Assembly: GCF_023277115.1 (NCBI RefSeq) | Contig: NZ_JALQCS010000001.1 | Span: 986,001-1,050,000, forward strand | DNA: 64,000 nt | Direction: 5' to 3' | DNA from: Acidithiobacillus acidisediminis | Lineage (GTDB): Bacteria > Pseudomonadota > Gammaproteobacteria > Acidithiobacillales > Acidithiobacillaceae | Part shown: piece after piece, positions 1-64,000 of the stretch | Position numbering within the stretch: the stretch's first letter is position 1 | Layout of the letters: every line of letters starts with the position of its first letter | Notes under the pieces: generated by a model | The model's input: only the letters and a program-made list of their open reading frames with translations | Told to the model about the DNA's origin: nothing | The model's database searches: none | Made by a program: the position numbers and the translations under genes

Positions 1-2
1 AA

Positions 3-248
3 CGCTCAGAGAGTCTGATCACCTACGTGCAGGATCGCCCTGGCCATGACCGTCGTTATGCCATCGATGCGGTCAAGATCGGAGGGGAACTCGGTTATGC
101 GCCGCAGCATAGTTTCGCCGCGGGTATTCGCAAGACGGTGGACTGGTACCTGCAAAATCGCGACTGGTGGCAGCCTCTCCTTGGCGAGGCCTATGCCGAA
201 TGGATCCAGAAGCAGTATGTGCGCGAACCTGGCGGAAGCCGCAACTAG
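3..248 (+). CDS. rmlB: dTDP-glucose 4,6-dehydratase, C-terminal end (partial)
   Basis: Only the last 81 codons are present; the gene begins before the window. The readable frame carries [15 protein letters not shown] followed by a helix ending in [12 protein letters not shown], which is the typical C-terminus of RmlB/RfbB, the NAD-dependent enzyme that converts dTDP-glucose to dTDP-4-keto-6-deoxyglucose in the dTDP-rhamnose pathway. The catalytic and NAD-binding parts are outside the window, so activity cannot be judged. It ends in TAG 61 bp before the signalling operon, which has its own ribosome binding site. Confidence 0.85.
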
Positions 249-309
249 GGTGCGCCAGATCGTCAGTGCCATGATGGAGCGGTAACGCAGCACGCGAGGG
301 GAAGGTATC

Positions 310-2190
310 ATGTCTGAAGTCATTGAAGCGGTGCTGCGCAAATTGGATCGTGCGGAGTGTCCTTCGCCTTCGCGCGTAGCCTTGGAACTGATGAGTCTGT
401 TGGAGCAGCCGAACGCAGGGATTAACGACGCCGCCCAACTGGTTCGTCTGGATAGTGTCCTTACCGCCAAGGTGCTGGAGCTGGCCAATTCCGCTCTATA
501 CCGCGGATTGCGACCAGTTTTGGTACTGCCCGATGCACTGCTGCGTCTCGGTTTGCGCACCCTTGCGCACTTTGTTCTCAGTTTGTCGTTGATCAAGGCC
601 CCGTGTCCGATTCCGCGTCTCGATCTTTCCCGTTATTGGGCACAGGCTCTGCTGCGCGGCCTTTTTGTCGAGGAGTTGGTGGCGCACACGGGTAGCTGGG
701 CGCGGGCCGAGGTGTTTACCCTCGGTCTTTTGAATGATTTCGGTTACCTGGCGGAATTCTGTGTGTTCCCCGAGCGTATGGCAGAGATCGTGGATGCCGC
801 GCCAGATGCGGCGGCGTTGCTTGCCGCAGAGCGGGAACAACTGGGTTTGGATCACGTGGAATTGACCGCTGCCCTGCTCGAGCGCTGGGGCTTCCCCGAA
901 TTAATGCTGCGCGCCGTGCGTTCCGAGCGCGATCCTGCCCCAATCGGGGAGGAGCCCCGCCTGCAGATCTTGTGCTACGTGTTGGAGGCGGGGCGGATAT
1001 TTGCCGATCATTGGGACGGCATCGCTACCGAAGTGCAAATCGACCGTTTACGTTTTCTGCGTCAACAATTACAGATCAGTGACGTACAGTATCAGGAAAT
1101 TCTCCAACGCCTGCAGACGGAGTGGCTGCAATGGAGCCAGTTGTTCGCAGCGCAGGTACCCGCAGACCTGGGACAGCGCTGGAGTGGCTTTGTAGAACGC
1201 ATGATGCACGCGTCTGGCGAACAATCCGCCTATCGCGTGCTGGTCGTGGATGACGATGAGGCGAGTCGCCACCTCTTGCGTCGTTACCTCGAGCCCGTTG
1301 GCTACGAGGTCTATGACGCAGCGGATGTCAGCACCGCCATGCAGGTGATTGACACGCAGGGGCCACGCATTGTCCTGATTGATTGGTATCTCGGTCAGGA
1401 CGATGGTCTGGAGTTCTGTCAGCGCTTGCGCTCTCGTTATGGTGCGCGGATGTATCTTGTGTTGTTGTCCGCCTTCGCGGATGAGGGCGATGGTACCCGG
1501 GCACTGGAATGTGGCGCCAACGAGTTCCTGTCCAAACCGGTATCGCGAAGGGTGCTATTGGCAAAGCTGCGAAGCGCAGTGGACAGTGTTGCGTTACTGT
1601 TGGATCTGGAAGACGCGCGGCAAAAACAACTGCGCGCGCAGGAACAGCTTCTGCACCTAACGGAGGAACTGCGGGACGAAGCCCTACGTGATGCCTTGAC
1701 CGGTCTCTACAATCGCCGTGCTTGGGAGACGCTTGCGCCCGGAATCTGGCAGCGAGCGACGTCTGCGGCAACCCCGATTTCTTGCATTATACTGGATATC
1801 GACTACTTTAAGCAGGTGAATGACCAATACGGTCATGATGTCGGTGATCGCGTCCTAATGGCCCTCGCGAAGCTGCTCCTGCAGAGTACCCGCGAGACAG
1901 ATCTGCTGGTGCGTCTTGGTGGAGAGGAGTTTGTCATTCTGATCGAAACGGCGGATTTGCCCGGTGTAGGACAGATGATGCAGCGTCTGGCATCGGAGAT
2001 TGCGCAGCTGCAGGGAGACTTCCCGAGCATTACGGTCAGTATGGGGGCAGCAAGCAGCCATGCGAGCACGAGCTTGGACGAGCTGCTGCATGCGGCGGAT
2101 CAAAACCTCCTCCAAGCCAAACGACAGGGGCGCAATCGTATCGTCTGTAGCGATGATCTTGCGCCTGCTCTTGCCAGAGAAGAATCATGA
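310..2190 (+). CDS. HDOD - receiver - GGDEF protein (probable diguanylate cyclase)
   Basis: A 626-residue, three-part cytoplasmic signalling protein. Residues about 10-220 resemble an HDOD domain (helical, with an HD-type core). Residues about 305-425 form a receiver domain with the acidic pocket VVDDDE and a phospho-acceptor Asp near 358 (VLIDWYLG). Residues about 460-620 are a GGDEF domain with DALTGLYNRR, DIDYFKQVND and an intact LGGEEF signature near 537, so c-di-GMP synthesis is expected. A GAGGGGAAGG ribosome binding site precedes the ATG. It overlaps the next gene (H-NOX) by 4 bp and opens a five-gene signalling operon. HDOD joined to REC-GGDEF is a known domain combination; the stimulus is not evident from sequence. 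Confidence 0.85.
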   Translation: MSEVIEAVLRKLDRAECPSPSRVALELMSLLEQPNAGINDAAQLVRLDSVLTAKVLELANSALYRGLRPVLVLPDALLRLGLRTLAHFVLSLSLIKAPCPIPRLDLSRYWAQALLRGLFVEELVAHTGSWARAEVFTLGLLNDFGYLAEFCVFPERMAEIVDAAPDAAALLAAEREQLGLDHVELTAALLERWGFPELMLRAVRSERDPAPIGEEPRLQILCYVLEAGRIFADHWDGIATEVQIDRLRFLRQQLQISDVQYQEILQRLQTEWLQWSQLFAAQVPADLGQRWSGFVERMMHASGEQSAYRVLVVDDDEASRHLLRRYLEPVGYEVYDAADVSTAMQVIDTQGPRIVLIDWYLGQDDGLEFCQRLRSRYGARMYLVLLSAFADEGDGTRALECGANEFLSKPVSRRVLLAKLRSAVDSVALLLDLEDARQKQLRAQEQLLHLTEELRDEALRDALTGLYNRRAWETLAPGIWQRATSAATPISCIILDIDYFKQVNDQYGHDVGDRVLMALAKLLLQSTRETDLLVRLGGEEFVILIETADLPGVGQMMQRLASEIAQLQGDFPSITVSMGAASSHASTSLDELLHAADQNLLQAKRQGRNRIVCSDDLAPALAREES

Positions 2191-2759
2191 TCGGCCTGAT
2201 CCAGAAGGTCCTATTCGACATGATTGAAGATCAGGCAGGGGCCAGCGTATTGCAGGAATTCAAACAACGCGTAGGTCTTTCGCCAGAATTCGTGTTTCGC
2301 ATCGATACCGATTATGACGACGCGCAGATGCATGAATTTTTACAAGAGACCTGCAAGTTATTGCAGGTAGATGCGGATACGGCGTTTTCCCTCTATGCCA
2401 AGTATTTTCTTGCCGCAGCATTGGAATTGTTCCCCGCATTTTTTCGTATGTCGCATTCAGCACGGGAATTTTTGGCACGCCAACCAGCCATTCACAACAT
2501 CATGGCGTCTGGCCTACGGGATCCCGAGCGGCGCAAGATCATCAATGATAAATTCGCGATGATCGATCATATACAAGGACCGCTGGAAGTCAGCTATCGT
2601 TCCGAGAATCAGTGGTGTTCGCTGTTCATGGCATTGGCTCGTGAAGTGGCTGCGCACTATGGGGAATCTGTCAGTATCGAGATACCGGATTGTCGTAAAC
2701 GAGGCGCTGAGCGATGCACCTTCCATCTGCAATTTGTGCGGATCTCCACAGATGACTGA
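2187..2759 (+). CDS. H-NOX-like haem/nitric oxide sensor
   Basis: The 190-residue product begins MIGLIQKVLFDMIED and matches the H-NOX (haem NO/oxygen binding) fold: helical N-terminal part, a His at position 103 in AIHNIMASG where the proximal haem ligand lies in the family, and a C-terminal half with YRSEN at 137-141. The canonical haem-propionate motif is YxSxR; here Tyr and Ser are kept but Arg is replaced by Asn, so haem affinity may differ. The gene overlaps the upstream GGDEF gene by 4 bp and the downstream kinase by 8 bp. H-NOX genes next to a histidine kinase and an EAL protein are the known arrangement of bacterial NO-controlled c-di-GMP circuits, which supports the call. Several extra cysteines occur in the C-terminal third. 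Confidence 0.75.
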   Translation: MIGLIQKVLFDMIEDQAGASVLQEFKQRVGLSPEFVFRIDTDYDDAQMHEFLQETCKLLQVDADTAFSLYAKYFLAAALELFPAFFRMSHSAREFLARQPAIHNIMASGLRDPERRKIINDKFAMIDHIQGPLEVSYRSENQWCSLFMALAREVAAHYGESVSIEIPDCRKRGAERCTFHLQFVRISTDD

Positions 2760-4086
2760 TGTTGCTGCGTTGCGTGCGGCACTGCGGGAAATCAGTGACC
2801 AGCTCTGTCTGGCAGTCGATGGTCGAGTGGACTTTGTGGTGCGAACGCAAGTTCAAGATATTGAGGTAGAAAAGTTAGTCATCTTGATCAATTTCTTGTT
2901 GGACGCCAGTGGTCGCCTGATTGAGGCCGAGGAGTCGCAACGTCGTAGTCTCGATGCCCGTGTCATGGAGCGCTCCGCTTTACTCAAGGCAACTTGGGAT
3001 ACGCTGATTGATGGTCTCGTGGTCATTGATGGTGAGGGGCAAATCCTGGATACCAATCCAGCAGCCAGAGAGTTGCTCAAGGTATCCGAAACCATGGTGG
3101 GGCGTAATATTCGCGAGTTCATGCCACCCCCGTATCGCGCGGCGCATGACGGCTATCTGCAGCGCTATCAGGAGACCGGCGAGCGCCGGGTGATTGGTAT
3201 TGGGCGCGAGGTAGAGGCGGAGTGCTCCAATGGTGAGCGGATACCCGTCCGTTTGGCAGTCTCGGAAGTAGTGATTGAAGGCAAAGCGCATTTTATTGGC
3301 CTGTTGCGGGATATTCGGGCAGAACGCGCCGCTCTCGCGCGGGTGCAGCAGGCCCGTGATCGCGCTGAGGAAGCTTCTCTGGCCAAGAGTCGCTTCCTGG
3401 CGGCGATGAGTCATGAATTGCGTACCCCGCTGAATGCCGTGATTGGCTACAGTGAGTTGATTCTGGAAGAAATCAATGACGGCTTTTCGGTGCAGAATAG
3501 CTGTAAGGATCTAGAGGCGATACGCGATGCCGGCCGACACCTCCTATCGCTGATCAATGACGTGCTCGATCTGAGCCGTATCGAAGCGGGACACGTCGAG
3601 TTGCGGCTGGAAGAACTGGAGCCGAGGGCGTTAACCCGTTCCATTTTTTCGACCCTGCGCCCGGTGGTAGAGAAAAAAGGCAATCAATTTCTCCTCGATA
3701 TGCCGGAGCACGTGCCAATGATGATTTCTGATCCGGGTAAGATCCGTCAGTGCTTGGTCAATCTGCTCGGTAATGCGGCAAAGTTTACCGAATCCGGCAC
3801 AGTGACCTTGCGACTTTTCGACGACGCAGAGCGACAGAAAATGCTCTGGGAGGTGATCGATACCGGCATCGGGATGAGTCAGGAGCAGGTACAGCGAATC
3901 TTTGACGCCTTCACCCAGGCGGACCAAAGTATTGAACGGCGCTATGGTGGCACGGGGCTTGGTCTCACCCTGACGCGGCAGTTGGCACAGATGCTGGGTG
4001 GCGAAATTCTCGTGGAGAGTGATCTAGGCACAGGATCCCGTTTCCTCTTGGAACTTCCCGCTACAGCTGCGAATACTGAATGTTGA
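2752..4086 (+). CDS. PAS-containing sensor histidine kinase
   Basis: I place the start at the ATG inside the H-NOX stop region (8 bp overlap), giving 444 residues. There is a helical N-terminus, a PAS domain (about 85-200, with GLVVIDGEGQILDTNPAA), then HisKA with the phospho-acceptor in SHELRTPLNAVIGY (His near 221) and a complete HATPase domain: N box NLLGNAAKF, G1 DTGIGMS, G2 GGTGLGLTL. No transmembrane segment is apparent, so it is probably cytoplasmic, as expected for a partner of the soluble H-NOX protein. It overlaps the downstream receiver gene by 7 bp. Likely role: autophosphorylation controlled by H-NOX, with phosphotransfer to one or both downstream receivers. Confidence 0.85.
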   Translation: MTDVAALRAALREISDQLCLAVDGRVDFVVRTQVQDIEVEKLVILINFLLDASGRLIEAEESQRRSLDARVMERSALLKATWDTLIDGLVVIDGEGQILDTNPAARELLKVSETMVGRNIREFMPPPYRAAHDGYLQRYQETGERRVIGIGREVEAECSNGERIPVRLAVSEVVIEGKAHFIGLLRDIRAERAALARVQQARDRAEEASLAKSRFLAAMSHELRTPLNAVIGYSELILEEINDGFSVQNSCKDLEAIRDAGRHLLSLINDVLDLSRIEAGHVELRLEELEPRALTRSIFSTLRPVVEKKGNQFLLDMPEHVPMMISDPGKIRQCLVNLLGNAAKFTESGTVTLRLFDDAERQKMLWEVIDTGIGMSQEQVQRIFDAFTQADQSIERRYGGTGLGLTLTRQLAQMLGGEILVESDLGTGSRFLLELPATAANTEC

Positions 4087-4460
4087 CCGTACTGTTGGCG
4101 GAGGACGACGCGGCTAATCGGGATATGCTTAGCCGAAGATTGCAGCGGCGGGATTGTCTGGTGCTCACCGCTGTCCATGGATTGGAGGCAGTGCGCCGCG
4201 CAGCGCAGGAGAGCGTGGATATTATCCTTATGGATATCGCTATGCCCGAGCTTTCGGGCTGGGAAGCCGTTGCCCAGATCCGCGCATGTGACAACCGGAC
4301 GCCGATAATCATGCTCAGTGCCCATGCCTTTGCCGAGGAGCGGGACCGGGCGCAGTCCTACGACGTCCAAGGTTATTTGAGCAAGCCCATCCAACTGGAG
4401 ACGTTGATGGAACTGATGCACAAGCTTGTTGGGCCAGAGGGGAATGATGGAATCGGCTGA
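4080..4460 (+). CDS. Stand-alone receiver domain response regulator
   Basis: A 126-residue CheY-like protein with no output domain. The acidic pair EDD (8-10), phospho-acceptor Asp52 in ILMDIAMPELSG, Thr/Ser at the LSAH position and Lys in LSKPI make a complete receiver. It overlaps the kinase gene by 7 bp and the next gene by 17 bp. By analogy with Hno-type NO circuits, where a single kinase feeds several receivers including an EAL protein, it may be a phosphate sink or a competitor; this is inference. Confidence 0.85.
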   Translation: MLTVLLAEDDAANRDMLSRRLQRRDCLVLTAVHGLEAVRRAAQESVDIILMDIAMPELSGWEAVAQIRACDNRTPIIMLSAHAFAEERDRAQSYDVQGYLSKPIQLETLMELMHKLVGPEGNDGIG

Positions 4461-6513
4461 CGCCACCTGCATTCTGATTGTGGAAGATGACGCCCCAAGT
4501 CGCGATCTACTGCGTCGTCGCTTGGAGCGGTCTGGTCTGCGGGTGATCACCGCAGCCGATGGTCCTCAGGCGTTGTCCACTGTAGCGCAGGAGCCTCCCG
4601 CGGCGGTCATCCTCGATATTGGTCTACCCGGTATGGATGGACTCGCGGTCTTGCAAGCGCTGCGGCGCCAGTATTCTGCCTTGGAACTGCCGGTGCTGAT
4701 GGCTACCGCCTTTGATGCCGACGCCCATTTGCCCGAGGCGCTAGCCCTGGGCGCCAATGATTTTGTGAATAAGCCCATTGACTTCACGGTGCTGCGGGCG
4801 CGACTACAAACCCAACTGCAGTTGCGGCAGGCGACCCGCTCCCAACGCGAGCTTCTCGCCAGTCAGGAATTGATTCTGGCCGGTTCCAATGATGGGATCT
4901 GGGAGTGGGATCCGCTTCAGGACCGTATCCGAAACTCCAGGCGCTGGTATGAGGTTCTGAATGAAAATACCCCCGAACAGTTGGAAACCGATAGCTCAGC
5001 ATGGTTTTCGCGGGTGCATCCGGAGGATCTCCCACGTCTGCAGGCAATGGTAGAGGAGATCATCGCTCCTGATGGAAACGCGATTTTTGCCATCGAATAC
5101 CGTATTCGTGACGGGGTAGGGCGGTATCGTTGGGTACTGACGCGCGGTGCCGTGCAACGGGATAGCGACGGCACTGCCTTGCGCGCAGCGGGAACCCACT
5201 CCGATATCAGTACCCTGCGTTACTGTGATCGCAGCACCGGCTTGCCGACCAAACAAGCGCTGCTCGATACTCTTGCGCTGCTCCAACAAGAGGCAGCGAG
5301 ATCGGATTCGAGCTGGGCTCTATTGTCGCTGCAATTGGATGACCGCGTTGGTTTTTTGCAGCACCTGAGCGGTGGCGAGCAGTTGATGAAGAATCTTGCG
5401 GAAAGTCTGCGGCAGATTCCGGCGGTGCATAGTTTTTCCGTCGATGATGGTTCTTATGCGCTTTTGCTTCTCCTCTATGGCGAGGGGCATGCGGATTTTC
5501 AGGCCACTATCGATGCGATCCAGGAGCTCCTGCGCACGGGATTGGTAACACCCCTCGGCCCCGTTTCGTGCCAGGGTTACATGGGGCTACACCACCAGCA
5601 GTGCGCGCTTACCGATTCTCCCGAGAAGCTATGCATGCAAGTGCGAAGGGCGGCGCAATTAGCGCGGGAACAGGGTCGCGAGATCGTGTTTGTGGATGAC
5701 CAGGTGCTGGCCCAGATGGCGCGCAGCGAGAGCCTGACTCACGATCTACGCGGCGCTTTGGCGAAGAATGCGGTGCAGCCGTGGTGGCAGGCGCTCGTAC
5801 ATCACGACGGCAGTCTTGCGGGTTTTGAGGTCCTTGCCCGCTGGCGGAAGGCAGATAACAGCATGGTGAGCCCGGCGGAATTTATCCCGCTCTACGAAAA
5901 GGCAGGACTGATCGGGGAGTTGACCTGGCGAATGTTAGCGCAATCCTGCCAACAGTTTCGCCGCTGGCAGGATCTGGGCTTGGTCGATGAGGCGATGTAT
6001 TTTGCCGTCAATGTTCCGCCGGGCCTCTTGACCACCAGTTTGCTGGGACGCCTGCAAGACATTCTCGCGGCCCATGCTTTGCATCCACAGCAGCTCTGTG
6101 TCGAGGTAACGGAATCCAGCGCTATCGTGGATTTCGCCGTTGCCACGGACACCCTGGACGCGCTCGCCAAAGCCGGCTTTCGCTTGGCTTTGGATGACTT
6201 CGGCACCGGCTACGCGTCTCTGAATACCCTGCATCGTTTACCCTTCCACACCTTGAAGATTGACCAAAGTTTCGTCCGTCAGATGGATCAGGGGCTGGAA
6301 TCGCATTCCCTGATCCGTGCCATCATTCGCATGGGTCAAAGTTTGGGATTGCAGGTAGTGGCCGAGGGGGTAGAGACCGCGGAGCAGGTCGTCGCCCTCC
6401 GTGCCCTGGGCATTGATCGGATGCAGGGGTACTACTTTTGTCTGCCCAATCCCGCAGAGAAAGTGGAGGCGCAATGGCGTAGCCTCTATCCCCTACCGGA
6501 TGAGGCTGTTTGA
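4444..6513 (+). CDS. Receiver - PAS - degenerate GGDEF - EAL phosphodiesterase
   Basis: The start ATG at 4444 (or the next codon, 4447) follows AGAGGGG. The 689-residue product has a receiver (Asp58 in VILDIGLPGMDG), a PAS/PAC unit (about 140-255, with NDGIWEWDP and RYRWVLTRG), a GGDEF-like stretch that has lost its signature (DDGSYALLL instead of GGDEF), and a C-terminal EAL domain. The EAL domain looks catalytically complete: FEVLARW (EAL variant EVL), NVPPGLL, VEVTESS, LDDFGTGYASL, LKIDQSFV and AEGVET. It is therefore probably a c-di-GMP phosphodiesterase under phosphorylation control, opposing the GGDEF protein at the head of the operon. Its stop lies 1 bp from the convergent PEBP gene. 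Confidence 0.88.
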   Translation: MMESADATCILIVEDDAPSRDLLRRRLERSGLRVITAADGPQALSTVAQEPPAAVILDIGLPGMDGLAVLQALRRQYSALELPVLMATAFDADAHLPEALALGANDFVNKPIDFTVLRARLQTQLQLRQATRSQRELLASQELILAGSNDGIWEWDPLQDRIRNSRRWYEVLNENTPEQLETDSSAWFSRVHPEDLPRLQAMVEEIIAPDGNAIFAIEYRIRDGVGRYRWVLTRGAVQRDSDGTALRAAGTHSDISTLRYCDRSTGLPTKQALLDTLALLQQEAARSDSSWALLSLQLDDRVGFLQHLSGGEQLMKNLAESLRQIPAVHSFSVDDGSYALLLLLYGEGHADFQATIDAIQELLRTGLVTPLGPVSCQGYMGLHHQQCALTDSPEKLCMQVRRAAQLAREQGREIVFVDDQVLAQMARSESLTHDLRGALAKNAVQPWWQALVHHDGSLAGFEVLARWRKADNSMVSPAEFIPLYEKAGLIGELTWRMLAQSCQQFRRWQDLGLVDEAMYFAVNVPPGLLTTSLLGRLQDILAAHALHPQQLCVEVTESSAIVDFAVATDTLDALAKAGFRLALDDFGTGYASLNTLHRLPFHTLKIDQSFVRQMDQGLESHSLIRAIIRMGQSLGLQVVAEGVETAEQVVALRALGIDRMQGYYFCLPNPAEKVEAQWRSLYPLPDEAV

Positions 6514-6514
6514 G

Positions 6515-7069
6515 CTAGCGAGCGGGTTTGTCCGTATCCAAAGCAAAATGCCCGCTGAACTCCGCCTGATCAAGGATATGACCCAGCGGATGAAACTCGA
6601 CCGCTCTGGGATCATCGGCAGGGGGTGGCGCAATGTCGCCAGGGTCGCGTTGCTTGCGTAGCTTTTCCTTGACCTGAGCCCAAGTGGCGCCAGCGCCCAA
6701 GCCCAGGGTGGGCAGGTCCGTTGCGAGCAGCAGAAAGTCATAATACTGCAATTGATGATTGGCATCGGCTCTTGGCGGGGAATAGGCCACAGAGCCAAAA
6801 TCATTTTTGCCCAACTTAGCCCCTTCGGGGAGGACTCCCCCTTCGCGTAAACCTTCCAACTGTGGCGCGAGGTCATAAACCAGCCAGTGTACGCGTTGCC
6901 CTTGTGGGGCATGCCGGTGTTCCATGAGCAGTACCAAGCTTTGTGTGCCAGCGGGCAGATGCAACCAGCTGAGCGGCGGGGTAATACCTTCGCCGGGATC
7001 ACTGAAGCGTTGCGGGATCCAATCCTCGGGATCAATACCGGTGCTGAATAGTTTCATCTCTGCAGTCAT
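6515..7069 (-). CDS. YbhB/YbcL-type PEBP family protein
   Basis: A 184-residue protein of the phosphatidylethanolamine-binding (Raf kinase inhibitor-like) family in its bacterial YbhB/YbcL form. Family marks visible: GEGITPPLSW near the N-terminus (DPxx-type ligand pocket), VHWLVYDLAP and the region around YYDFLLLATDLP. No signal peptide is visible. The bacterial proteins have no settled function. It converges tail-to-tail with the EAL gene, with no room for a terminator, and lies downstream of the SDR gene on the same strand with a 75-bp gap. Confidence 0.8.
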   Translation of the reverse strand: MTAEMKLFSTGIDPEDWIPQRFSDPGEGITPPLSWLHLPAGTQSLVLLMEHRHAPQGQRVHWLVYDLAPQLEGLREGGVLPEGAKLGKNDFGSVAYSPPRADANHQLQYYDFLLLATDLPTLGLGAGATWAQVKEKLRKQRDPGDIAPPPADDPRAVEFHPLGHILDQAEFSGHFALDTDKPAR

Positions 7070-7144
7070 CGTTGCCTCCTCATTCCGGATGAATGCGCCA
7101 AATGCTGTTTCTATTCAGTGTAGACGATGGATCATTTCTCCGCC

Positions 7145-7906
7145 TTACAAGCCGGTGGCGCGACGCAGAAGCGGAAAGTACCAGCGATAAGGGAGGCAGC
7201 GCAGCAGCGTGAAGCGGCGGGTGAACGCTGGTGGAAAGGCAATGACGAAACGTCGACTCTGCATCCCCTGTACCAGGGCACGTGCCGCTTCCTCCGGTTG
7301 CAAGAGATGTGGCATGGGGAAGTCGTTCTGGGCGGTGAGAGGGGTTGCGACGAAGCCTGGATGTACCACCTGCACGTGAAATCCGCGCGGCTCCAGATCC
7401 AAACGAAGGATCTCTGCCAAATGAGTAAGCGCCGCCTTGCCCGGGCCATAGTAGAGTGATTGCGGCAAGCCGCGCAGGGCCGCGATGCTCGAAACCAGTA
7501 CGATTTGCCCCGGACCTCGCTCTTCCCATCCAGGCAAGGCCGCGGCCAGTGCGCGCAGTGCCCCGCGATAGTTGATGTCCAGAATCTCCTCTGCTTTCTG
7601 CAGATCCAAATCCCAGCTCCGGGCGGGGACATAGGCGCCCGCGAGGTAGAGCAGCAGATCAAGGCCGCCCCAGTGCTTCAGGATTTGCTTGTGTGCAAGT
7701 TCCAGGCTGGCAGGGTCACGAACGTCAACGGGCAGCAACAGTGAGGTTGCGTCACTGGGCAAGACCTTGGCGAGCGTGTCTGCATTACGCGCACTGAGTG
7801 CCAGCCGCGCCCCGGCGGCATGCAGTGCCTGCGCTGTTGCCGCACCGATCCCCGTGCTGGCGCCAATCAGCCAACAGCGTTTGTTTTGCCATACGGAGGT
7901 AGTCAT
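7145..7906 (-). CDS. Short-chain dehydrogenase/reductase
   Basis: A 253-residue classical SDR: Rossmann glycine motif LIGASTGIG at the N-terminus, catalytic Ser in VLVSSIAALRG, and an intact YYGPGK catalytic YxxxK. The C-terminal tail is unusually basic and aromatic (RRFTLLRCLPYRWYFPLLRR), which suggests membrane or lipid contact. The start overlaps the stop of the DUF3833 gene by 4 bp (ATGA), so the two are translationally coupled. SDR genes beside DUF3833, photolyase and CFA genes recur in light- or singlet-oxygen-induced clusters of proteobacteria; its substrate is unknown. Confidence 0.85.
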   Translation of the reverse strand: MTTSVWQNKRCWLIGASTGIGAATAQALHAAGARLALSARNADTLAKVLPSDATSLLLPVDVRDPASLELAHKQILKHWGGLDLLLYLAGAYVPARSWDLDLQKAEEILDINYRGALRALAAALPGWEERGPGQIVLVSSIAALRGLPQSLYYGPGKAALTHLAEILRLDLEPRGFHVQVVHPGFVATPLTAQNDFPMPHLLQPEEAARALVQGMQSRRFVIAFPPAFTRRFTLLRCLPYRWYFPLLRRATGL

Positions 7907-8457
7907 CGATAGTCCCCTGGTGCCGGATAGGTTCGCGCCTGATCACTGCAGGCATCAGGGAGACGGTGGATTTCAATAATGGCTTCACCGACAAAAATGC
8001 CCATGAAGTGCATCCGACTATGATTGGTTACACAGGTATCGTTCAGCCGATACATCCGATCATCGGTCCGTAAATTGTAGTGCTTGTCGCCGACAGGCTG
8101 ACGTACTGTATATCGCCAGTGCATGGCGTAGCCCTCTGAGCTACCCTCGGCCATGCCCACTAGATCGCCAGCATTGCCTTTTGCCGTCCCACGAAAACTG
8201 TTCTGATTCAGAATCTCCAGCTTCCAGATTCGATCCGCATGGGTCACATGGCCGTGATCATCAAGAAACGTAAAATATTCTTCCAGCGTTCCATACGATC
8301 CCGCCCATTCACCAAATAGATGCATGAAAAAACGGTTGCGCACACGACGACGGCGATCAACAAAAATCCCGCTCGCCGCGAGGGGGCCGGAAAAAAATTC
8401 ATCCAAGCGAAAGGTTGGGACTGTTTGGGTGTAAGCGTGGGTCGTCTTCTGAGGCAT
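7903..8457 (-). CDS. DUF3833 family protein lacking a signal peptide
   Basis: The chosen ATG (start MPQKTTHAY) follows AGGAGAGAG and gives 184 residues. The protein matches the lipoprotein at 17218-17808 over its whole length: FFSGPLAASGIF against FFNGPLIATGMF, GTLEEYFTF against GTLDEYFTY, RQPVGDKHYNL against KQPVGKTFYNL. It is thus a DUF3833 paralogue. Unlike the other copy it has no hydrophobic leader and no lipobox, so it is probably cytoplasmic. It overlaps the downstream SDR gene by 4 bp. DUF3833 has no established biochemical function; family members sit in photolyase/CFA clusters. Confidence 0.8.
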   Translation of the reverse strand: MPQKTTHAYTQTVPTFRLDEFFSGPLAASGIFVDRRRRVRNRFFMHLFGEWAGSYGTLEEYFTFLDDHGHVTHADRIWKLEILNQNSFRGTAKGNAGDLVGMAEGSSEGYAMHWRYTVRQPVGDKHYNLRTDDRMYRLNDTCVTNHSRMHFMGIFVGEAIIEIHRLPDACSDQARTYPAPGDYR

Positions 8458-8507
8458 GATCTCTCTCCTGTTGTTTGGTAATACGTCATTTGGGGATAAG
8501 TAGACGC

Positions 8508-8531
8508 AAAAAAGGGAGCGCAAGCGCTCCC
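8508..8531 (-). terminator. Rho-independent terminator after the hdrA-like unit
   Basis: On the minus strand a 7-bp perfect stem (GGGAGCG / CGCTCCC, 4-nt loop) is followed directly by six T residues. It lies 18 bp downstream of the stop of the small membrane-protein gene at 8549. It probably ends the hdrA-like transcript and separates it from the DUF3833-SDR pair. Confidence 0.8.
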
Positions 8532-8548
8532 CAATAGGCCACCAGAAG

Positions 8549-8770
8549 TCAGTCTCTGCGGTTTCGGATGCGGATGGGTACCAGTTCCGCCGCCGAATCC
8601 TGATGCAGAACCAGTGCGTTCATCGCATAGAACATAGCGATAATTACAGTGATCCCCGCACTGAAGTCCCAGAATGGCGCAACACTACTGCTACTGCTCG
8701 CAAATAGACCGGAGATGAACAAAAAAGCCCCAGACTTTAGCCATGAACGCAAGGCAGGATGTTGAGACAT
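8549..8770 (-). CDS. Small two-helix membrane protein, unknown function
   Basis: A 73-residue protein with two hydrophobic segments (about 12-33, LKSGAFLFISGLFASSS, and 33-53, FWDFSAGITVIIAMFYAMNAL) and a short basic tail. I do not recognise a family. The start codon lies 10 bp after the hdrA-like stop with GTAAGGAGG as ribosome binding site, so the two genes form a bicistronic unit closed by a terminator. It might anchor or service the HdrA-like flavoprotein at the membrane; that is a guess from position only. Confidence 0.7.
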   Translation of the reverse strand: MSQHPALRSWLKSGAFLFISGLFASSSSSVAPFWDFSAGITVIIAMFYAMNALVLHQDSAAELVPIRIRNRRD

Positions 8771-8780
8771 GTCAGCCTCC

Positions 8781-9836
8781 TTACGCGCTGAGGCGAGCCA
8801 ATTGATAAAGGTCCATCACGGCGCGGGACCCCGCGGATTGACCTTGCGCAATCGAATCGTCGATCGTTTCCGGACCGGTCGCCGCACCACAGACATAAAT
8901 ACCCTTGCGGGTCGTACCTTGGCTGTTGGTGTACTGCTCGGCACGATCGATGAAACCATGCTTCTCCAGCCCGATGCCAAAGGTCTTGGCGATTTCCGGG
9001 TTCAGCGCGTTGGGATCCATACCGATAGCGTGCACGACCATGTCCATCGGTATCACGATGGGCCGCTTGACCAAAGTGTCCTCACCCTTCACCAACAGGC
9101 GTCCATCCGGAGACTTGGTCACTTCCGCAATCCGCGCCTTCACAAACTTGGTCTTGTACTCTTCCTGACTCTTCCAATAGAACTTGTCCTCGTACAAACC
9201 AAAGGTGCGGATGTCCATGTAGTAAATGAAGACGTCCGTGCTGGGAGAAAGCTCTTTGATTTCCATCGCTAGGTTGGCAGACACCGTACAGCAGATCTTG
9301 GAGCACCACTCCCGCCCAATCTGACGGTCACGGGAGCCAACACAAAGCAAAATAGCAACGCGCTCTGGCACCCGACCATCGGAGGGGCACTGAATCTTAC
9401 CCGTAGCCACCATCTGCTCCATCTGGGAAGTGGTCAGCACGTCTTCGTACGTACCAAAACCCCACTCTGGCTTGTTGATGGAATCGAAGTGAGTGAAACC
9501 CGTTGCTAAAACGACGCTACCCGCCTCGACCTTCTCCCCATTACTCAGGGTGGCGGTAAAATTACCGGCCTCTCCATCCAACTGCGTGACCTTGGTCGAC
9601 TTGTGAATACTGACGTTGCCGTCGCCATCGACCCTGCTGACCATGCGCCCGATGGCGTCCTTGGCCCACTCCCCGGAGGGCACTAGCTTAGAGTATCCAG
9701 AGATAATGGGAGCACCACCGAGAACATCTTCCTTCTCGACGATCACTGCCTTTTTGCCCATGCCTGCAACCGTTGCCGCAGCCGATAAGCCTGCCGGACC
9801 GGCGCCGACCACCAGAACTGTATCTTGAAATGCCAT
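8781..9836 (-). CDS. HdrA-like FAD-dependent oxidoreductase (orphan, sHdrA type)
   Basis: A 351-residue flavoprotein. An N-terminal dinucleotide motif VVGAGPAGLSAA (9-20), a second ATGF motif near 111, and a cysteine block C165, C178, C182, C183 (CVGSRD then WCSKICC) match heterodisulfide reductase subunit A. It lacks the extra ferredoxin domains of methanogen HdrA and matches in size the short HdrA of the sulfur-oxidising sHdr complex. The usual partners (hdrB, hdrC, lbpA, DsrE/TusA genes) are absent here; only a 73-residue membrane protein follows. Upstream is a strong promoter overlapped by a putative LitR/CarH operator, so it is likely light- or stress-controlled. A distinct paralogue with another role is possible. 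Confidence 0.8.
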   Translation of the reverse strand: MAFQDTVLVVGAGPAGLSAAATVAGMGKKAVIVEKEDVLGGAPIISGYSKLVPSGEWAKDAIGRMVSRVDGDGNVSIHKSTKVTQLDGEAGNFTATLSNGEKVEAGSVVLATGFTHFDSINKPEWGFGTYEDVLTTSQMEQMVATGKIQCPSDGRVPERVAILLCVGSRDRQIGREWCSKICCTVSANLAMEIKELSPSTDVFIYYMDIRTFGLYEDKFYWKSQEEYKTKFVKARIAEVTKSPDGRLLVKGEDTLVKRPIVIPMDMVVHAIGMDPNALNPEIAKTFGIGLEKHGFIDRAEQYTNSQGTTRKGIYVCGAATGPETIDDSIAQGQSAGSRAVMDLYQLARLSA

Positions 9837-9867
9837 GACACTGCTCCTTCGTTGACCCTACGCCCGA

Positions 9868-9912
9868 AGCATAGGACCCGTTCTGCGACATGTCAAGCGA
9901 ATGTACTATACA
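9868..9912 (-). promoter_or_regulatory. hdrA-like promoter overlapped by putative LitR/CarH operator
   Basis: On the minus strand a consensus -35 TTGACA (9891-9896) and -10 TATGCT (9868-9873) are separated by 17 bp. Two consecutive 11-bp units, TGTATAGTACA (9902-9912) and TTCGCTTGACA (9891-9901), abut and cover the -35; a third, weaker unit covers 9880-9890. CarH-type MerR repressors are known to bind 11-bp direct repeats overlapping the -35. The same element recurs near 10866, 10928 and 22992. Confidence 0.65.
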
Positions 9913-9920
9913 AATATTGA

Positions 9921-10877
9921 TCAAGTTTCTCGTAGAGGATTCTGCCAAGCTTGAACTGCCTGCAGGAGATCGTGAAGGCGCCGAAAAACCGGTTCATTGC
10001 TGGGCTCCGCAATATCCTCGGCGCCACTTCCGCTCAGCCAGAGCGTGGTCTGTGCCGGCATTTCTGCGCGCAGGCGAGCCACGAGCTGTCGATTCGATGG
10101 GGTGACGGCGGCTGCCGAGACAGCAATCTGCAACACGGATGTCGAACAATGCCGTAGACACTCGATGACGTCCTCAACAGGCGGCTCTGTACCCAGGAAC
10201 AGCACATCTGCCCCGCTGCTAAGGAGTAAGGTGCGGATCATGAGCAGTTCCAGTGGCCGATTGTCTCCGGGGAGATCAATCAGCAAGATCTGTAATCCAT
10301 TCGCGTTGGGTAGAGGGAGCAGAGTAGCCGCAAATTGCAGTGTTTCCAGGAGTATCTGGCGTGCGAGCTGGCAGGTGAAAGCGGGTAGGGCGTCACCCAG
10401 TTCAGCGCGAGCCAGATCTTGCTGTAGGGGCGCGGCGATGCCGAGTACAAATTGACGTACCCCCTCAGAAGCCAATTCTTGTCGAAGCTGTCGGCGATAG
10501 TCCGCAAATTCATGGTGTTGTATAAGTTCCAGCAGTGCGTCAAGTTGGCGCGGTGCAGCGCCATTTGACTCCGCCGTGGCCGCGCTGGGCAACTCTTGAA
10601 GCAGCTGTTGCAGTTTTTCTTCTTTCGCGCCGACGACAAAGCCCGGTCGATAGCCGGCAGCCAGCAGTTTGTTAATGTCCTGCAAGCGGTCGATCTGCGC
10701 GCGGCTGTACATGCGATTGCCGCTGGTGTCGCGAGCCGGAATGGGGAACTCATAGCGCCGCTCCCACATTCGCAACAGTTCCTTGGAAATCCCGGTTTCC
10801 TGCTCGACTACACTGATCGGATATTGGCTGTCATCTTCATGCATGAGGGATAGATGTTCTCTGGTTGTATAGGACAT
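9921..10877 (-). CDS. litR: LitR/CarH-type MerR regulator with degenerate B12-binding region
   Basis: A 318-residue protein with an N-terminal MerR helix-turn-helix (VVEQETGISKELLRMWERRY then GNRMYS) and a C-terminal part matching the CarH/LitR layout: helical bundle followed by a Rossmann-like cobalamin domain. The signature residues look lost: the E/DxHxxG lower-ligand His region reads GDNRPLELL, and the W-x9-EH cap has no Trp or Glu-His (LARAELGDALPAF). So direct light sensing through adenosylcobalamin is doubtful. A second in-frame ATG at 10844 is possible. It is divergent from the PYP gene, and its start codon lies at the edge of an 11-bp operator-like unit, suggesting autoregulation. 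It probably represses the surrounding photostress genes. Confidence 0.8.
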   Translation of the reverse strand: MSYTTREHLSLMHEDDSQYPISVVEQETGISKELLRMWERRYEFPIPARDTSGNRMYSRAQIDRLQDINKLLAAGYRPGFVVGAKEEKLQQLLQELPSAATAESNGAAPRQLDALLELIQHHEFADYRRQLRQELASEGVRQFVLGIAAPLQQDLARAELGDALPAFTCQLARQILLETLQFAATLLPLPNANGLQILLIDLPGDNRPLELLMIRTLLLSSGADVLFLGTEPPVEDVIECLRHCSTSVLQIAVSAAAVTPSNRQLVARLRAEMPAQTTLWLSGSGAEDIAEPSNEPVFRRLHDLLQAVQAWQNPLRET

Positions 10878-10908
10878 GCTTGTTACATTGCGCTGAGCGA
10901 GCTATAGT
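10866..10908 (+). promoter_or_regulatory. pyp promoter with overlapping LitR/CarH-like repeats
   Basis: On the plus strand -35 TTGTTA (10880-10885) and -10 TATAGT (10903-10908) are spaced 17 bp. Two adjacent 11-bp units, TGTATAGGACA (10866-10876) and TGCTTGTTACA (10877-10887), overlap both the litR start codon and this -35. The arrangement mirrors the hdrA-like promoter, so one repressor could control litR and pyp together. Confidence 0.55.
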
Positions 10909-10916
10909 AAGCGCAG

Positions 10917-10938
10917 TGCACTTGCCACGTATAGTACA
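10917..10938 (+). promoter_or_regulatory. Second operator-like repeat pair before pyp
   Basis: Two consecutive 11-bp units, TGCACTTGCCA and CGTATAGTACA, lie just downstream of the proposed pyp -10 and 24 bp before the GTG start. The second differs at one base from the element at 9902 and 22992. A repressor here would block transcript initiation or clearance. Confidence 0.45.
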
Positions 10939-10962
10939 AAAAAGACGAAACGAGAGGAAACG

Positions 10963-11361
10963 GTGAAGGAGTTCTTCCCCCAGGCTTGGCGCAACCAGCT
11001 TGCGCGCATTGATCGGCAACAGGTCGAGCAATGGTCTTTCGGTGTGATCGGTCTGGATCCTTCGGCGCGAGTGGTATTGTTCAACAAGGCGGAGGAGCGC
11101 TTGAGCGGCTTACCGAAAAGCGATGTGGTAGGCAAGGACTTTTTTGTCGAAGTGGCGCCATGCACAGCGAGCCGGCTCTTTCGCGGACGGTATCAGCGGG
11201 CTCGCGAGCTGGGCGAGTTGGATGAACATTTCTTCTACACCTTCACCTATCGGATCCGGCCAGTCTCTGCGCACATTCATATGTTGTACGACAGCAAACA
11301 GTCGCCCCTGGTTTTTATCTTTCTCGATCGGGTAGTTCCGCTTTTTGAGGATCTCGGATGA
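10963..11361 (+). CDS. pyp: Photoactive yellow protein (PYP) photoreceptor
   Basis: A 132-residue PAS-type protein from GTG, preceded by GAGAGGAAA. It aligns along its length with Halorhodospira PYP: FGVIGLDPSARVVLFNKAEE against [20 protein letters not shown], and GKDFFVEVAPCT against GKNFFKDVAPCT. Chromophore-pocket residues: Cys67 (thioester site, family Cys69) and Glu44 (family Glu46) are conserved; Ser48 replaces Thr50, Phe40 replaces Tyr42, and Leu50 replaces Arg52. The Tyr-to-Phe change removes one hydrogen bond to the chromophore and should shift the absorption maximum. The protein is soluble. It shares 4 bp (ATGA) with the next gene and is divergent from the LitR-like regulator. A p-coumaroyl chromophore is expected from the family, not proven here. 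Confidence 0.88.
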   Translation: MKEFFPQAWRNQLARIDRQQVEQWSFGVIGLDPSARVVLFNKAEERLSGLPKSDVVGKDFFVEVAPCTASRLFRGRYQRARELGELDEHFFYTFTYRIRPVSAHIHMLYDSKQSPLVFIFLDRVVPLFEDLG

Positions 11362-11690
11362 GTACCCAGTTACAAACGCGGTCTGAAGAGGACTTCCTGC
11401 TGACCTTGGATGCGCTGCAGAGACAAGGGTTTCACACTCCCGGATTGCGAGCCGAGCAGGATGTTCTGCTCTACTTTTGTCTGCAAAGCCTCTGGCAACT
11501 CCTGAATAACGCCTATCAAGGCGACGGAGAGCGCTTTCTGGAGGGGAAGCAGATTAAGCAATTGCGGGATATTGATGCGCGCATCGCCCGGTTAGAGGAG
11601 CGACTACCGCCTGCTTTAGTGGCGGAAGCTCAACATTGCTTGCGCCGTTATTTGGCCCAGCTTGACGATAGTTTGGAGACCTGGGGGTGA
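11358..11690 (+). CDS. Unknown 110-residue helical protein of the pyp operon
   Basis: I do not recognise a family. The product is soluble and predicted almost wholly helical, with a central DVLLYFCLQSLWQLLNNAY segment and an amphipathic C-terminal half (IARLEERLPPALVAEAQHCL). It overlaps pyp by 4 bp and the CoA-ligase-like gene by 4 bp, so all three are likely made in fixed ratio. Position suggests a PYP partner, relay or chromophore-loading helper; this is inference only. Confidence 0.75.
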   Translation: MSTQLQTRSEEDFLLTLDALQRQGFHTPGLRAEQDVLLYFCLQSLWQLLNNAYQGDGERFLEGKQIKQLRDIDARIARLEERLPPALVAEAQHCLRRYLAQLDDSLETWG

Positions 11691-13054
11691 GTGCTCGCGC
11701 CGAACTGCTGCAGGAACTGCGCAGCGGCCTGGAACAAGGATTTTGCCTCGACTGGCATGCCGATGGCATGAGTCGTGGCTGGCCAGGATCGGCATTGTTC
11801 AGTTGGGCCGTTCGCCTACGTCAGCACTGGCATCGGCGGCTGCTGCCTCGCTCCCGCATTGCCGTAAACCTGCCTAACAGTCCCGCATATATTACGCACT
11901 GGTTGGCGGCATGGCTCGGTGACTGGGTATTTTGCCCGCTGCCGGCTTTGCCCGAAGCAGAAGAACGTCGACGCCTGGAATTGCTCGCTCCTGCACTCAT
12001 CCTGCGTTGGCGTGCAGGCAAAATCGAGGAGCAATGGAATGACGAAGCCCCGAAGCAAGCAGACCCGGATGACCTAGCCTCTATTTATTGGAGTTCTGCG
12101 TCTTCAGGACCGGGTAGCGCCTACGGGCTGACCTTTTCCGCGCTTCGCTGGCAGTGGCATCAACATGCCGAAGCCCTCGGCCTCGGAAGACAGAGCCTGA
12201 TCCGGAATACCCTACCCTGGAGCCATGTGTTTGCGGGTGTGCTTGAGCTCCTGCCCGCGGTGCTGGCGGGAGCGGAGATACGCGTTGCCCCCCTGACAGA
12301 ATTGCGCCACGAGGAGTTCTCGCAGTTGTGTACGATTCCGCGCATTGCCGCGTGGTTGAACGATGCGCAACTGCGGAGGCTCGCCAGCGGGATTGTCGGC
12401 GGGGCTGCAATACCCGCTTCGTTGGCCGAACGCTTGCAGGGCAGTCGTTTGCGGGTGGGTTACGGACAGACAGAGGCTGGGCCAGGAGTCACCCTGGGAG
12501 AAGCGGGAAACTTCTCGGCGGGATATATCGGGTTCCCATTATCGCAAGTTGAGGTACGGGTGGCCGATACTCTGCAGTATCGCAGTCCGGGTCAGGTCTA
12601 TGGACGATGGAATGGAGAACTGTGGGAAACATTGACCGACGCCGAAGGTTGGGTAGACAGCGGCGATCGGGTGATGGCCAACCCGGCAGGGGATTTCGCA
12701 TGGTTGGGGCGTGACGATTCCACCTTCAAACTGGCTAATGGCGAAAGCGTCATTCAACCGGAGATGGAGGAATTGCGTCTGCAGGCAATCTACCCAACCC
12801 TGAACGAGCTCGTTCTCGGCGCGCCCGGACAAAGGCAGCTGGCGGTACTAGCGGCCGCGCCGCTGGAGGAATGGCGTCCGCTACAGTGGCGTTGGCGGGA
12901 GCGCTACCCGCTGTTCCTACTACCCCCCGCACAATGGGAAAGCTGGCGGGGCGTGTCAGGAAAGACCAGGCGCGGCGAACTCTACGCACATTGGACGGAA
13001 ATTGTGGGTCAGGCGTGGCAGATTGGAGGAGTTCGACGATGGAACACTCGGTAA
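11687..13054 (+). CDS. AMP-forming acyl-CoA ligase-like protein, candidate PYP chromophore activator
   Basis: A 455-residue ANL-superfamily protein from a GTG start inside the previous stop. Motifs in order: a degenerate phosphate-binding loop YWSSASSGPGSAYG (about 130-143), GYGQTEAGP (A5), GWVDSGDRV (A7), FKLANGESV (A8) and SGKTRRGEL (A10 with the catalytic Lys). The protein is shorter than typical 4-coumarate:CoA ligases (about 540). In known PYP systems a p-coumaroyl:CoA ligase gene next to pyp activates the chromophore before thioester transfer to the Cys, so this is the obvious candidate. No tyrosine ammonia-lyase gene is visible in the window. An alternative is a ligase for another hydroxycinnamate or a fatty acid. 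Confidence 0.78.
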   Translation: MSARAELLQELRSGLEQGFCLDWHADGMSRGWPGSALFSWAVRLRQHWHRRLLPRSRIAVNLPNSPAYITHWLAAWLGDWVFCPLPALPEAEERRRLELLAPALILRWRAGKIEEQWNDEAPKQADPDDLASIYWSSASSGPGSAYGLTFSALRWQWHQHAEALGLGRQSLIRNTLPWSHVFAGVLELLPAVLAGAEIRVAPLTELRHEEFSQLCTIPRIAAWLNDAQLRRLASGIVGGAAIPASLAERLQGSRLRVGYGQTEAGPGVTLGEAGNFSAGYIGFPLSQVEVRVADTLQYRSPGQVYGRWNGELWETLTDAEGWVDSGDRVMANPAGDFAWLGRDDSTFKLANGESVIQPEMEELRLQAIYPTLNELVLGAPGQRQLAVLAAAPLEEWRPLQWRWRERYPLFLLPPAQWESWRGVSGKTRRGELYAHWTEIVGQAWQIGGVRRWNTR

Positions 13055-13770
13055 TGATTACTGGAGCCTCTGGGGCGTTGGCGCAGGAAGTTATGCGCCA
13101 GGCCCGGGCCCGGGGATGGCGCATCATCGCGGTGTCGCGACAGGAAATGCCTGCAGATTGGGATGAAAATGAGGTCTGGTTACAGGAGGATGTTTCCTCG
13201 AGCCGCGGGGTTGAGACGGTTTTTGCCGAGTTAGGCAATCGCGGTATGGTTCCGGACTGTCTGGCGCACTTGGCTGGTTCCTTTCTGCTGGCCGGACTGG
13301 GGCAGACTTCGGAGAGTCAGTATCGCCAGTGCTTGGCCGCAAATCTGGATTCGGCTTTTTTCACCCTACGTGGCTTTGTTGCTGCTCGGCGCAAGGCCGG
13401 TGGTGGTGGCGCGGCAGTGTTTGTCTCATCCGTCGTCGCGCATATCGGGATCGCCTTTCACGAGGCAGTTGCCGCGGCCAAGGGGGGAGTGGAGGCATTG
13501 GTTTTGGCTGCTGCTGCCACCCACGCGCGCGATCAGATTCGCGTGAATGCAGTACGTTCGGGGCTGATGGATAGCAAGGCCGCCAGCCATATTCTGCGCA
13601 ATGATCGTGCCAGAGAACTGGCTCGGCAGCAGTATCCCCTCGGGGAGTTGATCGCGCCCGAAGAGGTGTCGCGCAGTGTATTGTTTTTGCTCGAAGCATC
13701 GCAAATCACTGGGCAAATATTGGCAGTGGATGGGGGTTTCGGAGCCATTCGTCCCCTCGTCACATCTTGA
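13039..13770 (+). CDS. SDR-family protein with atypical active site
   Basis: The start (MEHSVMITG) follows GGAGGAG and lies 16 bp inside the ligase gene; 243 residues. Rossmann motif ITGASGALA at the N-terminus, a FVSSVVAHIG segment with the catalytic Ser region, and a Lys in HEAVAAAKGGVEAL. The family YxxxK reads VAAAK here, so the catalytic Tyr is replaced by Val. The sequence NHEA-AAAK-type is, from memory, a recognised subgroup of SDRs in photolyase/LitR neighbourhoods, so the change may be functional. It could act with the CoA-ligase product or as a binding protein; unknown. Confidence 0.75.
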   Translation: MEHSVMITGASGALAQEVMRQARARGWRIIAVSRQEMPADWDENEVWLQEDVSSSRGVETVFAELGNRGMVPDCLAHLAGSFLLAGLGQTSESQYRQCLAANLDSAFFTLRGFVAARRKAGGGGAAVFVSSVVAHIGIAFHEAVAAAKGGVEALVLAAAATHARDQIRVNAVRSGLMDSKAASHILRNDRARELARQQYPLGELIAPEEVSRSVLFLLEASQITGQILAVDGGFGAIRPLVTS

Positions 13771-13775
13771 GAAAA

Positions 13776-13794
13776 GAGGGGCGCGAGGCCCCTC
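13776..13794. terminator. Hairpin between convergent transcripts
   Basis: A perfect 7-bp stem GAGGGGC / GCCCCTC with a 5-nt loop sits between the stops of the pyp operon (13770) and the carboxymuconolactone-decarboxylase-like gene (13801). Flanking A-rich bases upstream read as U in the minus-strand transcript, so it works best for that direction. Confidence 0.6.
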
Positions 13795-13800
13795 AACGAC

Positions 13801-14337
13801 TCAGGCGGTGGGCATGGGTGCCACGCGAAACGTCTCGAAGAGGATGTCTACCGCCGTATGTTGGGCGCCATGGGCGACCGCATCAAAAATGTCTTGATCT
13901 GTCCATCCCAAGGCACGTAGGTCGTCAACTTCGCTATCTTTCACGCCATGGGGATTGCGAACTGCGCGTAACACATAATCCAGTAGACGATTCTCCCGTG
14001 CCTCGAGAGGCCCCTCGAGAGGTTTGTTGCGGGCACGCGCAATGGCCTCTGCAGAAAGACCGGCATTGAGCAACAAACTCTGATTAAACCCGATGCAGAA
14101 CTGACAATGGCCGTCCTCCGAAAGAATGTAGCGCAAGAGGGCGAGAAAGTTGGCCGAGAGGCGCGGGTGTTGACCAAAATAGCCGAGAATCTGCAGTTGA
14201 ATCTGCAGGAGCTTGGGGCTGACGCCAAAGAGCTGCAGTCCCTCTGGAACAGCACCAAAGGACTGTTCGATGGCGGCGTAAAGTTCAGCGAGCTCGCCTT
14301 GGGCATCTTTTGGGGCGGTGAGATGTAGCGTTGTCAT
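13801..14337 (-). CDS. Carboxymuconolactone decarboxylase / AhpD-like protein
   Basis: The start (MTTLHLTAP) follows GGAGGC; 178 residues. The protein is all-helical with the CMD-domain core LRYILSEDGHCQFCIGFN, including a CxxC pair, which in AhpD-like members is redox-active. Family members act as peroxidase partners or decarboxylases; this one is of the unassigned type. It lies on the opposite strand to the pyp operon and has its own promoter-like sequence, so it may not belong to the large operon upstream. Confidence 0.78.
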   Translation of the reverse strand: MTTLHLTAPKDAQGELAELYAAIEQSFGAVPEGLQLFGVSPKLLQIQLQILGYFGQHPRLSANFLALLRYILSEDGHCQFCIGFNQSLLLNAGLSAEAIARARNKPLEGPLEARENRLLDYVLRAVRNPHGVKDSEVDDLRALGWTDQDIFDAVAHGAQHTAVDILFETFRVAPMPTA

Positions 14338-14371
14338 GATAAAAGCCTCCTTCTTACCATTAGGGGGATCA

Positions 14372-14400
14372 AAGATACCAACTAGTCGGGATGTATTCAA
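14372..14400 (-). promoter_or_regulatory. Promoter candidate for the CMD-family gene
   Basis: On the minus strand TTGAAT (14395-14400) and TATCTT (14372-14377) are 17 bp apart, about 35 bp before the start codon. Confidence 0.45.
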
Positions 14401-14421
14401 GGTCGATTTTGCCTCGACCTT
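14399..14421. terminator. Hairpin after the nine-gene photostress operon
   Basis: An 8-bp perfect stem AAGGTCGA / TCGACCTT with a 7-nt loop lies 20 bp downstream of the nitroreductase stop on the minus strand. There is no U-tract on that strand, so termination may be weak or Rho-assisted. Confidence 0.4.
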
Positions 14422-14441
14422 TTCGGCTGCCTCGCAAGAGA

Positions 14442-15179
14442 TCAGCGCCGATTGAGTCCTTTTCCCAACAAAAATTCCTGCATGTGTGGGCGCGCTTCCC
14501 TGCCCACCAGGGCTGCAACCTCGCGACTCCAGGTACTGTCTTTCTGGGTGCCGCTACGCTTGGCGTAGTACGCATGCATCTCGGTGTCGTACCCGGCAAT
14601 TAGTGCAACCTCTCCGAGGTCATCGTAGCGGTTCTTTTTCAGGACTACCGGCAGAGGTAAGCGTGGTTTGACCTCGGGATCTTGGGCGGGATGGCCAATG
14701 CAAAGACCAAATACGGGATAACTTTGCTGCGGCAAGCCCAGAAGTTCAGAGATTTCGCGCGGATGATTGCGTACTGCGCCAATATAGCAGGTACCGAATC
14801 CCTGAGACTCCGCCGCAATGACACAGTTTTGCGCGAAGAGGGCGGTGTCAACCGTCGCGATCAGGAAATGTTCCGTCATTCCAGCCACAAAAGGCGTTTC
14901 GGCGCGCTCGCAAATACCCTTGGCGCGGTACAGATCCGCGACAAAAACCAGAAAAACAGCGGCGCTGCGAATTTGCTCCTGGTCACCGGCGAGTCGTGCA
15001 ATGTCCTCCCGCGTCTTACCGTTTTCCACTTGAATAACCGTGCACGCCTGAATATTGCTCGAGCTGGCTGCATGTTGTCCACAACGCACGATTTCGTCGA
15101 CGGTTGCGTCATCAATGGGCTCATTCCGAAATTGGCGGATGGAGCGGTGCCGCTGAAGCAAAGCAAGGACGTCGTTCAC
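14442..15179 (-). CDS. NfsA-like flavin-dependent nitroreductase
   Basis: I use the GTG at 15179 (VNDVLALLQRHRSIRQF), which overlaps the TspO stop as GTGA and follows AGGAG; 245 residues. Marks of the NfsA/FRP group: N-terminal HRSIRQF and ASSSNIQACTVI for FMN phosphate, GFGTCYIGAVRNHP, PVFGLCIGHPA, and a C-terminal YYAKRSGTQKDSTWS segment used for NADPH binding. These enzymes reduce nitro compounds, quinones or flavins using NADPH. It is the last gene of a minus-strand operon starting near 22.9 kb; it may supply reduced flavin or detoxify photo-oxidation products. Confidence 0.82.
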   Translation of the reverse strand: MNDVLALLQRHRSIRQFRNEPIDDATVDEIVRCGQHAASSSNIQACTVIQVENGKTREDIARLAGDQEQIRSAAVFLVFVADLYRAKGICERAETPFVAGMTEHFLIATVDTALFAQNCVIAAESQGFGTCYIGAVRNHPREISELLGLPQQSYPVFGLCIGHPAQDPEVKPRLPLPVVLKKNRYDDLGEVALIAGYDTEMHAYYAKRSGTQKDSTWSREVAALVGREARPHMQEFLLGKGLNRR

Positions 15180-15670
15180 AACTTTCTCCTCTGTTCGGAA
15201 GAATGGGGTAGGCCGCGATTCAACCACCAAACACTGCCATTCAGATAGAAGGCGACACCCAACCATAGCACATAGGGCAACAGGAGAATGCCGGCAAGCA
15301 GTTCCAGTCGCAAAAAGCATAGGGTAGTGGCAAGGACAAGAGCGAGTAACAATGTTAGATCCGCCCATGCCAACAACATGCGGCGCTGACCGAAAAAGAT
15401 CCAAGACCAAGCAGCGTTACTGGCGAGCTGCAGCCCATAAAGAACAAGAGCAATGGTACGGAGTTCAGAATCGGGCAACAGCCAGACGCGTGCCGCTGCA
15501 ACGGCCATGAGGATATACAAACTGGTCCAGACGACGGGAAAAACCCAAGATGGCGGCGTACCACGTGGCTTGCGAAGCGTTTGATACCATGCGTCGGGCC
15601 GAAAGCGGGCACCGGTGAAAGCCGTGGCAAAACTGAGTGCGAGACTGACGACATATACCAGAATGACCAT
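15176..15670 (-). CDS. tspO: TspO/MBR-family tryptophan-rich sensory protein
   Basis: A 164-residue integral membrane protein with five hydrophobic helices and the family features WYQTLRKPRGTPPSWVFP, VWTSLYILMA and AWSWIFFGQ, ending WWLNRGLP. TspO proteins bind porphyrins and, in phototrophs, tune pigment and stress genes in response to oxygen and light. The start overlaps the photolyase stop by 1 bp, and the nitroreductase start overlaps this gene by 4 bp. In a light-stress operon of a non-phototroph, a role in removing phototoxic tetrapyrroles is plausible (inference). Confidence 0.88.
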   Translation of the reverse strand: MVILVYVVSLALSFATAFTGARFRPDAWYQTLRKPRGTPPSWVFPVVWTSLYILMAVAAARVWLLPDSELRTIALVLYGLQLASNAAWSWIFFGQRRMLLAWADLTLLLALVLATTLCFLRLELLAGILLLPYVLWLGVAFYLNGSVWWLNRGLPHSSEQRRKL

Positions 15671-17208
15671 TATTGCTCGCCCTCGACAAACAGGGATAAC
15701 TGCCTTTCCTCTCTAGTATGACGCCGAACTCTGCTGCCTGCATGCTTACGACTACCGTGCCGACGCAAGATCTGTTCGGCCTCGGTACGCGCATCCAGTT
15801 CGCGCCGAGCGGTGAGAATGCGTGCGCGAGCTTGCCGCGTGGCGGCGGTCAGAGAGACGATGGGTGCTGGGTAATCCCGGTCCAGACATACGCCCAGTCG
15901 CTTCGCCGTCTGCCGCGGCAAGAGCCAGGGCTGATGAATCCAGGGGGGCGACAGCGGGGCTAATTCTGGCAGCCAGCGACGCAAAAAAATGCCCTGTGGG
16001 TCGAGCTCTTGCGCTTGTTTGGTTACATTGTAGATGCGCAAGGCGTTGATACCCGTCGTGCCCGATTGCATCTGTACTTGGGGATAGTGAATTCCAGGTT
16101 CGTAATCGACAAATAGACGTGCGAGGTGCAGGGCGGGTCGCTGCCAGTGTAGCCAGAGGGCATAGGCGCTGAAGGAAACCAGCATGGCGCGCATGCGGAA
16201 GTTTAACCATCCACCAGCCTGCAAATACCGCATACAGGCATCCACCAAGGGAAAACCTGTCTGCCCCCTCTGCCATGCCTGAAAGTGTGACTCATTGAAC
16301 TCGCTCTCCCGCAGCCCGCTGAGGGCGCGCTGCAGGTTTTCTCGCTCCATACGCGGCTCATCTTCCAACTTCTGCATGAAATGACCGCGCCAGGCGAGAC
16401 GGGATTGCAGCGCGCGCAGGCCACGATGAGGCTCTTGGCGTTGCGCAGCCGAGATCTGCTGCACAACTTGCCGCGCACTGCAGACGCCGAGCGCGAGATA
16501 GGGAGACAGGCGCGAGCAACTTTGCGCAGCACTCACTGGGCTCGACATTCCGCCAAGATAGTGGCGATATTTCTCCGAGAGAAAGCCATCAACGAGCTGG
16601 TCGGCCGCCTCTGGACCAGAGGTGGGCAGGCGATCCTGCAGAAGGGCGTCGCTCAGGGCAAGATCCTCGCTCTCGGGAAGCTGCGCGAGGGATACACTGG
16701 CGCTTGGTAGCGTGGCTACTGCTGTCAAGTGTGCTGGCAGGGAGATGATCGGCGCCGCCATATATCGATCACGCTGGCGCTGCCAATGATCTCGATCGGG
16801 ATGAGGCCTTGCGATCCCATCCTGGGGGTACTCCCACCACGGTATGCCCTTTGCACGCAGCCACGCGGCCACGCGGCGATCGCGGGCATAGGTCCAGGCG
16901 TTGCCCACCTCGATATGACTGTGCACCGCTGCGATGGATAATTCCCGGTGGATGCGCTCGAGCACCGCACAGATCTCACCCTGCTGCACGCAGAGCGTTG
17001 CGTCGAGCAGGTGTAACTCGTCGGCAAGACTGAGCAGGCTGGCGCGCAGCCACTGCCAGTGGCGTGCTGAATAATCCGGCTGCCGCCATAATTCTGGTTC
17101 AATGACATACAGCGGGAGCACGGTGCCCTGTGCTGCCGCTTGCGCAAGAGCGGCATGATCCCGCACCCGCAGATCCCGCTTGTACCAGAGCAAATGAACG
17201 CCGCCCAT
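15670..17208 (-). CDS. phr: Deoxyribodipyrimidine photolyase / cryptochrome family protein
   Basis: A 512-residue flavoprotein: N-terminal Rossmann-like antenna domain (HLLWYKRDLRVRDHAAL) and a C-terminal FAD domain with SRLSPYLALG, RLAWRGHFMQKL, GGWLNFRMRAMLVSF and NALRIYNVTKQAQELDP. The last motif has Asn at the flavin N5 position and an Arg/Met pair typical of CPD photolyases and close relatives. The tail from about 465 is basic (RRHGSRKHAGSRVRRHTRE) and longer than usual. It repairs UV dimers using blue light, or serves as a photoreceptor. It lies 9 bp behind the DUF3833 lipoprotein gene in the large minus-strand operon. Confidence 0.87.
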   Translation of the reverse strand: MGGVHLLWYKRDLRVRDHAALAQAAAQGTVLPLYVIEPELWRQPDYSARHWQWLRASLLSLADELHLLDATLCVQQGEICAVLERIHRELSIAAVHSHIEVGNAWTYARDRRVAAWLRAKGIPWWEYPQDGIARPHPDRDHWQRQRDRYMAAPIISLPAHLTAVATLPSASVSLAQLPESEDLALSDALLQDRLPTSGPEAADQLVDGFLSEKYRHYLGGMSSPVSAAQSCSRLSPYLALGVCSARQVVQQISAAQRQEPHRGLRALQSRLAWRGHFMQKLEDEPRMERENLQRALSGLRESEFNESHFQAWQRGQTGFPLVDACMRYLQAGGWLNFRMRAMLVSFSAYALWLHWQRPALHLARLFVDYEPGIHYPQVQMQSGTTGINALRIYNVTKQAQELDPQGIFLRRWLPELAPLSPPWIHQPWLLPRQTAKRLGVCLDRDYPAPIVSLTAATRQARARILTARRELDARTEAEQILRRHGSRKHAGSRVRRHTREERQLSLFVEGEQ

Positions 17209-17217
17209 TCCTGGCTC

Positions 17218-17808
17218 TTATTCCGGCGCACTCATCGCCGCCCGGTTCGCGGCTGTATCGGGCAGTTTGTGCATTTCCAGGGTGATATCTCCGGCGTGCA
17301 ATCCGTACCAGGTCACGTCGGTATGATCGATGACGACATCGGGCTGAATCATATACATCCAGTCGTCCGCATGCAGATTGTAAAAGGTCTTACCCACGGG
17401 TTGCTTGACGTTGTAACTCCAATGCAAGGCAAAACCGTAGGCATCGCCTGCCGCCTTTTTCACGTCGCCAGCGGAGCCCACGGCATAGCCAGAAAAGTGA
17501 TGTCCGCCGTCATCTTGCAAATACCAAACGCGCTGCGCGTGGGTGATCTTGCCATCGTTCGCAATGTAGGTGAAATACTCGTCCAGAGTGCCTTTATTAC
17601 CCTCCCAGTGCCCGAGCATGCGCACCCGAAAACGATTGACGACCTTGCCAGAGCGATTTTGAAACATGCCAGTGGCGATGAGCGGACCATTGAAAAACTG
17701 CCGCAGCGAGAAGTGCGGCTGCGTGTGGGCATAATCCTGCGGAACGGTGGCACAGCCGCTGAGGGCGGCTGCGGTGACAACGGGGGCAAGAAGATAACGC
17801 AGTTTCAT
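17218..17808 (-). CDS. DUF3833 lipoprotein
   Basis: A 196-residue protein with a lipoprotein signal peptide (MKLRYLLAPVVTAAALSGC, lipobox ALSGC, Cys19). The mature part carries the DUF3833 core: FFNGPLIATGMFQNRSG, GTLDEYFTYI, QPVGKTFYNLHADDWMY and a conserved C-terminal HTDVTWYGLHAGDITLEMHK. It should sit in the outer or inner membrane facing the periplasm. It overlaps the MFS gene by 4 bp. A second family member without signal peptide lies at 7903-8457. Function unknown; the association with CFA/DUF1365 suggests a lipid substrate or lipid carrier. Confidence 0.85.
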   Translation of the reverse strand: MKLRYLLAPVVTAAALSGCATVPQDYAHTQPHFSLRQFFNGPLIATGMFQNRSGKVVNRFRVRMLGHWEGNKGTLDEYFTYIANDGKITHAQRVWYLQDDGGHHFSGYAVGSAGDVKKAAGDAYGFALHWSYNVKQPVGKTFYNLHADDWMYMIQPDVVIDHTDVTWYGLHAGDITLEMHKLPDTAANRAAMSAPE

Positions 17809-19097
17809 GGATTGACTCCTGAGAGGGTAGAGGACAAGAGAGCGGGGTTTTCAACCCGCCGTGGCTGTAAAAGGTATATGGCACAAAACTTCAGCGAGGC
17901 TGGCACTAGGGCATATCCCAGCAGTAAGGCCCAGAGGTTTTGCCCGTCGGCGCGGTAACCAAGCCATTGCAGCAGGGGCAGGATGAAACCAGCACCGAGG
18001 GCGGTAGCCGCCTTGCCGACCCAATTGTAGAGACCAAAATACGATCCGGCCCGGGCCTCTCGGTCGTCGTCGGTATGATCGGCAAGAATGCTGGGCGGCA
18101 GTGCCTGATCGGCCCCGAGAGCCAGGCCGCTGAAGAGGCAGACGGCGGCGTAACCCCAAAGATCACCGGGCCCGAGGAGTGCAGCGCCCAGGAATGCAAT
18201 CGTGGCTATGAGCATCGCCCAACGCCAGGCTCGTGCTTTGCCGCGCCGGTGCGAGTACCACAGCCATAGGGGCATACCGCCCGCCCCTGCGAGAAAGTAG
18301 AGCAGGAGAAAGGCTGGGGCCCAGTGCGGAGCGCGCAGGATTTGATCGACAAAAAAGAAAAACAGGGTTGCGGCAACGGTGTTGGCGCTTTGCGACAAGG
18401 TGTAGACGCCGAGGAGGCGGGCGGTGTGCGGCCGCCGCAGCGGTTCATAAAAACGCCACCAAGGCCCACTATCCGTTGCCGCCACCGGTCGGCGCAGGCC
18501 CGGGTTCCACAGGGGAATCGCGGCCACGAGAAGAAGCAGAGCAAAAATGATTCCAAAAAGGGGCCAGGATTGCTCCACCCCGAAGCGTTCCTGAAGCAGG
18601 TCTGGCAACACCGCGGCCAGCAGCACTCCCAGTAGGGCACCGGCTTCTCGTGCGGTGGTCAGCCAAGTTCTCCCCTGGTAGCTACGCGAGAGTTCTGCGC
18701 CCAGTGCCTGGTAATTCAAGCTGCTGACACTATAGGCCAGGTAAAAGGCGAGGAGGGCTGGGATCACCGTCCACCAGACGGAAAAGGTATGAATTGGATT
18801 AAAGAGTAGGTAAAAGCTGAGCATCAGGCCCGGCAGGCCCCAAGCGATCAGTCCCAGTCGAGCACCTTTGCGCGCGGCCCAAGTGTCACTCCACCGACCG
18901 ATCAAGGGGTCGACGACCGCATCGCCCAGGCGGGCGAGCAAGAGAAAGACCCCAATACCCGCCAGGGGTAAGCCGTAGCGCGTAGCATAGAGGTGTGGCA
19001 AGAGAAGATAGACCGGCAACGCTCCGAAGGCCAGGGGTAGACCGAATGGAGCGTAGCGCAGCAGCACCGCTACGTCGGGTCGATCGTCCCTAGCCAT
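17805..19097 (-). CDS. MFS transporter, GPH-like
   Basis: A 430-residue membrane protein with about 12 transmembrane helices. The loop after helix 2 reads GDAVVDPLIGRWSD, typical of the glycoside-pentoside-hexuronide:cation symporter branch, and the middle loop has YQALGAELSRSYQGR. No substrate can be predicted. It overlaps the neighbours on both sides by 8 and 4 bp, placing it firmly in the CFA/DUF1365/photolyase operon, where an MFS gene is a regular member. Export of a lipid-derived product is one option. Confidence 0.82.
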   Translation of the reverse strand: MARDDRPDVAVLLRYAPFGLPLAFGALPVYLLLPHLYATRYGLPLAGIGVFLLLARLGDAVVDPLIGRWSDTWAARKGARLGLIAWGLPGLMLSFYLLFNPIHTFSVWWTVIPALLAFYLAYSVSSLNYQALGAELSRSYQGRTWLTTAREAGALLGVLLAAVLPDLLQERFGVEQSWPLFGIIFALLLLVAAIPLWNPGLRRPVAATDSGPWWRFYEPLRRPHTARLLGVYTLSQSANTVAATLFFFFVDQILRAPHWAPAFLLLYFLAGAGGMPLWLWYSHRRGKARAWRWAMLIATIAFLGAALLGPGDLWGYAAVCLFSGLALGADQALPPSILADHTDDDREARAGSYFGLYNWVGKAATALGAGFILPLLQWLGYRADGQNLWALLLGYALVPASLKFCAIYLLQPRRVENPALLSSTLSGVNP

Positions 19098-19638
19098 GCA
19101 GCCCCAGAAGCCTCCGGCGCAGGCCAGGAACCCGGGTTTCCGGGTTTAGCCAAATGCCAAAGAAAGCGGGACAGAATTTCGCATTATCAATCTTGCTGTA
19201 GAGCTTTCCGTTGAAGTAAAAAGCAGTGTATTGCCCCGGCATGCACAGGCCGACGAGTTCGTCACCGGCGTGCACGTTGGGAAATGCGCTTTGCAGCTCT
19301 TGCGCGAACTGCGCCTGCAATGCAGGGCTGGGATGACTGAGGTGCCGCATTTCCCGTAACGAGGTTTTCGCCAACTCTTTGCTGCTAAATTCTCGCTCGT
19401 AGCGAATGGCCAGAGCAAAAGGCTCTGTCTGAGGATCGTAGTGGCTGCCGGTAACGTACAGCGCCGCGTTATACACCGAAAAAAGAAACCAGGAGAGATG
19501 CCCTGCTCCGAGTAAATGCAGCTTGGGCACGGTGTTCTGCAGCGCAGGGGGGAGCGGCACATGTACCCCCTCTGCCCGCGCTCCAGGGCTCAGTAGAACG
19601 GTGACCAGGAGCAGGACGGCTGGCAGCCAGCTACGCAT
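19090..19638 (-). CDS. Chalcone-isomerase-like secreted protein
   Basis: I start at MRSWLPAVLLL (19638), which gives a clear signal peptide cleaved after GARA and a 182-residue precursor. The mature protein matches the bacterial chalcone-isomerase-like family: LHLLGAGHLSWFLFSVYNAALYV, then YEREFSSKELAKTS and the C-terminal FYFNGKLYSKIDNAKFCPAFFGIWL. Bacterial members do not isomerise chalcones as far as known; they probably bind fatty acids or related hydrophobic molecules in the periplasm. It overlaps the CFA gene by 8 bp and the MFS gene by 8 bp. Confidence 0.82.
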   Translation of the reverse strand: MRSWLPAVLLLVTVLLSPGARAEGVHVPLPPALQNTVPKLHLLGAGHLSWFLFSVYNAALYVTGSHYDPQTEPFALAIRYEREFSSKELAKTSLREMRHLSHPSPALQAQFAQELQSAFPNVHAGDELVGLCMPGQYTAFYFNGKLYSKIDNAKFCPAFFGIWLNPETRVPGLRRRLLGLHG

Positions 19639-20851
19639 GGCGCAGAGTCCACTGACCGACGCCAATCGAAGCCTCGGTAAAACCGGCTTCGCAATAGGCG
19701 AGGTAAAAACGCCATAATCGTTGAAATTGCTGATCATAACCCAATGCCGCCAGCTCGCCCGACTGGCTGTCAAACGTGCGACGCCACGCGCGCAGGGTGC
19801 GCGCGTAATCTTGCCCGAACTCTTTATGCTCCAGCACCTCGAGCTGCGCCTGTTCCAATTCATCGCGCATTGCCTGCGGGGAGGGCAGGAAGCCGCCAGG
19901 AAACACATGTCGACGGATGAAGTCCGAGCCGCGGCAGTACTGTGCATACAGTTCGTCGCGAATATGGATGGTCTGGATAAGCGCCCGACCGCCCGTTTTC
20001 AGCAGGCTATTGATGCGACGAAAGTAGGTAGACCACCACTCGCGCCCCACCGCCTCGAACATTTCAATGGAAACGATACCATCGTAATGTCCTTTTACCT
20101 GGCGATAATCGCAATACTCCAGTGTGCCGAGCCTTTCCAGCCCCGCCTCAGAAAGTCGGTTCTGGGCGTATCGAAGTTGCTCTTGCGAGAGGGTGATACC
20201 GTGCACCACGTATCCTTTTCGTGTGGCGTATTCGGCGAAGCCTCCCCAGCCGCAGCCAATTTCCAGGATTTTCGCGCCCGGCTGGAGTTGGAGGCGAGCT
20301 AACGCACGATCATATTTGCTTTCCTGCGCACTCTGCAGATCGAGGACTTCCGATTCGCCGAAGTACGCGCTGGAATAGCTCATACTGGGATCAAGCCATA
20401 GGCGATAAAAATCATTTCCCAGATCATAATGCTCCGCAATATTGCGGCGACTCCCTTTCTCCGAATTCGCACGGAATTGGTCCAGCAACCAGAATAGGCG
20501 CCGACGCCACCAGCTTCCCTGTATCCATGCTTCTATGGCACTGCGATTTTGTAACGCAAGGGCGAGCAATGCGGCCGGATCGTCGCTGTCCCAAAGGCCT
20601 TGGTAATAACTTTCGCCAAAGCCGATATCACCGTCACGAATGATCCGGGGTATTACGGCCCAGTCGTGGATCTGCCAGTGCGCATGGGGACCAGGCTCCG
20701 TACCGCTGAACCGCCAGCGCTCACCCTCGGGTGTTTCAATGTGCAGGGAGCCAAAGTGAAATTGCTTCTCCAAAATTTGATGTAAGAGACGAGCATGGCT
20801 ACTGCGCGATTTCCTGCGCAATGGCAGGGAGGCGAGGGGGGACGTGCTCAT
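19631..20851 (-). CDS. cfa: Cyclopropane-fatty-acyl-phospholipid synthase-like methyltransferase
   Basis: A 406-residue SAM-dependent enzyme. The SAM loop is ILEIGCGWGGFAEYA, preceded by NIAEHYDLGNDFYRLWLDPSMSYSSAYF and followed by GITLSQEQLRYAQ, all classic for CFA synthases. The reaction would be methylene or methyl transfer to unsaturated phospholipid acyl chains in the membrane. It overlaps DUF1365 by 4 bp (ATGA). CFA-like genes grouped with DUF1365 and an FAD amine-oxidase-like gene occur in light- or singlet-oxygen-induced clusters; some such clusters make modified (furan or branched) fatty acids, so the product need not be a cyclopropane. Confidence 0.87.
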   Translation of the reverse strand: MSTSPLASLPLRRKSRSSHARLLHQILEKQFHFGSLHIETPEGERWRFSGTEPGPHAHWQIHDWAVIPRIIRDGDIGFGESYYQGLWDSDDPAALLALALQNRSAIEAWIQGSWWRRRLFWLLDQFRANSEKGSRRNIAEHYDLGNDFYRLWLDPSMSYSSAYFGESEVLDLQSAQESKYDRALARLQLQPGAKILEIGCGWGGFAEYATRKGYVVHGITLSQEQLRYAQNRLSEAGLERLGTLEYCDYRQVKGHYDGIVSIEMFEAVGREWWSTYFRRINSLLKTGGRALIQTIHIRDELYAQYCRGSDFIRRHVFPGGFLPSPQAMRDELEQAQLEVLEHKEFGQDYARTLRAWRRTFDSQSGELAALGYDQQFQRLWRFYLAYCEAGFTEASIGVGQWTLRHA

Positions 20852-21609
20852 AAACTGATCTCCTCATTCGGTGGGGAAGGCTTGCGTTGCAATCGGATAC
20901 CGGAGCGCCAGAGCTTGAGTGCCTCCCAGTGAATACCGACGATGACCATCCAACTCATGAATGGATTTGCCAATATCACGCCCCAGATACTGCGAAAATT
21001 GAGGTCAAAGCGTTGGCCAGAGAGTTGCGTGACCAGGCGTACCTTGCCGTCCTGGGCGAGATAGTGGATATCGATTTGTACTCGCTGTTCCTCCGCCCGA
21101 AAGCGAAAACGGTAGCCGCCATCCACGGGAAAGAACGGCGAGACGAAGAAAGACTTTTCTGCTTCTAGCCAGTCGTGCGGACCGATGGGGTGTCCGTCTG
21201 TATGACGAACCAGATAGCTGTGGTGCTCCCCAAAGGTGTTGTTTACCTCTGCCAACACCGCCAGTAGCTGTCCGTCGCGATCCATCCCCAGCCAAAAACT
21301 TACCGGCTTGAAGGCGTAGCCCCAGAGCCGCGGATAGCAAATCAAGAGGATTTCCGCCGGATGGATACCGGCCTTAGCAAAGATTGTCTGGATCCAGTCT
21401 TCCGGAGAAGACTGATCGCGCCGTCCATGATCACCCCAACGAAAGGAGAGCGGTGTATAGCGCAGAACTCGGGGCAACTGAGCCAGCTCGGACATTTTAA
21501 TGCAGAGCTGAAACCCACGGTAATGAAAGGCCCGGCGCGTCGGTTCGAGGCGCCGATGCATGATTCGCACGGGCAGGAGAGCCCTCCTCAATGCGCTTGT
21601 TGTGGCCAT
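20848..21609 (-). CDS. DUF1365 family protein
   Basis: A 253-residue protein typical of DUF1365: an N-terminal basic segment RIMHRRLEPTRRAFHYRGF, the core VLRYTPLSFRWGDHGRRD, ILLICYPRLWGYAFKPVSFW and VNNTFGEHHSYLV, then EAEKSFFVSPFFPVDGGYRF. The biochemical role is not established. It is the standard companion of the CFA-like gene and of the FAD oxidoreductase, overlapping them by 4 and 22 bp, so it probably takes part in the same lipid modification. Confidence 0.87.
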   Translation of the reverse strand: MATTSALRRALLPVRIMHRRLEPTRRAFHYRGFQLCIKMSELAQLPRVLRYTPLSFRWGDHGRRDQSSPEDWIQTIFAKAGIHPAEILLICYPRLWGYAFKPVSFWLGMDRDGQLLAVLAEVNNTFGEHHSYLVRHTDGHPIGPHDWLEAEKSFFVSPFFPVDGGYRFRFRAEEQRVQIDIHYLAQDGKVRLVTQLSGQRFDLNFRSIWGVILANPFMSWMVIVGIHWEALKLWRSGIRLQRKPSPPNEEISL

Positions 21610-22898
21610 AATGCAGGGATCTCCCGTGTTTCGACCTGATCCGGTTGCTCCCAGGGCGCCCAGACGTTGAGGGCGTGTGCAACGGCCACGGCGCTGCGCA
21701 TCCCGTCCTCGTGAAAGCCGTGACCAAGCCAGGCACCTGCGAAAAAGAGTCTCTCCTTCCCCTGCAGTGCTTGTAGGCGGCTTTGTGCCTGCAGGGCAGC
21801 GGCATCAAAAATGGGATGCGCGTACGCGATTTCCTTCCAGACTAGCTGGGGATTCGGTTCTCTCTCCGGGTTCAAGGTAACAATGACGGGATCGTGAAAG
21901 GGGAGCGGCTGAAGATGATTGATCAAATAACTGACGGAAACGGGATGCGTCCCTGATGCCGACCCCTCGGCGTGAAAATTCCACGCCGACCACGCACCGC
22001 GCCGCTGGGGCAGAAAACTGCGGTCACGGTGCAAGATGGCGCGATTGGGCTGATAGCGAATCCTCTCCAGGGCGTTACGCTGCTCCGGCCAATGAACTCC
22101 CAACAGTGCAGCAGCCTGATCACTGTGCACCGCACTCACCACCGCGTCGAATTCTTCCTCGCCAGCCGGACCATGAACCCGTACGCCATTCCTAGTAGGC
22201 TCCAGGGCATGGATCGGATAATCGTGGCGCGCATCTGCCAGACCGGCAATGATTCGCTGCACATATTCCCGGCCACCACCCGAGACGGTGCGCCATTGCG
22301 GGCGGTGCAGCACATTGAGCAAGCCATGATTGGCACAGAACTGCAAGAAAGAGCGGGCGGGATAGGCGGTCATTTGTTGCTCGGGGCAAGACCAGATCGC
22401 CGCCGCCATCGGTAATAAGTAAGCATCGCGTAACCAGGTGCCGTAGTTTCCGCGATCGAGAAATTCGCCCAGACTGAGGTCTTCGCTGGTGAGGTGGAGC
22501 CAGCGCTTGGCATCCCGATTGAAGCGCAAAATATCGCGGAGCATGCCGTAGAAGGCCGGACGCAAGAAATTTCGGCGCTGTGCGAAGAGGCTGTTGAGGC
22601 TGGTGCCGCTCCATTCAAGATCCAACGCGGGCATGCGCACGCTGAACGACATGTTGCTAGCTACCGTTTGCACGCCCAATGCCGAGAAGAAGGCCAGCAG
22701 GTGTGGGTAGGTCCAGTCATTGCAAACCAAAAAGCCAGTGTCCACCGGCGCAATGTTGCCTTCATGCTCCACATCGACCGTGTGGGTATGACCACCAAAA
22801 CGTGCATCCGCTTCAAAAAGGGTCACTTGATGTCGCTGTTCCAGCAGCCAGGCACTTGCCAAGCCCGCAATACCACTCCCAATAACCGCAATACGCAT
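21588..22898 (-). CDS. NAD(P)/FAD-dependent amine-oxidase-like oxidoreductase
   Basis: A 436-residue flavoprotein with N-terminal MRIAVIGSGIAGLASAW and FEADARFGGHTHTVDV, the family mark of FAD-binding COG2907-type oxidoreductases related to phytoene desaturases and amine oxidases. The C-terminus has RLFFAGAWLGHGFHEDGMRSA, the second FAD contact. Substrate unknown; the constant pairing with CFA-like and DUF1365 genes points to fatty-acyl oxidation. It is the first gene of a nine-gene minus-strand operon, 92 bp from a palindromic operator shared with the divergent Fe-S photolyase genes. Confidence 0.87.
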   Translation of the reverse strand: MRIAVIGSGIAGLASAWLLEQRHQVTLFEADARFGGHTHTVDVEHEGNIAPVDTGFLVCNDWTYPHLLAFFSALGVQTVASNMSFSVRMPALDLEWSGTSLNSLFAQRRNFLRPAFYGMLRDILRFNRDAKRWLHLTSEDLSLGEFLDRGNYGTWLRDAYLLPMAAAIWSCPEQQMTAYPARSFLQFCANHGLLNVLHRPQWRTVSGGGREYVQRIIAGLADARHDYPIHALEPTRNGVRVHGPAGEEEFDAVVSAVHSDQAAALLGVHWPEQRNALERIRYQPNRAILHRDRSFLPQRRGAWSAWNFHAEGSASGTHPVSVSYLINHLQPLPFHDPVIVTLNPEREPNPQLVWKEIAYAHPIFDAAALQAQSRLQALQGKERLFFAGAWLGHGFHEDGMRSAVAVAHALNVWAPWEQPDQVETREIPALWPQQAH

Positions 22899-22963
22899 CT
22901 GGGCCTCCGGTGTCCTGTCCTGTGGATACTACGCACGCCAAATCGCTTCGGATGCGACTGTCG

Positions 22964-23014
22964 TTGCAGTGATCTCTTAGTGTTCATATTATGTATAGTA
23001 CATAAAGTGCGCAA
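22964..23014. promoter_or_regulatory. Divergent promoter region with palindromic LitR/CarH-like operator
   Basis: A perfect inverted repeat ATGTA-TAG-TACAT lies at 22991-23003 and contains the 11-mer TGTATAGTACA (22992-23002). On the minus strand TTGCGC (23009-23014) and TAATAT (22986-22991) are 17 bp apart with the palindrome in the spacer. On the plus strand TTGCAG (22964-22969) and TATTAT (22987-22992) are also 17 bp apart. A repressor bound here would close both promoters. The individual -35 boxes are weak, so exact start sites are uncertain. Confidence 0.55.
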
Positions 23015-23025
23015 GAGTCCTTTGG

Positions 23026-23172
23026 ATGAAGAAATCTGAGTTGCCCAGCAAGATCTGTCCGACCTGTGGCCGGCCATTCTCCTGGAGGAAGCGGTGGAGA
23101 AAAGACTGGGAGCAGGTGAAATACTGCTCTGATTCCTGTCGTCTCCATAAACAAAAAGTTGACAGAGCATGA
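23026..23172 (+). CDS. DUF2256 zinc-ribbon protein
   Basis: A 48-residue protein, too short for many gene callers. It reads [20 protein letters not shown] in its first 20 residues and continues with YCSDSC near the end; two Cys pairs (CPTC and CSDSC) form a probable zinc ribbon, and WRKxW follows the first pair. This is the DUF2256 pattern. Its stop overlaps the start of the Fe-S photolyase gene (ATGA), so the two are coupled. DUF2256 proteins are regularly found before cryptochrome/photolyase-related genes; function unknown. Confidence 0.85.
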
Positions 23173-24701
23173 ACATCAAGCGTTTCTTTCTGTTCCTGGG
23201 TGATCAGCTCGATCCTGATAGTCCCCTGCTCGATGATCTCGATCCAGCCCGTGATCTCTGTGTGATGATTGAGGCGCGTAGTGAGGCGGAAAACGTTTGG
23301 TCGCACCGATCACGCATCACGCTCTTCCTTTCGGCCATGCGGCACTTTGCCGCTGCCCTGCGCGAGCGCGGCCTTACCGTTGAGTATCGACGTCTTGAAG
23401 AGCATCGACGGCAGGGCCTGGTCGCGCAGCTGGAAGATTTACTGCGGGAACACGCGCCGCGGGAGCTGTGCTGCGCTCGCCCAGGCGCTTGGGCTTTGCG
23501 TGAGCAAATCCGCTCTCTCTGCGCCGGCCACGGTGTGCAATATACCGAGCGGGAAGATCGGCGCTTCCTTTTTCCTCTGGCAGAGTTCGATGCTTGGGCT
23601 GGGACTCGTCGTCAGTACCGAATGGAACACTGGTACCGGCATGCGCGCGTCCGCAGCGGAATTCTGATGGAGCAGGGTCAGCCCCGCGGCGGACGTTGGA
23701 ACTACGATCAAGAAAACCGACGGAGTTTCGGACGACAAGGCCCCGGATGGCTGCCGCCGCCCCGCCGTTTTTTGCCTGACGCCATCACCCAGGAGGTGAT
23801 AGGCCTCGTTGAACGGGAGTTTCCCGAGCATCCCGGAAGTCTGGAACACTTTGACTGGCCGGTAACGCCGGAGCAGGCCGAAGAGGCGCTGCAAGACTTT
23901 GTACAACAGCGCCTGCAGGGTTTTGGGGATTTTCAGGATGTGACTTGGCCGGGTGAGGCCTGGATTTACCACTCGCGTCTCTCTGCCGCCATGAATCTTG
24001 GCCTGATCCCACCGCGACAGGTGATAGATGCTGCGCTTGCACAGCTCGAGGCTGGTCGCGCAGCCCTGAACGCCGTCGAGGGATTTGTGCGCCAGATTCT
24101 CGGTTGGCGGGAATACGTGCGCGGAATTTATTGGCGCGAGATGCCGGCGTACCTGGAGCAGAATGCCCTGCAGGCAGAGCAACCGCTACCCTCTTTTTAT
24201 TGGACCGCAGACACGGAAATGGCCTGCCTGCGCGATGTGTTGCAGCGCACGCTGGATTTTGCCTATGCCCACCATATCGAACGACTGATGGTTACCGGGC
24301 TTTTTGCGCTGCTCCTCGGCGTTGTGCCGAAGGAAATCCATAGGTGGTATCTCGCGGTCTATGTTGATGCCGTTGAGTGGGTGGAGTTACCCAATGTGCT
24401 CGGAATGTCGCAATATGCCGACGGCGGCATGCTCGCATCCAAGCCCTACGTCGCAACCGGGCAGTATCTGCAGCGTATGGGCGGGCATTGTCAACACTGT
24501 CGCTACGAGCCAAAGCAGGCGACTGGGGAACAGGCATGTCCCTTCACCACCCTCTATTGGGATTTTCTGCAACGGCACCGCAATCGATTTGCGGAGCATC
24601 CGCGCACGGCGCTGCAGTGGCGCAATCTAGAGCGAAAATCGGCGGCGGAATTGGCAGCCATTCGCGTGGCGGCGGAAGAACTGCGTGCACGGTTACGCTG
24701 A
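23169..24701 (+). CDS. Fe-S bacterial cryptochrome/photolyase (PhrB/CryPro type)
   Basis: A 510-residue protein of the deoxyribodipyrimidine photolyase-related family. It has the N-terminal FLFLGDQL antenna start, [36 protein letters not shown] and the C-terminal [19 protein letters not shown]. Cysteines for a 4Fe-4S cluster appear as one in [10 protein letters not shown] and three in [11 protein letters not shown] and EQACPF, which fits the known four-Cys pattern. Known members repair (6-4) photoproducts or regulate light responses, with FAD and a lumazine antenna. Coupled to DUF2256 by a 4-bp overlap and divergent from the lipid-modification operon at a shared operator. Confidence 0.88.
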
Positions 24702-24750
24702 CTTTCGTTAAGATCGGCGGCGGGATTCGCCCAAGTAGGGAACCATCCGC

Positions 24751-25752
24751 ATGTTCACGCGTAATGCCAATCTCCCCAAACTGCTGCGCCATGTCAGCTT
24801 TCGTCAATTGCAAATCTTTCAGGCGATTGTGCAGCAGCAAAGTTTTACCAAGGCGGCAGAAAGTCTGTTCCTGGCTCAGCCCACGGTTTCGCTACAAATC
24901 AAAAAGTTGACGGAAATTGTCGGCATGCCATTGTTCGAAAACGCGTCTGGGACACTGCGTCTCACCCCGGTAGGGGAGGATTTGCTGCGCACCAGTCAGG
25001 AATTGTTCGCGCTTTTTGAAAATCTCGAATCGCAGATTGCCGATCACCAGGGGCTGCGGCGAGGCAAGCTAGCCCTCGGCGTGGTAACCACGGCCAAATA
25101 TATCGCCCCAGAATTGCTTGCTGCCTTTGGCCAACAGTATCCAGGTATCCAATTCAGCATGAATGTGAGCAATCGGGATGAGATCATCCGGCGCATTCAG
25201 CAGAATACGGACGATCTGTACCTCATGGGGCAGGTGCCCGAGATTGAGGTGGATGTGGAAGCCATTCCTTTTGCCATCAATCCGCTGACGGTCATGGTCC
25301 CCAGTGACCATCCCCTGACCCAGGTATCGGGTCCTCTCCCCCTCTCGGCGATTGCGACGGCTCCTTTCCTGATTCGCGAGCCGGGTTCGGGTACCCGCAA
25401 CGCGTACCTGCGCCTCTTTGCAGATCGAGGACTGAAACCCCAGGTGTTTATGGAGTTGAGCAGTAATGAAGCGATCAAGCACGCCATTGCCAGTGGGCTA
25501 GGGATTTCGATCCTCTCCATTCACTCCCTGGCCTTGGAGGGCGTGGGTGGACCGATCAGTATTCTGGATGTGGAGGGCTTTCCCATTTTGCGCCGCTGGT
25601 ATCTGGTCTATCCCAGGGGTAAGCATTTGAGCCTCACCGCCCAACGCTTTCTACAATTCTCCCAGACGCAAACGGCGTTCATCAGCCAGCGCTTGGTGAA
25701 TTTGTGGCCGGATCTCTCCCGTCACCTGCATGACGAGGACGATATCATTTAA
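24751..25752 (+). CDS. CbbR/CmpR-like LysR regulator
   Basis: A 333-residue LysR-type activator. The N-terminal helix-turn-helix (FTKAAESLFLAQPTVSLQIK) is preceded by LRHVSFRQLQIFQAIV, and the effector domain has RGKLALGVVTTAKYIAPELL and REPGSGTRNAYLRLF, both typical of CbbR/CmpR proteins that sense carbon metabolites. It sits 96 bp before dabB on the same strand; LysR-dabB-dabA is a known arrangement in sulfur-oxidising autotrophs. It therefore probably activates the carbon-uptake genes under low inorganic carbon. I use the ATG at 24751. Confidence 0.85.
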   Translation: MFTRNANLPKLLRHVSFRQLQIFQAIVQQQSFTKAAESLFLAQPTVSLQIKKLTEIVGMPLFENASGTLRLTPVGEDLLRTSQELFALFENLESQIADHQGLRRGKLALGVVTTAKYIAPELLAAFGQQYPGIQFSMNVSNRDEIIRRIQQNTDDLYLMGQVPEIEVDVEAIPFAINPLTVMVPSDHPLTQVSGPLPLSAIATAPFLIREPGSGTRNAYLRLFADRGLKPQVFMELSSNEAIKHAIASGLGISILSIHSLALEGVGGPISILDVEGFPILRRWYLVYPRGKHLSLTAQRFLQFSQTQTAFISQRLVNLWPDLSRHLHDEDDII

Positions 25753-25772
25753 TTTAATAAATGTAGTAGATC

Positions 25773-25813
25773 TGAAAATCAAATTAGAATAAAAGATAGG
25801 CGTTGGCTATAGT
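25773..25813 (+). promoter_or_regulatory. dabBA promoter region with LysR-type half-sites
   Basis: The 96-bp gap is AT-rich compared with its surroundings. TGA-N8-TTA (25773-25786) fits the TNA-N7/8-TNA pattern of CbbR sites. A possible promoter is TTAGAA (25784-25789), 18 bp, TATAGT (25808-25813). The dabB ribosome binding site GAAGGAGG follows. Confidence 0.4.
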
Positions 25814-25848
25814 TCTCCTGCTCGCAAATACGAAGGAGGACGGTAACG

Positions 25849-27546
25849 ATGCAAAACCTTATCCCTGTGCCTTGGCTGACTGGCGCCGTTTTGAGCCTGA
25901 TGCCCATGGTCTTGCTCGCGGCCGCCACACCGCGCGCTCGCAGTACCCGCAACGCGGCCCTGAGCGCAAGAAATCGGGTGCGCTGGGCGGCCGTGGCTGC
26001 GCTTCTGGCGGCACTCCTTGCCGATCTCAGTTTTTTTCTGGGCGATCGAGGGGACGTGACCTGGTTCCATTTCCCCCTGCCGGTGGTGCATTTCTCGTTG
26101 CCCATTTCCATTGCGGTCAATGGTGTGACCATGCTGCTGGCGACCCTGGTATCCTTCGTGATCCTGATGATCGCCCAGTACAGCGTGCAGTACCTGGACG
26201 GGGACCCACAACAAGCACGCTTTTCGCGCTTGTTGGCGGTGACTGGAGGATGTTTTTTACTGGTGGTGATCTCCGGCAACATTGGGCTCTTCACCGTGGC
26301 CATCTTTGCCACGGGCTTCAGTTTGCACAAATTGCTCAAGTTCTATCGCGAGCGTCCCAAGGCGATCATGGCGGCACACAAAAAGGCCTTGTTCAGTCGT
26401 ACCGCTGACCTGTTCCTTTTCATCGCGACGATTCTGTTGGGCCAGACTGTGGGCAGTTTGCAGTTTTCGGCCATCGAAGCCTATGTTGCGGCGAGCCATG
26501 CTTTGCCGGCAGCGCTGCAATGGGCTGCCTGGCTGGTCATTGCTGCGGTCATCTTGAAAAGTGCCCATTTCCCGTTTCAGGGCTGGTTGATCCAGGTCAT
26601 GGAGGCGCCAACACCGGTTTCGGCGCTTATGCATGCGGGGGTGGTCTACAGTGGTGCCATTGTCGCCCTGCGCTTGAGCCCGCTTCTGGTGCGGGTGCCA
26701 GAGACCTTATGGTTCCTCGGTTTCTTCGGTTTGGTTACGGTGCTGGTGGCATCCTTGGCGATGACCACTCAGGCGGCGGTCAAATCGATGTTGGCTTGGT
26801 CCACGGCGGCCCAGTTGGGATTCATGTCGCTGGAGTTGGGTTTGGGCTTGTTTCCCCTGGCGCTCTTACACTTGGTGGGGCACTCCCTCTACAAGGCGCA
26901 TGCCTTTCTTTCCTCGGGTAGCGTGACCGATCAGCTACGCCAAGTGCCCGCTGGCGGGAAGAAGATTCCGGGTATGCCGAGCTGGATCAGTGCTGTCGGG
27001 CTCGCAGGAGTGATTGCTGCCACAGCCATCTGGGCCTTCGGTGAGAATCCGGCGCAGGATCGGGTGTGGTGGGCTCTGGGAGTGGTCATCGCCGTGGCTG
27101 TTGGCCAGATCCTCGTCAAGGGATTTCAGTTTGGCGATTGGCGTGATCGCCTGAATGCGGTCGCCGTCGCGGTGACTATGGCAGTGGTCTACCTGGGCCT
27201 ACATACCCTGTTTGTCTGGGCATTTTCTCCCGACTTGGCGACCCCTCTGGGTACCAACAGCAGCGTTTACTTGGCCTTGATCGATGCAACCGTAGCCAGT
27301 TTCCTGCTCTTGAGTTGGGTACAGGGTCCGGGTCGGAAGTGGCTACCTCAGTCAGTGCAGTTGGCTTTATATGTGCACTTCTACAACGGCTTGTATGTCG
27401 ACTATTGGGTCGATCGCTTCTCGCACAAGTTTTGGGCAGAGAAGGTGGGCGTGGAGGTGCCGCGTAAGAATCTCGCCCTGGAATCCCTCGAAGCGCTGGC
27501 GAAAAACCGTGAAGAATCTGTGTCTACTCCCGGAGGTGTGCAATGA
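25849..27546 (+). CDS. dabB: DAB inorganic-carbon transporter membrane subunit DabB
   Basis: A 565-residue NuoL/antiporter-like membrane protein with about 13 hydrophobic helices. The key family segment is KSAHFPFQGWLIQVMEAPTPVSALMHAGVV, followed by Lys-containing helices (QAAVKSMLAWSTAAQLGFM, GHSLYKAHAFL) that form the proton pathway. It lacks the long C-terminal lateral helix of complex I NuoL. With DabA it forms the energy-coupled CO2/bicarbonate accumulation complex. The gene overlaps dabA by 4 bp and has a strong GGAGG site. Confidence 0.9.
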   Translation: MQNLIPVPWLTGAVLSLMPMVLLAAATPRARSTRNAALSARNRVRWAAVAALLAALLADLSFFLGDRGDVTWFHFPLPVVHFSLPISIAVNGVTMLLATLVSFVILMIAQYSVQYLDGDPQQARFSRLLAVTGGCFLLVVISGNIGLFTVAIFATGFSLHKLLKFYRERPKAIMAAHKKALFSRTADLFLFIATILLGQTVGSLQFSAIEAYVAASHALPAALQWAAWLVIAAVILKSAHFPFQGWLIQVMEAPTPVSALMHAGVVYSGAIVALRLSPLLVRVPETLWFLGFFGLVTVLVASLAMTTQAAVKSMLAWSTAAQLGFMSLELGLGLFPLALLHLVGHSLYKAHAFLSSGSVTDQLRQVPAGGKKIPGMPSWISAVGLAGVIAATAIWAFGENPAQDRVWWALGVVIAVAVGQILVKGFQFGDWRDRLNAVAVAVTMAVVYLGLHTLFVWAFSPDLATPLGTNSSVYLALIDATVASFLLLSWVQGPGRKWLPQSVQLALYVHFYNGLYVDYWVDRFSHKFWAEKVGVEVPRKNLALESLEALAKNREESVSTPGGVQ

Positions 27547-29951
27547 GCAAGCAGGACAATGGAATGAGCTCCCTGATGGATCGCGTCACGCGGCGTATCG
27601 CCCCGGTCTGGCCTCTGGACAGCTTTGTCGCCGTAAACCCGTATTGGGGCTTTGCCGAGCACAGCCTACCCGAGGCAGCGGCAACCCTGCAGGGGGCGGC
27701 GGGAGAGCGGGTATTCATGGACCGACGTTGGTACGCGGAGCAGATACAACTGGGTAAGCTCAGCCTGGCAGACATCCAGCAGGCGGCCGAAGACCTGGGA
27801 CTCAGCAGCGACGAAGAGGAGTGGCAGGAATACCTGCGTCAAGCGCCCGAGCCACCCTTGCGTCTGCTGACCTTGGCAGAGCTGATGGATCGGCAAGGAC
27901 GCCCGGCGATCTCGCAGTTTGTCGTCGAGCAGATCAGCCACTTTCTTGCCGCCTATTACGATCGTGGCCAGTCTCTTTGGTCTTTGCCCAAAGCGGAGCA
28001 ACTGGGGCTTTTCGCAAGCTGGCGGCAATATACCCTGCGGGATCGTAGTCTGCATGCCATTGGTCTGGGAGGCGCGCGCCGGAACCTTCTGGCACTGCCC
28101 AGCGATGCGGGCAGCGCCACAGCGTGGGCGATGCAGACCTTGGATCTGCCGCCTGCGACCGAGGAGACCTATCTATTGGTCTTGCTCAAGACCGTGGGAG
28201 GATGGGCCAGCTGGTGTCGTTACTTGCTTTGGCAGGCAGAATTACAGGGCGGCACCCACCAGGATCTGCGCGACCTCCTGACTATTCGTCTGGTCTGGGA
28301 GGCCCTCTTGCGGGCAGTCGCACCAGCCAAGGCCCAGGAGCGCTGGCGCCAGCAGTTGCGCGGTTGGGTCCTGTTGGATAAAGGAGAGGACTTGGAACAC
28401 GCTCGGCGCAGCGAGGTCTTGTTGCGTGCCTCCGAGATGGTGTTCCGGCGCCAGGTCGCTGCCCGCATCCGCCACAAGCCTTCCCGCAAGACCAAGACTG
28501 GGGTCATACCCGAGGTGCAGGCGGCGTTTTGTATCGATGTCCGTTCCGAGGTCTATCGCCGTCACCTGGAGAGCCTCATGCCGACGTGTGAAACCATCGG
28601 TTTTGCGGGATTCTTCGGGGTGCTTCTAGACTATCGTCGCGCGGGGGATCCTGCGGCAAGAACCCAGTCGCCGGTGCTCTTGAATCCCGCGGTGCACGTG
28701 GAGGAGCAGGCGCCCGAGTCCATCGTCCGTCGCCGCTTGCGTCGGCTGCGTCGCGGTGCGGAATGGAAGCTATTCAAGCTCTCAGCCTCTTCCTGTTTTT
28801 CCTTCGTGGAAACCGCTGGAATTTCATATGTGGCGCGCTTGCTGGCCGATAGCATGGGCTGGCACCAGCCGTCCCAGGCACCCGACGACGCGGGATTGAC
28901 GGCCGATGAGCGGGCCCGACTGCAATGCGTTCTGCCCGCGACCCTGAACAGCGAAGAACGGGTAGGCCTGGCGGAATTCGTGCTGCGCGGTCTGGGTCTG
29001 ACCCAACGTATCGCACCCATAGTGCTCTTGGTGGGGCACGGCAGCTCGACGACCAACAATCCCCATCGTGCGGGTCTGGATTGTGGCGCCTGTGCCGGAC
29101 AAACCGGAGAGGTGAATGCCAAGGCGGCGGCCAATCTGTTGAACGATCCGCAAGTGCGCGCAGGATTGCTGGCCAAGGGTTGGGCTCTCGATCCGCAGAC
29201 GCGATTCGTGCCAGCACTGCATGACACCACCACTGATCGCGTCCAATTGCTCGAGGAGCCGGCTGGATTGTCCTCTCAGTCGCAGTTCGCGACGCTGCAA
29301 AAGGCCCTGGAAGAAGCGAGCGTGCTCACCCAGATGGAACGGATGCTACGTCTGGACGGCGATGTGCGCGAACCCCTGGAGGTGGCGCGGAACACCCAGT
29401 TCCGTGGTCGCGATTGGTCCCAGGTCCGACCGGAATGGGCATTGGCGGGCAATGCAGCCTTTATCGCCGCCCCGCGTTGGCGGACGCGGGAAATGAACCT
29501 CGGTGGACGCGCCTTTCTCCATGACTATGAGGCGCGTGAGGATCAGGACTTTGCCCTGCTGACGCTCATCATGACGGCACCCCTGGTGGTGGCCAATTGG
29601 ATCAACCTGCAATACTACGCCTCTACTGTGGATAACCAGCGTCAAGGCTGCGGCAACAAGGTGCTGCATAATGTGGTGGGCGGTACCATCGGCGTGCTCG
29701 AGGGGAATGGAGGGGATTTGCGTATTGGCCTCGCCGAGCAGTCCATCCGCGACAGCAATGGGGCACTGCAACATGAGCCCTTGCGTCTTTCGGCTTTCAT
29801 CGAAGCGCCAGCTGAGGCCATGGATCAGGTGATTGCCGACAGTGAGCCCCTCCGCAATCTGGTGGAAAACCGCTGGCTGACCGTGCTGCAGATTGGTGAA
29901 GACGGCACGCTACGTGAGCGCCGGGCGGCGGGGCAGTGGATGCAGGTGTAG
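27543..29951 (+). CDS. dabA: DAB inorganic-carbon transporter subunit DabA (DUF2309)
   Basis: An 802-residue soluble, membrane-associated protein. The zinc-site residues of DabA are visible: Cys330 and Asp332 (FCIDVRSE), His499 (VGHGSSTTNNP) and Cys514 (LDCGACAG), with the 15-residue His-Cys spacing of the characterised Halothiobacillus protein. DabA is beta-carbonic-anhydrase-like and is thought to hydrate CO2 in one direction, driven through DabB. Start overlaps dabB as ATGA. A strong terminator follows 48 bp after the stop. Confidence 0.92.
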   Translation: MSKQDNGMSSLMDRVTRRIAPVWPLDSFVAVNPYWGFAEHSLPEAAATLQGAAGERVFMDRRWYAEQIQLGKLSLADIQQAAEDLGLSSDEEEWQEYLRQAPEPPLRLLTLAELMDRQGRPAISQFVVEQISHFLAAYYDRGQSLWSLPKAEQLGLFASWRQYTLRDRSLHAIGLGGARRNLLALPSDAGSATAWAMQTLDLPPATEETYLLVLLKTVGGWASWCRYLLWQAELQGGTHQDLRDLLTIRLVWEALLRAVAPAKAQERWRQQLRGWVLLDKGEDLEHARRSEVLLRASEMVFRRQVAARIRHKPSRKTKTGVIPEVQAAFCIDVRSEVYRRHLESLMPTCETIGFAGFFGVLLDYRRAGDPAARTQSPVLLNPAVHVEEQAPESIVRRRLRRLRRGAEWKLFKLSASSCFSFVETAGISYVARLLADSMGWHQPSQAPDDAGLTADERARLQCVLPATLNSEERVGLAEFVLRGLGLTQRIAPIVLLVGHGSSTTNNPHRAGLDCGACAGQTGEVNAKAAANLLNDPQVRAGLLAKGWALDPQTRFVPALHDTTTDRVQLLEEPAGLSSQSQFATLQKALEEASVLTQMERMLRLDGDVREPLEVARNTQFRGRDWSQVRPEWALAGNAAFIAAPRWRTREMNLGGRAFLHDYEAREDQDFALLTLIMTAPLVVANWINLQYYASTVDNQRQGCGNKVLHNVVGGTIGVLEGNGGDLRIGLAEQSIRDSNGALQHEPLRLSAFIEAPAEAMDQVIADSEPLRNLVENRWLTVLQIGEDGTLRERRAAGQWMQV

Positions 29952-29999
29952 ATCTGTGTTGAGATTGCGGGGCATTTTTTGCGCGCAATGGTAGCCGAT

Positions 30000-30033
30000 T
30001 GCCGGGAACGCCAAGTCTTCCCGGCAGTTTTTT
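30000..30033 (+). terminator. Rho-independent terminator after dabBA
   Basis: A perfect 9-bp stem TGCCGGGAA / TTCCCGGCA with a 9-nt loop is followed by G and six T residues. It separates dabBA from the four CorA-family genes. Confidence 0.88.
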
Positions 30034-30101
30034 GCGCGGTGCCTTCCGCTGTCTGGCTTGCCTGTGCTATAACCTGCGCGAATCAGCAGGGGTGACGATG
30101 T

Positions 30102-30995
30102 ATGGCGAGCACGATCCTGAGAGACGCCCGGGGCGGCGTAGAGCAACTCTGGTTTCATCATCCTGCGCCCAGTATCGGGACGCTCGATGCCCTGCTTCAG
30201 AGGCTCGAACTTCCGGAAGATTTCTTCGAAGAACTCCTCGACCAGCAGCAGAGCCCTCGTCTGGAACGGATTGGTGGCTATCTCTTGCTGGTCATGCAGT
30301 TTCCGTGGCGGAGTGCGGCCGGGACGGAGTGCGTTCTGCGTCCTTTTGCCTTGCTCTGGGGAGAAGGAAAATTGTGGACCTTTGCCGAGGTCGATTGGCC
30401 ATTTCTGGCGCAGTGGAATGCGCGCAAGTTCCACGATCCCCGACAAACCTTGATCTGGATCCTGCAGGTTCTGGCCTCCAGCTATCAGCAGACCGTTGAG
30501 CGATTGCGTAAGGAGATCCTGCAGGTGGAGACACGCCTCGATGCGACGCAGCGGACCGAGGACTTCTATGCCCTGCTCGCTCTCAGTAAGGCCTTGACGC
30601 AGTTTTACGTCACCTTGGCCAGCAACATCGTGGCGGTGTTCAAAGTGTCTCGCACCGCCGCCTTGCGCTGGGAAGAGGAAAACCGCTCGGCCCTGAATCG
30701 TGCCATCGCCGATTTGCAGCATGCCCGGGACCGGGCGGAAATCAGTGCCAGTACCGCCAATGACATGATGGACGCCTACGCCGGCATGGTACAAATCAAC
30801 ATCAATCATGGTCTCAAGATTCTCACCGTCATGGCCTTGGTGCTCTACGTGCCGAGCCTGGTAGCCACGGTTTTTGGGGTCAACGTACCGCTGTTGGAGC
30901 AGCACAGTCATTGGACGGTCTGGGTGGCGATGGGCATCGCCTTCCTGATTTCCATTGGCATGACGGTACATTTCAAACGGCGAGGATGGTTATGA
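30102..30995 (+). CDS. CorA-family transporter-like protein 1 (GVN motif)
   Basis: A 297-residue protein: long helical cytoplasmic part and two C-terminal membrane helices, as in CorA/ZntB proteins. The ion-selectivity motif GMN is changed to GVN (ATVFGVNVPLL). The stalk-helix region reads DMMDAYAGMVQININHGLKIL. AGGGG precedes the start. It is the first of four consecutive CorA-family genes and overlaps the next by 4 bp. Because GMN is needed for Mg2+ selection in known CorA channels, this subunit may carry another ion or be structural. Confidence 0.85.
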   Translation: MASTILRDARGGVEQLWFHHPAPSIGTLDALLQRLELPEDFFEELLDQQQSPRLERIGGYLLLVMQFPWRSAAGTECVLRPFALLWGEGKLWTFAEVDWPFLAQWNARKFHDPRQTLIWILQVLASSYQQTVERLRKEILQVETRLDATQRTEDFYALLALSKALTQFYVTLASNIVAVFKVSRTAALRWEEENRSALNRAIADLQHARDRAEISASTANDMMDAYAGMVQININHGLKILTVMALVLYVPSLVATVFGVNVPLLEQHSHWTVWVAMGIAFLISIGMTVHFKRRGWL

Positions 30996-31927
30996 AAAAC
31001 CTACGTGCCGCACGGGTCATTGCCATCCGTGGAGAAGGGCGCCGCACCTATCATTGGACCAGTGTCGTTGCTCCCGATAACCAGCAGGTCAGCGAGCTCA
31101 CCCAGCGCTTTCAGATCTATGAAGAATTTTTTCACGACGTGCAAGATCTGGATGAACGCCCTCGTCTCGAAAAAGAGGCCAACAACATTTTGGTGATTCT
31201 GAAGCTTCCGGTGCCGCGCACGGATCCAGACTCTGGCCGGCCGAGTTTTGCCGTGATTCCGATGGGCATCGTTTTTGGCCGCGAAGAGATCCTGACTGTG
31301 AGTTCGGAGGAACTCCCCCTATTGCGTGCCATTGAGGCACAATTGCCGCAGGAAACCGATGAACTCGATCCGCGCTGGCTGACGGTGGAAATGATTCAGC
31401 GCATGGCGCGGGCTTTCCTCGACGCTCTGCAGGTAATCAACGAGGAAATCGTGCATACGGAAAACCGCTTGCATCATTCTCAGAGCAATGATGATTTTTT
31501 CAGCATGCTCAGTTTGAACAAGATCCTCATTCGCTTTACCTCGGCCTTGCGTGGTGATATTTCGGTGCTGCAGCAGCTTCTGCGCCTGCCGGTCATCACC
31601 CAGGATGAGGAGGACTCCGAAGACCTCGCCGATGCCCTGATCGATCTGCAGCAGGCGCGGGATATGACGGAGATCTACACCTCCACCATCACCAACATGA
31701 TGGATGCCTACGGTGGGGTGCTACAAACCAACGTCAGCAACACCCTGAAAGTCATTACCGGCTGGACGGTGATCATTGCCATCCCCGCCACCGTTGCCAC
31801 GATTTATGGCATGAACGTACCACTGCCGCTGCAGGACTGGGCCTATGCTTGGCCGACCTTGATGGGTGGTGGATTTCTGCTTTCCCTCTTGGCGGTACTC
31901 TGGTTTCGGCGGCGACATTGGATTTGA
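30992..31927 (+). CDS. CorA-family Mg2+/divalent metal transporter-like protein 2 (canonical GMN)
   Basis: I start at the ATG that overlaps the previous stop (ATGA), behind GAGGAT; 311 residues. The stalk helix has TSTITNMMDAYGGVLQTNVSNTLKVI, and the first membrane helix ends in the canonical IYGMNVPLP, so this is the only one of the four tandem copies with an intact GMN motif. The second helix and the basic tail FRRRHWI complete the CorA topology. It is the best candidate for a working Mg2+ channel subunit. Confidence 0.88.
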   Translation: MKNLRAARVIAIRGEGRRTYHWTSVVAPDNQQVSELTQRFQIYEEFFHDVQDLDERPRLEKEANNILVILKLPVPRTDPDSGRPSFAVIPMGIVFGREEILTVSSEELPLLRAIEAQLPQETDELDPRWLTVEMIQRMARAFLDALQVINEEIVHTENRLHHSQSNDDFFSMLSLNKILIRFTSALRGDISVLQQLLRLPVITQDEEDSEDLADALIDLQQARDMTEIYTSTITNMMDAYGGVLQTNVSNTLKVITGWTVIIAIPATVATIYGMNVPLPLQDWAYAWPTLMGGGFLLSLLAVLWFRRRHWI

Positions 31928-32874
31928 ATCCCTGGCTCTGGACCCTGTGGCGGACCCCCGCTGCGCTGCCCGCAACTGTGCCGGTGCAGGGTGCCTTTTT
32001 GCTCGGTGCGGACGGGCAAGAGGGCTGGCGAGGGTATGCGCAAGCCCTCGGCCTGCCGCCTTCCTGGTTTTTGACCGCAGCATCGGATGAGTTGCTGGCA
32101 ACCTACGGTGCGCGCTTGGAACAGCCGAGCGACGGCATTTGGCATGTGCATCTGCCCTACGTGTATGAGCAGGAGGATGCCGAGGCCGGGACGGATCGCT
32201 TGCTGGAATCCGTACTCGGTATTATTGTCGCCCCCCAGAGCTTATGGGCTTTGGCCCCCGCCGAGGCGCTGACCCCCTTGTATCACGACGTTGCCGAGAT
32301 GAGTGATCCAGAGAGCCGCGAGCAGGCCTTGTTGCGGGTCGTTCTGGTAGCCATTCACAGTCATGACCTCGCCGCCCAGCGCATTGTCCGCCGCCTGAAA
32401 GAGTTGCGGGCTGACCTGCGCAAGTCCATGAACAATCGTGAGCTGCAGGAGATCGTCAAACTCAATCGGAGCATGGGAGACTTGGTGGTATCTCTACGCG
32501 ATCTTGGGCACACCCTGCGCACCTGGCTCTGGGAGTTGGAGGAGGGGGACCCCCTGCTGGCGGTCTTGGAGGAGTTGCAGGCAGAGCTGCGCCGGGTGGA
32601 GGATGGCGTAACCTTGATCTGGGAGCGTTATCTCTCGGTAACCAATTGCTATACCGGCATCGTGCAGAACAACTCCCATGCCGTCATGAAGGTGATGACC
32701 TTGTGGCTGGCACTACTGATGGTGCCAATTGCCCTGATCATGCCGTTTCACATGGAAACCCATCTCCCCCTGGGGCATTGGCATTTCACCTGGTATTTTC
32801 TGATTGCCTATGGCTTTGGGGCCTCCTTGTTGATTGCCTGGTGGGGTCGGCGCCATGGCTTCTTTGACATGTGA
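31924..32874 (+). CDS. CorA-like protein 3 (GMN motif lost)
   Basis: No ATG or GTG is suitably placed; the TTG at 31924, overlapping the previous TGA, gives 316 residues with an N-terminus comparable to its neighbours. The C-terminal half has the CorA stalk (RVEDGVTLIWERYLSVTNCYTGIVQNNSHAVMKVM) and two membrane helices, but the GMN position reads IMPFHMETHLP, so the selectivity motif is gone. Coupled translation from the previous gene is likely. It may be a non-conducting subunit. Confidence 0.75.
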   Translation: MNPWLWTLWRTPAALPATVPVQGAFLLGADGQEGWRGYAQALGLPPSWFLTAASDELLATYGARLEQPSDGIWHVHLPYVYEQEDAEAGTDRLLESVLGIIVAPQSLWALAPAEALTPLYHDVAEMSDPESREQALLRVVLVAIHSHDLAAQRIVRRLKELRADLRKSMNNRELQEIVKLNRSMGDLVVSLRDLGHTLRTWLWELEEGDPLLAVLEELQAELRRVEDGVTLIWERYLSVTNCYTGIVQNNSHAVMKVMTLWLALLMVPIALIMPFHMETHLPLGHWHFTWYFLIAYGFGASLLIAWWGRRHGFFDM

Positions 32875-32883
32875 GCGGTAGCG

Positions 32884-33798
32884 ATGCTGAAAAGGGTTCC
32901 TGGCGCTTTTCTCACCGGCAATGGTCGGAGTCGCGACTGGTTGCAGCTGCTCGCGCCCAGCGATGAGGAGTTGGAGCAGGTGGCCACTGGCCTTGGAGTG
33001 CCAGAACCTTTCCTGCGCCGGCGCCTGGAAGATAAGCCGGCCCGCCCCTTCGTGCGGGAAAAGGGCTTTCTGGCGCTGCAGTTTACCGTGCCGCATCATC
33101 ATGCCCCACAGTCGAGCACCTTTGATCTCCTGCCCCTCACGTTGATTCTGGTGCCGGGAAATTTCGTTACCCTGAGTCTGGAGCCGGTGCGCTTCCTGGA
33201 TGCCCTCCTGGATCCTGCCGCACCGCGCAAGCGCTGGGAACTGGTCCTGCAGATCATTCACGAAATCGCTCGTCGCTATGTGCGTATGTCGCGTGACGTG
33301 GGGCAGGAATTGGGCGAGATCGAGAGAGACTTGCGTCGGGCGCAGCGAGTCCATGTCATTTACCGCGCCCTGGCGGTCAATGATCGCCTCTTGGACCTGG
33401 ATCTCGGCCTCTTGCAACTGGAGCACTTGCTGGAAGAGTTGCGCCCCTGGCTACCCCAGGATTCTGCTGATTTCCGCGAGTATTATGAAGACAGCCGTAT
33501 CGAATTGCGGCAGGCGCGGGAACAGGTGGATACCGAGCAGGCGACCATCAACAGTCTGCTCAATGCCTATACCTACGTCGTCAATAATAACGTCAACAAT
33601 ATCTTCAAATTCATGGCCTCATTGATCATCCTTGCCACCATTCCGCTCTTTATTCCGGGTGCCGTGGCGATGAACGTGAACCTGGGGCCAATTCCGGCTT
33701 CGCATTCAGCCTTCTATTGGATTACTGGTGGCTTGATCCTTGTCGAAATGACCACGGCCTTGGTCTTTTATCGCATTGGCTGGTTTCGTTTGCGCTAG
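32884..33798 (+). CDS. CorA-family transporter-like protein 4 (AMN motif)
   Basis: A 304-residue protein with the CorA layout: cytoplasmic alpha/beta N-terminal part, long helices, then two membrane helices. The selectivity motif is AMN (GAVAMNVNLGP), with Ala for Gly. The stalk reads INSLLNAYTYVVNNNVNNIFKFM. It begins 9 bp after gene 3. It is the most divergent N-terminally, so the four genes are old paralogues, not recent copies. Confidence 0.83.
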   Translation: MLKRVPGAFLTGNGRSRDWLQLLAPSDEELEQVATGLGVPEPFLRRRLEDKPARPFVREKGFLALQFTVPHHHAPQSSTFDLLPLTLILVPGNFVTLSLEPVRFLDALLDPAAPRKRWELVLQIIHEIARRYVRMSRDVGQELGEIERDLRRAQRVHVIYRALAVNDRLLDLDLGLLQLEHLLEELRPWLPQDSADFREYYEDSRIELRQAREQVDTEQATINSLLNAYTYVVNNNVNNIFKFMASLIILATIPLFIPGAVAMNVNLGPIPASHSAFYWITGGLILVEMTTALVFYRIGWFRLR

Positions 33799-34250
33799 AA
33801 ATCGATAAAAATCATATTCTTGTCATAAAAGTTCATCAAGATGTCACAGTGCGTTGTTACCATTCCCCAACAGTTTGCAAATCCGCCACAGTTGAGGGTA
33901 TACCCGTAACATCGAGAAAACCGCTGTTTCTGGCCCTATTGGTAAGCGCCCTCGGCCAATGGATATGGGTGTGAGAAAGGTGTACTTCAACTTGTGCGTG
34001 GACAGCTTCTTCAATGCCAAGTACTACAGTTCGGCGGATCTCTACCCGGGTTCGGCGAGCCAAGGTGCGCATTTCGTTTTAGTGTTGCTCTGCCGGCCCA
34101 GCGTGACCTTGGCGAGCCCCCCGATAGCCCTGAGCACACCGCCAACCTCGGCGCCGCTGCTGATGCCTATCTGCATGGCTGCTGCCCAGCCCTGGCATTC
34201 CGCCATCAAATCATGGTATAAAGCGCCTCTTTTCGTAGGGGATGGTAGTC
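33799..34250. other. 452-bp gap between the corA-like genes and rpmB
   Basis: I see no convincing gene. Frames on both strands lack a ribosome binding site and recognisable motifs. The first 100 bp are AT-rich and carry no clear hairpin terminator. The last 40 bp contain TATAAA (34217-34222), a likely -10 box for rpmB, with only weak -35 matches 18-19 bp upstream. Confidence 0.5.
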
Positions 34251-34487
34251 ATGTCCAGAGTTTGCAAGGTGACGGGCAAGAAGCCCATGGCGGGGAACAA
34301 TGTCTCCCACGCCAACAACAAGACGCGGCGGCGTTTTCTGCCGAATCTGCAGTATAAGCGTTTCTGGGTGGAGAGCGAGAAGCGTTGGGTGCGCCTGCGG
34401 GTGAGCACGCAAGGGATCCGCACCATCGACAAGAAAGGCATCGATGTGGTCCTGGCGGACCTGCGTGCCGCTGGCGAGAAAATCTGA
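34251..34487 (+). CDS. rpmB: 50S ribosomal protein L28
   Basis: A 78-residue protein starting [20 protein letters not shown] and containing [13 protein letters not shown], the diagnostic L28 sequence and length. I use the ATG at 34251, two codons inside a longer frame. It is followed 11 bp later by rpmG, the usual gammaproteobacterial order. Confidence 0.96.
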
Positions 34488-34498
34488 GGGGTTGAGCG

Positions 34499-34654
34499 AT
34501 GCGTGACAAAATCAAGCTGGTCTCGACGGCGGGTACGGGACACTTTTACACCACGACCAAGAACAAGAAGACGACCCCGGACAAGCTCGAGTTCGTCAAA
34601 TACGATCCCAAGGCGCGCAAGCATGTCGCCTATCGGGAAGACAAAATCAAGTAA
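34499..34654 (+). CDS. rpmG: 50S ribosomal protein L33
   Basis: A 51-residue protein, start [19 protein letters not shown], then [22 protein letters not shown] across the middle in family order and a basic end. It is the cysteine-free form of L33, which does not need zinc. Short length explains why it is easily missed. GGGGTTGAGCG precedes the start. Confidence 0.95.
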
Positions 34655-34666
34655 TCCTCTGGCCTC

Positions 34667-34693
34667 TTGGCACTCTCTGCGCTAGAGTGCCAA
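34667..34693 (+). promoter_or_regulatory. CIRCE operator (HrcA binding site)
   Basis: TTGGCACTC-N9-GAGTGCCAA, a perfect inverted repeat with 9-nt spacer. It matches the CIRCE consensus TTAGCACTC-N9-GAGTGCTAA except for a compensated A-to-G change in both arms. It lies 40 bp before hrcA and 12 bp after rpmG, and can also act as the rpmG terminator hairpin. It implies repression of hrcA-grpE-dnaK-dnaJ by HrcA at normal temperature. Confidence 0.9.
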
Positions 34694-34733
34694 GAAGACG
34701 CCCGGAGTGGGCGTGTCCTGGAGCGATCATACG

Positions 34734-35768
34734 ATGGATGCGCGTGCCCGTCATTTACTGAAGTCCTTGATTGAGCAGCATATCAGCAGCGGCCAGCCCG
34801 TGGGCAGCCGCCAGCTGGCGCGAGATGCGGGTTTGGCAATCAGTCCGGCTACCGTGCGCAACGTGATTGCCGATCTTGAGGACGAGGGTTACGTCATCTC
34901 GCCGCACACCTCGGCAGGACGGATACCTACCTCCAGCGGTTACCGCTTTTTCGTCGACTCGCTGATTCATGTGGCACACCTATCCGGGGCCTCTCGGCGG
35001 GTACTCTTGCAGCGCATTGGCGCGCGGGCACCAGATGCCGAGGAGGTCCTCCATGCGGCAACCGAGGCCCTCTCGGAGATGACGCGCATGGTGGGCTTCA
35101 TCCGGGTGCCCAAACGGGCGACACAGACGCTGCGCCATGTCGATTTCATCGCGTTACGTGAACGGGAAGTCCTTGCCATCTTTGTCACCGATAAAGGCGA
35201 GGTCGAAAACCGCCTGATCCGTGTGGAAGAACCCCTCAGCGCCTCTGCCCTGACGCAGGCTGCCAATCGCTTCAACGCCAGTTACGGCGGACGCCCCTTG
35301 CAGGAAGTCATGGCGCTGCTGGACGAAGACCTACGGCAGTCGCGCAAGGAAATGGACGAGATCTTGCGCAGTGCCATGGAGCTCGGGCGAGAGATGCTTG
35401 CTGCCGACCAGGAACGCATGCTCATCGAGGGCGAGCTGCAACTCTTGGATCTACCAGATTTTTCCGCCAGTGAGCGTCTGCGTGAATTGCTTTCCGTGGT
35501 GCGCCAGAAACGTGAGCTGGTCATGCTCCTGGATCAGAGTATGCGCGGCAGCGATGTGCGCCTGTTCATTGGTGGTGAATCGGGCTTTGCGCCATTGAGC
35601 GATTTCACCCTGATTTCTGCCCCCTATCAGATTGATGGCGAGCCGGTGGGGGTGATCGGCGTGCTCGGTCCCATGCGGATGCCCTATCAAGAGATCATCC
35701 CCTTGGTGGATGGCACCGCGCGCTTGCTTGGGCAGGCCCTGTCTCACAGCGAAATGCTTCCCTCTTGA
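34734..35768 (+). CDS. hrcA: Heat-inducible transcription repressor HrcA
   Basis: I choose the ATG at 34734 (MDARARHLLKSLIEQHI), behind GGAGCG; 344 residues. The winged-helix N-terminus has PVGSRQLARDAGLAISPATV and ISPHTSAGRIPTSSGYRFFVD, diagnostic for HrcA. The C-terminal dimerisation domain ends with IGGESGFAPLSDFTLISAPY and GPMRMPYQEII. It binds the CIRCE element just upstream and so regulates itself and the chaperone genes behind it. Confidence 0.94.
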   Translation: MDARARHLLKSLIEQHISSGQPVGSRQLARDAGLAISPATVRNVIADLEDEGYVISPHTSAGRIPTSSGYRFFVDSLIHVAHLSGASRRVLLQRIGARAPDAEEVLHAATEALSEMTRMVGFIRVPKRATQTLRHVDFIALREREVLAIFVTDKGEVENRLIRVEEPLSASALTQAANRFNASYGGRPLQEVMALLDEDLRQSRKEMDEILRSAMELGREMLAADQERMLIEGELQLLDLPDFSASERLRELLSVVRQKRELVMLLDQSMRGSDVRLFIGGESGFAPLSDFTLISAPYQIDGEPVGVIGVLGPMRMPYQEIIPLVDGTARLLGQALSHSEMLPS

Positions 35769-35823
35769 AATGGCTCTGCCCCCGCCCCATCTATGGGTGG
35801 GACGAAGCTGGAGGAAGTGCCCC

Positions 35824-36348
35824 ATGAGTGACGAAATAGAGCAGGATTCACAGGCTACGGAAGCTATGGCAGAAGAAGGTAAAAACGCTGAGGATACGGA
35901 TTGGCAAGCTGAGGCGGAGAAATTTCGCAACGAGTATTTACGTTCGCTGGCCGACATGGAAAACCTGCGCAAGCGCATGGAAAAACAGATGGATGATGCC
36001 CGCAATTACGCCGTAGAGCGATTTGCCCGCGAGCTATTGCCAGTTGTTGATAGTCTGGAAATGGCGCTGGCGACGCCGAGTGGTGATGACGATGCGATGG
36101 TGCAGTTTCGGCAGGGTATCGAAAACACGTTGCATCTCTTCAGCGGCGCCCTGAGCAAGGCAGGGGTGCGTGAGGTGGAGGTTGAAAATGGGCGCTTTGA
36201 TCCCAATCTGCATCAGGCGATCGCCATGGTCGAGCAGGACGGCGAGGCCAACCGCATCCTCGCGGTACACCAGAAAGGATATTTGATTCACGATCGTTTG
36301 TTGCGACCGAGCATGGTCTCGGTTTCCAAGGCCGCCAAGTCGCAATGA
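35824..36348 (+). CDS. grpE: Nucleotide exchange factor GrpE
   Basis: A 174-residue protein with an acidic N-terminus, a long coiled coil (EAEKFRNEYLRSLADMENLRKR) and the beta-domain with GRFDPNLHQAIAMVEQ and KGYLIHDRLLRPSMVSVSK. It releases ADP from DnaK. GGAGGAAGTG precedes the ATG. It lies between hrcA and dnaK in the classic hrcA-grpE-dnaK-dnaJ order. Confidence 0.95.
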   Translation: MSDEIEQDSQATEAMAEEGKNAEDTDWQAEAEKFRNEYLRSLADMENLRKRMEKQMDDARNYAVERFARELLPVVDSLEMALATPSGDDDAMVQFRQGIENTLHLFSGALSKAGVREVEVENGRFDPNLHQAIAMVEQDGEANRILAVHQKGYLIHDRLLRPSMVSVSKAAKSQ

Positions 36349-36392
36349 ACGGTGCGAGAAACGAACGTTTTGATAATTCAGGAGATTGAACA

Positions 36393-38300
36393 ATGGCAAA
36401 AGTGATTGGTATCGATTTGGGAACCACCAATTCCTGTGTCGCGGTGATGGAAGGGGACAAGGTCAAGGTGATCGAAAACAGCGAAGGCAAGCGCACTACG
36501 CCTTCCATCATTGCCTTCAGCGAGGACGGTGAGGTTTTGGTCGGCGAGTCCGCAAAGCGGCAGGCGGTTACCAATCCAGAAAACACCATTTACGAGGTCA
36601 AGCGGCTGATTGGGCGCAAGTTTGACGATGCGGAAGTACAGAAGGACATGAAACACGTCCCCTATAAAATCGTCAAATCCGACAATGGCGACGCTTGGGT
36701 GGAAGCGCGCGGCAAGACCTATTCGCCGCAACAGATTTCTGCCTACATCCTGCAGAAGATGAAAAAGACTGCGGAAGATTATCTCGGCGAGACGGTCAGC
36801 GAAGCGGTAATTACCGTGCCAGCCTACTTCAACGACGCGCAACGGCAGGCAACCAAGGATGCCGGACGTATCGCTGGTCTGGAAGTGAAGCGCATCATCA
36901 ACGAGCCGACAGCGGCAGCGCTCGCCTTCGGTGAGGACAAAAATCCTGGCGACAGCAAGATTGCGGTCTATGATCTCGGTGGAGGGACCTTTGATATTTC
37001 GATCATCGAGATTGCCGAAATGGACGGCGAGCATCAGTTTGAGGTGCTCTCCACCAACGGCGACACCTTCCTCGGTGGTGGTGATTTCGACAACCGGGTG
37101 ATCAATTACCTGGCGGATTCCTTCAAGGCCGAGGCCGGAATCGACCTGCGCAATGATCGACTGGCCATGCAGCGCCTAAAGGAAGCCGCGGAGAAGGCGA
37201 AGATCGAACTGTCTTCTTCCGCGCAGACCGATGTCAATCTGCCCTTCATCACGGCGGATCAGTCTGGTCCGAAGCATCTCAACATGAAGCTGACCCGGGC
37301 CAAGCTGGAGTCCTTGGTTGAGGATCTGATCGATCGCAGCATGACGCCCTGCAAGGTGGCGATGAAGGATGCTGATCTTTCTTCCAGCCAGATCACGGAC
37401 GTGATTTTGGTGGGTGGTCAGACCCGCATGCCCAAGGTGCAGGACAAGGTCAAGGATTTCTTCAGCAAGGAGCCACGCAAGGACGTCAACCCCGACGAGG
37501 CGGTGGCCATTGGCGCTGCGGTGCAGGGCGCGGTGCTGTCCGGCGACAAGAAAGACGTCCTGCTCATGGACGTGACCCCCTTGTCCCTTGGCATCGAAAC
37601 CTTGGGCGGCGTGATGACCAAGCTGATCGAGAAGAACACCACGATCCCGACGCGCAAGTCGCAGGTCTTCTCTACGGCAGAAGATAACCAGTCGGCAGTA
37701 ACGGTGCATGTGCTACAGGGCGAGCGGGAGCTGGCGCGAGACAACAAGTCTCTTGCACGCTTCGACTTGGCGGATATCCGTCCGGCCCCCCGTGGCATGC
37801 CCCAGATCGAAGTCACCTTCGACATCGATGCCAACGGGATCCTGCATGTTTCGGCCAAGGACAAGGAGACCAACAAGGAGCAGTCGATCAAGATTACGGC
37901 TAGCTCCGGTCTCTCCGAAGCAGAGATCCAACGCATGATCAAGGAGGCCGAGGCGAATGCCGCCGACGACAAGAAGGCGCGAGCCTTGATCGAGGCGCGG
38001 AACGAAGCCGATGGCAGTATACACGGTGCACGTAAGGCCCTGAGCGAACACAGTTCCGCGCCAGCGGAGATACGCAGTAAGGTGGAAGGCGCCGTAACTG
38101 CGGCGGAGGAAGCCGTGAAAGGCGAGGATGCCGAGGCCATCAAGGGCGCCGTGGCGACTCTGATGGCAGCCATGTCGGAGTTGCTGCAGCATGCCGGTCC
38201 TGCGGGGCAGGGTGGCCCCGGTGAGGCTGCCGGTCCTGGCGCGCAGAGCAAGGACGATGACGTGGTCGAGGCCGAGTTCGAAGAGGTCGACAAGAAGTAA
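36393..38300 (+). CDS. dnaK: Molecular chaperone DnaK (Hsp70)
   Basis: A 635-residue Hsp70. The ATPase domain begins [17 protein letters not shown] and has [27 protein letters not shown] and [14 protein letters not shown]. The substrate domain has [14 protein letters not shown] and a helical lid; the C-terminus ends in the acidic EEVDKK tail. An AGGAG site precedes the ATG. A hairpin with 9-bp stem lies between it and dnaJ. Confidence 0.97.
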
Positions 38301-38319
38301 GGCAACGATCGGTATGGGA

Positions 38320-38341
38320 GGGCAGGGGTAACCCCCTGCCC
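38320..38341 (+). terminator. Intercistronic hairpin between dnaK and dnaJ
   Basis: A perfect 9-bp GC-rich stem GGGCAGGGG / CCCCTGCCC with a TAAC loop. There is no U-tract, so it more likely stabilises the dnaK message end or lowers read-through to dnaJ than fully terminates. Confidence 0.6.
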
Positions 38342-38366
38342 TTGCCTGTTTCTGGAAATGGAAGCA

Positions 38367-39491
38367 ATGAGCAAACGTGATTACTACGAAATTCTAGAGG
38401 TTTCCCGCAGCGTCGATGATGGGGAGTTGAAGAAATCCTATCGGCGTCTGGCTATGCGCTATCACCCGGATCGGAATCCTGATGACAGTTCTGCGGAAGA
38501 GCGCTTCAAGGAGATCAGTGAGGCCTATGAGGTTCTTTCTGATCCGCAGAAGCGCCGCGCCTACGACCAGTTTGGTCATGCCGGCGTGCAGGGCGGTGGC
38601 GGTGGTGGTGCGGGCTTCGGTGGGGCCGGCGGTTTTGGGGATATCTTCGGCGATATCTTCGAGCAGTTCACCCGCGGTGGGTTTGGCTTTCAACAGGATC
38701 CCGGCCGTGGCAGCGATTTGCGCTATCGCCTCGAACTCAGCCTAGAAGAAGCCGCAGCCGGTAAGGCGGTAGAGCTCGAGATCCCCAGTTCGGTGGTCTG
38801 TGAGTCCTGCCAGGGCACTGGCGCGGAACCAGGCAGTGAGGTCGAAGACTGCCGCACCTGCGGCGGCCACGGTCAGGTGCGGATGGCGCAGGGCTTCTTC
38901 TCTGTGACTCGTCCCTGCCCCAACTGCGGCGGCAGTGGTAAAGTGGTGAAAAGCCCCTGCAAGTCCTGTAAGGGACAGGGGCGAGTGCGTAAGAACCGCC
39001 TTGTCGAAGTAAAAATCCCGGCGGGTGTCGATACCGGTGATCGTATTCGTCTGAGTGGCGAAGGTGAGGCCGGTGAGCGCGGTGCCCCGCCGGGAGACCT
39101 TTACGTCGAAATCCAGGTACGGCCGCACAGTCTCTTTGAACGGGACGGGGACGATCTCCACTGTGCCGTACCCGTCAGCTTTACGACCCTGGCTCTGGGT
39201 GGCGAGCTCGAGGTACCAACCCTGACGGGTCGCGTCAAGGTGCAGATCCCTGCCGGTACCCAGTCGGGCAAGGTATTTCTTCTGCGTGGCAAGGGAATCC
39301 AGGGAGTCCGCAGTCGTATGGCTGGTGATCTCCATTGTCGGGTACAGGTCGAGGTGCCGATCAAGCTCAATGAACGACAGCGGGAACTGCTCCAGGAGTT
39401 TGCCGCCGAAACTGGCGAGGCTGCCCAGCATCCGCAGCAGGAAAGCTGGTGGGCCAAGGCCAAGGATTTCTTTGAGCGCATGGGGAATTGA
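38367..39491 (+). CDS. dnaJ: Co-chaperone DnaJ (Hsp40)
   Basis: I use the second ATG ([15 protein letters not shown]), 9 bp inside a longer frame; 374 residues. The J domain has the HPD motif (YHPDRNP), then a Gly/Phe-rich linker, four zinc motifs ([32 protein letters not shown]) and the C-terminal substrate domains. It stimulates DnaK ATPase. It ends 1 bp before the dapB start. Confidence 0.96.
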
Positions 39492-39492
39492 G

Positions 39493-40317
39493 ATGACGAT
39501 TCGGGTGGCGGTGGCGGCAGCGGCGGGCAAGATGGGTAAGGCGATTATTGCCGCCCTGGCGGAGCAAAGCGATCTGCAACTGGTTGCCGCCCTGGGTCGA
39601 CCGGGCGCGCCTTATCTGGGCGAGGACGCAGGTCGCCTCGCGGGAATCGCGGATCTTGGCGTGCCCCTCAGCGAACAGCTGCTCGAAGCACTCACCCAGG
39701 CAGATGTCCTCATTGATTTCAGTCCGGCCGATGCCGCCTTGTGCTATTTGCGCGCTGCGGCACAATCGGGTTGCCCGGTCGTTCTCGGCAGTACTGGATT
39801 CAGCGCCGATCAGGAGCGAGAGATCCGGGAACTCAGTACCAAAATCCCGCTGCTTGTCGCCCCAAATATGAGTGTTGGGATTAACGTCCTGCTCGCCATT
39901 CTGCCCAAGGTGGTCGCTACCCTCGGTGAAGAATACGATATCGAGATCCTGGAGGCGCACCATAGTCAAAAGCGGGATGCGCCCTCGGGTACGGCCCTTG
40001 CCCTGGGTCGAGCGGTAGCAGCTGGTCGCAACACCGATCTCGAGGCGTTGGCCTGTTGGGATCGCAATGGTGTCTCAGGGCCGCGCGGCAAGGGTACTAT
40101 TGGTTTTGCCAGCCTGCGCGCTGCCGATGTCGTGGGAGAGCATAGCGTCTGGCTGGCTGGCGCCGGAGAGCGGCTGGAACTCACCCACCGCGCCAGCAGT
40201 CGGCGCAACTTTGCCGAGGGCGCCTTGCGGGCCGCGCGCTGGGTGCAGGGGCGCACACCGGGATGGTATGACATGCAGGATGTCCTTGGTCTGCGCAGCG
40301 CTGCTGCCGTAGAATAG
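39493..40317 (+). CDS. dapB: 4-hydroxy-tetrahydrodipicolinate reductase
   Basis: The start is the ATG right behind the dnaJ stop (MTIRVAVAAAAGKMGKAI); 274 residues. Features: dinucleotide loop AAAAGKMG, DFSPADAALCYL, VLGSTGFS, APNMSVGINVLL and the active site EAHHSQKRDAPSGTALALG. It catalyses the NAD(P)H step of lysine and diaminopimelate synthesis. The first Gly of the usual GxxGxMG loop is Ala here, a mild variation. dnaJ-dapB is a common gene order. Confidence 0.94.
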   Translation: MTIRVAVAAAAGKMGKAIIAALAEQSDLQLVAALGRPGAPYLGEDAGRLAGIADLGVPLSEQLLEALTQADVLIDFSPADAALCYLRAAAQSGCPVVLGSTGFSADQEREIRELSTKIPLLVAPNMSVGINVLLAILPKVVATLGEEYDIEILEAHHSQKRDAPSGTALALGRAVAAGRNTDLEALACWDRNGVSGPRGKGTIGFASLRAADVVGEHSVWLAGAGERLELTHRASSRRNFAEGALRAARWVQGRTPGWYDMQDVLGLRSAAAVE

Positions 40318-40347
40318 GCATATTATCGCAAGCTACTGGAGGCGAAG

Positions 40348-40653
40348 ATGCAATACGTGGTAGCCAACCGAGTGCCGGTGAAACCCGATTTTCGCAGCGA
40401 GTTTGAAGAGCGCTTTCGCCGCCGGGCCGGAGAGGTCGAGAAGCAGGCTGGGTTCGTGCGCATGGAAATCCTGCGCCCCGTGAATGAGGACGGCTTGTAC
40501 GTGGTTCTCACCCACTGGGAAAACAAGGCTGCTTTCGAGGCCTGGGTACGGAGTGACGATTTCAAGGCAGCACACCAAAATCCCCTACCCAAAGAAGCCT
40601 TTGGTGAAGGTGGTGGTCTGGAGCAGCACGAGGTAATCATCGCCGCTGGTTGA
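40348..40653 (+). CDS. Small antibiotic-biosynthesis-monooxygenase (ABM) family protein
   Basis: A 101-residue protein with a dimeric alpha/beta ferredoxin-like fold: QYVVANRVPVKPDFRSEFEERF, GFVRMEILRP, LYVVLTHWENKAAFEAWVRS and FKAAH. This is the ABM family; the closest functional group is haem-degrading monooxygenases of the HmoB/IsdG type. Haem-ligand residues cannot be fixed from sequence alone, so the enzymatic role is open. Alone between dapB and apbC with its own ribosome binding site. Confidence 0.75.
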   Translation: MQYVVANRVPVKPDFRSEFEERFRRRAGEVEKQAGFVRMEILRPVNEDGLYVVLTHWENKAAFEAWVRSDDFKAAHQNPLPKEAFGEGGGLEQHEVIIAAG

Positions 40654-40692
40654 TGCCTGCGGCGCGCGCGAGAACGGAGGGGGCGAAGTCCC

Positions 40693-41769
40693 ATGGCAGA
40701 GTTACAGAAGCAACAGGTCGAGCAGGCCCTTGCGCAGATTCAGGATCCCTATCTGGGCAAGGATCTCGCCAGCGCCGGGGTGCTCAAGTCCGTTGAAGGG
40801 CAGCAGATCCGGATCGAATTGCCCTATCCCGCTCAAGGCGTCGCAAAGCAGGTCGCTGAGGAAATTGCGGCAGCGGTGCAGAAGCTTGCTGGTCAGCGGC
40901 CGCAAGTGGAAGTTGGACAGCATATTCGTACCCACCAGGCCCAGCGGGGCGTGAAATTGCTGGACGGCATCAAGAACATCATTGCCGTGGCCTCGGGCAA
41001 GGGCGGTGTCGGAAAGTCCACGACCTCGGTCAATCTGGCTTTGGCCTTGGCCCAGGAAGGGGCCACGGTTGGGATGCTCGACGCCGACATCTACGGCCCC
41101 AGCCAGCCGCGCATGCTCGGCATTGAAGGCAAGCCCACCAGCAAAGACGGCAAGAAGATGGAGCCCATGGAAGGCCATGGCATTAAGGCGATGTCCATCG
41201 GCTTCTTGATCGATGAAGAGACGCCCATGGTCTGGCGCGGCCCCATGGTCATGCAGGCCTTGGAGCAATTGCTGTCGGATACCCGTTGGGGCGAGCTGGA
41301 TTATCTGGTTATCGACCTGCCCCCGGGCACCGGTGACACCCAGCTCACCCTAGCCCAGAAGGTGCCGGTCTCGGGCGCGGTCATTGTCACCACACCCCAG
41401 GATATTGCCTTGTTGGATGCCCGCAAAGGCCTGAAGATGTTCGAGAAGGTGGGCGTACCCATCCTCGGGGTCATCGAAAATATGAGCTTCTACATCTGCC
41501 CCAAGTGTGGCAACGAGGATGATATTTTTGGCCATGGGGGGGGGGCTGCCATGGCCGAGCAGTATGGCGTGGAGTTCCTGGGTGCGGTGCCCCTGGATCG
41601 GCGTATCCGCGACGAGGCCGACAATGGTGCGCCGACCGTGGTGGCAGCGCCCGATTCGCAACTGGCCAAGATCTATCGGGAGCTGGCCCGGCATGTGGCC
41701 GGACGCATTGCCTTGCAGGCGGTGGACCACAGCCACAAGTTCCCCAAGATCGTCATCGAAAACCGCTAG
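40693..41769 (+). CDS. apbC: Iron-sulfur cluster carrier ApbC/Mrp
   Basis: A 358-residue Mrp/NBP35 ATPase: N-terminal DUF59/MIP18-like part ([21 protein letters not shown]), deviant Walker [18 protein letters not shown], Walker [14 protein letters not shown] and the cluster-binding CPKC in [15 protein letters not shown]. It assembles and transfers Fe-S clusters in the cytoplasm, which fits an organism rich in Fe-S enzymes. Preceded by GGAGGGGG and followed 11 bp later by dcd. Confidence 0.93.
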
Positions 41770-41780
41770 GAGAGCCCAGC

Positions 41781-42347
41781 ATGGCCATCAAGTCCGACCG
41801 CTGGATCCGGCGCATGGCCGAAGAGCAGGGGATGATCGAACCGTTCTCATCGCAGCAGGTGCGGCAGGCGGAAGGGCATCCCATCATTTCCTATGGGCTC
41901 TCTTCCTATGGGTACGACATCCGTTGTGCGGGGGAATTCAAGGTCTTTACCAATGTGCGCAGTGCCATTGTTGACCCCAAGAACTTCAGCGAGGATTCCT
42001 TTGTAGAGTTCACCGGCGACACCTGCGTCATCCCCCCCAATTCCTTCGCCCTGGCGCGCACGGTGGAATATTTCCGCATTCCCCGGAATGTGCTCACCAT
42101 CTGCCTGGGCAAGTCCACCTACGCCCGTTGCGGCATCATCGTCAATGTCACCCCCTTTGAACCGGAGTGGGAAGGCTACGTGACCCTGGAGTTCTCCAAT
42201 ACCACTCCGCTACCGGCCAAGATCTACGCCAATGAGGGAGTTGCCCAGGTGCTCTTCTTCGAATCGGATGAGGTCTGCGAGGTGTCCTACGCCGACCGCA
42301 AGGGCAAATACCAAGGCCAGCATGGGGTGACCTTGCCCCGGGCGTAA
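41781..42347 (+). CDS. dcd: dCTP deaminase
   Basis: A 188-residue trimeric enzyme that deaminates dCTP to dUTP, the substrate of the Dut protein encoded 1.4 kb away. Visible motifs: [50 protein letters not shown] and the C-terminal [17 protein letters not shown] precedes the ATG. Confidence 0.95.
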
Positions 42348-42420
42348 GGGGCGCTTCGGGTTGTTTTATCGAACTGCAAGGGGTTGGTTTTAGGGCAGTT
42401 CCGCGCGCCCTCTCGGCATC

Positions 42421-43026
42421 CTACAAGTCCTCCACCCGGTATTTGCTATAGCCCTCGTAGTAATAGCTGATGTCGATGCCTTTCATGAACAATTCCCGGT
42501 CATGGATTTTGTCCGTCAGGGCGGCCTTGAGCAGGTGCTTGATTTCCACATCCTTGACCACGCTGCGCTCCATGGCCGAAAGGTAGTCCGCCTTGTCCAC
42601 GGCGTTCCAGTCGATCACGCGCTGGATTTCTTTCTTGAGGATCAGGTCCAGCCAGATGCGGGTGGCGCGGCCATTGCCCTCGCGGAACGGGTGGGCGATG
42701 TTCATCTCAACATATTTTTCGATGACCTGCTCAAAGCTGCTTTGGGGCATGGCGCTGATGTGTTCCAGCGCTTGCGGCAAGTACATGCGCGGGGCAAAGC
42801 GAAAATTGCCTTTGGCGAGGTTCACGTCGCGCATTTCCCCCGCAAATGCGTAAATGTCGCCGAACAGATAGGCATGAATCTGTGCCAGCCCTTGGAAGGT
42901 GCCGACTTCGATGCGCTCAATGTCGCCGCTTTCAAATAGCTGCTTGGCCTTTTGTTTGCTGATTTTTTCTTCGGCTTTGTTCAGTGCGATCTGGTCGATG
43001 AGGTTTAGTTTGTTGGGCAAGACCAT
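42421..43026 (-). CDS. fic: Fic-domain protein (probable AMPylase/adenylyltransferase)
   Basis: I start at [11 protein letters not shown] (43026); 201 residues. The active-site loop [12 protein letters not shown] (His112) is the complete HxFx(D/E)GNGRxxR Fic motif, preceded by the flap region FAPRMYL. The C-terminus [15 protein letters not shown] is typical of short Fic proteins. Family activity: transfer of AMP or another nucleotide moiety to target proteins. There is no VbhA/FicA-like antitoxin gene in the 124 bp upstream, and I see no obvious built-in inhibitory (S/T)xxxE(G/N) helix at the N-terminus. Situated between housekeeping genes; an acquired single gene is possible. Confidence 0.88.
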
Positions 43027-43150
43027 GTTGCGCTCCTTACTGTGCCTGCTCACACGCACTCAACCCAGAAATCGCCCGCCATAGCATGTGGCCCGAAGGT
43101 GCATCATCGTGCCGCAAGGGAGGGGCTTGGCAAATACTTGCCCTCGCCGC

Positions 43151-43720
43151 TCAGTGCCTACCCTCTTCTTCCGAGGGCTCCGAGTGGCCTTCCTTGGCGT
43201 GGCTACCCCGGTGGGTGAGGTAAAGGGCCAGGGATACCAGCGCGATACCCAGGGCCAGATAGAGCAGGTCCAGAAAGTTGGCCACGTGCATGGACAGGGA
43301 GCGCTCGAAGAAACTCACCACCAGAATCATCAGGATGACTTTGGCGAGGCGGTCCTTGAGGTCATCCAGGCTGCGGATGAAGAGCACTCGGGAGCCCTTG
43401 CTCTGGCCGGCAATATCGATCTTGCTGATGAAGAGTTCGTACAGACCCAAGGAAAAGATCAGCAGGATGGTGGCCAGCAGGTATCCGTCCACAATGCTGA
43501 CGGCGTGCGCCACCACTTCCAGATGATAGGCGTTGCGGGCCTCGCCGCTTAGGCTGGGGTCGGCATAGGCAAAGATGTGGGCCACCAGATGCCAGGCATC
43601 CACCGAGGTCATGAAGAAGACCGCAAAACCCACCAGCAGGCTGGCGACCACCGCCAGCAGCACCACGAACCGGCTGTTCCACAATAGCCACTCGAAGAGG
43701 TGCTCGATTTTTTCGCCCAT
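43151..43720 (-). CDS. YqhA/UPF0114 membrane protein
   Basis: The start MGEKIEHLFEWLLWNSR gives 189 residues with four transmembrane helices, as in the YqhA (UPF0114) family; SRFVVLLAVVASLL, DGYLLATILLIFSLGLYELF and DLKDRLAKVILMILVVSFFE are family segments. The C-terminal 25 residues are hydrophilic and acidic. Function unknown. It lies 7 bp behind dut on the same strand. Confidence 0.85.
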   Translation of the reverse strand: MGEKIEHLFEWLLWNSRFVVLLAVVASLLVGFAVFFMTSVDAWHLVAHIFAYADPSLSGEARNAYHLEVVAHAVSIVDGYLLATILLIFSLGLYELFISKIDIAGQSKGSRVLFIRSLDDLKDRLAKVILMILVVSFFERSLSMHVANFLDLLYLALGIALVSLALYLTHRGSHAKEGHSEPSEEEGRH

Positions 43721-43727
43721 TGTATCC

Positions 43728-44180
43728 TCAGTGTTTCCCGGTACTGCCAAAACCACCCTCACCCCGTTGCGAGGCCACGAATTGCTCCACCACCTGGATT
43801 GCAGGGCGGAAGACTGGCACCAGGATCATCTGGGCGATGCGCTCTCCCACAACAATCTGGAAGGGCGCAGTGCCCCGATTCCAGAGCGAGACCTTGAGGG
43901 GTCCTTGGTAGTCGGCATCGATCAAGCCCACCAGATTGCCTAAGACCAAGCCCTTGTGCCCCAAGCCTGAACGGGGCAGGAGCAGGGCAGTGACCCCGGG
44001 GTCGCCAATGTGCATGGCAAAGCCCGCCGAGATCAGGCTGGCCTCGCCGGGCGCAAGCTCCAGGGGGGCGTCGATACAGGCGCGCAGGTCCATGCCGGCG
44101 GCTGCAGCGCTGGCGTAATGGGGCAAGGGCCATTCCTGACCCAGGCGATGATCCAGGATGCGGATCTGGAGGCTATTCAT
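43728..44180 (-). CDS. dut: dUTP diphosphatase
   Basis: Starts at [14 protein letters not shown], 150 residues, overlapping the coaBC stop by 8 bp. All five trimeric dUTPase motifs are present: [39 protein letters not shown] and the C-terminal [10 protein letters not shown] arm. It hydrolyses dUTP to dUMP. coaBC-dut is a conserved pair in Gammaproteobacteria. Confidence 0.95.
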
Positions 44181-45393
44181 GTGTTTGGGCTCCCGAGGGT
44201 TCCAGCCAGGTGACCAGATGATGCATGAGTCGCCGAGCCAGGTCGAGCTTGGGACCGCTTTCCAGCAGCACCTGACGATCTCCTCCGTGCAGGCTGCAGG
44301 CATTGTCGTCACCGCCCATGGCCCCTGCCCGCAAGTCATTGACGGCAGCCAGATCGGCCCCTTTGGCGTAGAGCTTGGTCACGGCCCTGACGCCGTCCCC
44401 ATGGGTCTCGGCGGCAAAGGCGAGAATATGGCGGGGCCGATGGGGCGAGTGGGCGAGGGTGTGGACGATGTCGGGATTGGGTAGCAGGGCGAGTTGGTCG
44501 GGGAGGGTGGTCTTGCCCTGTTTCTCGGCCAAGGTCTCGGCAGGACGATGATCGGCGACCGCCGCGTTGGCGATGAAGAGATCCACGGGGCTGGTCATCA
44601 CCACCTGCTCGCAGGCGGCCAGCATCTCCCGCGCGGAATCGACCCTGATCCGCTGCACACCCGTCGGGCAGGGCAGGGCGGTGGGGCCGCTCACCAGAAT
44701 GACCGTGGCCCCTAGCTCGGCGGCTGCTTGGGCCAGGGCATAGCCTTGCTTGCCGCTCGCCCGATTGCTCAGACCACGCACCGGGTCCCAGGCCTCCCAG
44801 GTGGGCCCAGCGCTGACCAATACGCGCCAGCCTGCCCAGGGATGAGGGGCCAAGGCAAGGCGCAGCTGATCGACGATATCCGGCAGATCCAGAAGACGCC
44901 CGGCGCCGGTCTCGCCGCAAGCCAGATCACCACGATCCGGACCGAGAATCGTCGCCCCATCCTCCAGCAACTGCCGCACATGACGCTGGGTGGCGGGGTG
45001 TTCCCACATGGCGGTATTCATGGCCGGAGCCAGAAACAGGGGCGCACGATTGGCCAAGGCGATGGTGCTGGGTAGATCGTCAGCCAGCCCGAGTGCTAGA
45101 CGCGCCAGGCCATTCGCCGAAATCGGGGCATAGAGCACCGCATCCGCCCAGCGCGCCAGGGCGATGTGATCCATTGCCGCCTCCTCACTGGGAGAGAAGA
45201 GCGACTGCCGCACCGGTTGTCCGCTCACGGCCTGCAGTGCCAGAGGCGCGACAAAGTCGCCGGCGTGTTGGCTGAGGGCAATGCGCAGTTCCGCCCCGCA
45301 CTGGCGCAATTGACGCACCAGCTCCGGCGTCTTGTACGCGGCAATGCTGCCGCCAATGAGGAGAAGGATCTTTTTGCCCGCGAGTGGGTCCAT
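44173..45393 (-). CDS. coaBC: Bifunctional phosphopantothenoylcysteine decarboxylase/synthetase
   Basis: I start at [21 protein letters not shown] (45393), 406 residues. CoaC half: [14 protein letters not shown], the PXMNXXMW motif as [12 protein letters not shown], and the substrate loop with Cys in [10 protein letters not shown]. CoaB half: [23 protein letters not shown] and [10 protein letters not shown] with the Lys cluster. It makes 4'-phosphopantetheine for coenzyme A. The usual TxExIDPVR reads TWEAWDPVR. Divergent from radC with 55 bp between the starts. Confidence 0.94.
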
Positions 45394-45448
45394 GCTGCTT
45401 CGCTTTGCAGTACAATTCAGAGCGTAGAATACGAAAAAGAGGGAGCAT

Positions 45449-46123
45449 ATGGCTATTTCCGATTGGCCCGCAGCGGAACGGCCGCGGGAGCGTTTGTTGG
45501 CAAAGGGGGCGGAGAGTCTGTCCGATGCGGAATTGTTGGCCATCTTTTTGCGGGTAGGCGTGCGCGGAAAAAGTGCCGTCGAATTGGCGCGCGATCTGCT
45601 GCAGCGTTTTGGCGGCTTGCGCGGGCTGTTGACGGCGCGGCAATCGGTCTTTTGTGCGGAGCACGGTTTGGGTAATGCCAAATTCGCGCAGTTGCAGGCC
45701 GTCCTGGAAATGGCGCGTCGTCATCTCGCAGAGGGCTGGAGTCGCGGTGACGCGCTGGACTCGCCCCGCCGCGTGGCGGAATACCTGCGTTCCACGCTGC
45801 GCGACCGGGGGCGGGAGGTCTTTGCCGTGCTCTTCCTCGATCAACGGCACCGCGTACTGCGTTTTGAGGAAATGTTCCAGGGTACTATCGACAGTACCAG
45901 TGTCCATATCCGCGAGGTCGTCAAACGGGCGCTGGAACTCAATGCTGCGGCGCTGATCGTTGCCCACAATCATCCCTCGGGGGTGGCGGAGCCGAGTGTG
46001 GCCGATCGTCAGCTTACGCGCCGCCTGGAGGAAGCCTTAACACTGCTCGAACTCCGTCTCCTCGATCATTTCATCATTGGCGATGGCGAGCCCTTATCCC
46101 TGCGCGAGGCCGGGGGCTGGTGA
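45449..46123 (+). CDS. radC: RadC/JAMM-domain protein
   Basis: A 224-residue protein with an N-terminal helix-hairpin-helix-like part ([24 protein letters not shown]) and a C-terminal JAMM domain: [19 protein letters not shown], the HxH-x7-S-x2-D metal site. Despite its name no DNA-repair role is proven in general. It is followed directly by dgkA with a GTGA overlap. Confidence 0.92.
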
Positions 46124-46503
46124 CGAAAAATGCGGCGCTTTGGCAGCGTGGGCGCTATGCCCTGGCGGGTCTGACCCGCGCCATTCGCGCCGAGGCGAGC
46201 TTTCGTACAGAACTCGGCGCGGTCTTGCTGGGGATCGCATTGCTGGTTTTTACCCAGGCGCCGGTGTTCTGGTGGGCGCTGTTGATCTTGCTGATGGCCG
46301 CGATCCTCGCCACGGAATTGCTGAATACCGCCATCGAAACCCTGGCTGACCGGGTCAATCCAGAGCTGGATCCCTTGATCGGACGGGCCAAGGACCTTGG
46401 GGCTGCGGCCGTTTTCGTGCTCAGTGTCGCAGCAATTTTGCTCGCCCTTTGTTTGCTTTGGGCCTACTTCCACGGGGCGGGCGGTTTTGCGCCTACTACC
46501 TGA
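46120..46503 (+). CDS. dgkA: Diacylglycerol kinase
   Basis: Starts at GTG overlapping the radC stop; 127 residues with three membrane helices. DgkA marks: [30 protein letters not shown] (catalytic Glu/Asn) and [13 protein letters not shown]. It phosphorylates diacylglycerol in the inner membrane to recycle lipid. The family is small and the motif order is intact. Confidence 0.93.
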
Positions 46504-46547
46504 TCCGTTTATAGTGAAGAGAAAGTTTTTTGGGGACGACGCAAGGT

Positions 46548-46901
46548 ATGGGTATCAACACCTCTCTGACCATCATTGCCATTGTGGCGGTCATCGCGTT
46601 ATTGATCTTGGCGGCGGTCGCTGGGGTTGTCGTCCGTACCTTTCTGCGCTTGGAGCGCGTTCTTGCGCGAGTCGAGCAGGACATGGCGCCATTGCTCTTC
46701 GACGTCAAGGTGTTGCTCGGTGAGCTGCAGAAAATCGTGCGCAGTGGGGGGAAGGAGATGCAGCGCGTGGAAGCTACCCTACGTTATGTCGATCGGGAGC
46801 TACGCGACAGCATTGATACCCTCACCCTGCCGGTGCAGGAATTTGGACTTTGGGTGCGGGCGTTGCGCGCAGGATGGCGTTATTTCGTCCGGCGTCGGTA
46901 G
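46548..46901 (+). CDS. DUF948-like membrane-anchored protein
   Basis: Start at MGINTSLTI, behind AAGGT; 117 residues. One N-terminal membrane helix (about 4-30) is followed by a charged helical region (ERVLARVEQDMAPLLFDVKVLLGELQKI) like DUF948 proteins, which often pair with YtxH proteins. The gene that follows 33 bp later is YtxH-like, so the pair is probably functional together. Function unknown. Confidence 0.65.
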   Translation: MGINTSLTIIAIVAVIALLILAAVAGVVVRTFLRLERVLARVEQDMAPLLFDVKVLLGELQKIVRSGGKEMQRVEATLRYVDRELRDSIDTLTLPVQEFGLWVRALRAGWRYFVRRR

Positions 46902-46934
46902 GTTCCCCGTTTTCGCAACCGAGTGGAGGTGCAG

Positions 46935-47300
46935 ATGAAAAATTCAGCGACAGGGTTTGTGATGGGTGTTTTGGTGGGAGCGGCGGCTGGGGTTTTGTTG
47001 GCGCCTGCCAGTGGCGCAGAGACGCGCGGCGACTTGCGGCGCCGCATGCAGCAGGGTAAAGAGCAATTGCGGGAGCTGGAAACCTTGGCGGAAGAACGTA
47101 TCGTTCGCCTGCTCGACGAGATTCAGGAGAAAAGTCAGCAGCTGCTGGCCGCTGGTGGGGAGCTGATGGAGGCGAAGCGGCAAGACCTGCAAGAGGCCAT
47201 CCAGGTAGCCAAACGCGCTTTGGCGGAAGAGCGCGAGATCATGTTGCGATCCCGCCGCGAGCGCCGGCTCGAAGAGGAAGTTGAGGATTCCGTGGATTGA
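46935..47300 (+). CDS. YtxH-domain protein
   Basis: Start at 46935 behind GGAGGTG; 121 residues. The first 30 residues are GFVMGVLVGAAAGVLLAPASG, the hydrophobic YtxH segment with the LLAP-SG turn; the rest is one long charged helix likely to form a coiled coil. General-stress envelope proteins of this family have no defined biochemical role. Confidence 0.75.
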   Translation: MKNSATGFVMGVLVGAAAGVLLAPASGAETRGDLRRRMQQGKEQLRELETLAEERIVRLLDEIQEKSQQLLAAGGELMEAKRQDLQEAIQVAKRALAEEREIMLRSRRERRLEEEVEDSVD

Positions 47301-47396
47301 TCGTGCAGTTTTTTATGCGGTAATCAATCAAATCATGGTGCAAGGGGCGCTCAGCGTCGCTAAGATACCGCCAGTCTTCTGTCAAGGAGTAGTACA

Positions 47397-47774
47397 ATGG
47401 CTGATAAATTGCTGATGGTTATGGTCAACACCGATCCTTCCAACCCGCAGGAGCTGGGTGCGCCTTTCTTCCAGGCTACAGTCGCGGCGGCGATGGACTT
47501 TGAGGTCGAGGTCGTTCTGACCGCTCGTGCCGGTGAACTGGCCAAGAAGGGTGTGGCCGAGAACATGCACGTCATGCCGGGTAGCCCCAAGAGTGTGCAT
47601 GACTTCATCAAGGATGCCCACGAGGCTGGTGTGAAATTCTTCGTCTGCACCCCCACCCTGGAACTTTGGGATTGCACCAAGGAAGACCTGATCCCCGAGG
47701 TGTCTGACGTGGTCGGTGGCGCTTATGTTATCGAGCAGGCCATGGACGACGATGTCGTCACCTTCACCTACTAA
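47397..47774 (+). CDS. DsrE-family sulfur-relay-like protein
   Basis: A 125-residue protein with the DsrE/DsrF-like fold: KLLMVMVNTDPSNPQELGAPFFQA, AAMDFEVEVVLTARAGEL, VKFFVCTPTLELWDCTKEDL and a C-terminal VVGGAYVIEQAMDDDVVTFTY. Two Cys in the FVCTP and WDCTK segments are the candidate active residues. In sulfur oxidisers DsrE proteins pass persulfide sulfur to TusA and sHdr. Strong AAGGAG site; 95 bp free upstream, so it has its own promoter. Confidence 0.8.
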   Translation: MADKLLMVMVNTDPSNPQELGAPFFQATVAAAMDFEVEVVLTARAGELAKKGVAENMHVMPGSPKSVHDFIKDAHEAGVKFFVCTPTLELWDCTKEDLIPEVSDVVGGAYVIEQAMDDDVVTFTY

Positions 47775-47783
47775 GTTGAGATC

Positions 47784-48341
47784 ATGACGCCGACCCATCT
47801 GGGCCCCGCTGAGCAGTTGTTCAGCGCGGAGGCGGTTCACGCGGCCATCCAACGGATGGCCGTTGCTATTAATGCCGACCTCGAACCCTTGGTGCCGCAC
47901 CGGCCGGTCGTGGTACTCACGGTGCTTTCCGGTGCCATTGTGATCGTCGGCCAACTGCTTCCTCTGCTGCATTTTCCTCTGCACCTCGATTGTGTGCAGG
48001 TGAGCCGCTATGGCGACAAGACGCGTGGAGGCGACCTGCTGTGGCGTTTGACGCCGCGGGAAAATCTCCTGGATGCCACGGTGCTCATTGTCGATGACAT
48101 CCTGGATGAGGGCGTGACCTTGCTTGCGTTGCAGGACTACTGCCTTAGCCAAGGGGCGGCGGCGGTGCATACGGCAGTGATGGTGCGCAAGGAGCGTGAA
48201 CGTGCACGGGAAGTGCCGGTGGATTACGTCGGCCTCGAGGTTCCGGATCGCTTTGTCTTTGGCTTTGGACTGGATGCCCGCGGCCTGGGACGCAATGCCC
48301 CAGGGATCTTTGCTCTGATCGAGGAGGACGCCCATGGGTAG
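47784..48341 (+). CDS. hpt: Hypoxanthine phosphoribosyltransferase
   Basis: A 185-residue type I PRTase: VVVLTVLSGAIVIVGQLLP, QVSRYGDKTRGG and the PRPP loop VLIVDDILDEGVTLLAL; the C-terminal DYVGLEVPDRFVFGFG completes the hypoxanthine/guanine type. The start lies 9 bp behind the dsrE-like gene and the stop overlaps mtnP by 8 bp. It converts the hypoxanthine released by the neighbour to IMP. Confidence 0.88.
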   Translation: MTPTHLGPAEQLFSAEAVHAAIQRMAVAINADLEPLVPHRPVVVLTVLSGAIVIVGQLLPLLHFPLHLDCVQVSRYGDKTRGGDLLWRLTPRENLLDATVLIVDDILDEGVTLLALQDYCLSQGAAAVHTAVMVRKERERAREVPVDYVGLEVPDRFVFGFGLDARGLGRNAPGIFALIEEDAHG

Positions 48342-49173
48342 CGTCGGTATTATCGGCGGCAGCGGACTCACCAAACTGAAAAATCTGCAGATTCGTCACC
48401 GCCGGATCATTCGCACCCCTTTTGGTGAGGCGTCTGGTCCGCTCACTTTTGGTGTACTCAATGGTCAGGAGGTGGTCTTCCTCGCCCGCCATGGTTATGG
48501 CCACACCATTCCACCGCATCGAGTCAACTACCGTGCCAATATTTGGGCTCTGCACCACGTCGGTGTCAGTCATGTGATTGCAGTGACGGCCGTAGGCGGG
48601 ATCACTGCAGCCATGCAGTCTGGCGTCTTGCTGGCCCCGGATCAGCTGATCGACTACACCCATGGCCGACCGAGCACCTTCTTCGAGGGAGGGGAGGCGC
48701 AGCAGGTGATCCATATCGATTTCTCTGCGCCCTATTGTGCAAATGTCCGCGCGCGTTTGCGGCAGGGCGCCGCGACCGCCGGCATTGCCCTCCATGACGG
48801 CGGTACCTATGCTGCCACGCAGGGGCCGCGTTTGGAGACTGCGGCAGAGATCCTTCGCATCGAGCGTGATGGTGGCGATGTGGTCGGCATGACTGGCTGT
48901 CCTGAAGCCGTGCTCGCGCGCGAGATCGGGCTTTGTTATGCCCCCTTGTCGCTGGTCGTGAACCCCGCTGCCGGCAAATCGGCTAAACCGATCACTATGG
49001 CGGGAATCGACGCGGTGATGCATGAGGGCATGGTGCGGGTGCGCAGTGTGCTGGCAGCGGCGGTCCCGCTCCTGCAGGACTGCCCTCCTTGCAATTGCAC
49101 TACAGCCGTAGGCCCCGAGGCGGCCAAGGCCTTGCACAGAGCGCCGCTGGCTAAGGCGAGCGCACAATACTGA
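48334..49173 (+). CDS. mtnP: S-methyl-5'-thioinosine phosphorylase
   Basis: A 279-residue member of the MTAP/PNP family. It starts SVGIIGGSGLTKL and has FLARHGYGHTIPPHRVNYRANIW, VTAVGGI, DYTHGRPSTFF, TQGPRLETAAEI and GMTGCPEAVLARE. This matches the Pseudomonas methylthioinosine phosphorylase more closely than MTA phosphorylase. The reaction yields hypoxanthine and 5-methylthioribose-1-phosphate; the overlapping hpt gene salvages hypoxanthine. The C-terminal tail has a CPPCNC cluster not usual for the family. Confidence 0.85.
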   Translation: MGSVGIIGGSGLTKLKNLQIRHRRIIRTPFGEASGPLTFGVLNGQEVVFLARHGYGHTIPPHRVNYRANIWALHHVGVSHVIAVTAVGGITAAMQSGVLLAPDQLIDYTHGRPSTFFEGGEAQQVIHIDFSAPYCANVRARLRQGAATAGIALHDGGTYAATQGPRLETAAEILRIERDGGDVVGMTGCPEAVLAREIGLCYAPLSLVVNPAAGKSAKPITMAGIDAVMHEGMVRVRSVLAAAVPLLQDCPPCNCTTAVGPEAAKALHRAPLAKASAQY

Positions 49174-49182
49174 AGGGGGATC

Positions 49183-49206
49183 GGCGCCGCCCCGTTCGGG
49201 CGCGCC
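49183..49206. terminator. GC-rich hairpin between convergent mtnP and gor
   Basis: An imperfect stem GGCGCCGCCC / GGGCGCGCC (one bulge) lies between the two stop codons, without a T-tract. Probably a weak bidirectional terminator. Confidence 0.4.
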
Positions 49207-49209
49207 GAC

Positions 49210-50568
49210 TCAGCGCATCGTCACCAACTCTTCTGCACTGGTGGGGTGGATAGCGATGGTGTCATCAAAGTCCCGCTTGCGTGCCCCCATCCGGATCGCC
49301 ACGGCGAAGCCCTGCAGCATTTCATCCACGCCATCGCCAATGGCATGCAGGCCAACGATGCGTTCGTCATGACCGACCGTGATCAGTTTCATGGCCGTGC
49401 GTTCTGGTTCTGTCTGAAAGGCGCGCAGTAGTGGGACGAAACGGCTCTGGTAGCACTTCACCTGCTCATCTCCGTACTGCTCCCGCGCTTCGATCTCGCT
49501 GAGTCCCACGGTAGCGATGGGCGGATGACTGAAGATGACGGTGGGCGTGAGCTTACTGTCCAGATGACGCTCGGTCTGTCCCCCAAAAAGGCGGTCCGCC
49601 AGGCGTCGTCCCGCGGCAATGGCGACGGGCGTCAGGGCAGGGGCACGGGTAATGTCGCCCAGCGCATAGATATCCTCGACGGCGGTATTCTGATACTGGT
49701 CGACGGCAATATAGCCGTCGGTATCTCTTTCCAGCCCGACTAGGTCGAGTCCGAGGTCGTTGGTCTGGGGGCGGCGGCCGATAGCCCAGATCACCGCATC
49801 GAGACCGCCGAGGAAGTCGCCCTGGGCGAAATCCAGACGCAGATCGTTTTCGTCTCGGATCAGACGGGCGACCTGGCGCTGGGCAAGGAGGTTGATACCC
49901 TGCCCCTGCATGGATTCCATGAGATGCTCGCGCAGCATGGGCTCGAAGCCATGGAGAAAGTGATTGCGGCGCATCACCAACGACACGTCACTGCCCAGGG
50001 CGCGAAATACGCCGGCAAGCTCCACGGCGATATATCCAGCGCCAACCACGGCCACTCTGCGCGGCTGTTGCTCCAGGGCAAAGAAGCCGTCGGAGTCGAG
50101 CCCAAGTTCCGCGCCGGGAATTTCCGGCCAGATGGGCGCTCCGCCGGTGGCCAATAGAATCTTCGGCGCGCGGAGTACGGTTTCGCTATCCACGCTGACT
50201 TGCTTGGCGCCTAGCAGGCGTCCGTGTCCGCGAAAAAGCTGCACCTGATTGTGCTGCAAGCCCTCGGCATAGCGGCCATTGAGGCGCTGGATGTAGGCAT
50301 CTCGTCGCTCTTTCAGTTGCGCCCAGGAGAAATCCCAGGCATCTCCGGCAAAACCATAGCCTTGGGCCAGCTCATGGCTCGCCGCCAGATTGGCAGCATT
50401 CCAGAAGAGTTTCTTGGGCACGCAGCCGACGTTGACACAGGTACCACCGAGCGGTCCTTTCGCCACCAGCGCGACGCGTGCGCCGTAGGAGGCGGCGCGA
50501 TTGGCGCTGGCAATACCCCCGCTGCCGCCGCCAATGACAATCAGATCAAAATCTTGGGTTGCGATCAT
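49210..50568 (-). CDS. gor: Glutathione-disulfide reductase
   Basis: A 452-residue pyridine nucleotide-disulfide oxidoreductase: FAD loop IGGGSGGIASANRAA, redox pair GTCVNVGCVPKK, NAD(P) loop VVGAGYIAVELAGV, ALGDITRAPALTPVAIAAGR, and C-terminal catalytic IHPTSAEE. MRRNHFLHGFEPML after the NADPH loop has the Arg pair typical of NADPH specificity. It recycles glutathione for the peroxiredoxin-glutaredoxin encoded 50 bp upstream on the same strand. Confidence 0.93.
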   Translation of the reverse strand: MIATQDFDLIVIGGGSGGIASANRAASYGARVALVAKGPLGGTCVNVGCVPKKLFWNAANLAASHELAQGYGFAGDAWDFSWAQLKERRDAYIQRLNGRYAEGLQHNQVQLFRGHGRLLGAKQVSVDSETVLRAPKILLATGGAPIWPEIPGAELGLDSDGFFALEQQPRRVAVVGAGYIAVELAGVFRALGSDVSLVMRRNHFLHGFEPMLREHLMESMQGQGINLLAQRQVARLIRDENDLRLDFAQGDFLGGLDAVIWAIGRRPQTNDLGLDLVGLERDTDGYIAVDQYQNTAVEDIYALGDITRAPALTPVAIAAGRRLADRLFGGQTERHLDSKLTPTVIFSHPPIATVGLSEIEAREQYGDEQVKCYQSRFVPLLRAFQTEPERTAMKLITVGHDERIVGLHAIGDGVDEMLQGFAVAIRMGARKRDFDDTIAIHPTSAEELVTMR

Positions 50569-50618
50569 CGGTCTGTCTCCCGGCGGTGCCGGTATGGCAC
50601 CGCCACAGTGGAAGGTTT

Positions 50619-51362
50619 TCAGTGGCCTGCAAGATGCTTGGCGAGATCATCGGCACCACCAATATGTTTGCCGCCAATGAAGACCTGCGGCACGGTGGAG
50701 CGCCCACTGACCGCACGTACCGTGCGCGAACTGATCCCTGTACCCATGCCGGTATGGACCTCTTCATAGGGAAGATTGCGTTCTTGCAGCAGGGCCTTGG
50801 CGCGGGCGCAATGCGGACAGCCTTCCCGGGTGAACAGGGTAATGAACTCCGGATCTCTGGCGTTGGGATTGATGTAGCGTAGCATGGTGTCAGCGTCGGA
50901 GACCTCGAAGGGGTCACCGGGCTTGTCGGGCTCGATGAACATCTTCTCGACCACACCATCCTTCACCAGCATCGAGTAACGCCAGGAGCGGCGACCAAAA
51001 CCCAGGTCAGCCTTGTCCACCAACATGCCCATCCCAGCAGTAAACTCGGCATTGCCATCGGGAATCAGGCGCACGTTCTCCACCGCCAGCTCCTTTGCCC
51101 AGGCTTCCATAACGAAAGCATCATTCACAGAGACACACAGAATGCTGTCGACTCCATTTTCCCGTAGCACGGGTGCGAGTTCGTTGTAACGTGGCAGATG
51201 GCTGGAAGAGCAGGTTGGGGTAAAGGCCCCCGGCAGGGAGAAGACCACGACGGTCTTGCCGGCAAACAGTTCTTTCGTGCTGACGTCCTTCCATTGGTTG
51301 TTCTCGCGGGTGCGAAACGTGACTTGGGGTACGGCCTTTCCTTCCATATTGGAGAGTTTCAT
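50619..51362 (-). CDS. Peroxiredoxin-glutaredoxin fusion protein
   Basis: A 247-residue hybrid: an N-terminal Prx5-type domain with the peroxidatic Cys51 in PGAFTPTCSSSH, and a C-terminal glutaredoxin domain with the CPHC redox pair (Cys182/Cys185) and TVPQVFIGGKHIGGADDL. Such fusions reduce peroxides with glutathione directly, and gor lies immediately downstream, so reductant supply is genetically linked. AAAGGAC precedes the ATG. Two strong palindromes precede the gene. Confidence 0.93.
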   Translation of the reverse strand: MKLSNMEGKAVPQVTFRTRENNQWKDVSTKELFAGKTVVVFSLPGAFTPTCSSSHLPRYNELAPVLRENGVDSILCVSVNDAFVMEAWAKELAVENVRLIPDGNAEFTAGMGMLVDKADLGFGRRSWRYSMLVKDGVVEKMFIEPDKPGDPFEVSDADTMLRYINPNARDPEFITLFTREGCPHCARAKALLQERNLPYEEVHTGMGTGISSRTVRAVSGRSTVPQVFIGGKHIGGADDLAKHLAGH

Positions 51363-51377
51363 AGCGTTGTCCTTTCT

Positions 51378-51422
51378 GGCATCATCAACATTGATGATGC
51401 CTTAGTTTAGACATTGTCTAAA
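51378..51422 (-). promoter_or_regulatory. Promoter with two palindromes before the peroxiredoxin gene
   Basis: An odd palindrome TTTAGACA-T-TGTCTAAA spans 51406-51422, and a longer one GGCATCATCAA-CA-TTGATGATGCC spans 51378-51401. On the minus strand TTGCGC, 17 bp, TAAACT brackets the first palindrome, so it lies inside the promoter spacer like a repressor or MerR-type activator site. The second lies in the transcribed leader. The binding protein is not known from the sequence. Confidence 0.5.
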
Positions 51423-51447
51423 AAATGCGCAAGCACAGTCCTACTGC

Positions 51448-52560
51448 TCAGGCGATGCCGAGAAAACTTGCCGCCACTTCCAGCCCACCCTGACGAATCT
51501 GGTAATTGGCTTGGGCACGCACCGTCGCCTTGGCGTGATACGCGATACCGACACCGGCCTTGCGGATCATGGGCAGATCGTTGGCGCCGTCGCCGATAGC
51601 TACACAGTGGCTGGCGTCGGTGCCCGCCGCTATGGCGAGCAGGTCGAGGATATCGGCCTTGGCATTGGCATCGATGATATCGCCGATGACCTCGCCGGTG
51701 ATCTTGCCGTCGCGAATATCGAGTTGATTGGCGAAGGCGTAATCCAAGTCTAACGCCTCTTGCACATGGCGGGTAAACTGGGTGAAGCCGCCGGAAACCA
51801 CGGCGGTCTCCATGCCGGCGCGCTTTGCCGCGGCGACCAGTTCGCGGGCGCCCGGACTGAACTGCAGTCGTTCCCGAATCACGGCATCGATGGCGGTCAC
51901 CGGTGTGCCGGCCAGCAGGCGTACCCGCTCCTTCAGGGAGCTGCGAAAATCCAGCTCGCCGGACATGGAGCGCTCGGTGATGGCGGCGATCTTATTTTTC
52001 AGTCCGAGATGTGCGCCGAGTTCATCAATGCATTCGATCGCAATGAGGGTAGAGTCCATGTCGCTGATCAATAAACGAAACTGGCCACTCTCCCAATTTG
52101 GGGTCAGAGCTACGTCGACGGGGAGTGCTTCGAGTGCTTCGATCAGCTCGTGATTGCTGAGGGCCAGGGTTCCGGATCCCCCCCAGATTTCCAGGACGAG
52201 TGCATTACCCTGGGCAAGCTGTACACGCCCTGGTAGGAAGCCGCGCAATTGCAGGCCGGTCAGCGCGCGACGCAAGGCAACGGCGCCTAGCTTGCCACGC
52301 AAGACCAGGCGCAGAGGCTCTTCCGCCTCTGCTGCCGGTCCCCAGAGGACCTCCCGCTCCTGTGCCACCCCCTGCCGCGCCAGTTCTTCGAGGAAGGGGT
52401 GCAGGGCGGCGAAATCTGCCGGCAGGCGCCAGGTCTGCAACCAGGTGCCAAGGATCTCCCGTTGTTCGATTTCGCCGCTGACAATTTGCCCCATGCTGGC
52501 AGGCAAGGGCATGCGCCCTTGGGCCGCGGGGCTGAGGATGGCAAGACGGGTAGCCGGCAT
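51448..52560 (-). CDS. serB: Phosphoserine phosphatase
   Basis: I use the ATG at 52560 (MPATRLAIL) behind GGGAG; 370 residues. The N-terminal half has the ACT-like domains of long SerB proteins; the C-terminal half is the HAD phosphatase: DMDSTLIAIECIDELG, VVSGGFTQFTRHV and AIGDGANDLPMIRKAGVG. It makes serine from phosphoserine. It starts 2 bp past the mfd stop on the same strand. Confidence 0.93.
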   Translation of the reverse strand: MPATRLAILSPAAQGRMPLPASMGQIVSGEIEQREILGTWLQTWRLPADFAALHPFLEELARQGVAQEREVLWGPAAEAEEPLRLVLRGKLGAVALRRALTGLQLRGFLPGRVQLAQGNALVLEIWGGSGTLALSNHELIEALEALPVDVALTPNWESGQFRLLISDMDSTLIAIECIDELGAHLGLKNKIAAITERSMSGELDFRSSLKERVRLLAGTPVTAIDAVIRERLQFSPGARELVAAAKRAGMETAVVSGGFTQFTRHVQEALDLDYAFANQLDIRDGKITGEVIGDIIDANAKADILDLLAIAAGTDASHCVAIGDGANDLPMIRKAGVGIAYHAKATVRAQANYQIRQGGLEVAASFLGIA

Positions 52561-52562
52561 AG

Positions 52563-55500
52563 TCACTCCCTGGTACTGCGGGCGGAAAGGTCATCAATCA
52601 CGGCAAGCAGGGCTTCGCAACGCTGCTGCCCGGCAGGAAAATCACGACGAATGCGCAAGCGATCCTGCCCCTCCAACTGATAGGTCTGGGATTCCTTTTG
52701 AATCTTGGCGATCAGGCGTTCGACTGGCAGATGATGTTGTTGCGCCAAGGTCAGACGGGCACCTTGGGGGCCCGCATCGATGGCGGCAATGCCGAGCTGC
52801 GCAGCGATGATGCGTAGATGGGTCTGACAGAGCAGGGTCCGCACAGCATCGGGAACCGGACCAAAGCGGTCTACCATTTCCACCAGGATCTCGCCGATCC
52901 CCACCACCTGACGCAGATTGGCAAGACGCTTGTACAGCTGCAGCCGTAACTGCACGTCGGGTAGATAGTCGGCGGGAATGAGTGCTGGGGTATTGAGATG
53001 GATTTGCGGGCCTTCCGCCTGCTTCTCCGCCAAGCTGTGGGGGTCCTTGCCAGCGCGGATGGCCGCTACGGCATCATTCAGCCATTCCATGAAGAGGGTA
53101 AAGCCTACTTCATCCATGTGGCCACTTTGGGCATCACCCAGAAGCTCACCCGCGCCGCGAATCTCCAGGTCATGGCTCGCAAGAGCAAATCCTACCCCCA
53201 GCTCTTCCAGGGACTGGATGGCATCGAGACGACGCTTGGCGTCGTCGGTCATCGCCCGAGGATCGGGGGTGAAGAGGTAACAGTATGCGCGCTGATGCCC
53301 GCGGCCCACGCGCCCGCGCAACTGGTGCAACTGGGCCAGACCAAAGCGGTCGGCGCGATCGATGAGCATGGTATTGGCGTGCGGATTGTCGATACCCGAC
53401 TCGATGATGGTGGTACAGAGCAGCAGATCGAAGCGCTGGTGATAAAAATCTAGCATCACCGCTTCGAGCTCCGCCTCCGCCATCTGTCCGTGGGCGATAC
53501 GGATGCGCGCCTCGGGAAGCAGTCGTTGCAGGATCTTGGCACTACGCTCGATGTCGCGAACCTCATTGTGCAGATAATAAATCTGTCCGCCGCGATGGAG
53601 CTCGCGCTGACAGGCCTCGCGGGTGATTTCCTCGGCAAATTCCTGTACGAAGGTACGCACCGGCTGGCGCCGCTGCGGCGGTGTGGCGATCAGCGACAGG
53701 TCGCGCAGACCGGCCAGAGACAGATTCAGGGTGCGGGGAATGGGCGTGGCAGTCAGGGTCAGGACATCCACCGCGCTGCGCAGGGCCTTGATCTTTTCCT
53801 TGTGGCGCACGCCAAAACGATGTTCTTCATCGAGGATCAAGAGCCCCAGGTCGGCAAACCGTACGTCGCCCTGGAGGAGACGATGGGTGCCAATGAGGAT
53901 CTGAATCTTTCCCGCCGCGCTGTCTTCCAGGATGGCGCTACGCTCCTTGCCCTTCTGAAAGCGCGAGAGCACGGCAACGCGAATGGGCAGACCGGCAAAG
54001 CGGTCGCGAAAGTTCTCGAAGTGTTGCTGGGCGAGGAGGGTGGTGGGTACGAGTACCGCCACCTGTGCGCCGGCATGGGCGACCAGGAATGCGGCGCGCA
54101 AGGCAACCTCCGTCTTGCCGAAGCCAACATCACCACAGACCAATCGATCCATGGGGTGCGGACGCTGTAGATCACTCAGTACCGCATCGATGGCGGCCTG
54201 CTGATCTGGCGTTTCCTCAAAGGGAAAGCGGGAGACGAAATCCCAATAAGCGTCATCGGGTGCGGGAAAGGCGCGACCGGCATGGGCGGCGCGGCGGGCG
54301 TAGAGATCCAGTAGTTCACTGGCGGCATCGATAGCCTTTTGCCGTGCCTTGGCCTTGGCCTTGCTCCAGCGGCTGTTGCCCAGGCGGGATAATTCCACCT
54401 CCTCGGAATTGCCAACAAAGCGACTGACGCGATCGAGTTGCTCGACGGGGACGTAAACCTTGGCATCCCCGGCGTAGGCAATGCTCATGTATTCGTTCAC
54501 GTCCCCTTGCGCCGCAAAGGGGGTGTCCAAGGCCAGGAATCGACCGACGCCATAATCCTCGTGCACGACGACGTCGCCAGGCTGCAGTTCGCCCAGATCG
54601 CGGAGCAGATTCTCCATGCTGCGCTGTCGCGCGCGACCGCCACGGCGCTGGGCGAAGACCCGATCCCCAAAGATCTGCGCCTCGGAAATCAGCGCCAGGT
54701 CGATGCGTCCGCGCTGGCTATGCAGCAGGCCACGCTCTAGGGGTGCCACGGCGAGGCGCACTCGTGCTTCGCCACTACGGAGCTCTGACCAGTCTCGTAT
54801 CCGCTGGTGCACAAAACCGAGCCGCTGCAAATGCTCGCCCAAGGCCTCGGCGCGTCCCGCAGACTCCGCCGCGACCACCACCCGCGCCTCCGCCGGCAAG
54901 TCCTGCAAAAACCGTTCGAGTCCGCGCAGGGGATTTTCGTTGCTGCCCTGCAAGGAGGGAGGTGCCAAGAAACCCTGGGCGCCTCCTTCTGCCTGGTCCT
55001 GGAGCACGATCTGCGGATAGGCCGCCATGCGCTCCTGCCAGCTCTGCGCATCCAGCAGCAGCTCATCCGGACCCAGGATGGGATGGGTCCGATCGCTGGA
55101 GCGTTCCGCAAAACGCTCCGCCCAATCCTCGCGCAAGCGCTGGGTCGCCGCGAGGAGTCCGCTACTCTGCACGACGATGGTATCGCGCGGCAGGTAATGG
55201 CTGAGGTCTCCACAGGCCTCGTAGAACAGGGGGAGATATTGTTCCGCACCGGCCGGGACCTGATTGCGGCTGGCCGCACGATAGACCTCCGCCTGCTGCG
55301 GGTCACCACTGAAACGGGCGCGGAACTGGGCGCGAAAGCGTTGTAGATCCTCATGGGAGGTGGGGATTTCCCGCGCCGGGAGCAATTCGACCCGCTCTAC
55401 CTTATCCAGGCTGCGTTGCGACTCTGGATCGAAGGCGCGGATGCTGTCGATGCTGTCACCAAATAATTCAATGCGGTAGGGGAGGGGGCTGCCACTGGGA

Positions 55501-56012
55501 AAAATATCGATGATGCCGCCACGCCAGGCAATTTCCCCCGCCTCCGATACCTCGCTGACAGTTTGGTAGCCGGCGTCGATGGCGCGTTGCCGGAAGCTGT
55601 CCAAGTCCAGGCTTGCCCCAACGTGCAACCACAGGGCGTGGCGGTCGAGGTGACTCGGGGGGGGGAGGAGCTGCAAGGCAGCGGCCATGGGGGCGATGAT
55701 CAAACTGCGCCATTGCGGCATGCTCGCCAGGGCAGCTAGCCGCGCGGTACTGATCTCCGCCGGTGGATTCATCCGATCGTAGGGCAGCACCTCACGGTCA
55801 GGAAAGACCAGGGGGCTGGGCAAATCCGCCGCAAAAAACTGCCATTCGCGCTGCCATTCTTCAATCTCTCGACTCGCGCCAACGAGCAAGAGTATTGGGC
55901 GCTGCCACTGGCGCTGTAGCGCTGCAAGCAGCAGCGTCTGGGCAGCGCCGGGAGTGGAAGGGAGAGCCGTTGTTTTTCCGGGTTGTGGGACCAGTGACCC
56001 GAGCCAATCCAT
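52563..56012 (-). CDS. mfd: Transcription-repair coupling factor Mfd
   Basis: A 1149-residue protein from the ATG at 56012 (MDWLGSLVPQPGK); a GTG at 56048 is an alternative and neither has a clear ribosome binding site. UvrB-like N-terminal region with PFPDREVLPYDRM-type sequence, the RNA-polymerase-interaction domain near GDVVVHEDYGVGRFLALDT, and RecG-like helicase motifs: CGDVGFGKTEVALRAAF, LLILDEEHRFGV, LTATPIPRTLNLSL, GRGHQRAYCYL. It removes stalled RNA polymerase at lesions and recruits UvrA, complementing the photolyases of this genome. Confidence 0.95.
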   Translation of the reverse strand: MDWLGSLVPQPGKTTALPSTPGAAQTLLLAALQRQWQRPILLLVGASREIEEWQREWQFFAADLPSPLVFPDREVLPYDRMNPPAEISTARLAALASMPQWRSLIIAPMAAALQLLPPPSHLDRHALWLHVGASLDLDSFRQRAIDAGYQTVSEVSEAGEIAWRGGIIDIFPSGSPLPYRIELFGDSIDSIRAFDPESQRSLDKVERVELLPAREIPTSHEDLQRFRAQFRARFSGDPQQAEVYRAASRNQVPAGAEQYLPLFYEACGDLSHYLPRDTIVVQSSGLLAATQRLREDWAERFAERSSDRTHPILGPDELLLDAQSWQERMAAYPQIVLQDQAEGGAQGFLAPPSLQGSNENPLRGLERFLQDLPAEARVVVAAESAGRAEALGEHLQRLGFVHQRIRDWSELRSGEARVRLAVAPLERGLLHSQRGRIDLALISEAQIFGDRVFAQRRGGRARQRSMENLLRDLGELQPGDVVVHEDYGVGRFLALDTPFAAQGDVNEYMSIAYAGDAKVYVPVEQLDRVSRFVGNSEEVELSRLGNSRWSKAKAKARQKAIDAASELLDLYARRAAHAGRAFPAPDDAYWDFVSRFPFEETPDQQAAIDAVLSDLQRPHPMDRLVCGDVGFGKTEVALRAAFLVAHAGAQVAVLVPTTLLAQQHFENFRDRFAGLPIRVAVLSRFQKGKERSAILEDSAAGKIQILIGTHRLLQGDVRFADLGLLILDEEHRFGVRHKEKIKALRSAVDVLTLTATPIPRTLNLSLAGLRDLSLIATPPQRRQPVRTFVQEFAEEITREACQRELHRGGQIYYLHNEVRDIERSAKILQRLLPEARIRIAHGQMAEAELEAVMLDFYHQRFDLLLCTTIIESGIDNPHANTMLIDRADRFGLAQLHQLRGRVGRGHQRAYCYLFTPDPRAMTDDAKRRLDAIQSLEELGVGFALASHDLEIRGAGELLGDAQSGHMDEVGFTLFMEWLNDAVAAIRAGKDPHSLAEKQAEGPQIHLNTPALIPADYLPDVQLRLQLYKRLANLRQVVGIGEILVEMVDRFGPVPDAVRTLLCQTHLRIIAAQLGIAAIDAGPQGARLTLAQQHHLPVERLIAKIQKESQTYQLEGQDRLRIRRDFPAGQQRCEALLAVIDDLSARSTRE

Positions 56013-56125
56013 CAGCAAGATGTGAGATCCTTGATTGCGGAAGCGCACAGTCTATGCAGGGGCGAAGAAAACTGCAAAAGTCGAGACGACTCAGGTATGC
56101 TCTGGCAGCAGCCAGGAGAAAGACT

Positions 56126-56833
56126 ATGGAGCAAGTTTGGGCGTTGATCCCTGCCGGTGGCCGCGGGCAGCGCTTTGGTGGGGCAGTTGCCAAGCAATAT
56201 TTGCAGCTACAGGGGCGCCCGGTCTTGGCGCATGCCCTGCAGCCTTTCTTGGGCGAAGCCCGTATTCGCGGCGTGCAGCTCGTTTTGCCCGGTGACGATC
56301 TGGCAACGGGGGCGTGGCACGAGTTGCTCGGGGCGCAAAGCGAGACCTTCTTGCCTCCCGTCGTTGGCGGCGCGGAGCGCCAGGACTCCGTGCGCAATGG
56401 CTTGCTCGCCTTACTCGAACAGGGCGCGCTGCCTGCCGATTGGGTTCTGGTCCACGATGCCGCACGCCCCTGTTTGCAACGGGCCGATCTGCACGCCCTC
56501 CTAGATGCCCTGCCAACAGCGAGTCAAGGGGCTTTGCTGGCCGTGCCGGTGGCGGATACCTTGAAGCGGGCAGAGGGTGATCACGCGGTGGCGACAGTGG
56601 ATCGGCGCCAGCTCTGGCGCGCGCTCACCCCCCAGGCCTTCCCCATCGGTGCCCTGCTCGAGGCCCTCGATGCGGCGCGACAGCAGGCCATAACCATCAC
56701 CGACGAAGCCTCGGCCCTGGAACGCCGCGGCTGGCGCCCGCGCCTAGTGCTGGGGCATGCCGACAACATCAAGATCACCTACCCTGAGGATCTGCCCCTG
56801 GCCGAGGCCATCCTCGCCGTCCGCAAGGCATAG
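56126..56833 (+). CDS. ispD: 2-C-methyl-D-erythritol 4-phosphate cytidylyltransferase
   Basis: A 235-residue enzyme of the MEP isoprenoid pathway. Nucleotide loop LIPAGGRGQRFGG with following Lys-Gln, GGAERQDSVRNGL, VHDAARPCL, RRQLWRALTPQAFP and C-terminal NIKITYPEDLPLAEAIL. AGGAGAAAG precedes the ATG. Divergent from mfd and 9 bp before ispF. Confidence 0.95.
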   Translation: MEQVWALIPAGGRGQRFGGAVAKQYLQLQGRPVLAHALQPFLGEARIRGVQLVLPGDDLATGAWHELLGAQSETFLPPVVGGAERQDSVRNGLLALLEQGALPADWVLVHDAARPCLQRADLHALLDALPTASQGALLAVPVADTLKRAEGDHAVATVDRRQLWRALTPQAFPIGALLEALDAARQQAITITDEASALERRGWRPRLVLGHADNIKITYPEDLPLAEAILAVRKA

Positions 56834-56842
56834 GAGAAGAGC

Positions 56843-57322
56843 ATGGATTTTCGCATTGGACAGGGTTTTGATGTGCATGCCTTGGTGGCGGACCGCCCCT
56901 TGATCCTTGGTGGCGTAGAGGTGCCTTACGCCCTGGGTCTGGCAGGACACTCCGATGCCGATGTCCTCATCCATGCCATTTGCGACGCCCTGTTGGGCGC
57001 TTTGGCCCTGGGCGACATTGGCAAGCATTTTCCCGATACCGATCCGCGCTACGCCGGTGCCGATTCCCGCGTCTTGTTGCGCCATTGTCGGACACTCGTG
57101 GGCAAGCAGGGGTATCGGATTGCGAATGTCGATAGCACCCTGATTTGTCAGCGGCCCAAATTGGCCCCCCATATTCCGCAAATGCGCGAATACCTGGCTG
57201 CCGATCTGGAACTCCCCATTGCCGCTATGAGTGTCAAGGCGACGACAACGGAACAGCTGGGCTTTGCCGGTCGGGGGGAAGGTATCGCCGCGCAAGCCAT
57301 CTGCCTCGTGCAACGTGGCTGA
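56843..57322 (+). CDS. ispF: 2-C-methyl-D-erythritol 2,4-cyclodiphosphate synthase
   Basis: A 159-residue trimeric zinc enzyme: [45 protein letters not shown] and the C-terminal [21 protein letters not shown]. Acts two steps after IspD. Its stop overlaps the truD start by 8 bp. Confidence 0.96.
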
Positions 57323-58376
57323 GCTACCGGAACGCCTTTACCCGCCGCTTGGGCTAGAACGCCCCTCGGCCCGGTTCCACCCCTCTCCGAGCCATTTTTT
57401 CGTCGAAGAAGTCCTTCCCTTTGCCGCCGATGGGGAGGGAGACCATGCTTGGCTCTGGGTAGAGAAAACGCAGCGGAATACCGAAGAAGTGGCACGTCTG
57501 CTGGCGCGTTTTGCGGGTGTTGCGGCACGGGACGTGGGCTATGCCGGCTTGAAGGATTATCACGCCACTACGCGGCAAGCGTTCACCATCCCCCTGCTGG
57601 GTCAGCCAGAGCCGGATTGGGCGCGGTTTGATGACCGTGGCGTGTCTCTGCTCGCCGTCAGTCGCCATCGGCGAAAACTGCGCCGCGGCGTCCATCGTGG
57701 CAATCGCTTTCGCGTGCATCTGCAGGGCGCCGGGGATCCCTCGCATTGGGAGGCCGCATTCACGCTACTCCAGCGTCAGGGCTTCCCCAATTATTTTGGG
57801 TCACAACGCTTTGGTCGCGACAATTTGCAGGCGGCGGGGAGGATGCTCCGAAGCGGCCGCCGCGGGCGTATGCCCCATCATCTGCGCGCATTGTTCTGGT
57901 CTGCGGCGCGATCCGCATTGTTCAATCTTGTGTTGACGGAGCGGGTATGCCGCGGCGACTGGACACAGATCCTGCCGGGGGAGTTGGTCCAGCTGGCGGG
58001 AACCCATAGTCAGTTTCTTGCCCAGGCGGAGGAGCTGGCGTCTTTGCAGGAACGTGCCGATGCCTGGGATCTGCATCCTACCGGGCCGTTACCGGGTCGG
58101 GGTGGCAGTCAGCCGCAGGGGCAGGCCGCCGAGCTGGAGCAGCAGGTTTTGGACGCTTGGTCGGGTACCGAGGATTCTCCGGGCAACGGTAGCGCCTGGG
58201 CCGAAGCCTTGGCGGCGCAGGGGTTGGACGCCGCCCGTCGCGCCTTGCGCTGTCGCCCCGAGGAGGTCGTTGTGCAGGAGGCCCAGGAGAGGGAGATGGT
58301 GTTGGAGTTTTTTCTGCCCCAAGGTTCCTACGCCACCGTCCTGCTCGAGGCGATGGGGGTCGAGATCGTTTCGTGA
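57315..58376 (+). CDS. truD: tRNA pseudouridine-13 synthase
   Basis: The GTG at 57315 inside ispF (8 bp overlap) gives 353 residues. TruD marks: the catalytic Asp loop [39 protein letters not shown] and the C-terminal [18 protein letters not shown]. It modifies U13 of tRNA-Glu. ispD-ispF-truD is a standard gammaproteobacterial cluster. Confidence 0.93.
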
Positions 58377-58459
58377 TCCAAAGCCCTTGTTCCGAATAAG
58401 TACATACTTTACGATAAACTACTACCGAAATGTAGAATGATCTGCTGGGAAGGGAGACT

Positions 58460-58900
58460 ATGAAAAACCACGTGACCATTGGGCGTTTGGCGCGCGAGGC
58501 GGGGCTGGCAGCCGAGACCCTGCGCTATTATGAACGAATCGGCCTGATTCAGCCGATACAGCGTACACAATCCAACTATCGTCTCTATGACGATGAGGCG
58601 GAGGCGCGCCTGCGTTTTATCCGCCGGGCGCAGAACCTGGGCTTTTCCCTCGCGGAGGTGAAGGAATTGCTCGACATCAGCGGCCGGCCGGAGAACGACA
58701 TGGGCGCGGTGAAGCAAATTGCCGAAGGCAAGATTGTGGATATCGAGGAAAAGATCGCCGACTTGCAGCGCATGCGCTCAGCTTTACAGCGTGTCAGTGA
58801 GCGTTGTCCTGGGCACGGCTCGGTCGAGGGTTGCCCGATTCTTGCCTCCCTTGCGGGCGTGGAGAACGACACCGCTGTGCTCCAAGCGCAAGCGCGCTAA
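58460..58900 (+). CDS. MerR-family metal-responsive regulator
   Basis: A 146-residue regulator: N-terminal HTH TIGRLAREAGLAAETLRYYERIGL, LRFIRRAQNLGFSLAEVKELL, long coiled-coil helix and a C-terminal metal-binding loop CPGHGSVEGC like CueR/ZntR proteins (two Cys, 8 residues between). The residue that separates Cu(I) sensors (Ser) from Zn/Pb sensors (Cys) at the start of the dimer helix is neither here (PENDMGAVKQ), so the metal cannot be assigned. No transporter gene is adjacent. Confidence 0.82.
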   Translation: MKNHVTIGRLAREAGLAAETLRYYERIGLIQPIQRTQSNYRLYDDEAEARLRFIRRAQNLGFSLAEVKELLDISGRPENDMGAVKQIAEGKIVDIEEKIADLQRMRSALQRVSERCPGHGSVEGCPILASLAGVENDTAVLQAQAR

Positions 58901-58906
58901 GCCCAG

Positions 58907-59488
58907 CTAGTCGCGCGGCTCGCCGAGCAGGACGCGCAGAGCCCCCGAGCCCCCTTCGGTGGGGCGGGCCGGGGCAAACGCCAGCACTTCGCGGTGGCGC
59001 TGCAGCCAGTGCCCAACCAGGCGCTTCAGCACGGGTACCTGGCCCGGGGAACCATAGCCTTTGCCATGCACGATCCGTACACAGGTCCAGCGCTGGCGGC
59101 GCGCCTCCAGCAGGAATCCGCCAACCGCCGCACGGGCCTCGTCCGCTCGCAATCCGTGCAGATCGAGATCGGCCTGAATACGGATCTTGCCGCGGCGAAG
59201 ATCGCGCAGCCGCCTTTCTGGCAGGCCAGGGCGCAAATAGATCCACTCGTCCCCGGTCCACCAATCGCTTTCCTCCTCATGGCCCCTGGCGAGATCAGCG
59301 AGCACCGCGAGATCGTCGGCCAAGGTAGATTGTGCTACCGGTCGCGGGGGGGGCGGGCGTGAAGGCGGTGCAGGCGCCGCAAGGGGATGAACATCCCCTA
59401 CAGCGGCACGAAATTCAGCGCGCTCCTCTTCCCCCAGGAGTGGCCCAAGTGGCCCCTGCTGCTGCGAGTGCTTGCGACGCTGTGGCAC
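58907..59488 (-). CDS. Smr-domain protein
   Basis: A 193-residue protein starting at GTG 59488, 3 bp after trxB. After a Pro-rich linker (APAPPSRPPPPRPVAQ) comes the Smr (MutS2 C-terminal) domain: LDLHGLRADEARAAVGGFL and RIVHGKGYGSPGQVPVLK, ending in GSGALRVLLGEPRD. Stand-alone Smr proteins are nucleases or RNA-associated proteins; the cellular role of this one is unknown. Confidence 0.85.
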   Translation of the reverse strand: MPQRRKHSQQQGPLGPLLGEEERAEFRAAVGDVHPLAAPAPPSRPPPPRPVAQSTLADDLAVLADLARGHEEESDWWTGDEWIYLRPGLPERRLRDLRRGKIRIQADLDLHGLRADEARAAVGGFLLEARRQRWTCVRIVHGKGYGSPGQVPVLKRLVGHWLQRHREVLAFAPARPTEGGSGALRVLLGEPRD

Positions 59489-59491
59489 GCA

Positions 59492-60490
<999 letters not shown>

Positions 60491-60498
60491 CTACCCGT

Positions 60499-60522
60499 CT
60501 GTCAGAGTCTCCTGTCAGAGTC
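60499..60522. repeat. Tandem pair of 11-bp repeats
   Basis: CTGTCAGAGTC occurs twice (60499-60509 and 60512-60522), 13 bp apart, in the gap between the oprB stop and the trxB start. It may be a regulator site for trxB or a small duplication. Confidence 0.6.
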
Positions 60523-60556
60523 CGACGGCGGAGAACGCCCCTTTGCTACGCGCCGA

Positions 60557-61747
60557 TCAACCGCGCAGGGCGTAGCGCCAACTGAGACGAACGATGGCTA
60601 CCAGGGCGTTGGGCAGCCTGCTGCTAGCGGCATTGGCGCCGGGGTTGACGATATATTGCAGGTCCGGGGCAATAGAGAGCCCGTACAGAAGCGGCTGCTT
60701 CCAGTTGATTTCCAAGCTGGTTTCTGCACCACTATCGCGCTGCCAGGCACGGGCCATGCCCAGGCTGAGGGTGCTGCCCGGAGAGGTGGGCAGAAAATGG
60801 CGCAGGCGTAGTCCGGCCCCCAAATAGGTATGGATGGGTGACACGGCGGCGGTGTTGGGGGCTGAGCCAGCCTGCACAAAGGCCCCCCAATCTGTCCCGG
60901 CGCTCTTCCAGCGGTACTCGCCAACGCCATAGAAGCCGCCTTGGCTGGGCGTAGCCCCGATGGCAATGTCCTGACTCAGATAGGGACCGTGCACCTGGCT
61001 GTAGTAGCCTCCGGCCTTCACGGTAAGCTGTCCTGGCCCAAGAGGCAGCGCCTCGTCCACTTCGCCATAGCTGATGACCCCATCACTCCCCCAGGGGCGT
61101 CGGAACGGATGCACCCCATCGGCACCAAAGACCCCTGCCAGGATGGTCGTCCCGCCCCAATGGCGAGCGACCATGAGCCCCAAGCTCGAGTACGGGTAGG
61201 TGGGGGTATAGGCAATATTGCCGGAGATGATGGGATTAATGCCCTGAGAAGGGTTAAACAGTTCCTCTGCCACGCCGATATCATCGAAATAATCATTGGG
61301 ATTGATGAGGCCGATGCGCGCTGTGTAAGTGCCTAAGGTCTGGCGATAATAGGCTTTATACAAGCGGGTTACATGGGCGTAGGCGGTGGTAAGGTTGGAA
61401 ACCCCCTGTACATCGCCCACATACAGGCCATCGGGGTTGCCACTGTTGGCCACCAAGCCTTCCACCAGGAAGAGCCCACCCGGCCACCAATCCGCCTTGC
61501 CCGTGTGCAGCGCCAAGGCGCCCTTCCACAGCCCCGCCGCCGTGCTGCCCTGAGCAAGGCCCCCGCTCAGGTTCGAGACGCTTTCCATATCCAGGTGATT
61601 GACGAGGGAGAGCCCCTGCTCCCAGGGTTGATGGGCGATCTCGGGGATGGAACGACCACTCGATGTTGCCCAGGCGTCATGGCTACCGAGCAGGCAGAGA
61701 AAAAGTGAGGCGGCGCGTAGTGCGGTGATCCGCGATGCATTGGGCAT
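60557..61747 (-). CDS. OprB-type carbohydrate-selective porin
   Basis: Start MPNASRITALRAA at 61747; 396 residues with a signal peptide cleaved after DAWA. The mature protein is a beta-barrel of the OprB family: GLYVGDVQGVSNL, WYQ-type aromatic turns, IGLINPNDYFDDIGVAEELFNPSQG, and a C-terminal strand ending SWRYALRG. It would form an outer-membrane channel, probably for sugars or other small solutes. The region 61748-61826 upstream holds no gene. Confidence 0.82.
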   Translation of the reverse strand: MPNASRITALRAASLFLCLLGSHDAWATSSGRSIPEIAHQPWEQGLSLVNHLDMESVSNLSGGLAQGSTAAGLWKGALALHTGKADWWPGGLFLVEGLVANSGNPDGLYVGDVQGVSNLTTAYAHVTRLYKAYYRQTLGTYTARIGLINPNDYFDDIGVAEELFNPSQGINPIISGNIAYTPTYPYSSLGLMVARHWGGTTILAGVFGADGVHPFRRPWGSDGVISYGEVDEALPLGPGQLTVKAGGYYSQVHGPYLSQDIAIGATPSQGGFYGVGEYRWKSAGTDWGAFVQAGSAPNTAAVSPIHTYLGAGLRLRHFLPTSPGSTLSLGMARAWQRDSGAETSLEINWKQPLLYGLSIAPDLQYIVNPGANAASSRLPNALVAIVRLSWRYALRG

Positions 61748-61826
61748 GGTCAGGCCTTTGGCGGTTTTCGCGAACAGTTGGCGGAGCGATGCTGGAGGAC
61801 ACCCTGGGTCTTCGGGCCGCTGATTT

Positions 61827-62069
61827 TCAACTTGAATGGGAGTTTGAGCGCAAACTTTCCAGCCGCTCGGCAAGCCACACCTTGATAATGGACTGTCGCG
61901 TTACGCCAAGCCTTCCGGCCTCACGATCCAGTGACTCAATCATCCAGGTAGGGAAATCCACATTAACGCGCCTCTGCTCCTGCATTACCCGTCTGCCCTT
62001 GGATAAATCCAGCGCAGAGGTAATATCCATTCCCTCGTCAAACTGCTCATCAAATAGTTTAGCTTTCAT
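61827..62069 (-). CDS. brnA: BrnA-type antitoxin
   Basis: I start at MKAKLFDEQFDEGMDIT (62069), 80 residues, overlapping brnT by 11 bp. The C-terminal half RVNVDFPTWMIESLDREAGRLGVTRQSIIKVWLAERL is a ribbon-helix-helix domain of the BrnA type. In BrnTA modules the antitoxin follows the toxin and represses the operon; the order here is as expected. Confidence 0.88.
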   Translation of the reverse strand: MKAKLFDEQFDEGMDITSALDLSKGRRVMQEQRRVNVDFPTWMIESLDREAGRLGVTRQSIIKVWLAERLESLRSNSHSS

Positions 62070-62322
62070 AGAGTGCAACCTCCTCGGTGCGTGAGCGGCG
62101 AACAGAAATGATTCGAATATTTGTCCCTCTATAGGTAATTACGGCTGACCAATGCTTTTCATGAATCAGTCCAATCACGAGGTATCTCGGCTCATCCTCT
62201 GTCTTTGCTGGAATCTCCAAAAGTCTTGGGTCATCCCATAAGACCTGAGCATCGTCAAAGCTGATGCCATGCTTAAGAAGATTGACCTGACTTTTCGTCT
62301 CGTCAAATTCAAAGGTGATCAT
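62059..62322 (-). CDS. brnT: BrnT-type ribonuclease toxin
   Basis: An 87-residue toxin: FEFDETKSQVNLLKHGISFDDA, WDDPRLLEI, YLVIGLIHEKHWSAVIT and RIISVRRSRTEEVALYE match the BrnT RelE-like ribonuclease family. The conserved C-terminal Arg and Tyr/His are present. The start codon lies inside a perfect palindrome that is the likely operator. Confidence 0.9.
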   Translation of the reverse strand: MITFEFDETKSQVNLLKHGISFDDAQVLWDDPRLLEIPAKTEDEPRYLVIGLIHEKHWSAVITYRGTNIRIISVRRSRTEEVALYES

Positions 62323-62342
62323 GGTATAAAAAATATACCATG
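62320..62342 (-). promoter_or_regulatory. Palindromic operator of brnTA
   Basis: CATGGTATA-N5-TATACCATG, perfect 9-bp arms with an A5 centre, overlapping the brnT start codon. The TATA in the arms probably includes the -10 box. Expected target of BrnA or the BrnTA complex. Confidence 0.75.
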
Positions 62343-62569
62343 ACTAACGGGGAGGCAAGCTGGGAGGGCCAAAATCGTGCAAGGATGCAGGCTATCAGCG
62401 GGCAAGCATCGTGCGTTGATGGGGCGCCACAGCCCGAGCACAAAGCGCAAATCTTCCTCCACCCGTTGCATTGCTGGCTAGGGCAGTGCCTTTTCGCGCA
62501 TGCTACTCGTCGTGCGTCCACATACAGAGCACCTTGACGACATGCTCAGGCTCCAGACTGCATAGACAA

Positions 62570-62880
62570 CTAATCCGGGCTTAGGCATTCAACACTGGTC
62601 AGTTGCTCGATGGTGGCCTGCCGGAACCATGGTAACTCGGAAAACGGCAAAGCGAGCAGCGCATCGAGGAACGCAACCGCATCTTCGACGGGCGTAGGCA
62701 CCTGGATGATCTTGGGACTGGTCACCAGCCGCAGAAAGCTGGCGAGCACTATGGGCATCAGTGTGAAAAGTGCGCCCGTGCTTGCGCTTCCCAGTGACTC
62801 TTCAAGCCATTTGCGCGCGGTCAGATGATGCGGTTAATCGGTACGCGACGCCGCCCCCAAGACGTTGACGTCAGGCGCCA
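62570..62880 (-). pseudogene. VapC-like PIN-domain toxin, broken
   Basis: Reading from the ATG at 62880 the frame gives MAPDVNVLGAASRTD, then a TAA at 62833-62835, then PHHLTARKWLEESLGSASTG and MPIVLASFLRLVTSP in the same frame. Together these match PIN toxins starting MxPDVNVLVAA-R-DHPHH-A--WL and continuing LASFLRLVTNP. So an in-frame stop replaces a residue of the active-site region, and the C-terminal part (after WFRQATIEQL) no longer looks like the PIN end. The toxin should be non-functional. Sequencing error cannot be excluded. Confidence 0.75.
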
Positions 62881-63045
62881 TCGTCCAGGGCCTTGAGTAG
62901 GGAATTATTGCTTAGTGGATCCACCCCTACCACCAAGCCGCCGCGGCCTTTGAAGACAGGCAAACGGACTCTTTCGGGTTTCACCGCCCCCGATCTGGCG
63001 CGCAAATGACCCAAGCACTCTTGGCGCGCTGGGCATTCACTGGCG
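62870..63045 (-). pseudogene. Remnant of a VapB-like antitoxin
   Basis: An open stretch ends LPVFKGRGGLVVGVDPLSNN-SLLKALDDGA and stops at TGA 62870-62872, overlapping the toxin start by 11 bp. The C-terminus matches RHH antitoxins that precede PIN toxins, but the N-terminal ribbon-helix-helix cannot be found with a start codon. Confidence 0.6.
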
Positions 63046-63074
63046 GGGACACCGCCGAGCAGTTTGGTTCTGAT

Positions 63075-63142
63075 GCCTAAAGTCCAAGTTCAGGGGCGGC
63101 TCCGCCGATGGCAGAGTCGTCCCCTGGAACTTGTCGTTGGGG
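63075..63142 (-). repeat. Degenerate attC-like hairpin (integron recombination site)
   Basis: Outer boxes GCCTAAA (63075-63081) and GTTGGGG (63136-63142) each differ by one base from RYYYAAC and GTTRRRY. Inside, CAAGTTC-AGGGG (63085-63096) pairs with CCCCT-G-GAACTTG (63121-63133), leaving one extra unpaired G, as attC sites do. It begins 1 bp past the mazF-like stop, where a cassette attC belongs. Confidence 0.45.
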
Positions 63143-63143
63143 G

Positions 63144-63482
63144 TCACAGGCCAAGTACCAGCCTCAAGCCCTCTTCAACTTGGCGCATAGCCTGCCCCGG
63201 AAGGGCGCGCACACGCTCAGTGAGAAAAGAGCGATCAATGGTCAACAACTGAGACACATTGACGACGGATGGCTTGGAGAGGCCGGAGTCTGACTTGCCA
63301 ATCCGGACATTGCCCGGCGCTTCAGCCAGCGCGAGGTTCGACGTGACCACTGCCACGATGACCGTGGCAATACGGCTCTCATTAAACGGGTTGGATTGAA
63401 TGACAAGTACCGGACGACGCATGCCCGGCCCGGAACCCGCTGGCGCGGGTAAGGATGCCCACCAGACCTCACCACGCTTCAT
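63144..63482 (-). CDS. MazF/PemK-family toxin
   Basis: A 112-residue endoribonuclease-type toxin: MKRGEVWWASLP at the start, MRRPVLVIQSNPFNES, IATVIVAVVTSN and PSVVNVSQLLTIDRS are the MazF/PemK signature segments. It overlaps the antitoxin gene by 14 bp and ends next to the attC-like hairpin. Confidence 0.9.
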   Translation of the reverse strand: MKRGEVWWASLPAPAGSGPGMRRPVLVIQSNPFNESRIATVIVAVVTSNLALAEAPGNVRIGKSDSGLSKPSVVNVSQLLTIDRSFLTERVRALPGQAMRQVEEGLRLVLGL

Positions 63483-63705
63483 GGCTGATGGACTGAATCT
63501 GCGCCTGAGCTAAATCACTGTCCACTTGTGAGGACTCTGAGCCATAGACCGCGTTCAGCTTGGCCGTAACAGCGGTAGCTCCCCGAGAACCCAGGTACGC
63601 CGAAAGCGCCTCGGCATAAAGCTGACTGCGCGACATCTTCAACTGGTGAGCAAGTTGCTCAGCGGCATTGAAGACCGTGTCTGGGAGAGAGATCGCAACC
63701 TTCAT
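63469..63705 (-). CDS. Ribbon-helix-helix antitoxin of the MazF-like toxin
   Basis: A 78-residue protein. MKVAISLPDTVFNAAEQLAH and SRSQLYAEALSAYLGSRG form an RHH DNA-binding domain; the acidic, Gln-rich tail would bind the toxin. It precedes the toxin gene in the usual order and overlaps it by 14 bp. Confidence 0.85.
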   Translation of the reverse strand: MKVAISLPDTVFNAAEQLAHQLKMSRSQLYAEALSAYLGSRGATAVTAKLNAVYGSESSQVDSDLAQAQIQSISHEAW

Positions 63706-63747
63706 ACTGCAACGGTATCACTAAAGTATGACCGCCACAACAATGAC

Positions 63748-63807
63748 ACCCAACGCTTGAGTTAAGCGGCGTGCGGTACGCGCGTCCGCTTGGACGAGTA
63801 GTTAGGT
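63748..63807 (-). repeat. attC recombination site of an integron cassette
   Basis: The 60-bp element has outer boxes ACCCAAC (63748-63754) and GTTAGGT (63801-63807), which fully match RYYYAAC and GTTRRRY. Between them CTTGAGTTAAGCGG and CCGCTTGGACGAG form an imperfect stem with unpaired bases, around a central GC-rich hairpin. The length is within the attC range. The stop codon of the gene at 63802 lies inside the GTTAGGT box, as often seen in cassettes. Confidence 0.75.
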
Positions 63808-64000
63808 TCCTTGCCGGCTGATGGGCGAGGGCGAACTGACTTTGCCTTGATGGATGTTGGCACAGTCACTGGCGTTACCGAAGTAGAGGAAGCGATTTCC
63901 GCTCGTAAGTTCGAAGAGGTAGTCGCCTTCCTGCGCGTACTGCGCCGGCGGAATGATCTGCTGGGCCTGCGACAAAGTAACGTCGGCTAGTCGCGTGATT
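63802..64000 (-). CDS. 3' end of an unknown cassette gene (partial)
   Basis: An open frame enters from the right edge and ends in TAA at 63802-63804: 65 residues including LADVTLSQAQQIIPPAQYAQ, EGDYLFELTSGNRFLYFGNA and SPSPISRQGT. Codon use looks like real coding sequence. No family recognised. It ends in the attC box, so it is probably the gene of the next cassette. Confidence 0.65.
   Translation of the reverse strand, partial: ITRLADVTLSQAQQIIPPAQYAQEGDYLFELTSGNRFLYFGNASDCANIHQGKVSSPSPISRQGT

Follow-up and report, generated by a model that had tools for sequence, protein, structure and literature searches.

Why should a bacterium keep four divergent CorA-family genes side by side when only one of them retains an intact GMN selectivity motif? 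CorA-family channels are regarded as model symmetric homopentamers, and a block of unlike paralogues sits oddly with that picture. The block lies in a 64,000-nucleotide stretch of the Acidithiobacillus acidisediminis genome (contig NZ_JALQCS010000001.1, positions 986,001 to 1,050,000; hereafter the window), in which its genes are arranged as follows:

cor1, 30102..30995, + strand: CorA-family, 297 aa, GVN at the filter (a ZntB-like Met-to-Val change)
cor2, 30992..31927, + strand: CorA-family, 311 aa, intact GMN
cor3, about 31924..32874, + strand: divergent protein with a predicted CorA fold, 316 aa, His-Met-Glu replacing GMN; start uncertain (TTG)
cor4, 32884..33798, + strand: CorA-family, 304 aa, AMN at the filter

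The preliminary description of this DNA, which reported four overlapping or nearly touching tandem CorA-family genes with a single intact GMN, was borne out: all four plus-strand frames score above the Pfam CorA (PF01544) cut-off of 27 bits (122.4, 174.8, 55.6 and 94.7 bits for cor1 to cor4). Its reading of GVN, GMN and AMN at the filter was also right, but the motif that it called absent from cor3 is better put as HME. The genes are packed tightly on one strand: the cor2 start and the cor1 stop share a 4-nt ATGA overlap, and the TTG start of cor3 overlaps the TGA of cor2 (an alternative in-frame TTG lies at 31918). This spacing alone suggests a single transcript, since a promoter and terminator scan gave no excess over shuffles. 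An Rfam scan of window positions 24000-36500 returned no match.

Membership in the family does not make these proteins typical CorAs. None reaches the 200.75-bit cut-off of the CorA equivalog model (NCBIfam TIGR00383; 87.7, 108.4, 20.0 and 62.9 bits for cor1 to cor4). Between their two membrane helices, cor1 and cor2 carry the GxN signature and cor3 and cor4 do not, so by sequence the latter two are CorA-fold relatives rather than standard GxN channels. We took a funnel domain, a long helix and two C-terminal membrane helices as defining the CorA fold, assigning cor1 and cor2 by sequence only and cor3 and cor4 from predicted models. Despite its missing GMN, cor3 is predicted to adopt this fold: its model (pLDDT 78.0, pTM 0.70) superimposes on MjCorA with Z 17.8 and rmsd 6.0 over 287 aligned positions, and matches TmCorA with a Foldseek E-value of 6e-9. 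The cor4 model (pLDDT 81.5) shows the CorA order of elements, with weak values (56-76) over the membrane helices.

Conservation in relatives had been set beforehand as the test that could refute the earlier proposal of a hetero-oligomeric channel, and it held. Among 29 genomes of the Acidithiobacillaceae, the block is complete and in the same order in 20, cut by contig ends in 2 and absent from 7; it is never internally incomplete. Intergenic gaps range from -28 to +38 nt across loci (with starts as chosen), and the order stays constant while the neighbouring genes change from genus to genus. Two genera have four genes; a third, represented by two genomes, has five, with motifs GVN, AMN, GMN, HMN and SMN. 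Relatives repeat both the gene order and the motif proper to each paralogue, which excludes chance; the block has long existed in a single bacterial family as a unit under selection. Decaying duplicates are ruled out by intact frames and by omega values of at most 0.18 for each of the four genes (eight genome pairs), which indicate purifying selection.

Beyond the family the block is hard to find. Over 369 genomes of the class, a cor3 profile found two matches and cor2 at E 1e-30 likewise two, all in members of the family; 15 of 16 genome-contig loci belonged to Acidithiobacillus or Igneacidithiobacillus, the other being a contig labelled 'Proteobacteria bacterium', and the viral contigs searched gave no match. 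General multiplication of CorA genes does not explain the block: in the 17 genomes with four or five CorA matches that we re-searched from a 299-genome phylum sample, no two CorA genes on a contig were closer than about 37 kb. Separately, two adjacent CorA genes occur in one genome outside the family (G044), and a tandem arrangement is therefore not confined to this family.

Each position in the block has its own pore residues. The filter reads GVN in all 21 cor1 sequences, GMN in 19/19 cor2 sequences from two genera (and in both cor2b sequences of the third), AMN in 20 and SMN in 2 of 22 cor4 sequences, and HME, HMM or HMN in all 22 cor3 sequences. Between genera, transmembrane helix 1 (TM1) plus the filter is the most conserved region of every orthologue set (68-76%, vs 27-46% for the N-terminal domain), whereas paralogues within one genome share only 25-37% over the same region. 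Of the 16 positions presumed to form pore rings, not one has a single fixed residue common to all four paralogues. The cytoplasmic inter-subunit metal site is also unevenly distributed: both acidic residues are present in cor2 (in the window's genus and in the main genus), cor1 lacks the Asp253 equivalent, and cor4 has Asp253 with Arg or Lys at position 89. By sequence, cor2 is the only subunit with GMN plus both acidic residues. In trees, cor1, cor3 and cor4 each form a single clade (support 100/99 or better), with a very long cor3 branch. A single origin of the paralogues had 100/100 support against 22 canonical CorAs only, falling to 74/36 once nearer relatives were added, which makes a single in-place duplication no more than a possibility.

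The best explanation, to which we give roughly an even chance, is that the four genes encode unlike subunits of one hetero-oligomeric CorA-type divalent-cation channel. Cotranscribed as one unit, they would form a probably pentameric channel of the Acidithiobacillaceae in which cor2 would serve as the core conducting and sensing subunit, while cor1 (GVN), cor4 (AMN) and cor3 (HM-E/M/N) would place differing residues in the same pore rings and filter. Such unlike residues might tune selectivity and gating for a periplasm at pH 1-3 and an inside-positive membrane potential. Since the block is complete in most family genomes, co-made subunits are plausible; co-assembly, stoichiometry, ion and direction of transport are our inference. 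We favor a hetero-oligomer because order is kept and presence is all-or-none, because the gaps are tight and the order stable amid changing neighbors, because the paralogue clades are distinct, under purifying selection and most conserved at TM1 and the filter, because the pore rings are never uniform and the metal-site halves are unevenly spread, and because heteromeric CorA precedents exist. Against it we count the modest single-origin support, the long cor3 branch and the difference in gene number between genera, by which a fixed one-of-each pentamer is not general. In a stricter form, an obligate hetero-pentamer would have a fixed arrangement of four unlike subunits (five, one per position, in one genus), with asymmetric filter and gate rings and a titratable cor3 histidine at the mouth, making an acid-gated pseudo-symmetric channel. 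We consider this form unlikely.

The main rival is a metal-homeostasis operon of four separate homo-oligomeric channels with differing ion preferences (Mg2+, Zn2+, Co2+/Mn2+ and so on). Tandem duplicates can remain neighbors without co-assembly, and each of the four proteins could form homomers. ZntB with GVN reportedly works as a homo-oligomer, so cor1 would need no partner, and a cor4 homomer could use its Arg/Lys89-Asp253 pair as an internal salt bridge. Passage of all four through the Pfam cut-off and purifying selection on each are also compatible with four working channels, as are Zn2+ movement by ZntB with the Met-to-Val change (as described in the accessible part of PMC5670123) and the naming of four CorA transport systems in the part of a 2017 paper available to us (PMC5468388). 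However, a GxN-type filter is missing from 19 of the 22 cor3 sequences (HME 4, HMM 15; the other 3 are HMN), the cor3 N-terminal domain is only 27% identical between genera, and, two contig-end cases aside, the genes are never single in the 22 block-bearing genomes. We regard separate homomers as rather unlikely, if still the strongest competitor.

Less probable is metal export, in which the inside-positive potential would drive Mn2+, Co2+ or Zn2+ out through CorA-type channels and confer metal tolerance. Export was proposed for the same cluster in the accessible text of PMC5468388, and acidophiles are described as having an inside-positive potential in that of PMC3988360. The complement of transporters fits a supply role: none of the 29 family genomes has MgtE, 19 have no MgtA above the curated cut-off, and 7 of the 20 genomes with a complete block have no CorA-family genes outside it. 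We set aside the block as the sole Mg2+ route: G009 (99% complete), G004 and G012 lack CorA, MgtE and over-cut-off MgtA, and another uptake route must therefore exist.

A further division of labor would make cor2, perhaps with cor1, the channel, and cor3 and cor4 non-conducting regulatory subunits or assembly factors, much as Lpe10 is thought to play a regulatory or assembly role for Mrs2 in yeast mitochondria. Retention of GMN by cor2 only, and its loss in cor3, would suit such roles, but cor3 TM1 is conserved (75% between genera) like that of the others, as fits a pore lining, and we judge this reading quite improbable.

Finally, the suggestion that the block works together with an adjoining DAB inorganic-carbon pump can be dismissed on gene context: cbbR-dabB-dabA does lie directly upstream on the same strand in the window, but within the flanks covered dab genes adjoin only one of 22 block loci (the upstream flank being missing in G006 and G028 and just 0.8 kb in G026), and the proposed link to carbon uptake or pH homeostasis falls with that count. 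Of the 14 block-bearing genomes that were searched in full, 13 encode DabA, which adjoins the block in the window's genome only. In G002 and G007 a photolyase-like gene directly precedes the cor block without dab; in the window the same gene precedes cbbR-dabBA.

If the hetero-oligomeric channel is correct, this would be a bacterial operon in which filter and gate-ring positions vary per subunit and are kept so by selection. Stoichiometry, asymmetric gating and tolerance of motif change (GMN, GVN, AMN, HMx) would be open to simple co-expression, and the channel would bear on divalent-cation handling by MgtE-less extreme acidophiles with an inside-positive potential. Even if homomeric, the set provides a CorA-fold protein in which the loss of GMN has been selected.

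The conserved cluster itself is already described in the accessible text of PMC5468388, where the Acidithiobacillus 'cor cluster' is presented as a syntenic set of four CorA genes, or five in At. caldus. Our block matches this description of four adjacent genes in conserved order, and the description and host group suggest gene-by-gene identity. That paper reads the cluster as four Mn2+/Co2+ transport systems with a role in export, whereas we propose a mixed-subunit channel; the terms GMN, hetero, pentamer, selectivity, paralog and tandem are absent from its main text as available, and in the open-licence literature we found nothing that ascribes a mixed-subunit channel or an altered motif to the cor cluster. 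Among known proteins, cor1 shares its GVN with ZntBs (PMC5670123, in the part accessible) but scores only 27.6 bits against the 292-bit ZntB cut-off (NCBIfam NF007092), and that model gave no match to cor2, cor3 or cor4 at E 0.001. CmaX (PDB 7nh9) has a CorA-like fold near the cor3 model (Z 16.1, rmsd 4.9, 269 aligned), and the best match to cor2 among solved structures is MjCorA (5.5e-33). The nearest relatives found are MjCorA-type proteins of Firmicutes and Bacteroidota annotated 'magnesium transporter CorA family protein', four of which the block joins at 100/100; these four have GMN and are single genes within the short stretches compared. The preliminary statement that CorA proteins are homopentamers as far as known was too strong: in the accessible portions of PMC12720413 and PMC6972854, unlike CorA-family subunits are reported or proposed to work together, heteromers being claimed for Cupriavidus metallidurans CorA1-3 and shown or claimed for yeast Alr1/Alr2. 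Alr1 and Alr2 are about 70% alike according to these sources, and the block paralogues are far more divergent. Compared with these precedents, the block is set apart by being co-located and in fixed order, with three of its four paralogues having replaced GMN.

The cor block of the window consists of four closely packed open reading frames, all of which pass the Pfam CorA profile but fall short of the score set for the NCBI CorA equivalog.

Window 30102-33798, + strand: cor block, four open frames (cor1 to cor4) of 297, 311, about 316 and 304 amino acids

Genes 1 and 2 overlap by 4 nt (ATGA), the TTG start of gene 3 overlaps the stop of gene 2, and gene 4 begins 9 nt past gene 3. At the filter position (the site of the GMN signature of CorA-family channels), they read GVN, GMN, HME and AMN, in agreement with the preliminary description, which had only one intact GMN among the four. 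The genome's fifth CorA match lies away from the block and has a normal GMN. A 353-aa frame opposite gene 1 (window 29910-30971, - strand) was put down to a mechanical effect of coding sequence rich in G+C.

Conservation in relatives, on which the earlier proposal depended, was found by a Pfam CorA search of 57 genomes, 29 of them from the Acidithiobacillaceae, with block regions fetched and their frames sorted by similarity. The complete block, in the order 1-2-3-4 and on one strand, is present in 20 of the 29 family genomes and is cut by a contig start in G006 and G028; none was found in G001, G004, G005, G009, G012, G025 and G027 (61-99% complete), and no internally incomplete block was seen among the 29. 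The 28 non-family genomes, with at most two CorA matches each, also showed none. In G010:C23 (locus L041) and G013:C1 (L043), a fifth gene lies between genes 1 and 2. We take G013 to be At. caldus. With that assignment, its block fits the five-gene At. caldus cluster in excerpts of PMC5468388. Outside the family, G044 carries an adjacent CorA-family pair (C10:374512-376370, L061) that reads GIN and GMN, with 122 bases between.

The filter motif follows the paralogue: cor1 has GVN in 21/21 and cor2 has GMN in 19/19 (two genera); the third genus has AMN in the extra gene (2/2) and GMN in its neighbour, the cor2 counterpart cor2b (2/2). For cor3, HMM (15/22), HME (4/22) and HMN (3/22) imply that His-Met is held and Asn is not; cor4 reads AMN in 20/22 and SMN in 2/22. 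In a pore alignment in TmCorA numbering, region 280-315 (TM1 plus filter) is 68-76% identical between genera within each orthologue set; the corresponding figure for the N-terminal domain is 27-46%, and paralogues of one genome share 25-37% of TM1. Across 12 genomes, with cor2b representing the third genus in place of cor2, 12 (cor1), 10 (cor2), 15 (cor3) and 9 (cor4) of 16 presumed pore-ring positions, picked from structure papers, hold a single residue, and at none of the 16 is a fixed residue common to all four paralogues.

Residues at four pore positions (TmCorA numbering)
Position 288: cor1 N; cor2 S/A; cor3 H; cor4 N
Position 291: cor1 L; cor2 L/V; cor3 M; cor4 F
Position 302: cor1 Y; cor2 A; cor3 M; cor4 T/S
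Position 312: cor1 G; cor2 G; cor3 H; cor4 A/S

At D89/D253, which we take to be the inter-subunit metal site, cor2 has D at both positions. In cor1, residue 89 is D, replaced by E or Q in the window's genus, and residue 253 is not acidic; cor3 has no acid at 89 and E or a neutral residue at 253; cor4 pairs R/K at 89 with D at 253; and the AMN gene found in five-gene blocks has Q and D. Judging from these residues, cor1 could complete the metal site with cor4 or cor2 in a mixed assembly, but R/K89 and D253 could form a salt bridge inside a cor4 homomer.

AlphaFold2 models, of monomers only, were obtained for cor3 (pLDDT 78.0, pTM 0.70) and cor4 (pLDDT 81.5; elements as in cor3, weaker at the membrane). 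Foldseek ranked CorA chains top for cor3 (E 6e-9). In a structural comparison, the cor3 model had Z scores of 17.8 to MjCorA, 17.7 to TmCorA, 16.1 to CmaX, 15.6 to full-length ZntB and 13.6 to human MRS2; helical chains of no relation scored about 11.

In a tree of 72 proteins, cor1, cor3 and cor4 each form one clade (support 100/99 to 100/100), implying that the duplications predate the divergence of these genera, three in number. cor2 joins its five-gene counterpart at 87/78, and the additional gene with AMN forms an old branch of its own, so that it was either lost in two genera or gained in one. Four added Firmicutes/Bacteroidota relatives group with the block at 100/100, and once they are included the block as a single group receives only 74/36; it derives from the MjCorA-like side of the CorA family, within the limits set by long branches, that of cor3 most. 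Omega values for eight genome pairs, some with rough dS values exceeding 1, were 0.045-0.102 (cor1), 0.030-0.112 (cor2), 0-0.182 (cor3), 0.011-0.107 (cor4) and 0.066 (cor2b).

MgtE is absent from all 29 family genomes and MgtA above the curated score from the 19 searched, and the block provides the sole CorA-family genes in 7 of the 20 complete-block genomes. Since G009 (99% complete), G004 (91%) and G012 (71%) gave no CorA, MgtE or over-cut-off MgtA matches, the block is at most a candidate for the Mg2+ route. Excerpts of PMC6972854 describe the T. maritima and M. jannaschii CorA proteins as aided by membrane potential and ZntB by the proton gradient, and an excerpt of PMC3988360 gives the membrane potential of acidophiles as inside-positive; by this analogy, a ZntB-like GVN subunit in a mixed channel would suit such a cell.

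The link to carbon uptake or pH homeostasis once proposed from the adjoining dabBA did not hold up, as dab flanks the block in only 1 of 22 loci, the window's own. In G002 and G007, of the same genus, a photolyase-like gene directly precedes cor1; in the window cbbR-dabBA lies between, so dab entered or left at this locus.

Window 19631-24701, upstream of cbbR-dabBA: photolyase-like, amine-oxidase-like, DUF1365-like and cyclopropane-fatty-acid-synthase-like frames (names resting partly on reading of translations)

Downstream lies hrcA in three genomes of the window's genus; neighbours in other genera are glycolate-oxidase-like genes, a molybdopterin-binding protein, MnmG or an Nramp transporter, the Nramp-family gene of G010 (L041:11604-12863) being convergent and just behind the five-gene block. 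Gene order 1-2-3-4 persists through these changes.

The block is thus real, conserved and selected, and partly published already: a conserved cor cluster was reported in 2017 and, in the excerpts of PMC5468388, read as export. New relative to prior art are the loss of GMN fixed by paralogue, the selected, distinct pore lining of each paralogue, the all-or-none occurrence of the block over 29 genomes, the predicted cor3 fold and the refuted dab link. A hetero-oligomer of block subunits is plausible; the excerpts of PMC6972854 term CorAs 'homo- or hetero-pentamers' and cite a CorA123 heterotrimer of C. metallidurans, and an excerpt of PMC12720413 describes heteromers of Alr1p and Alr2p.
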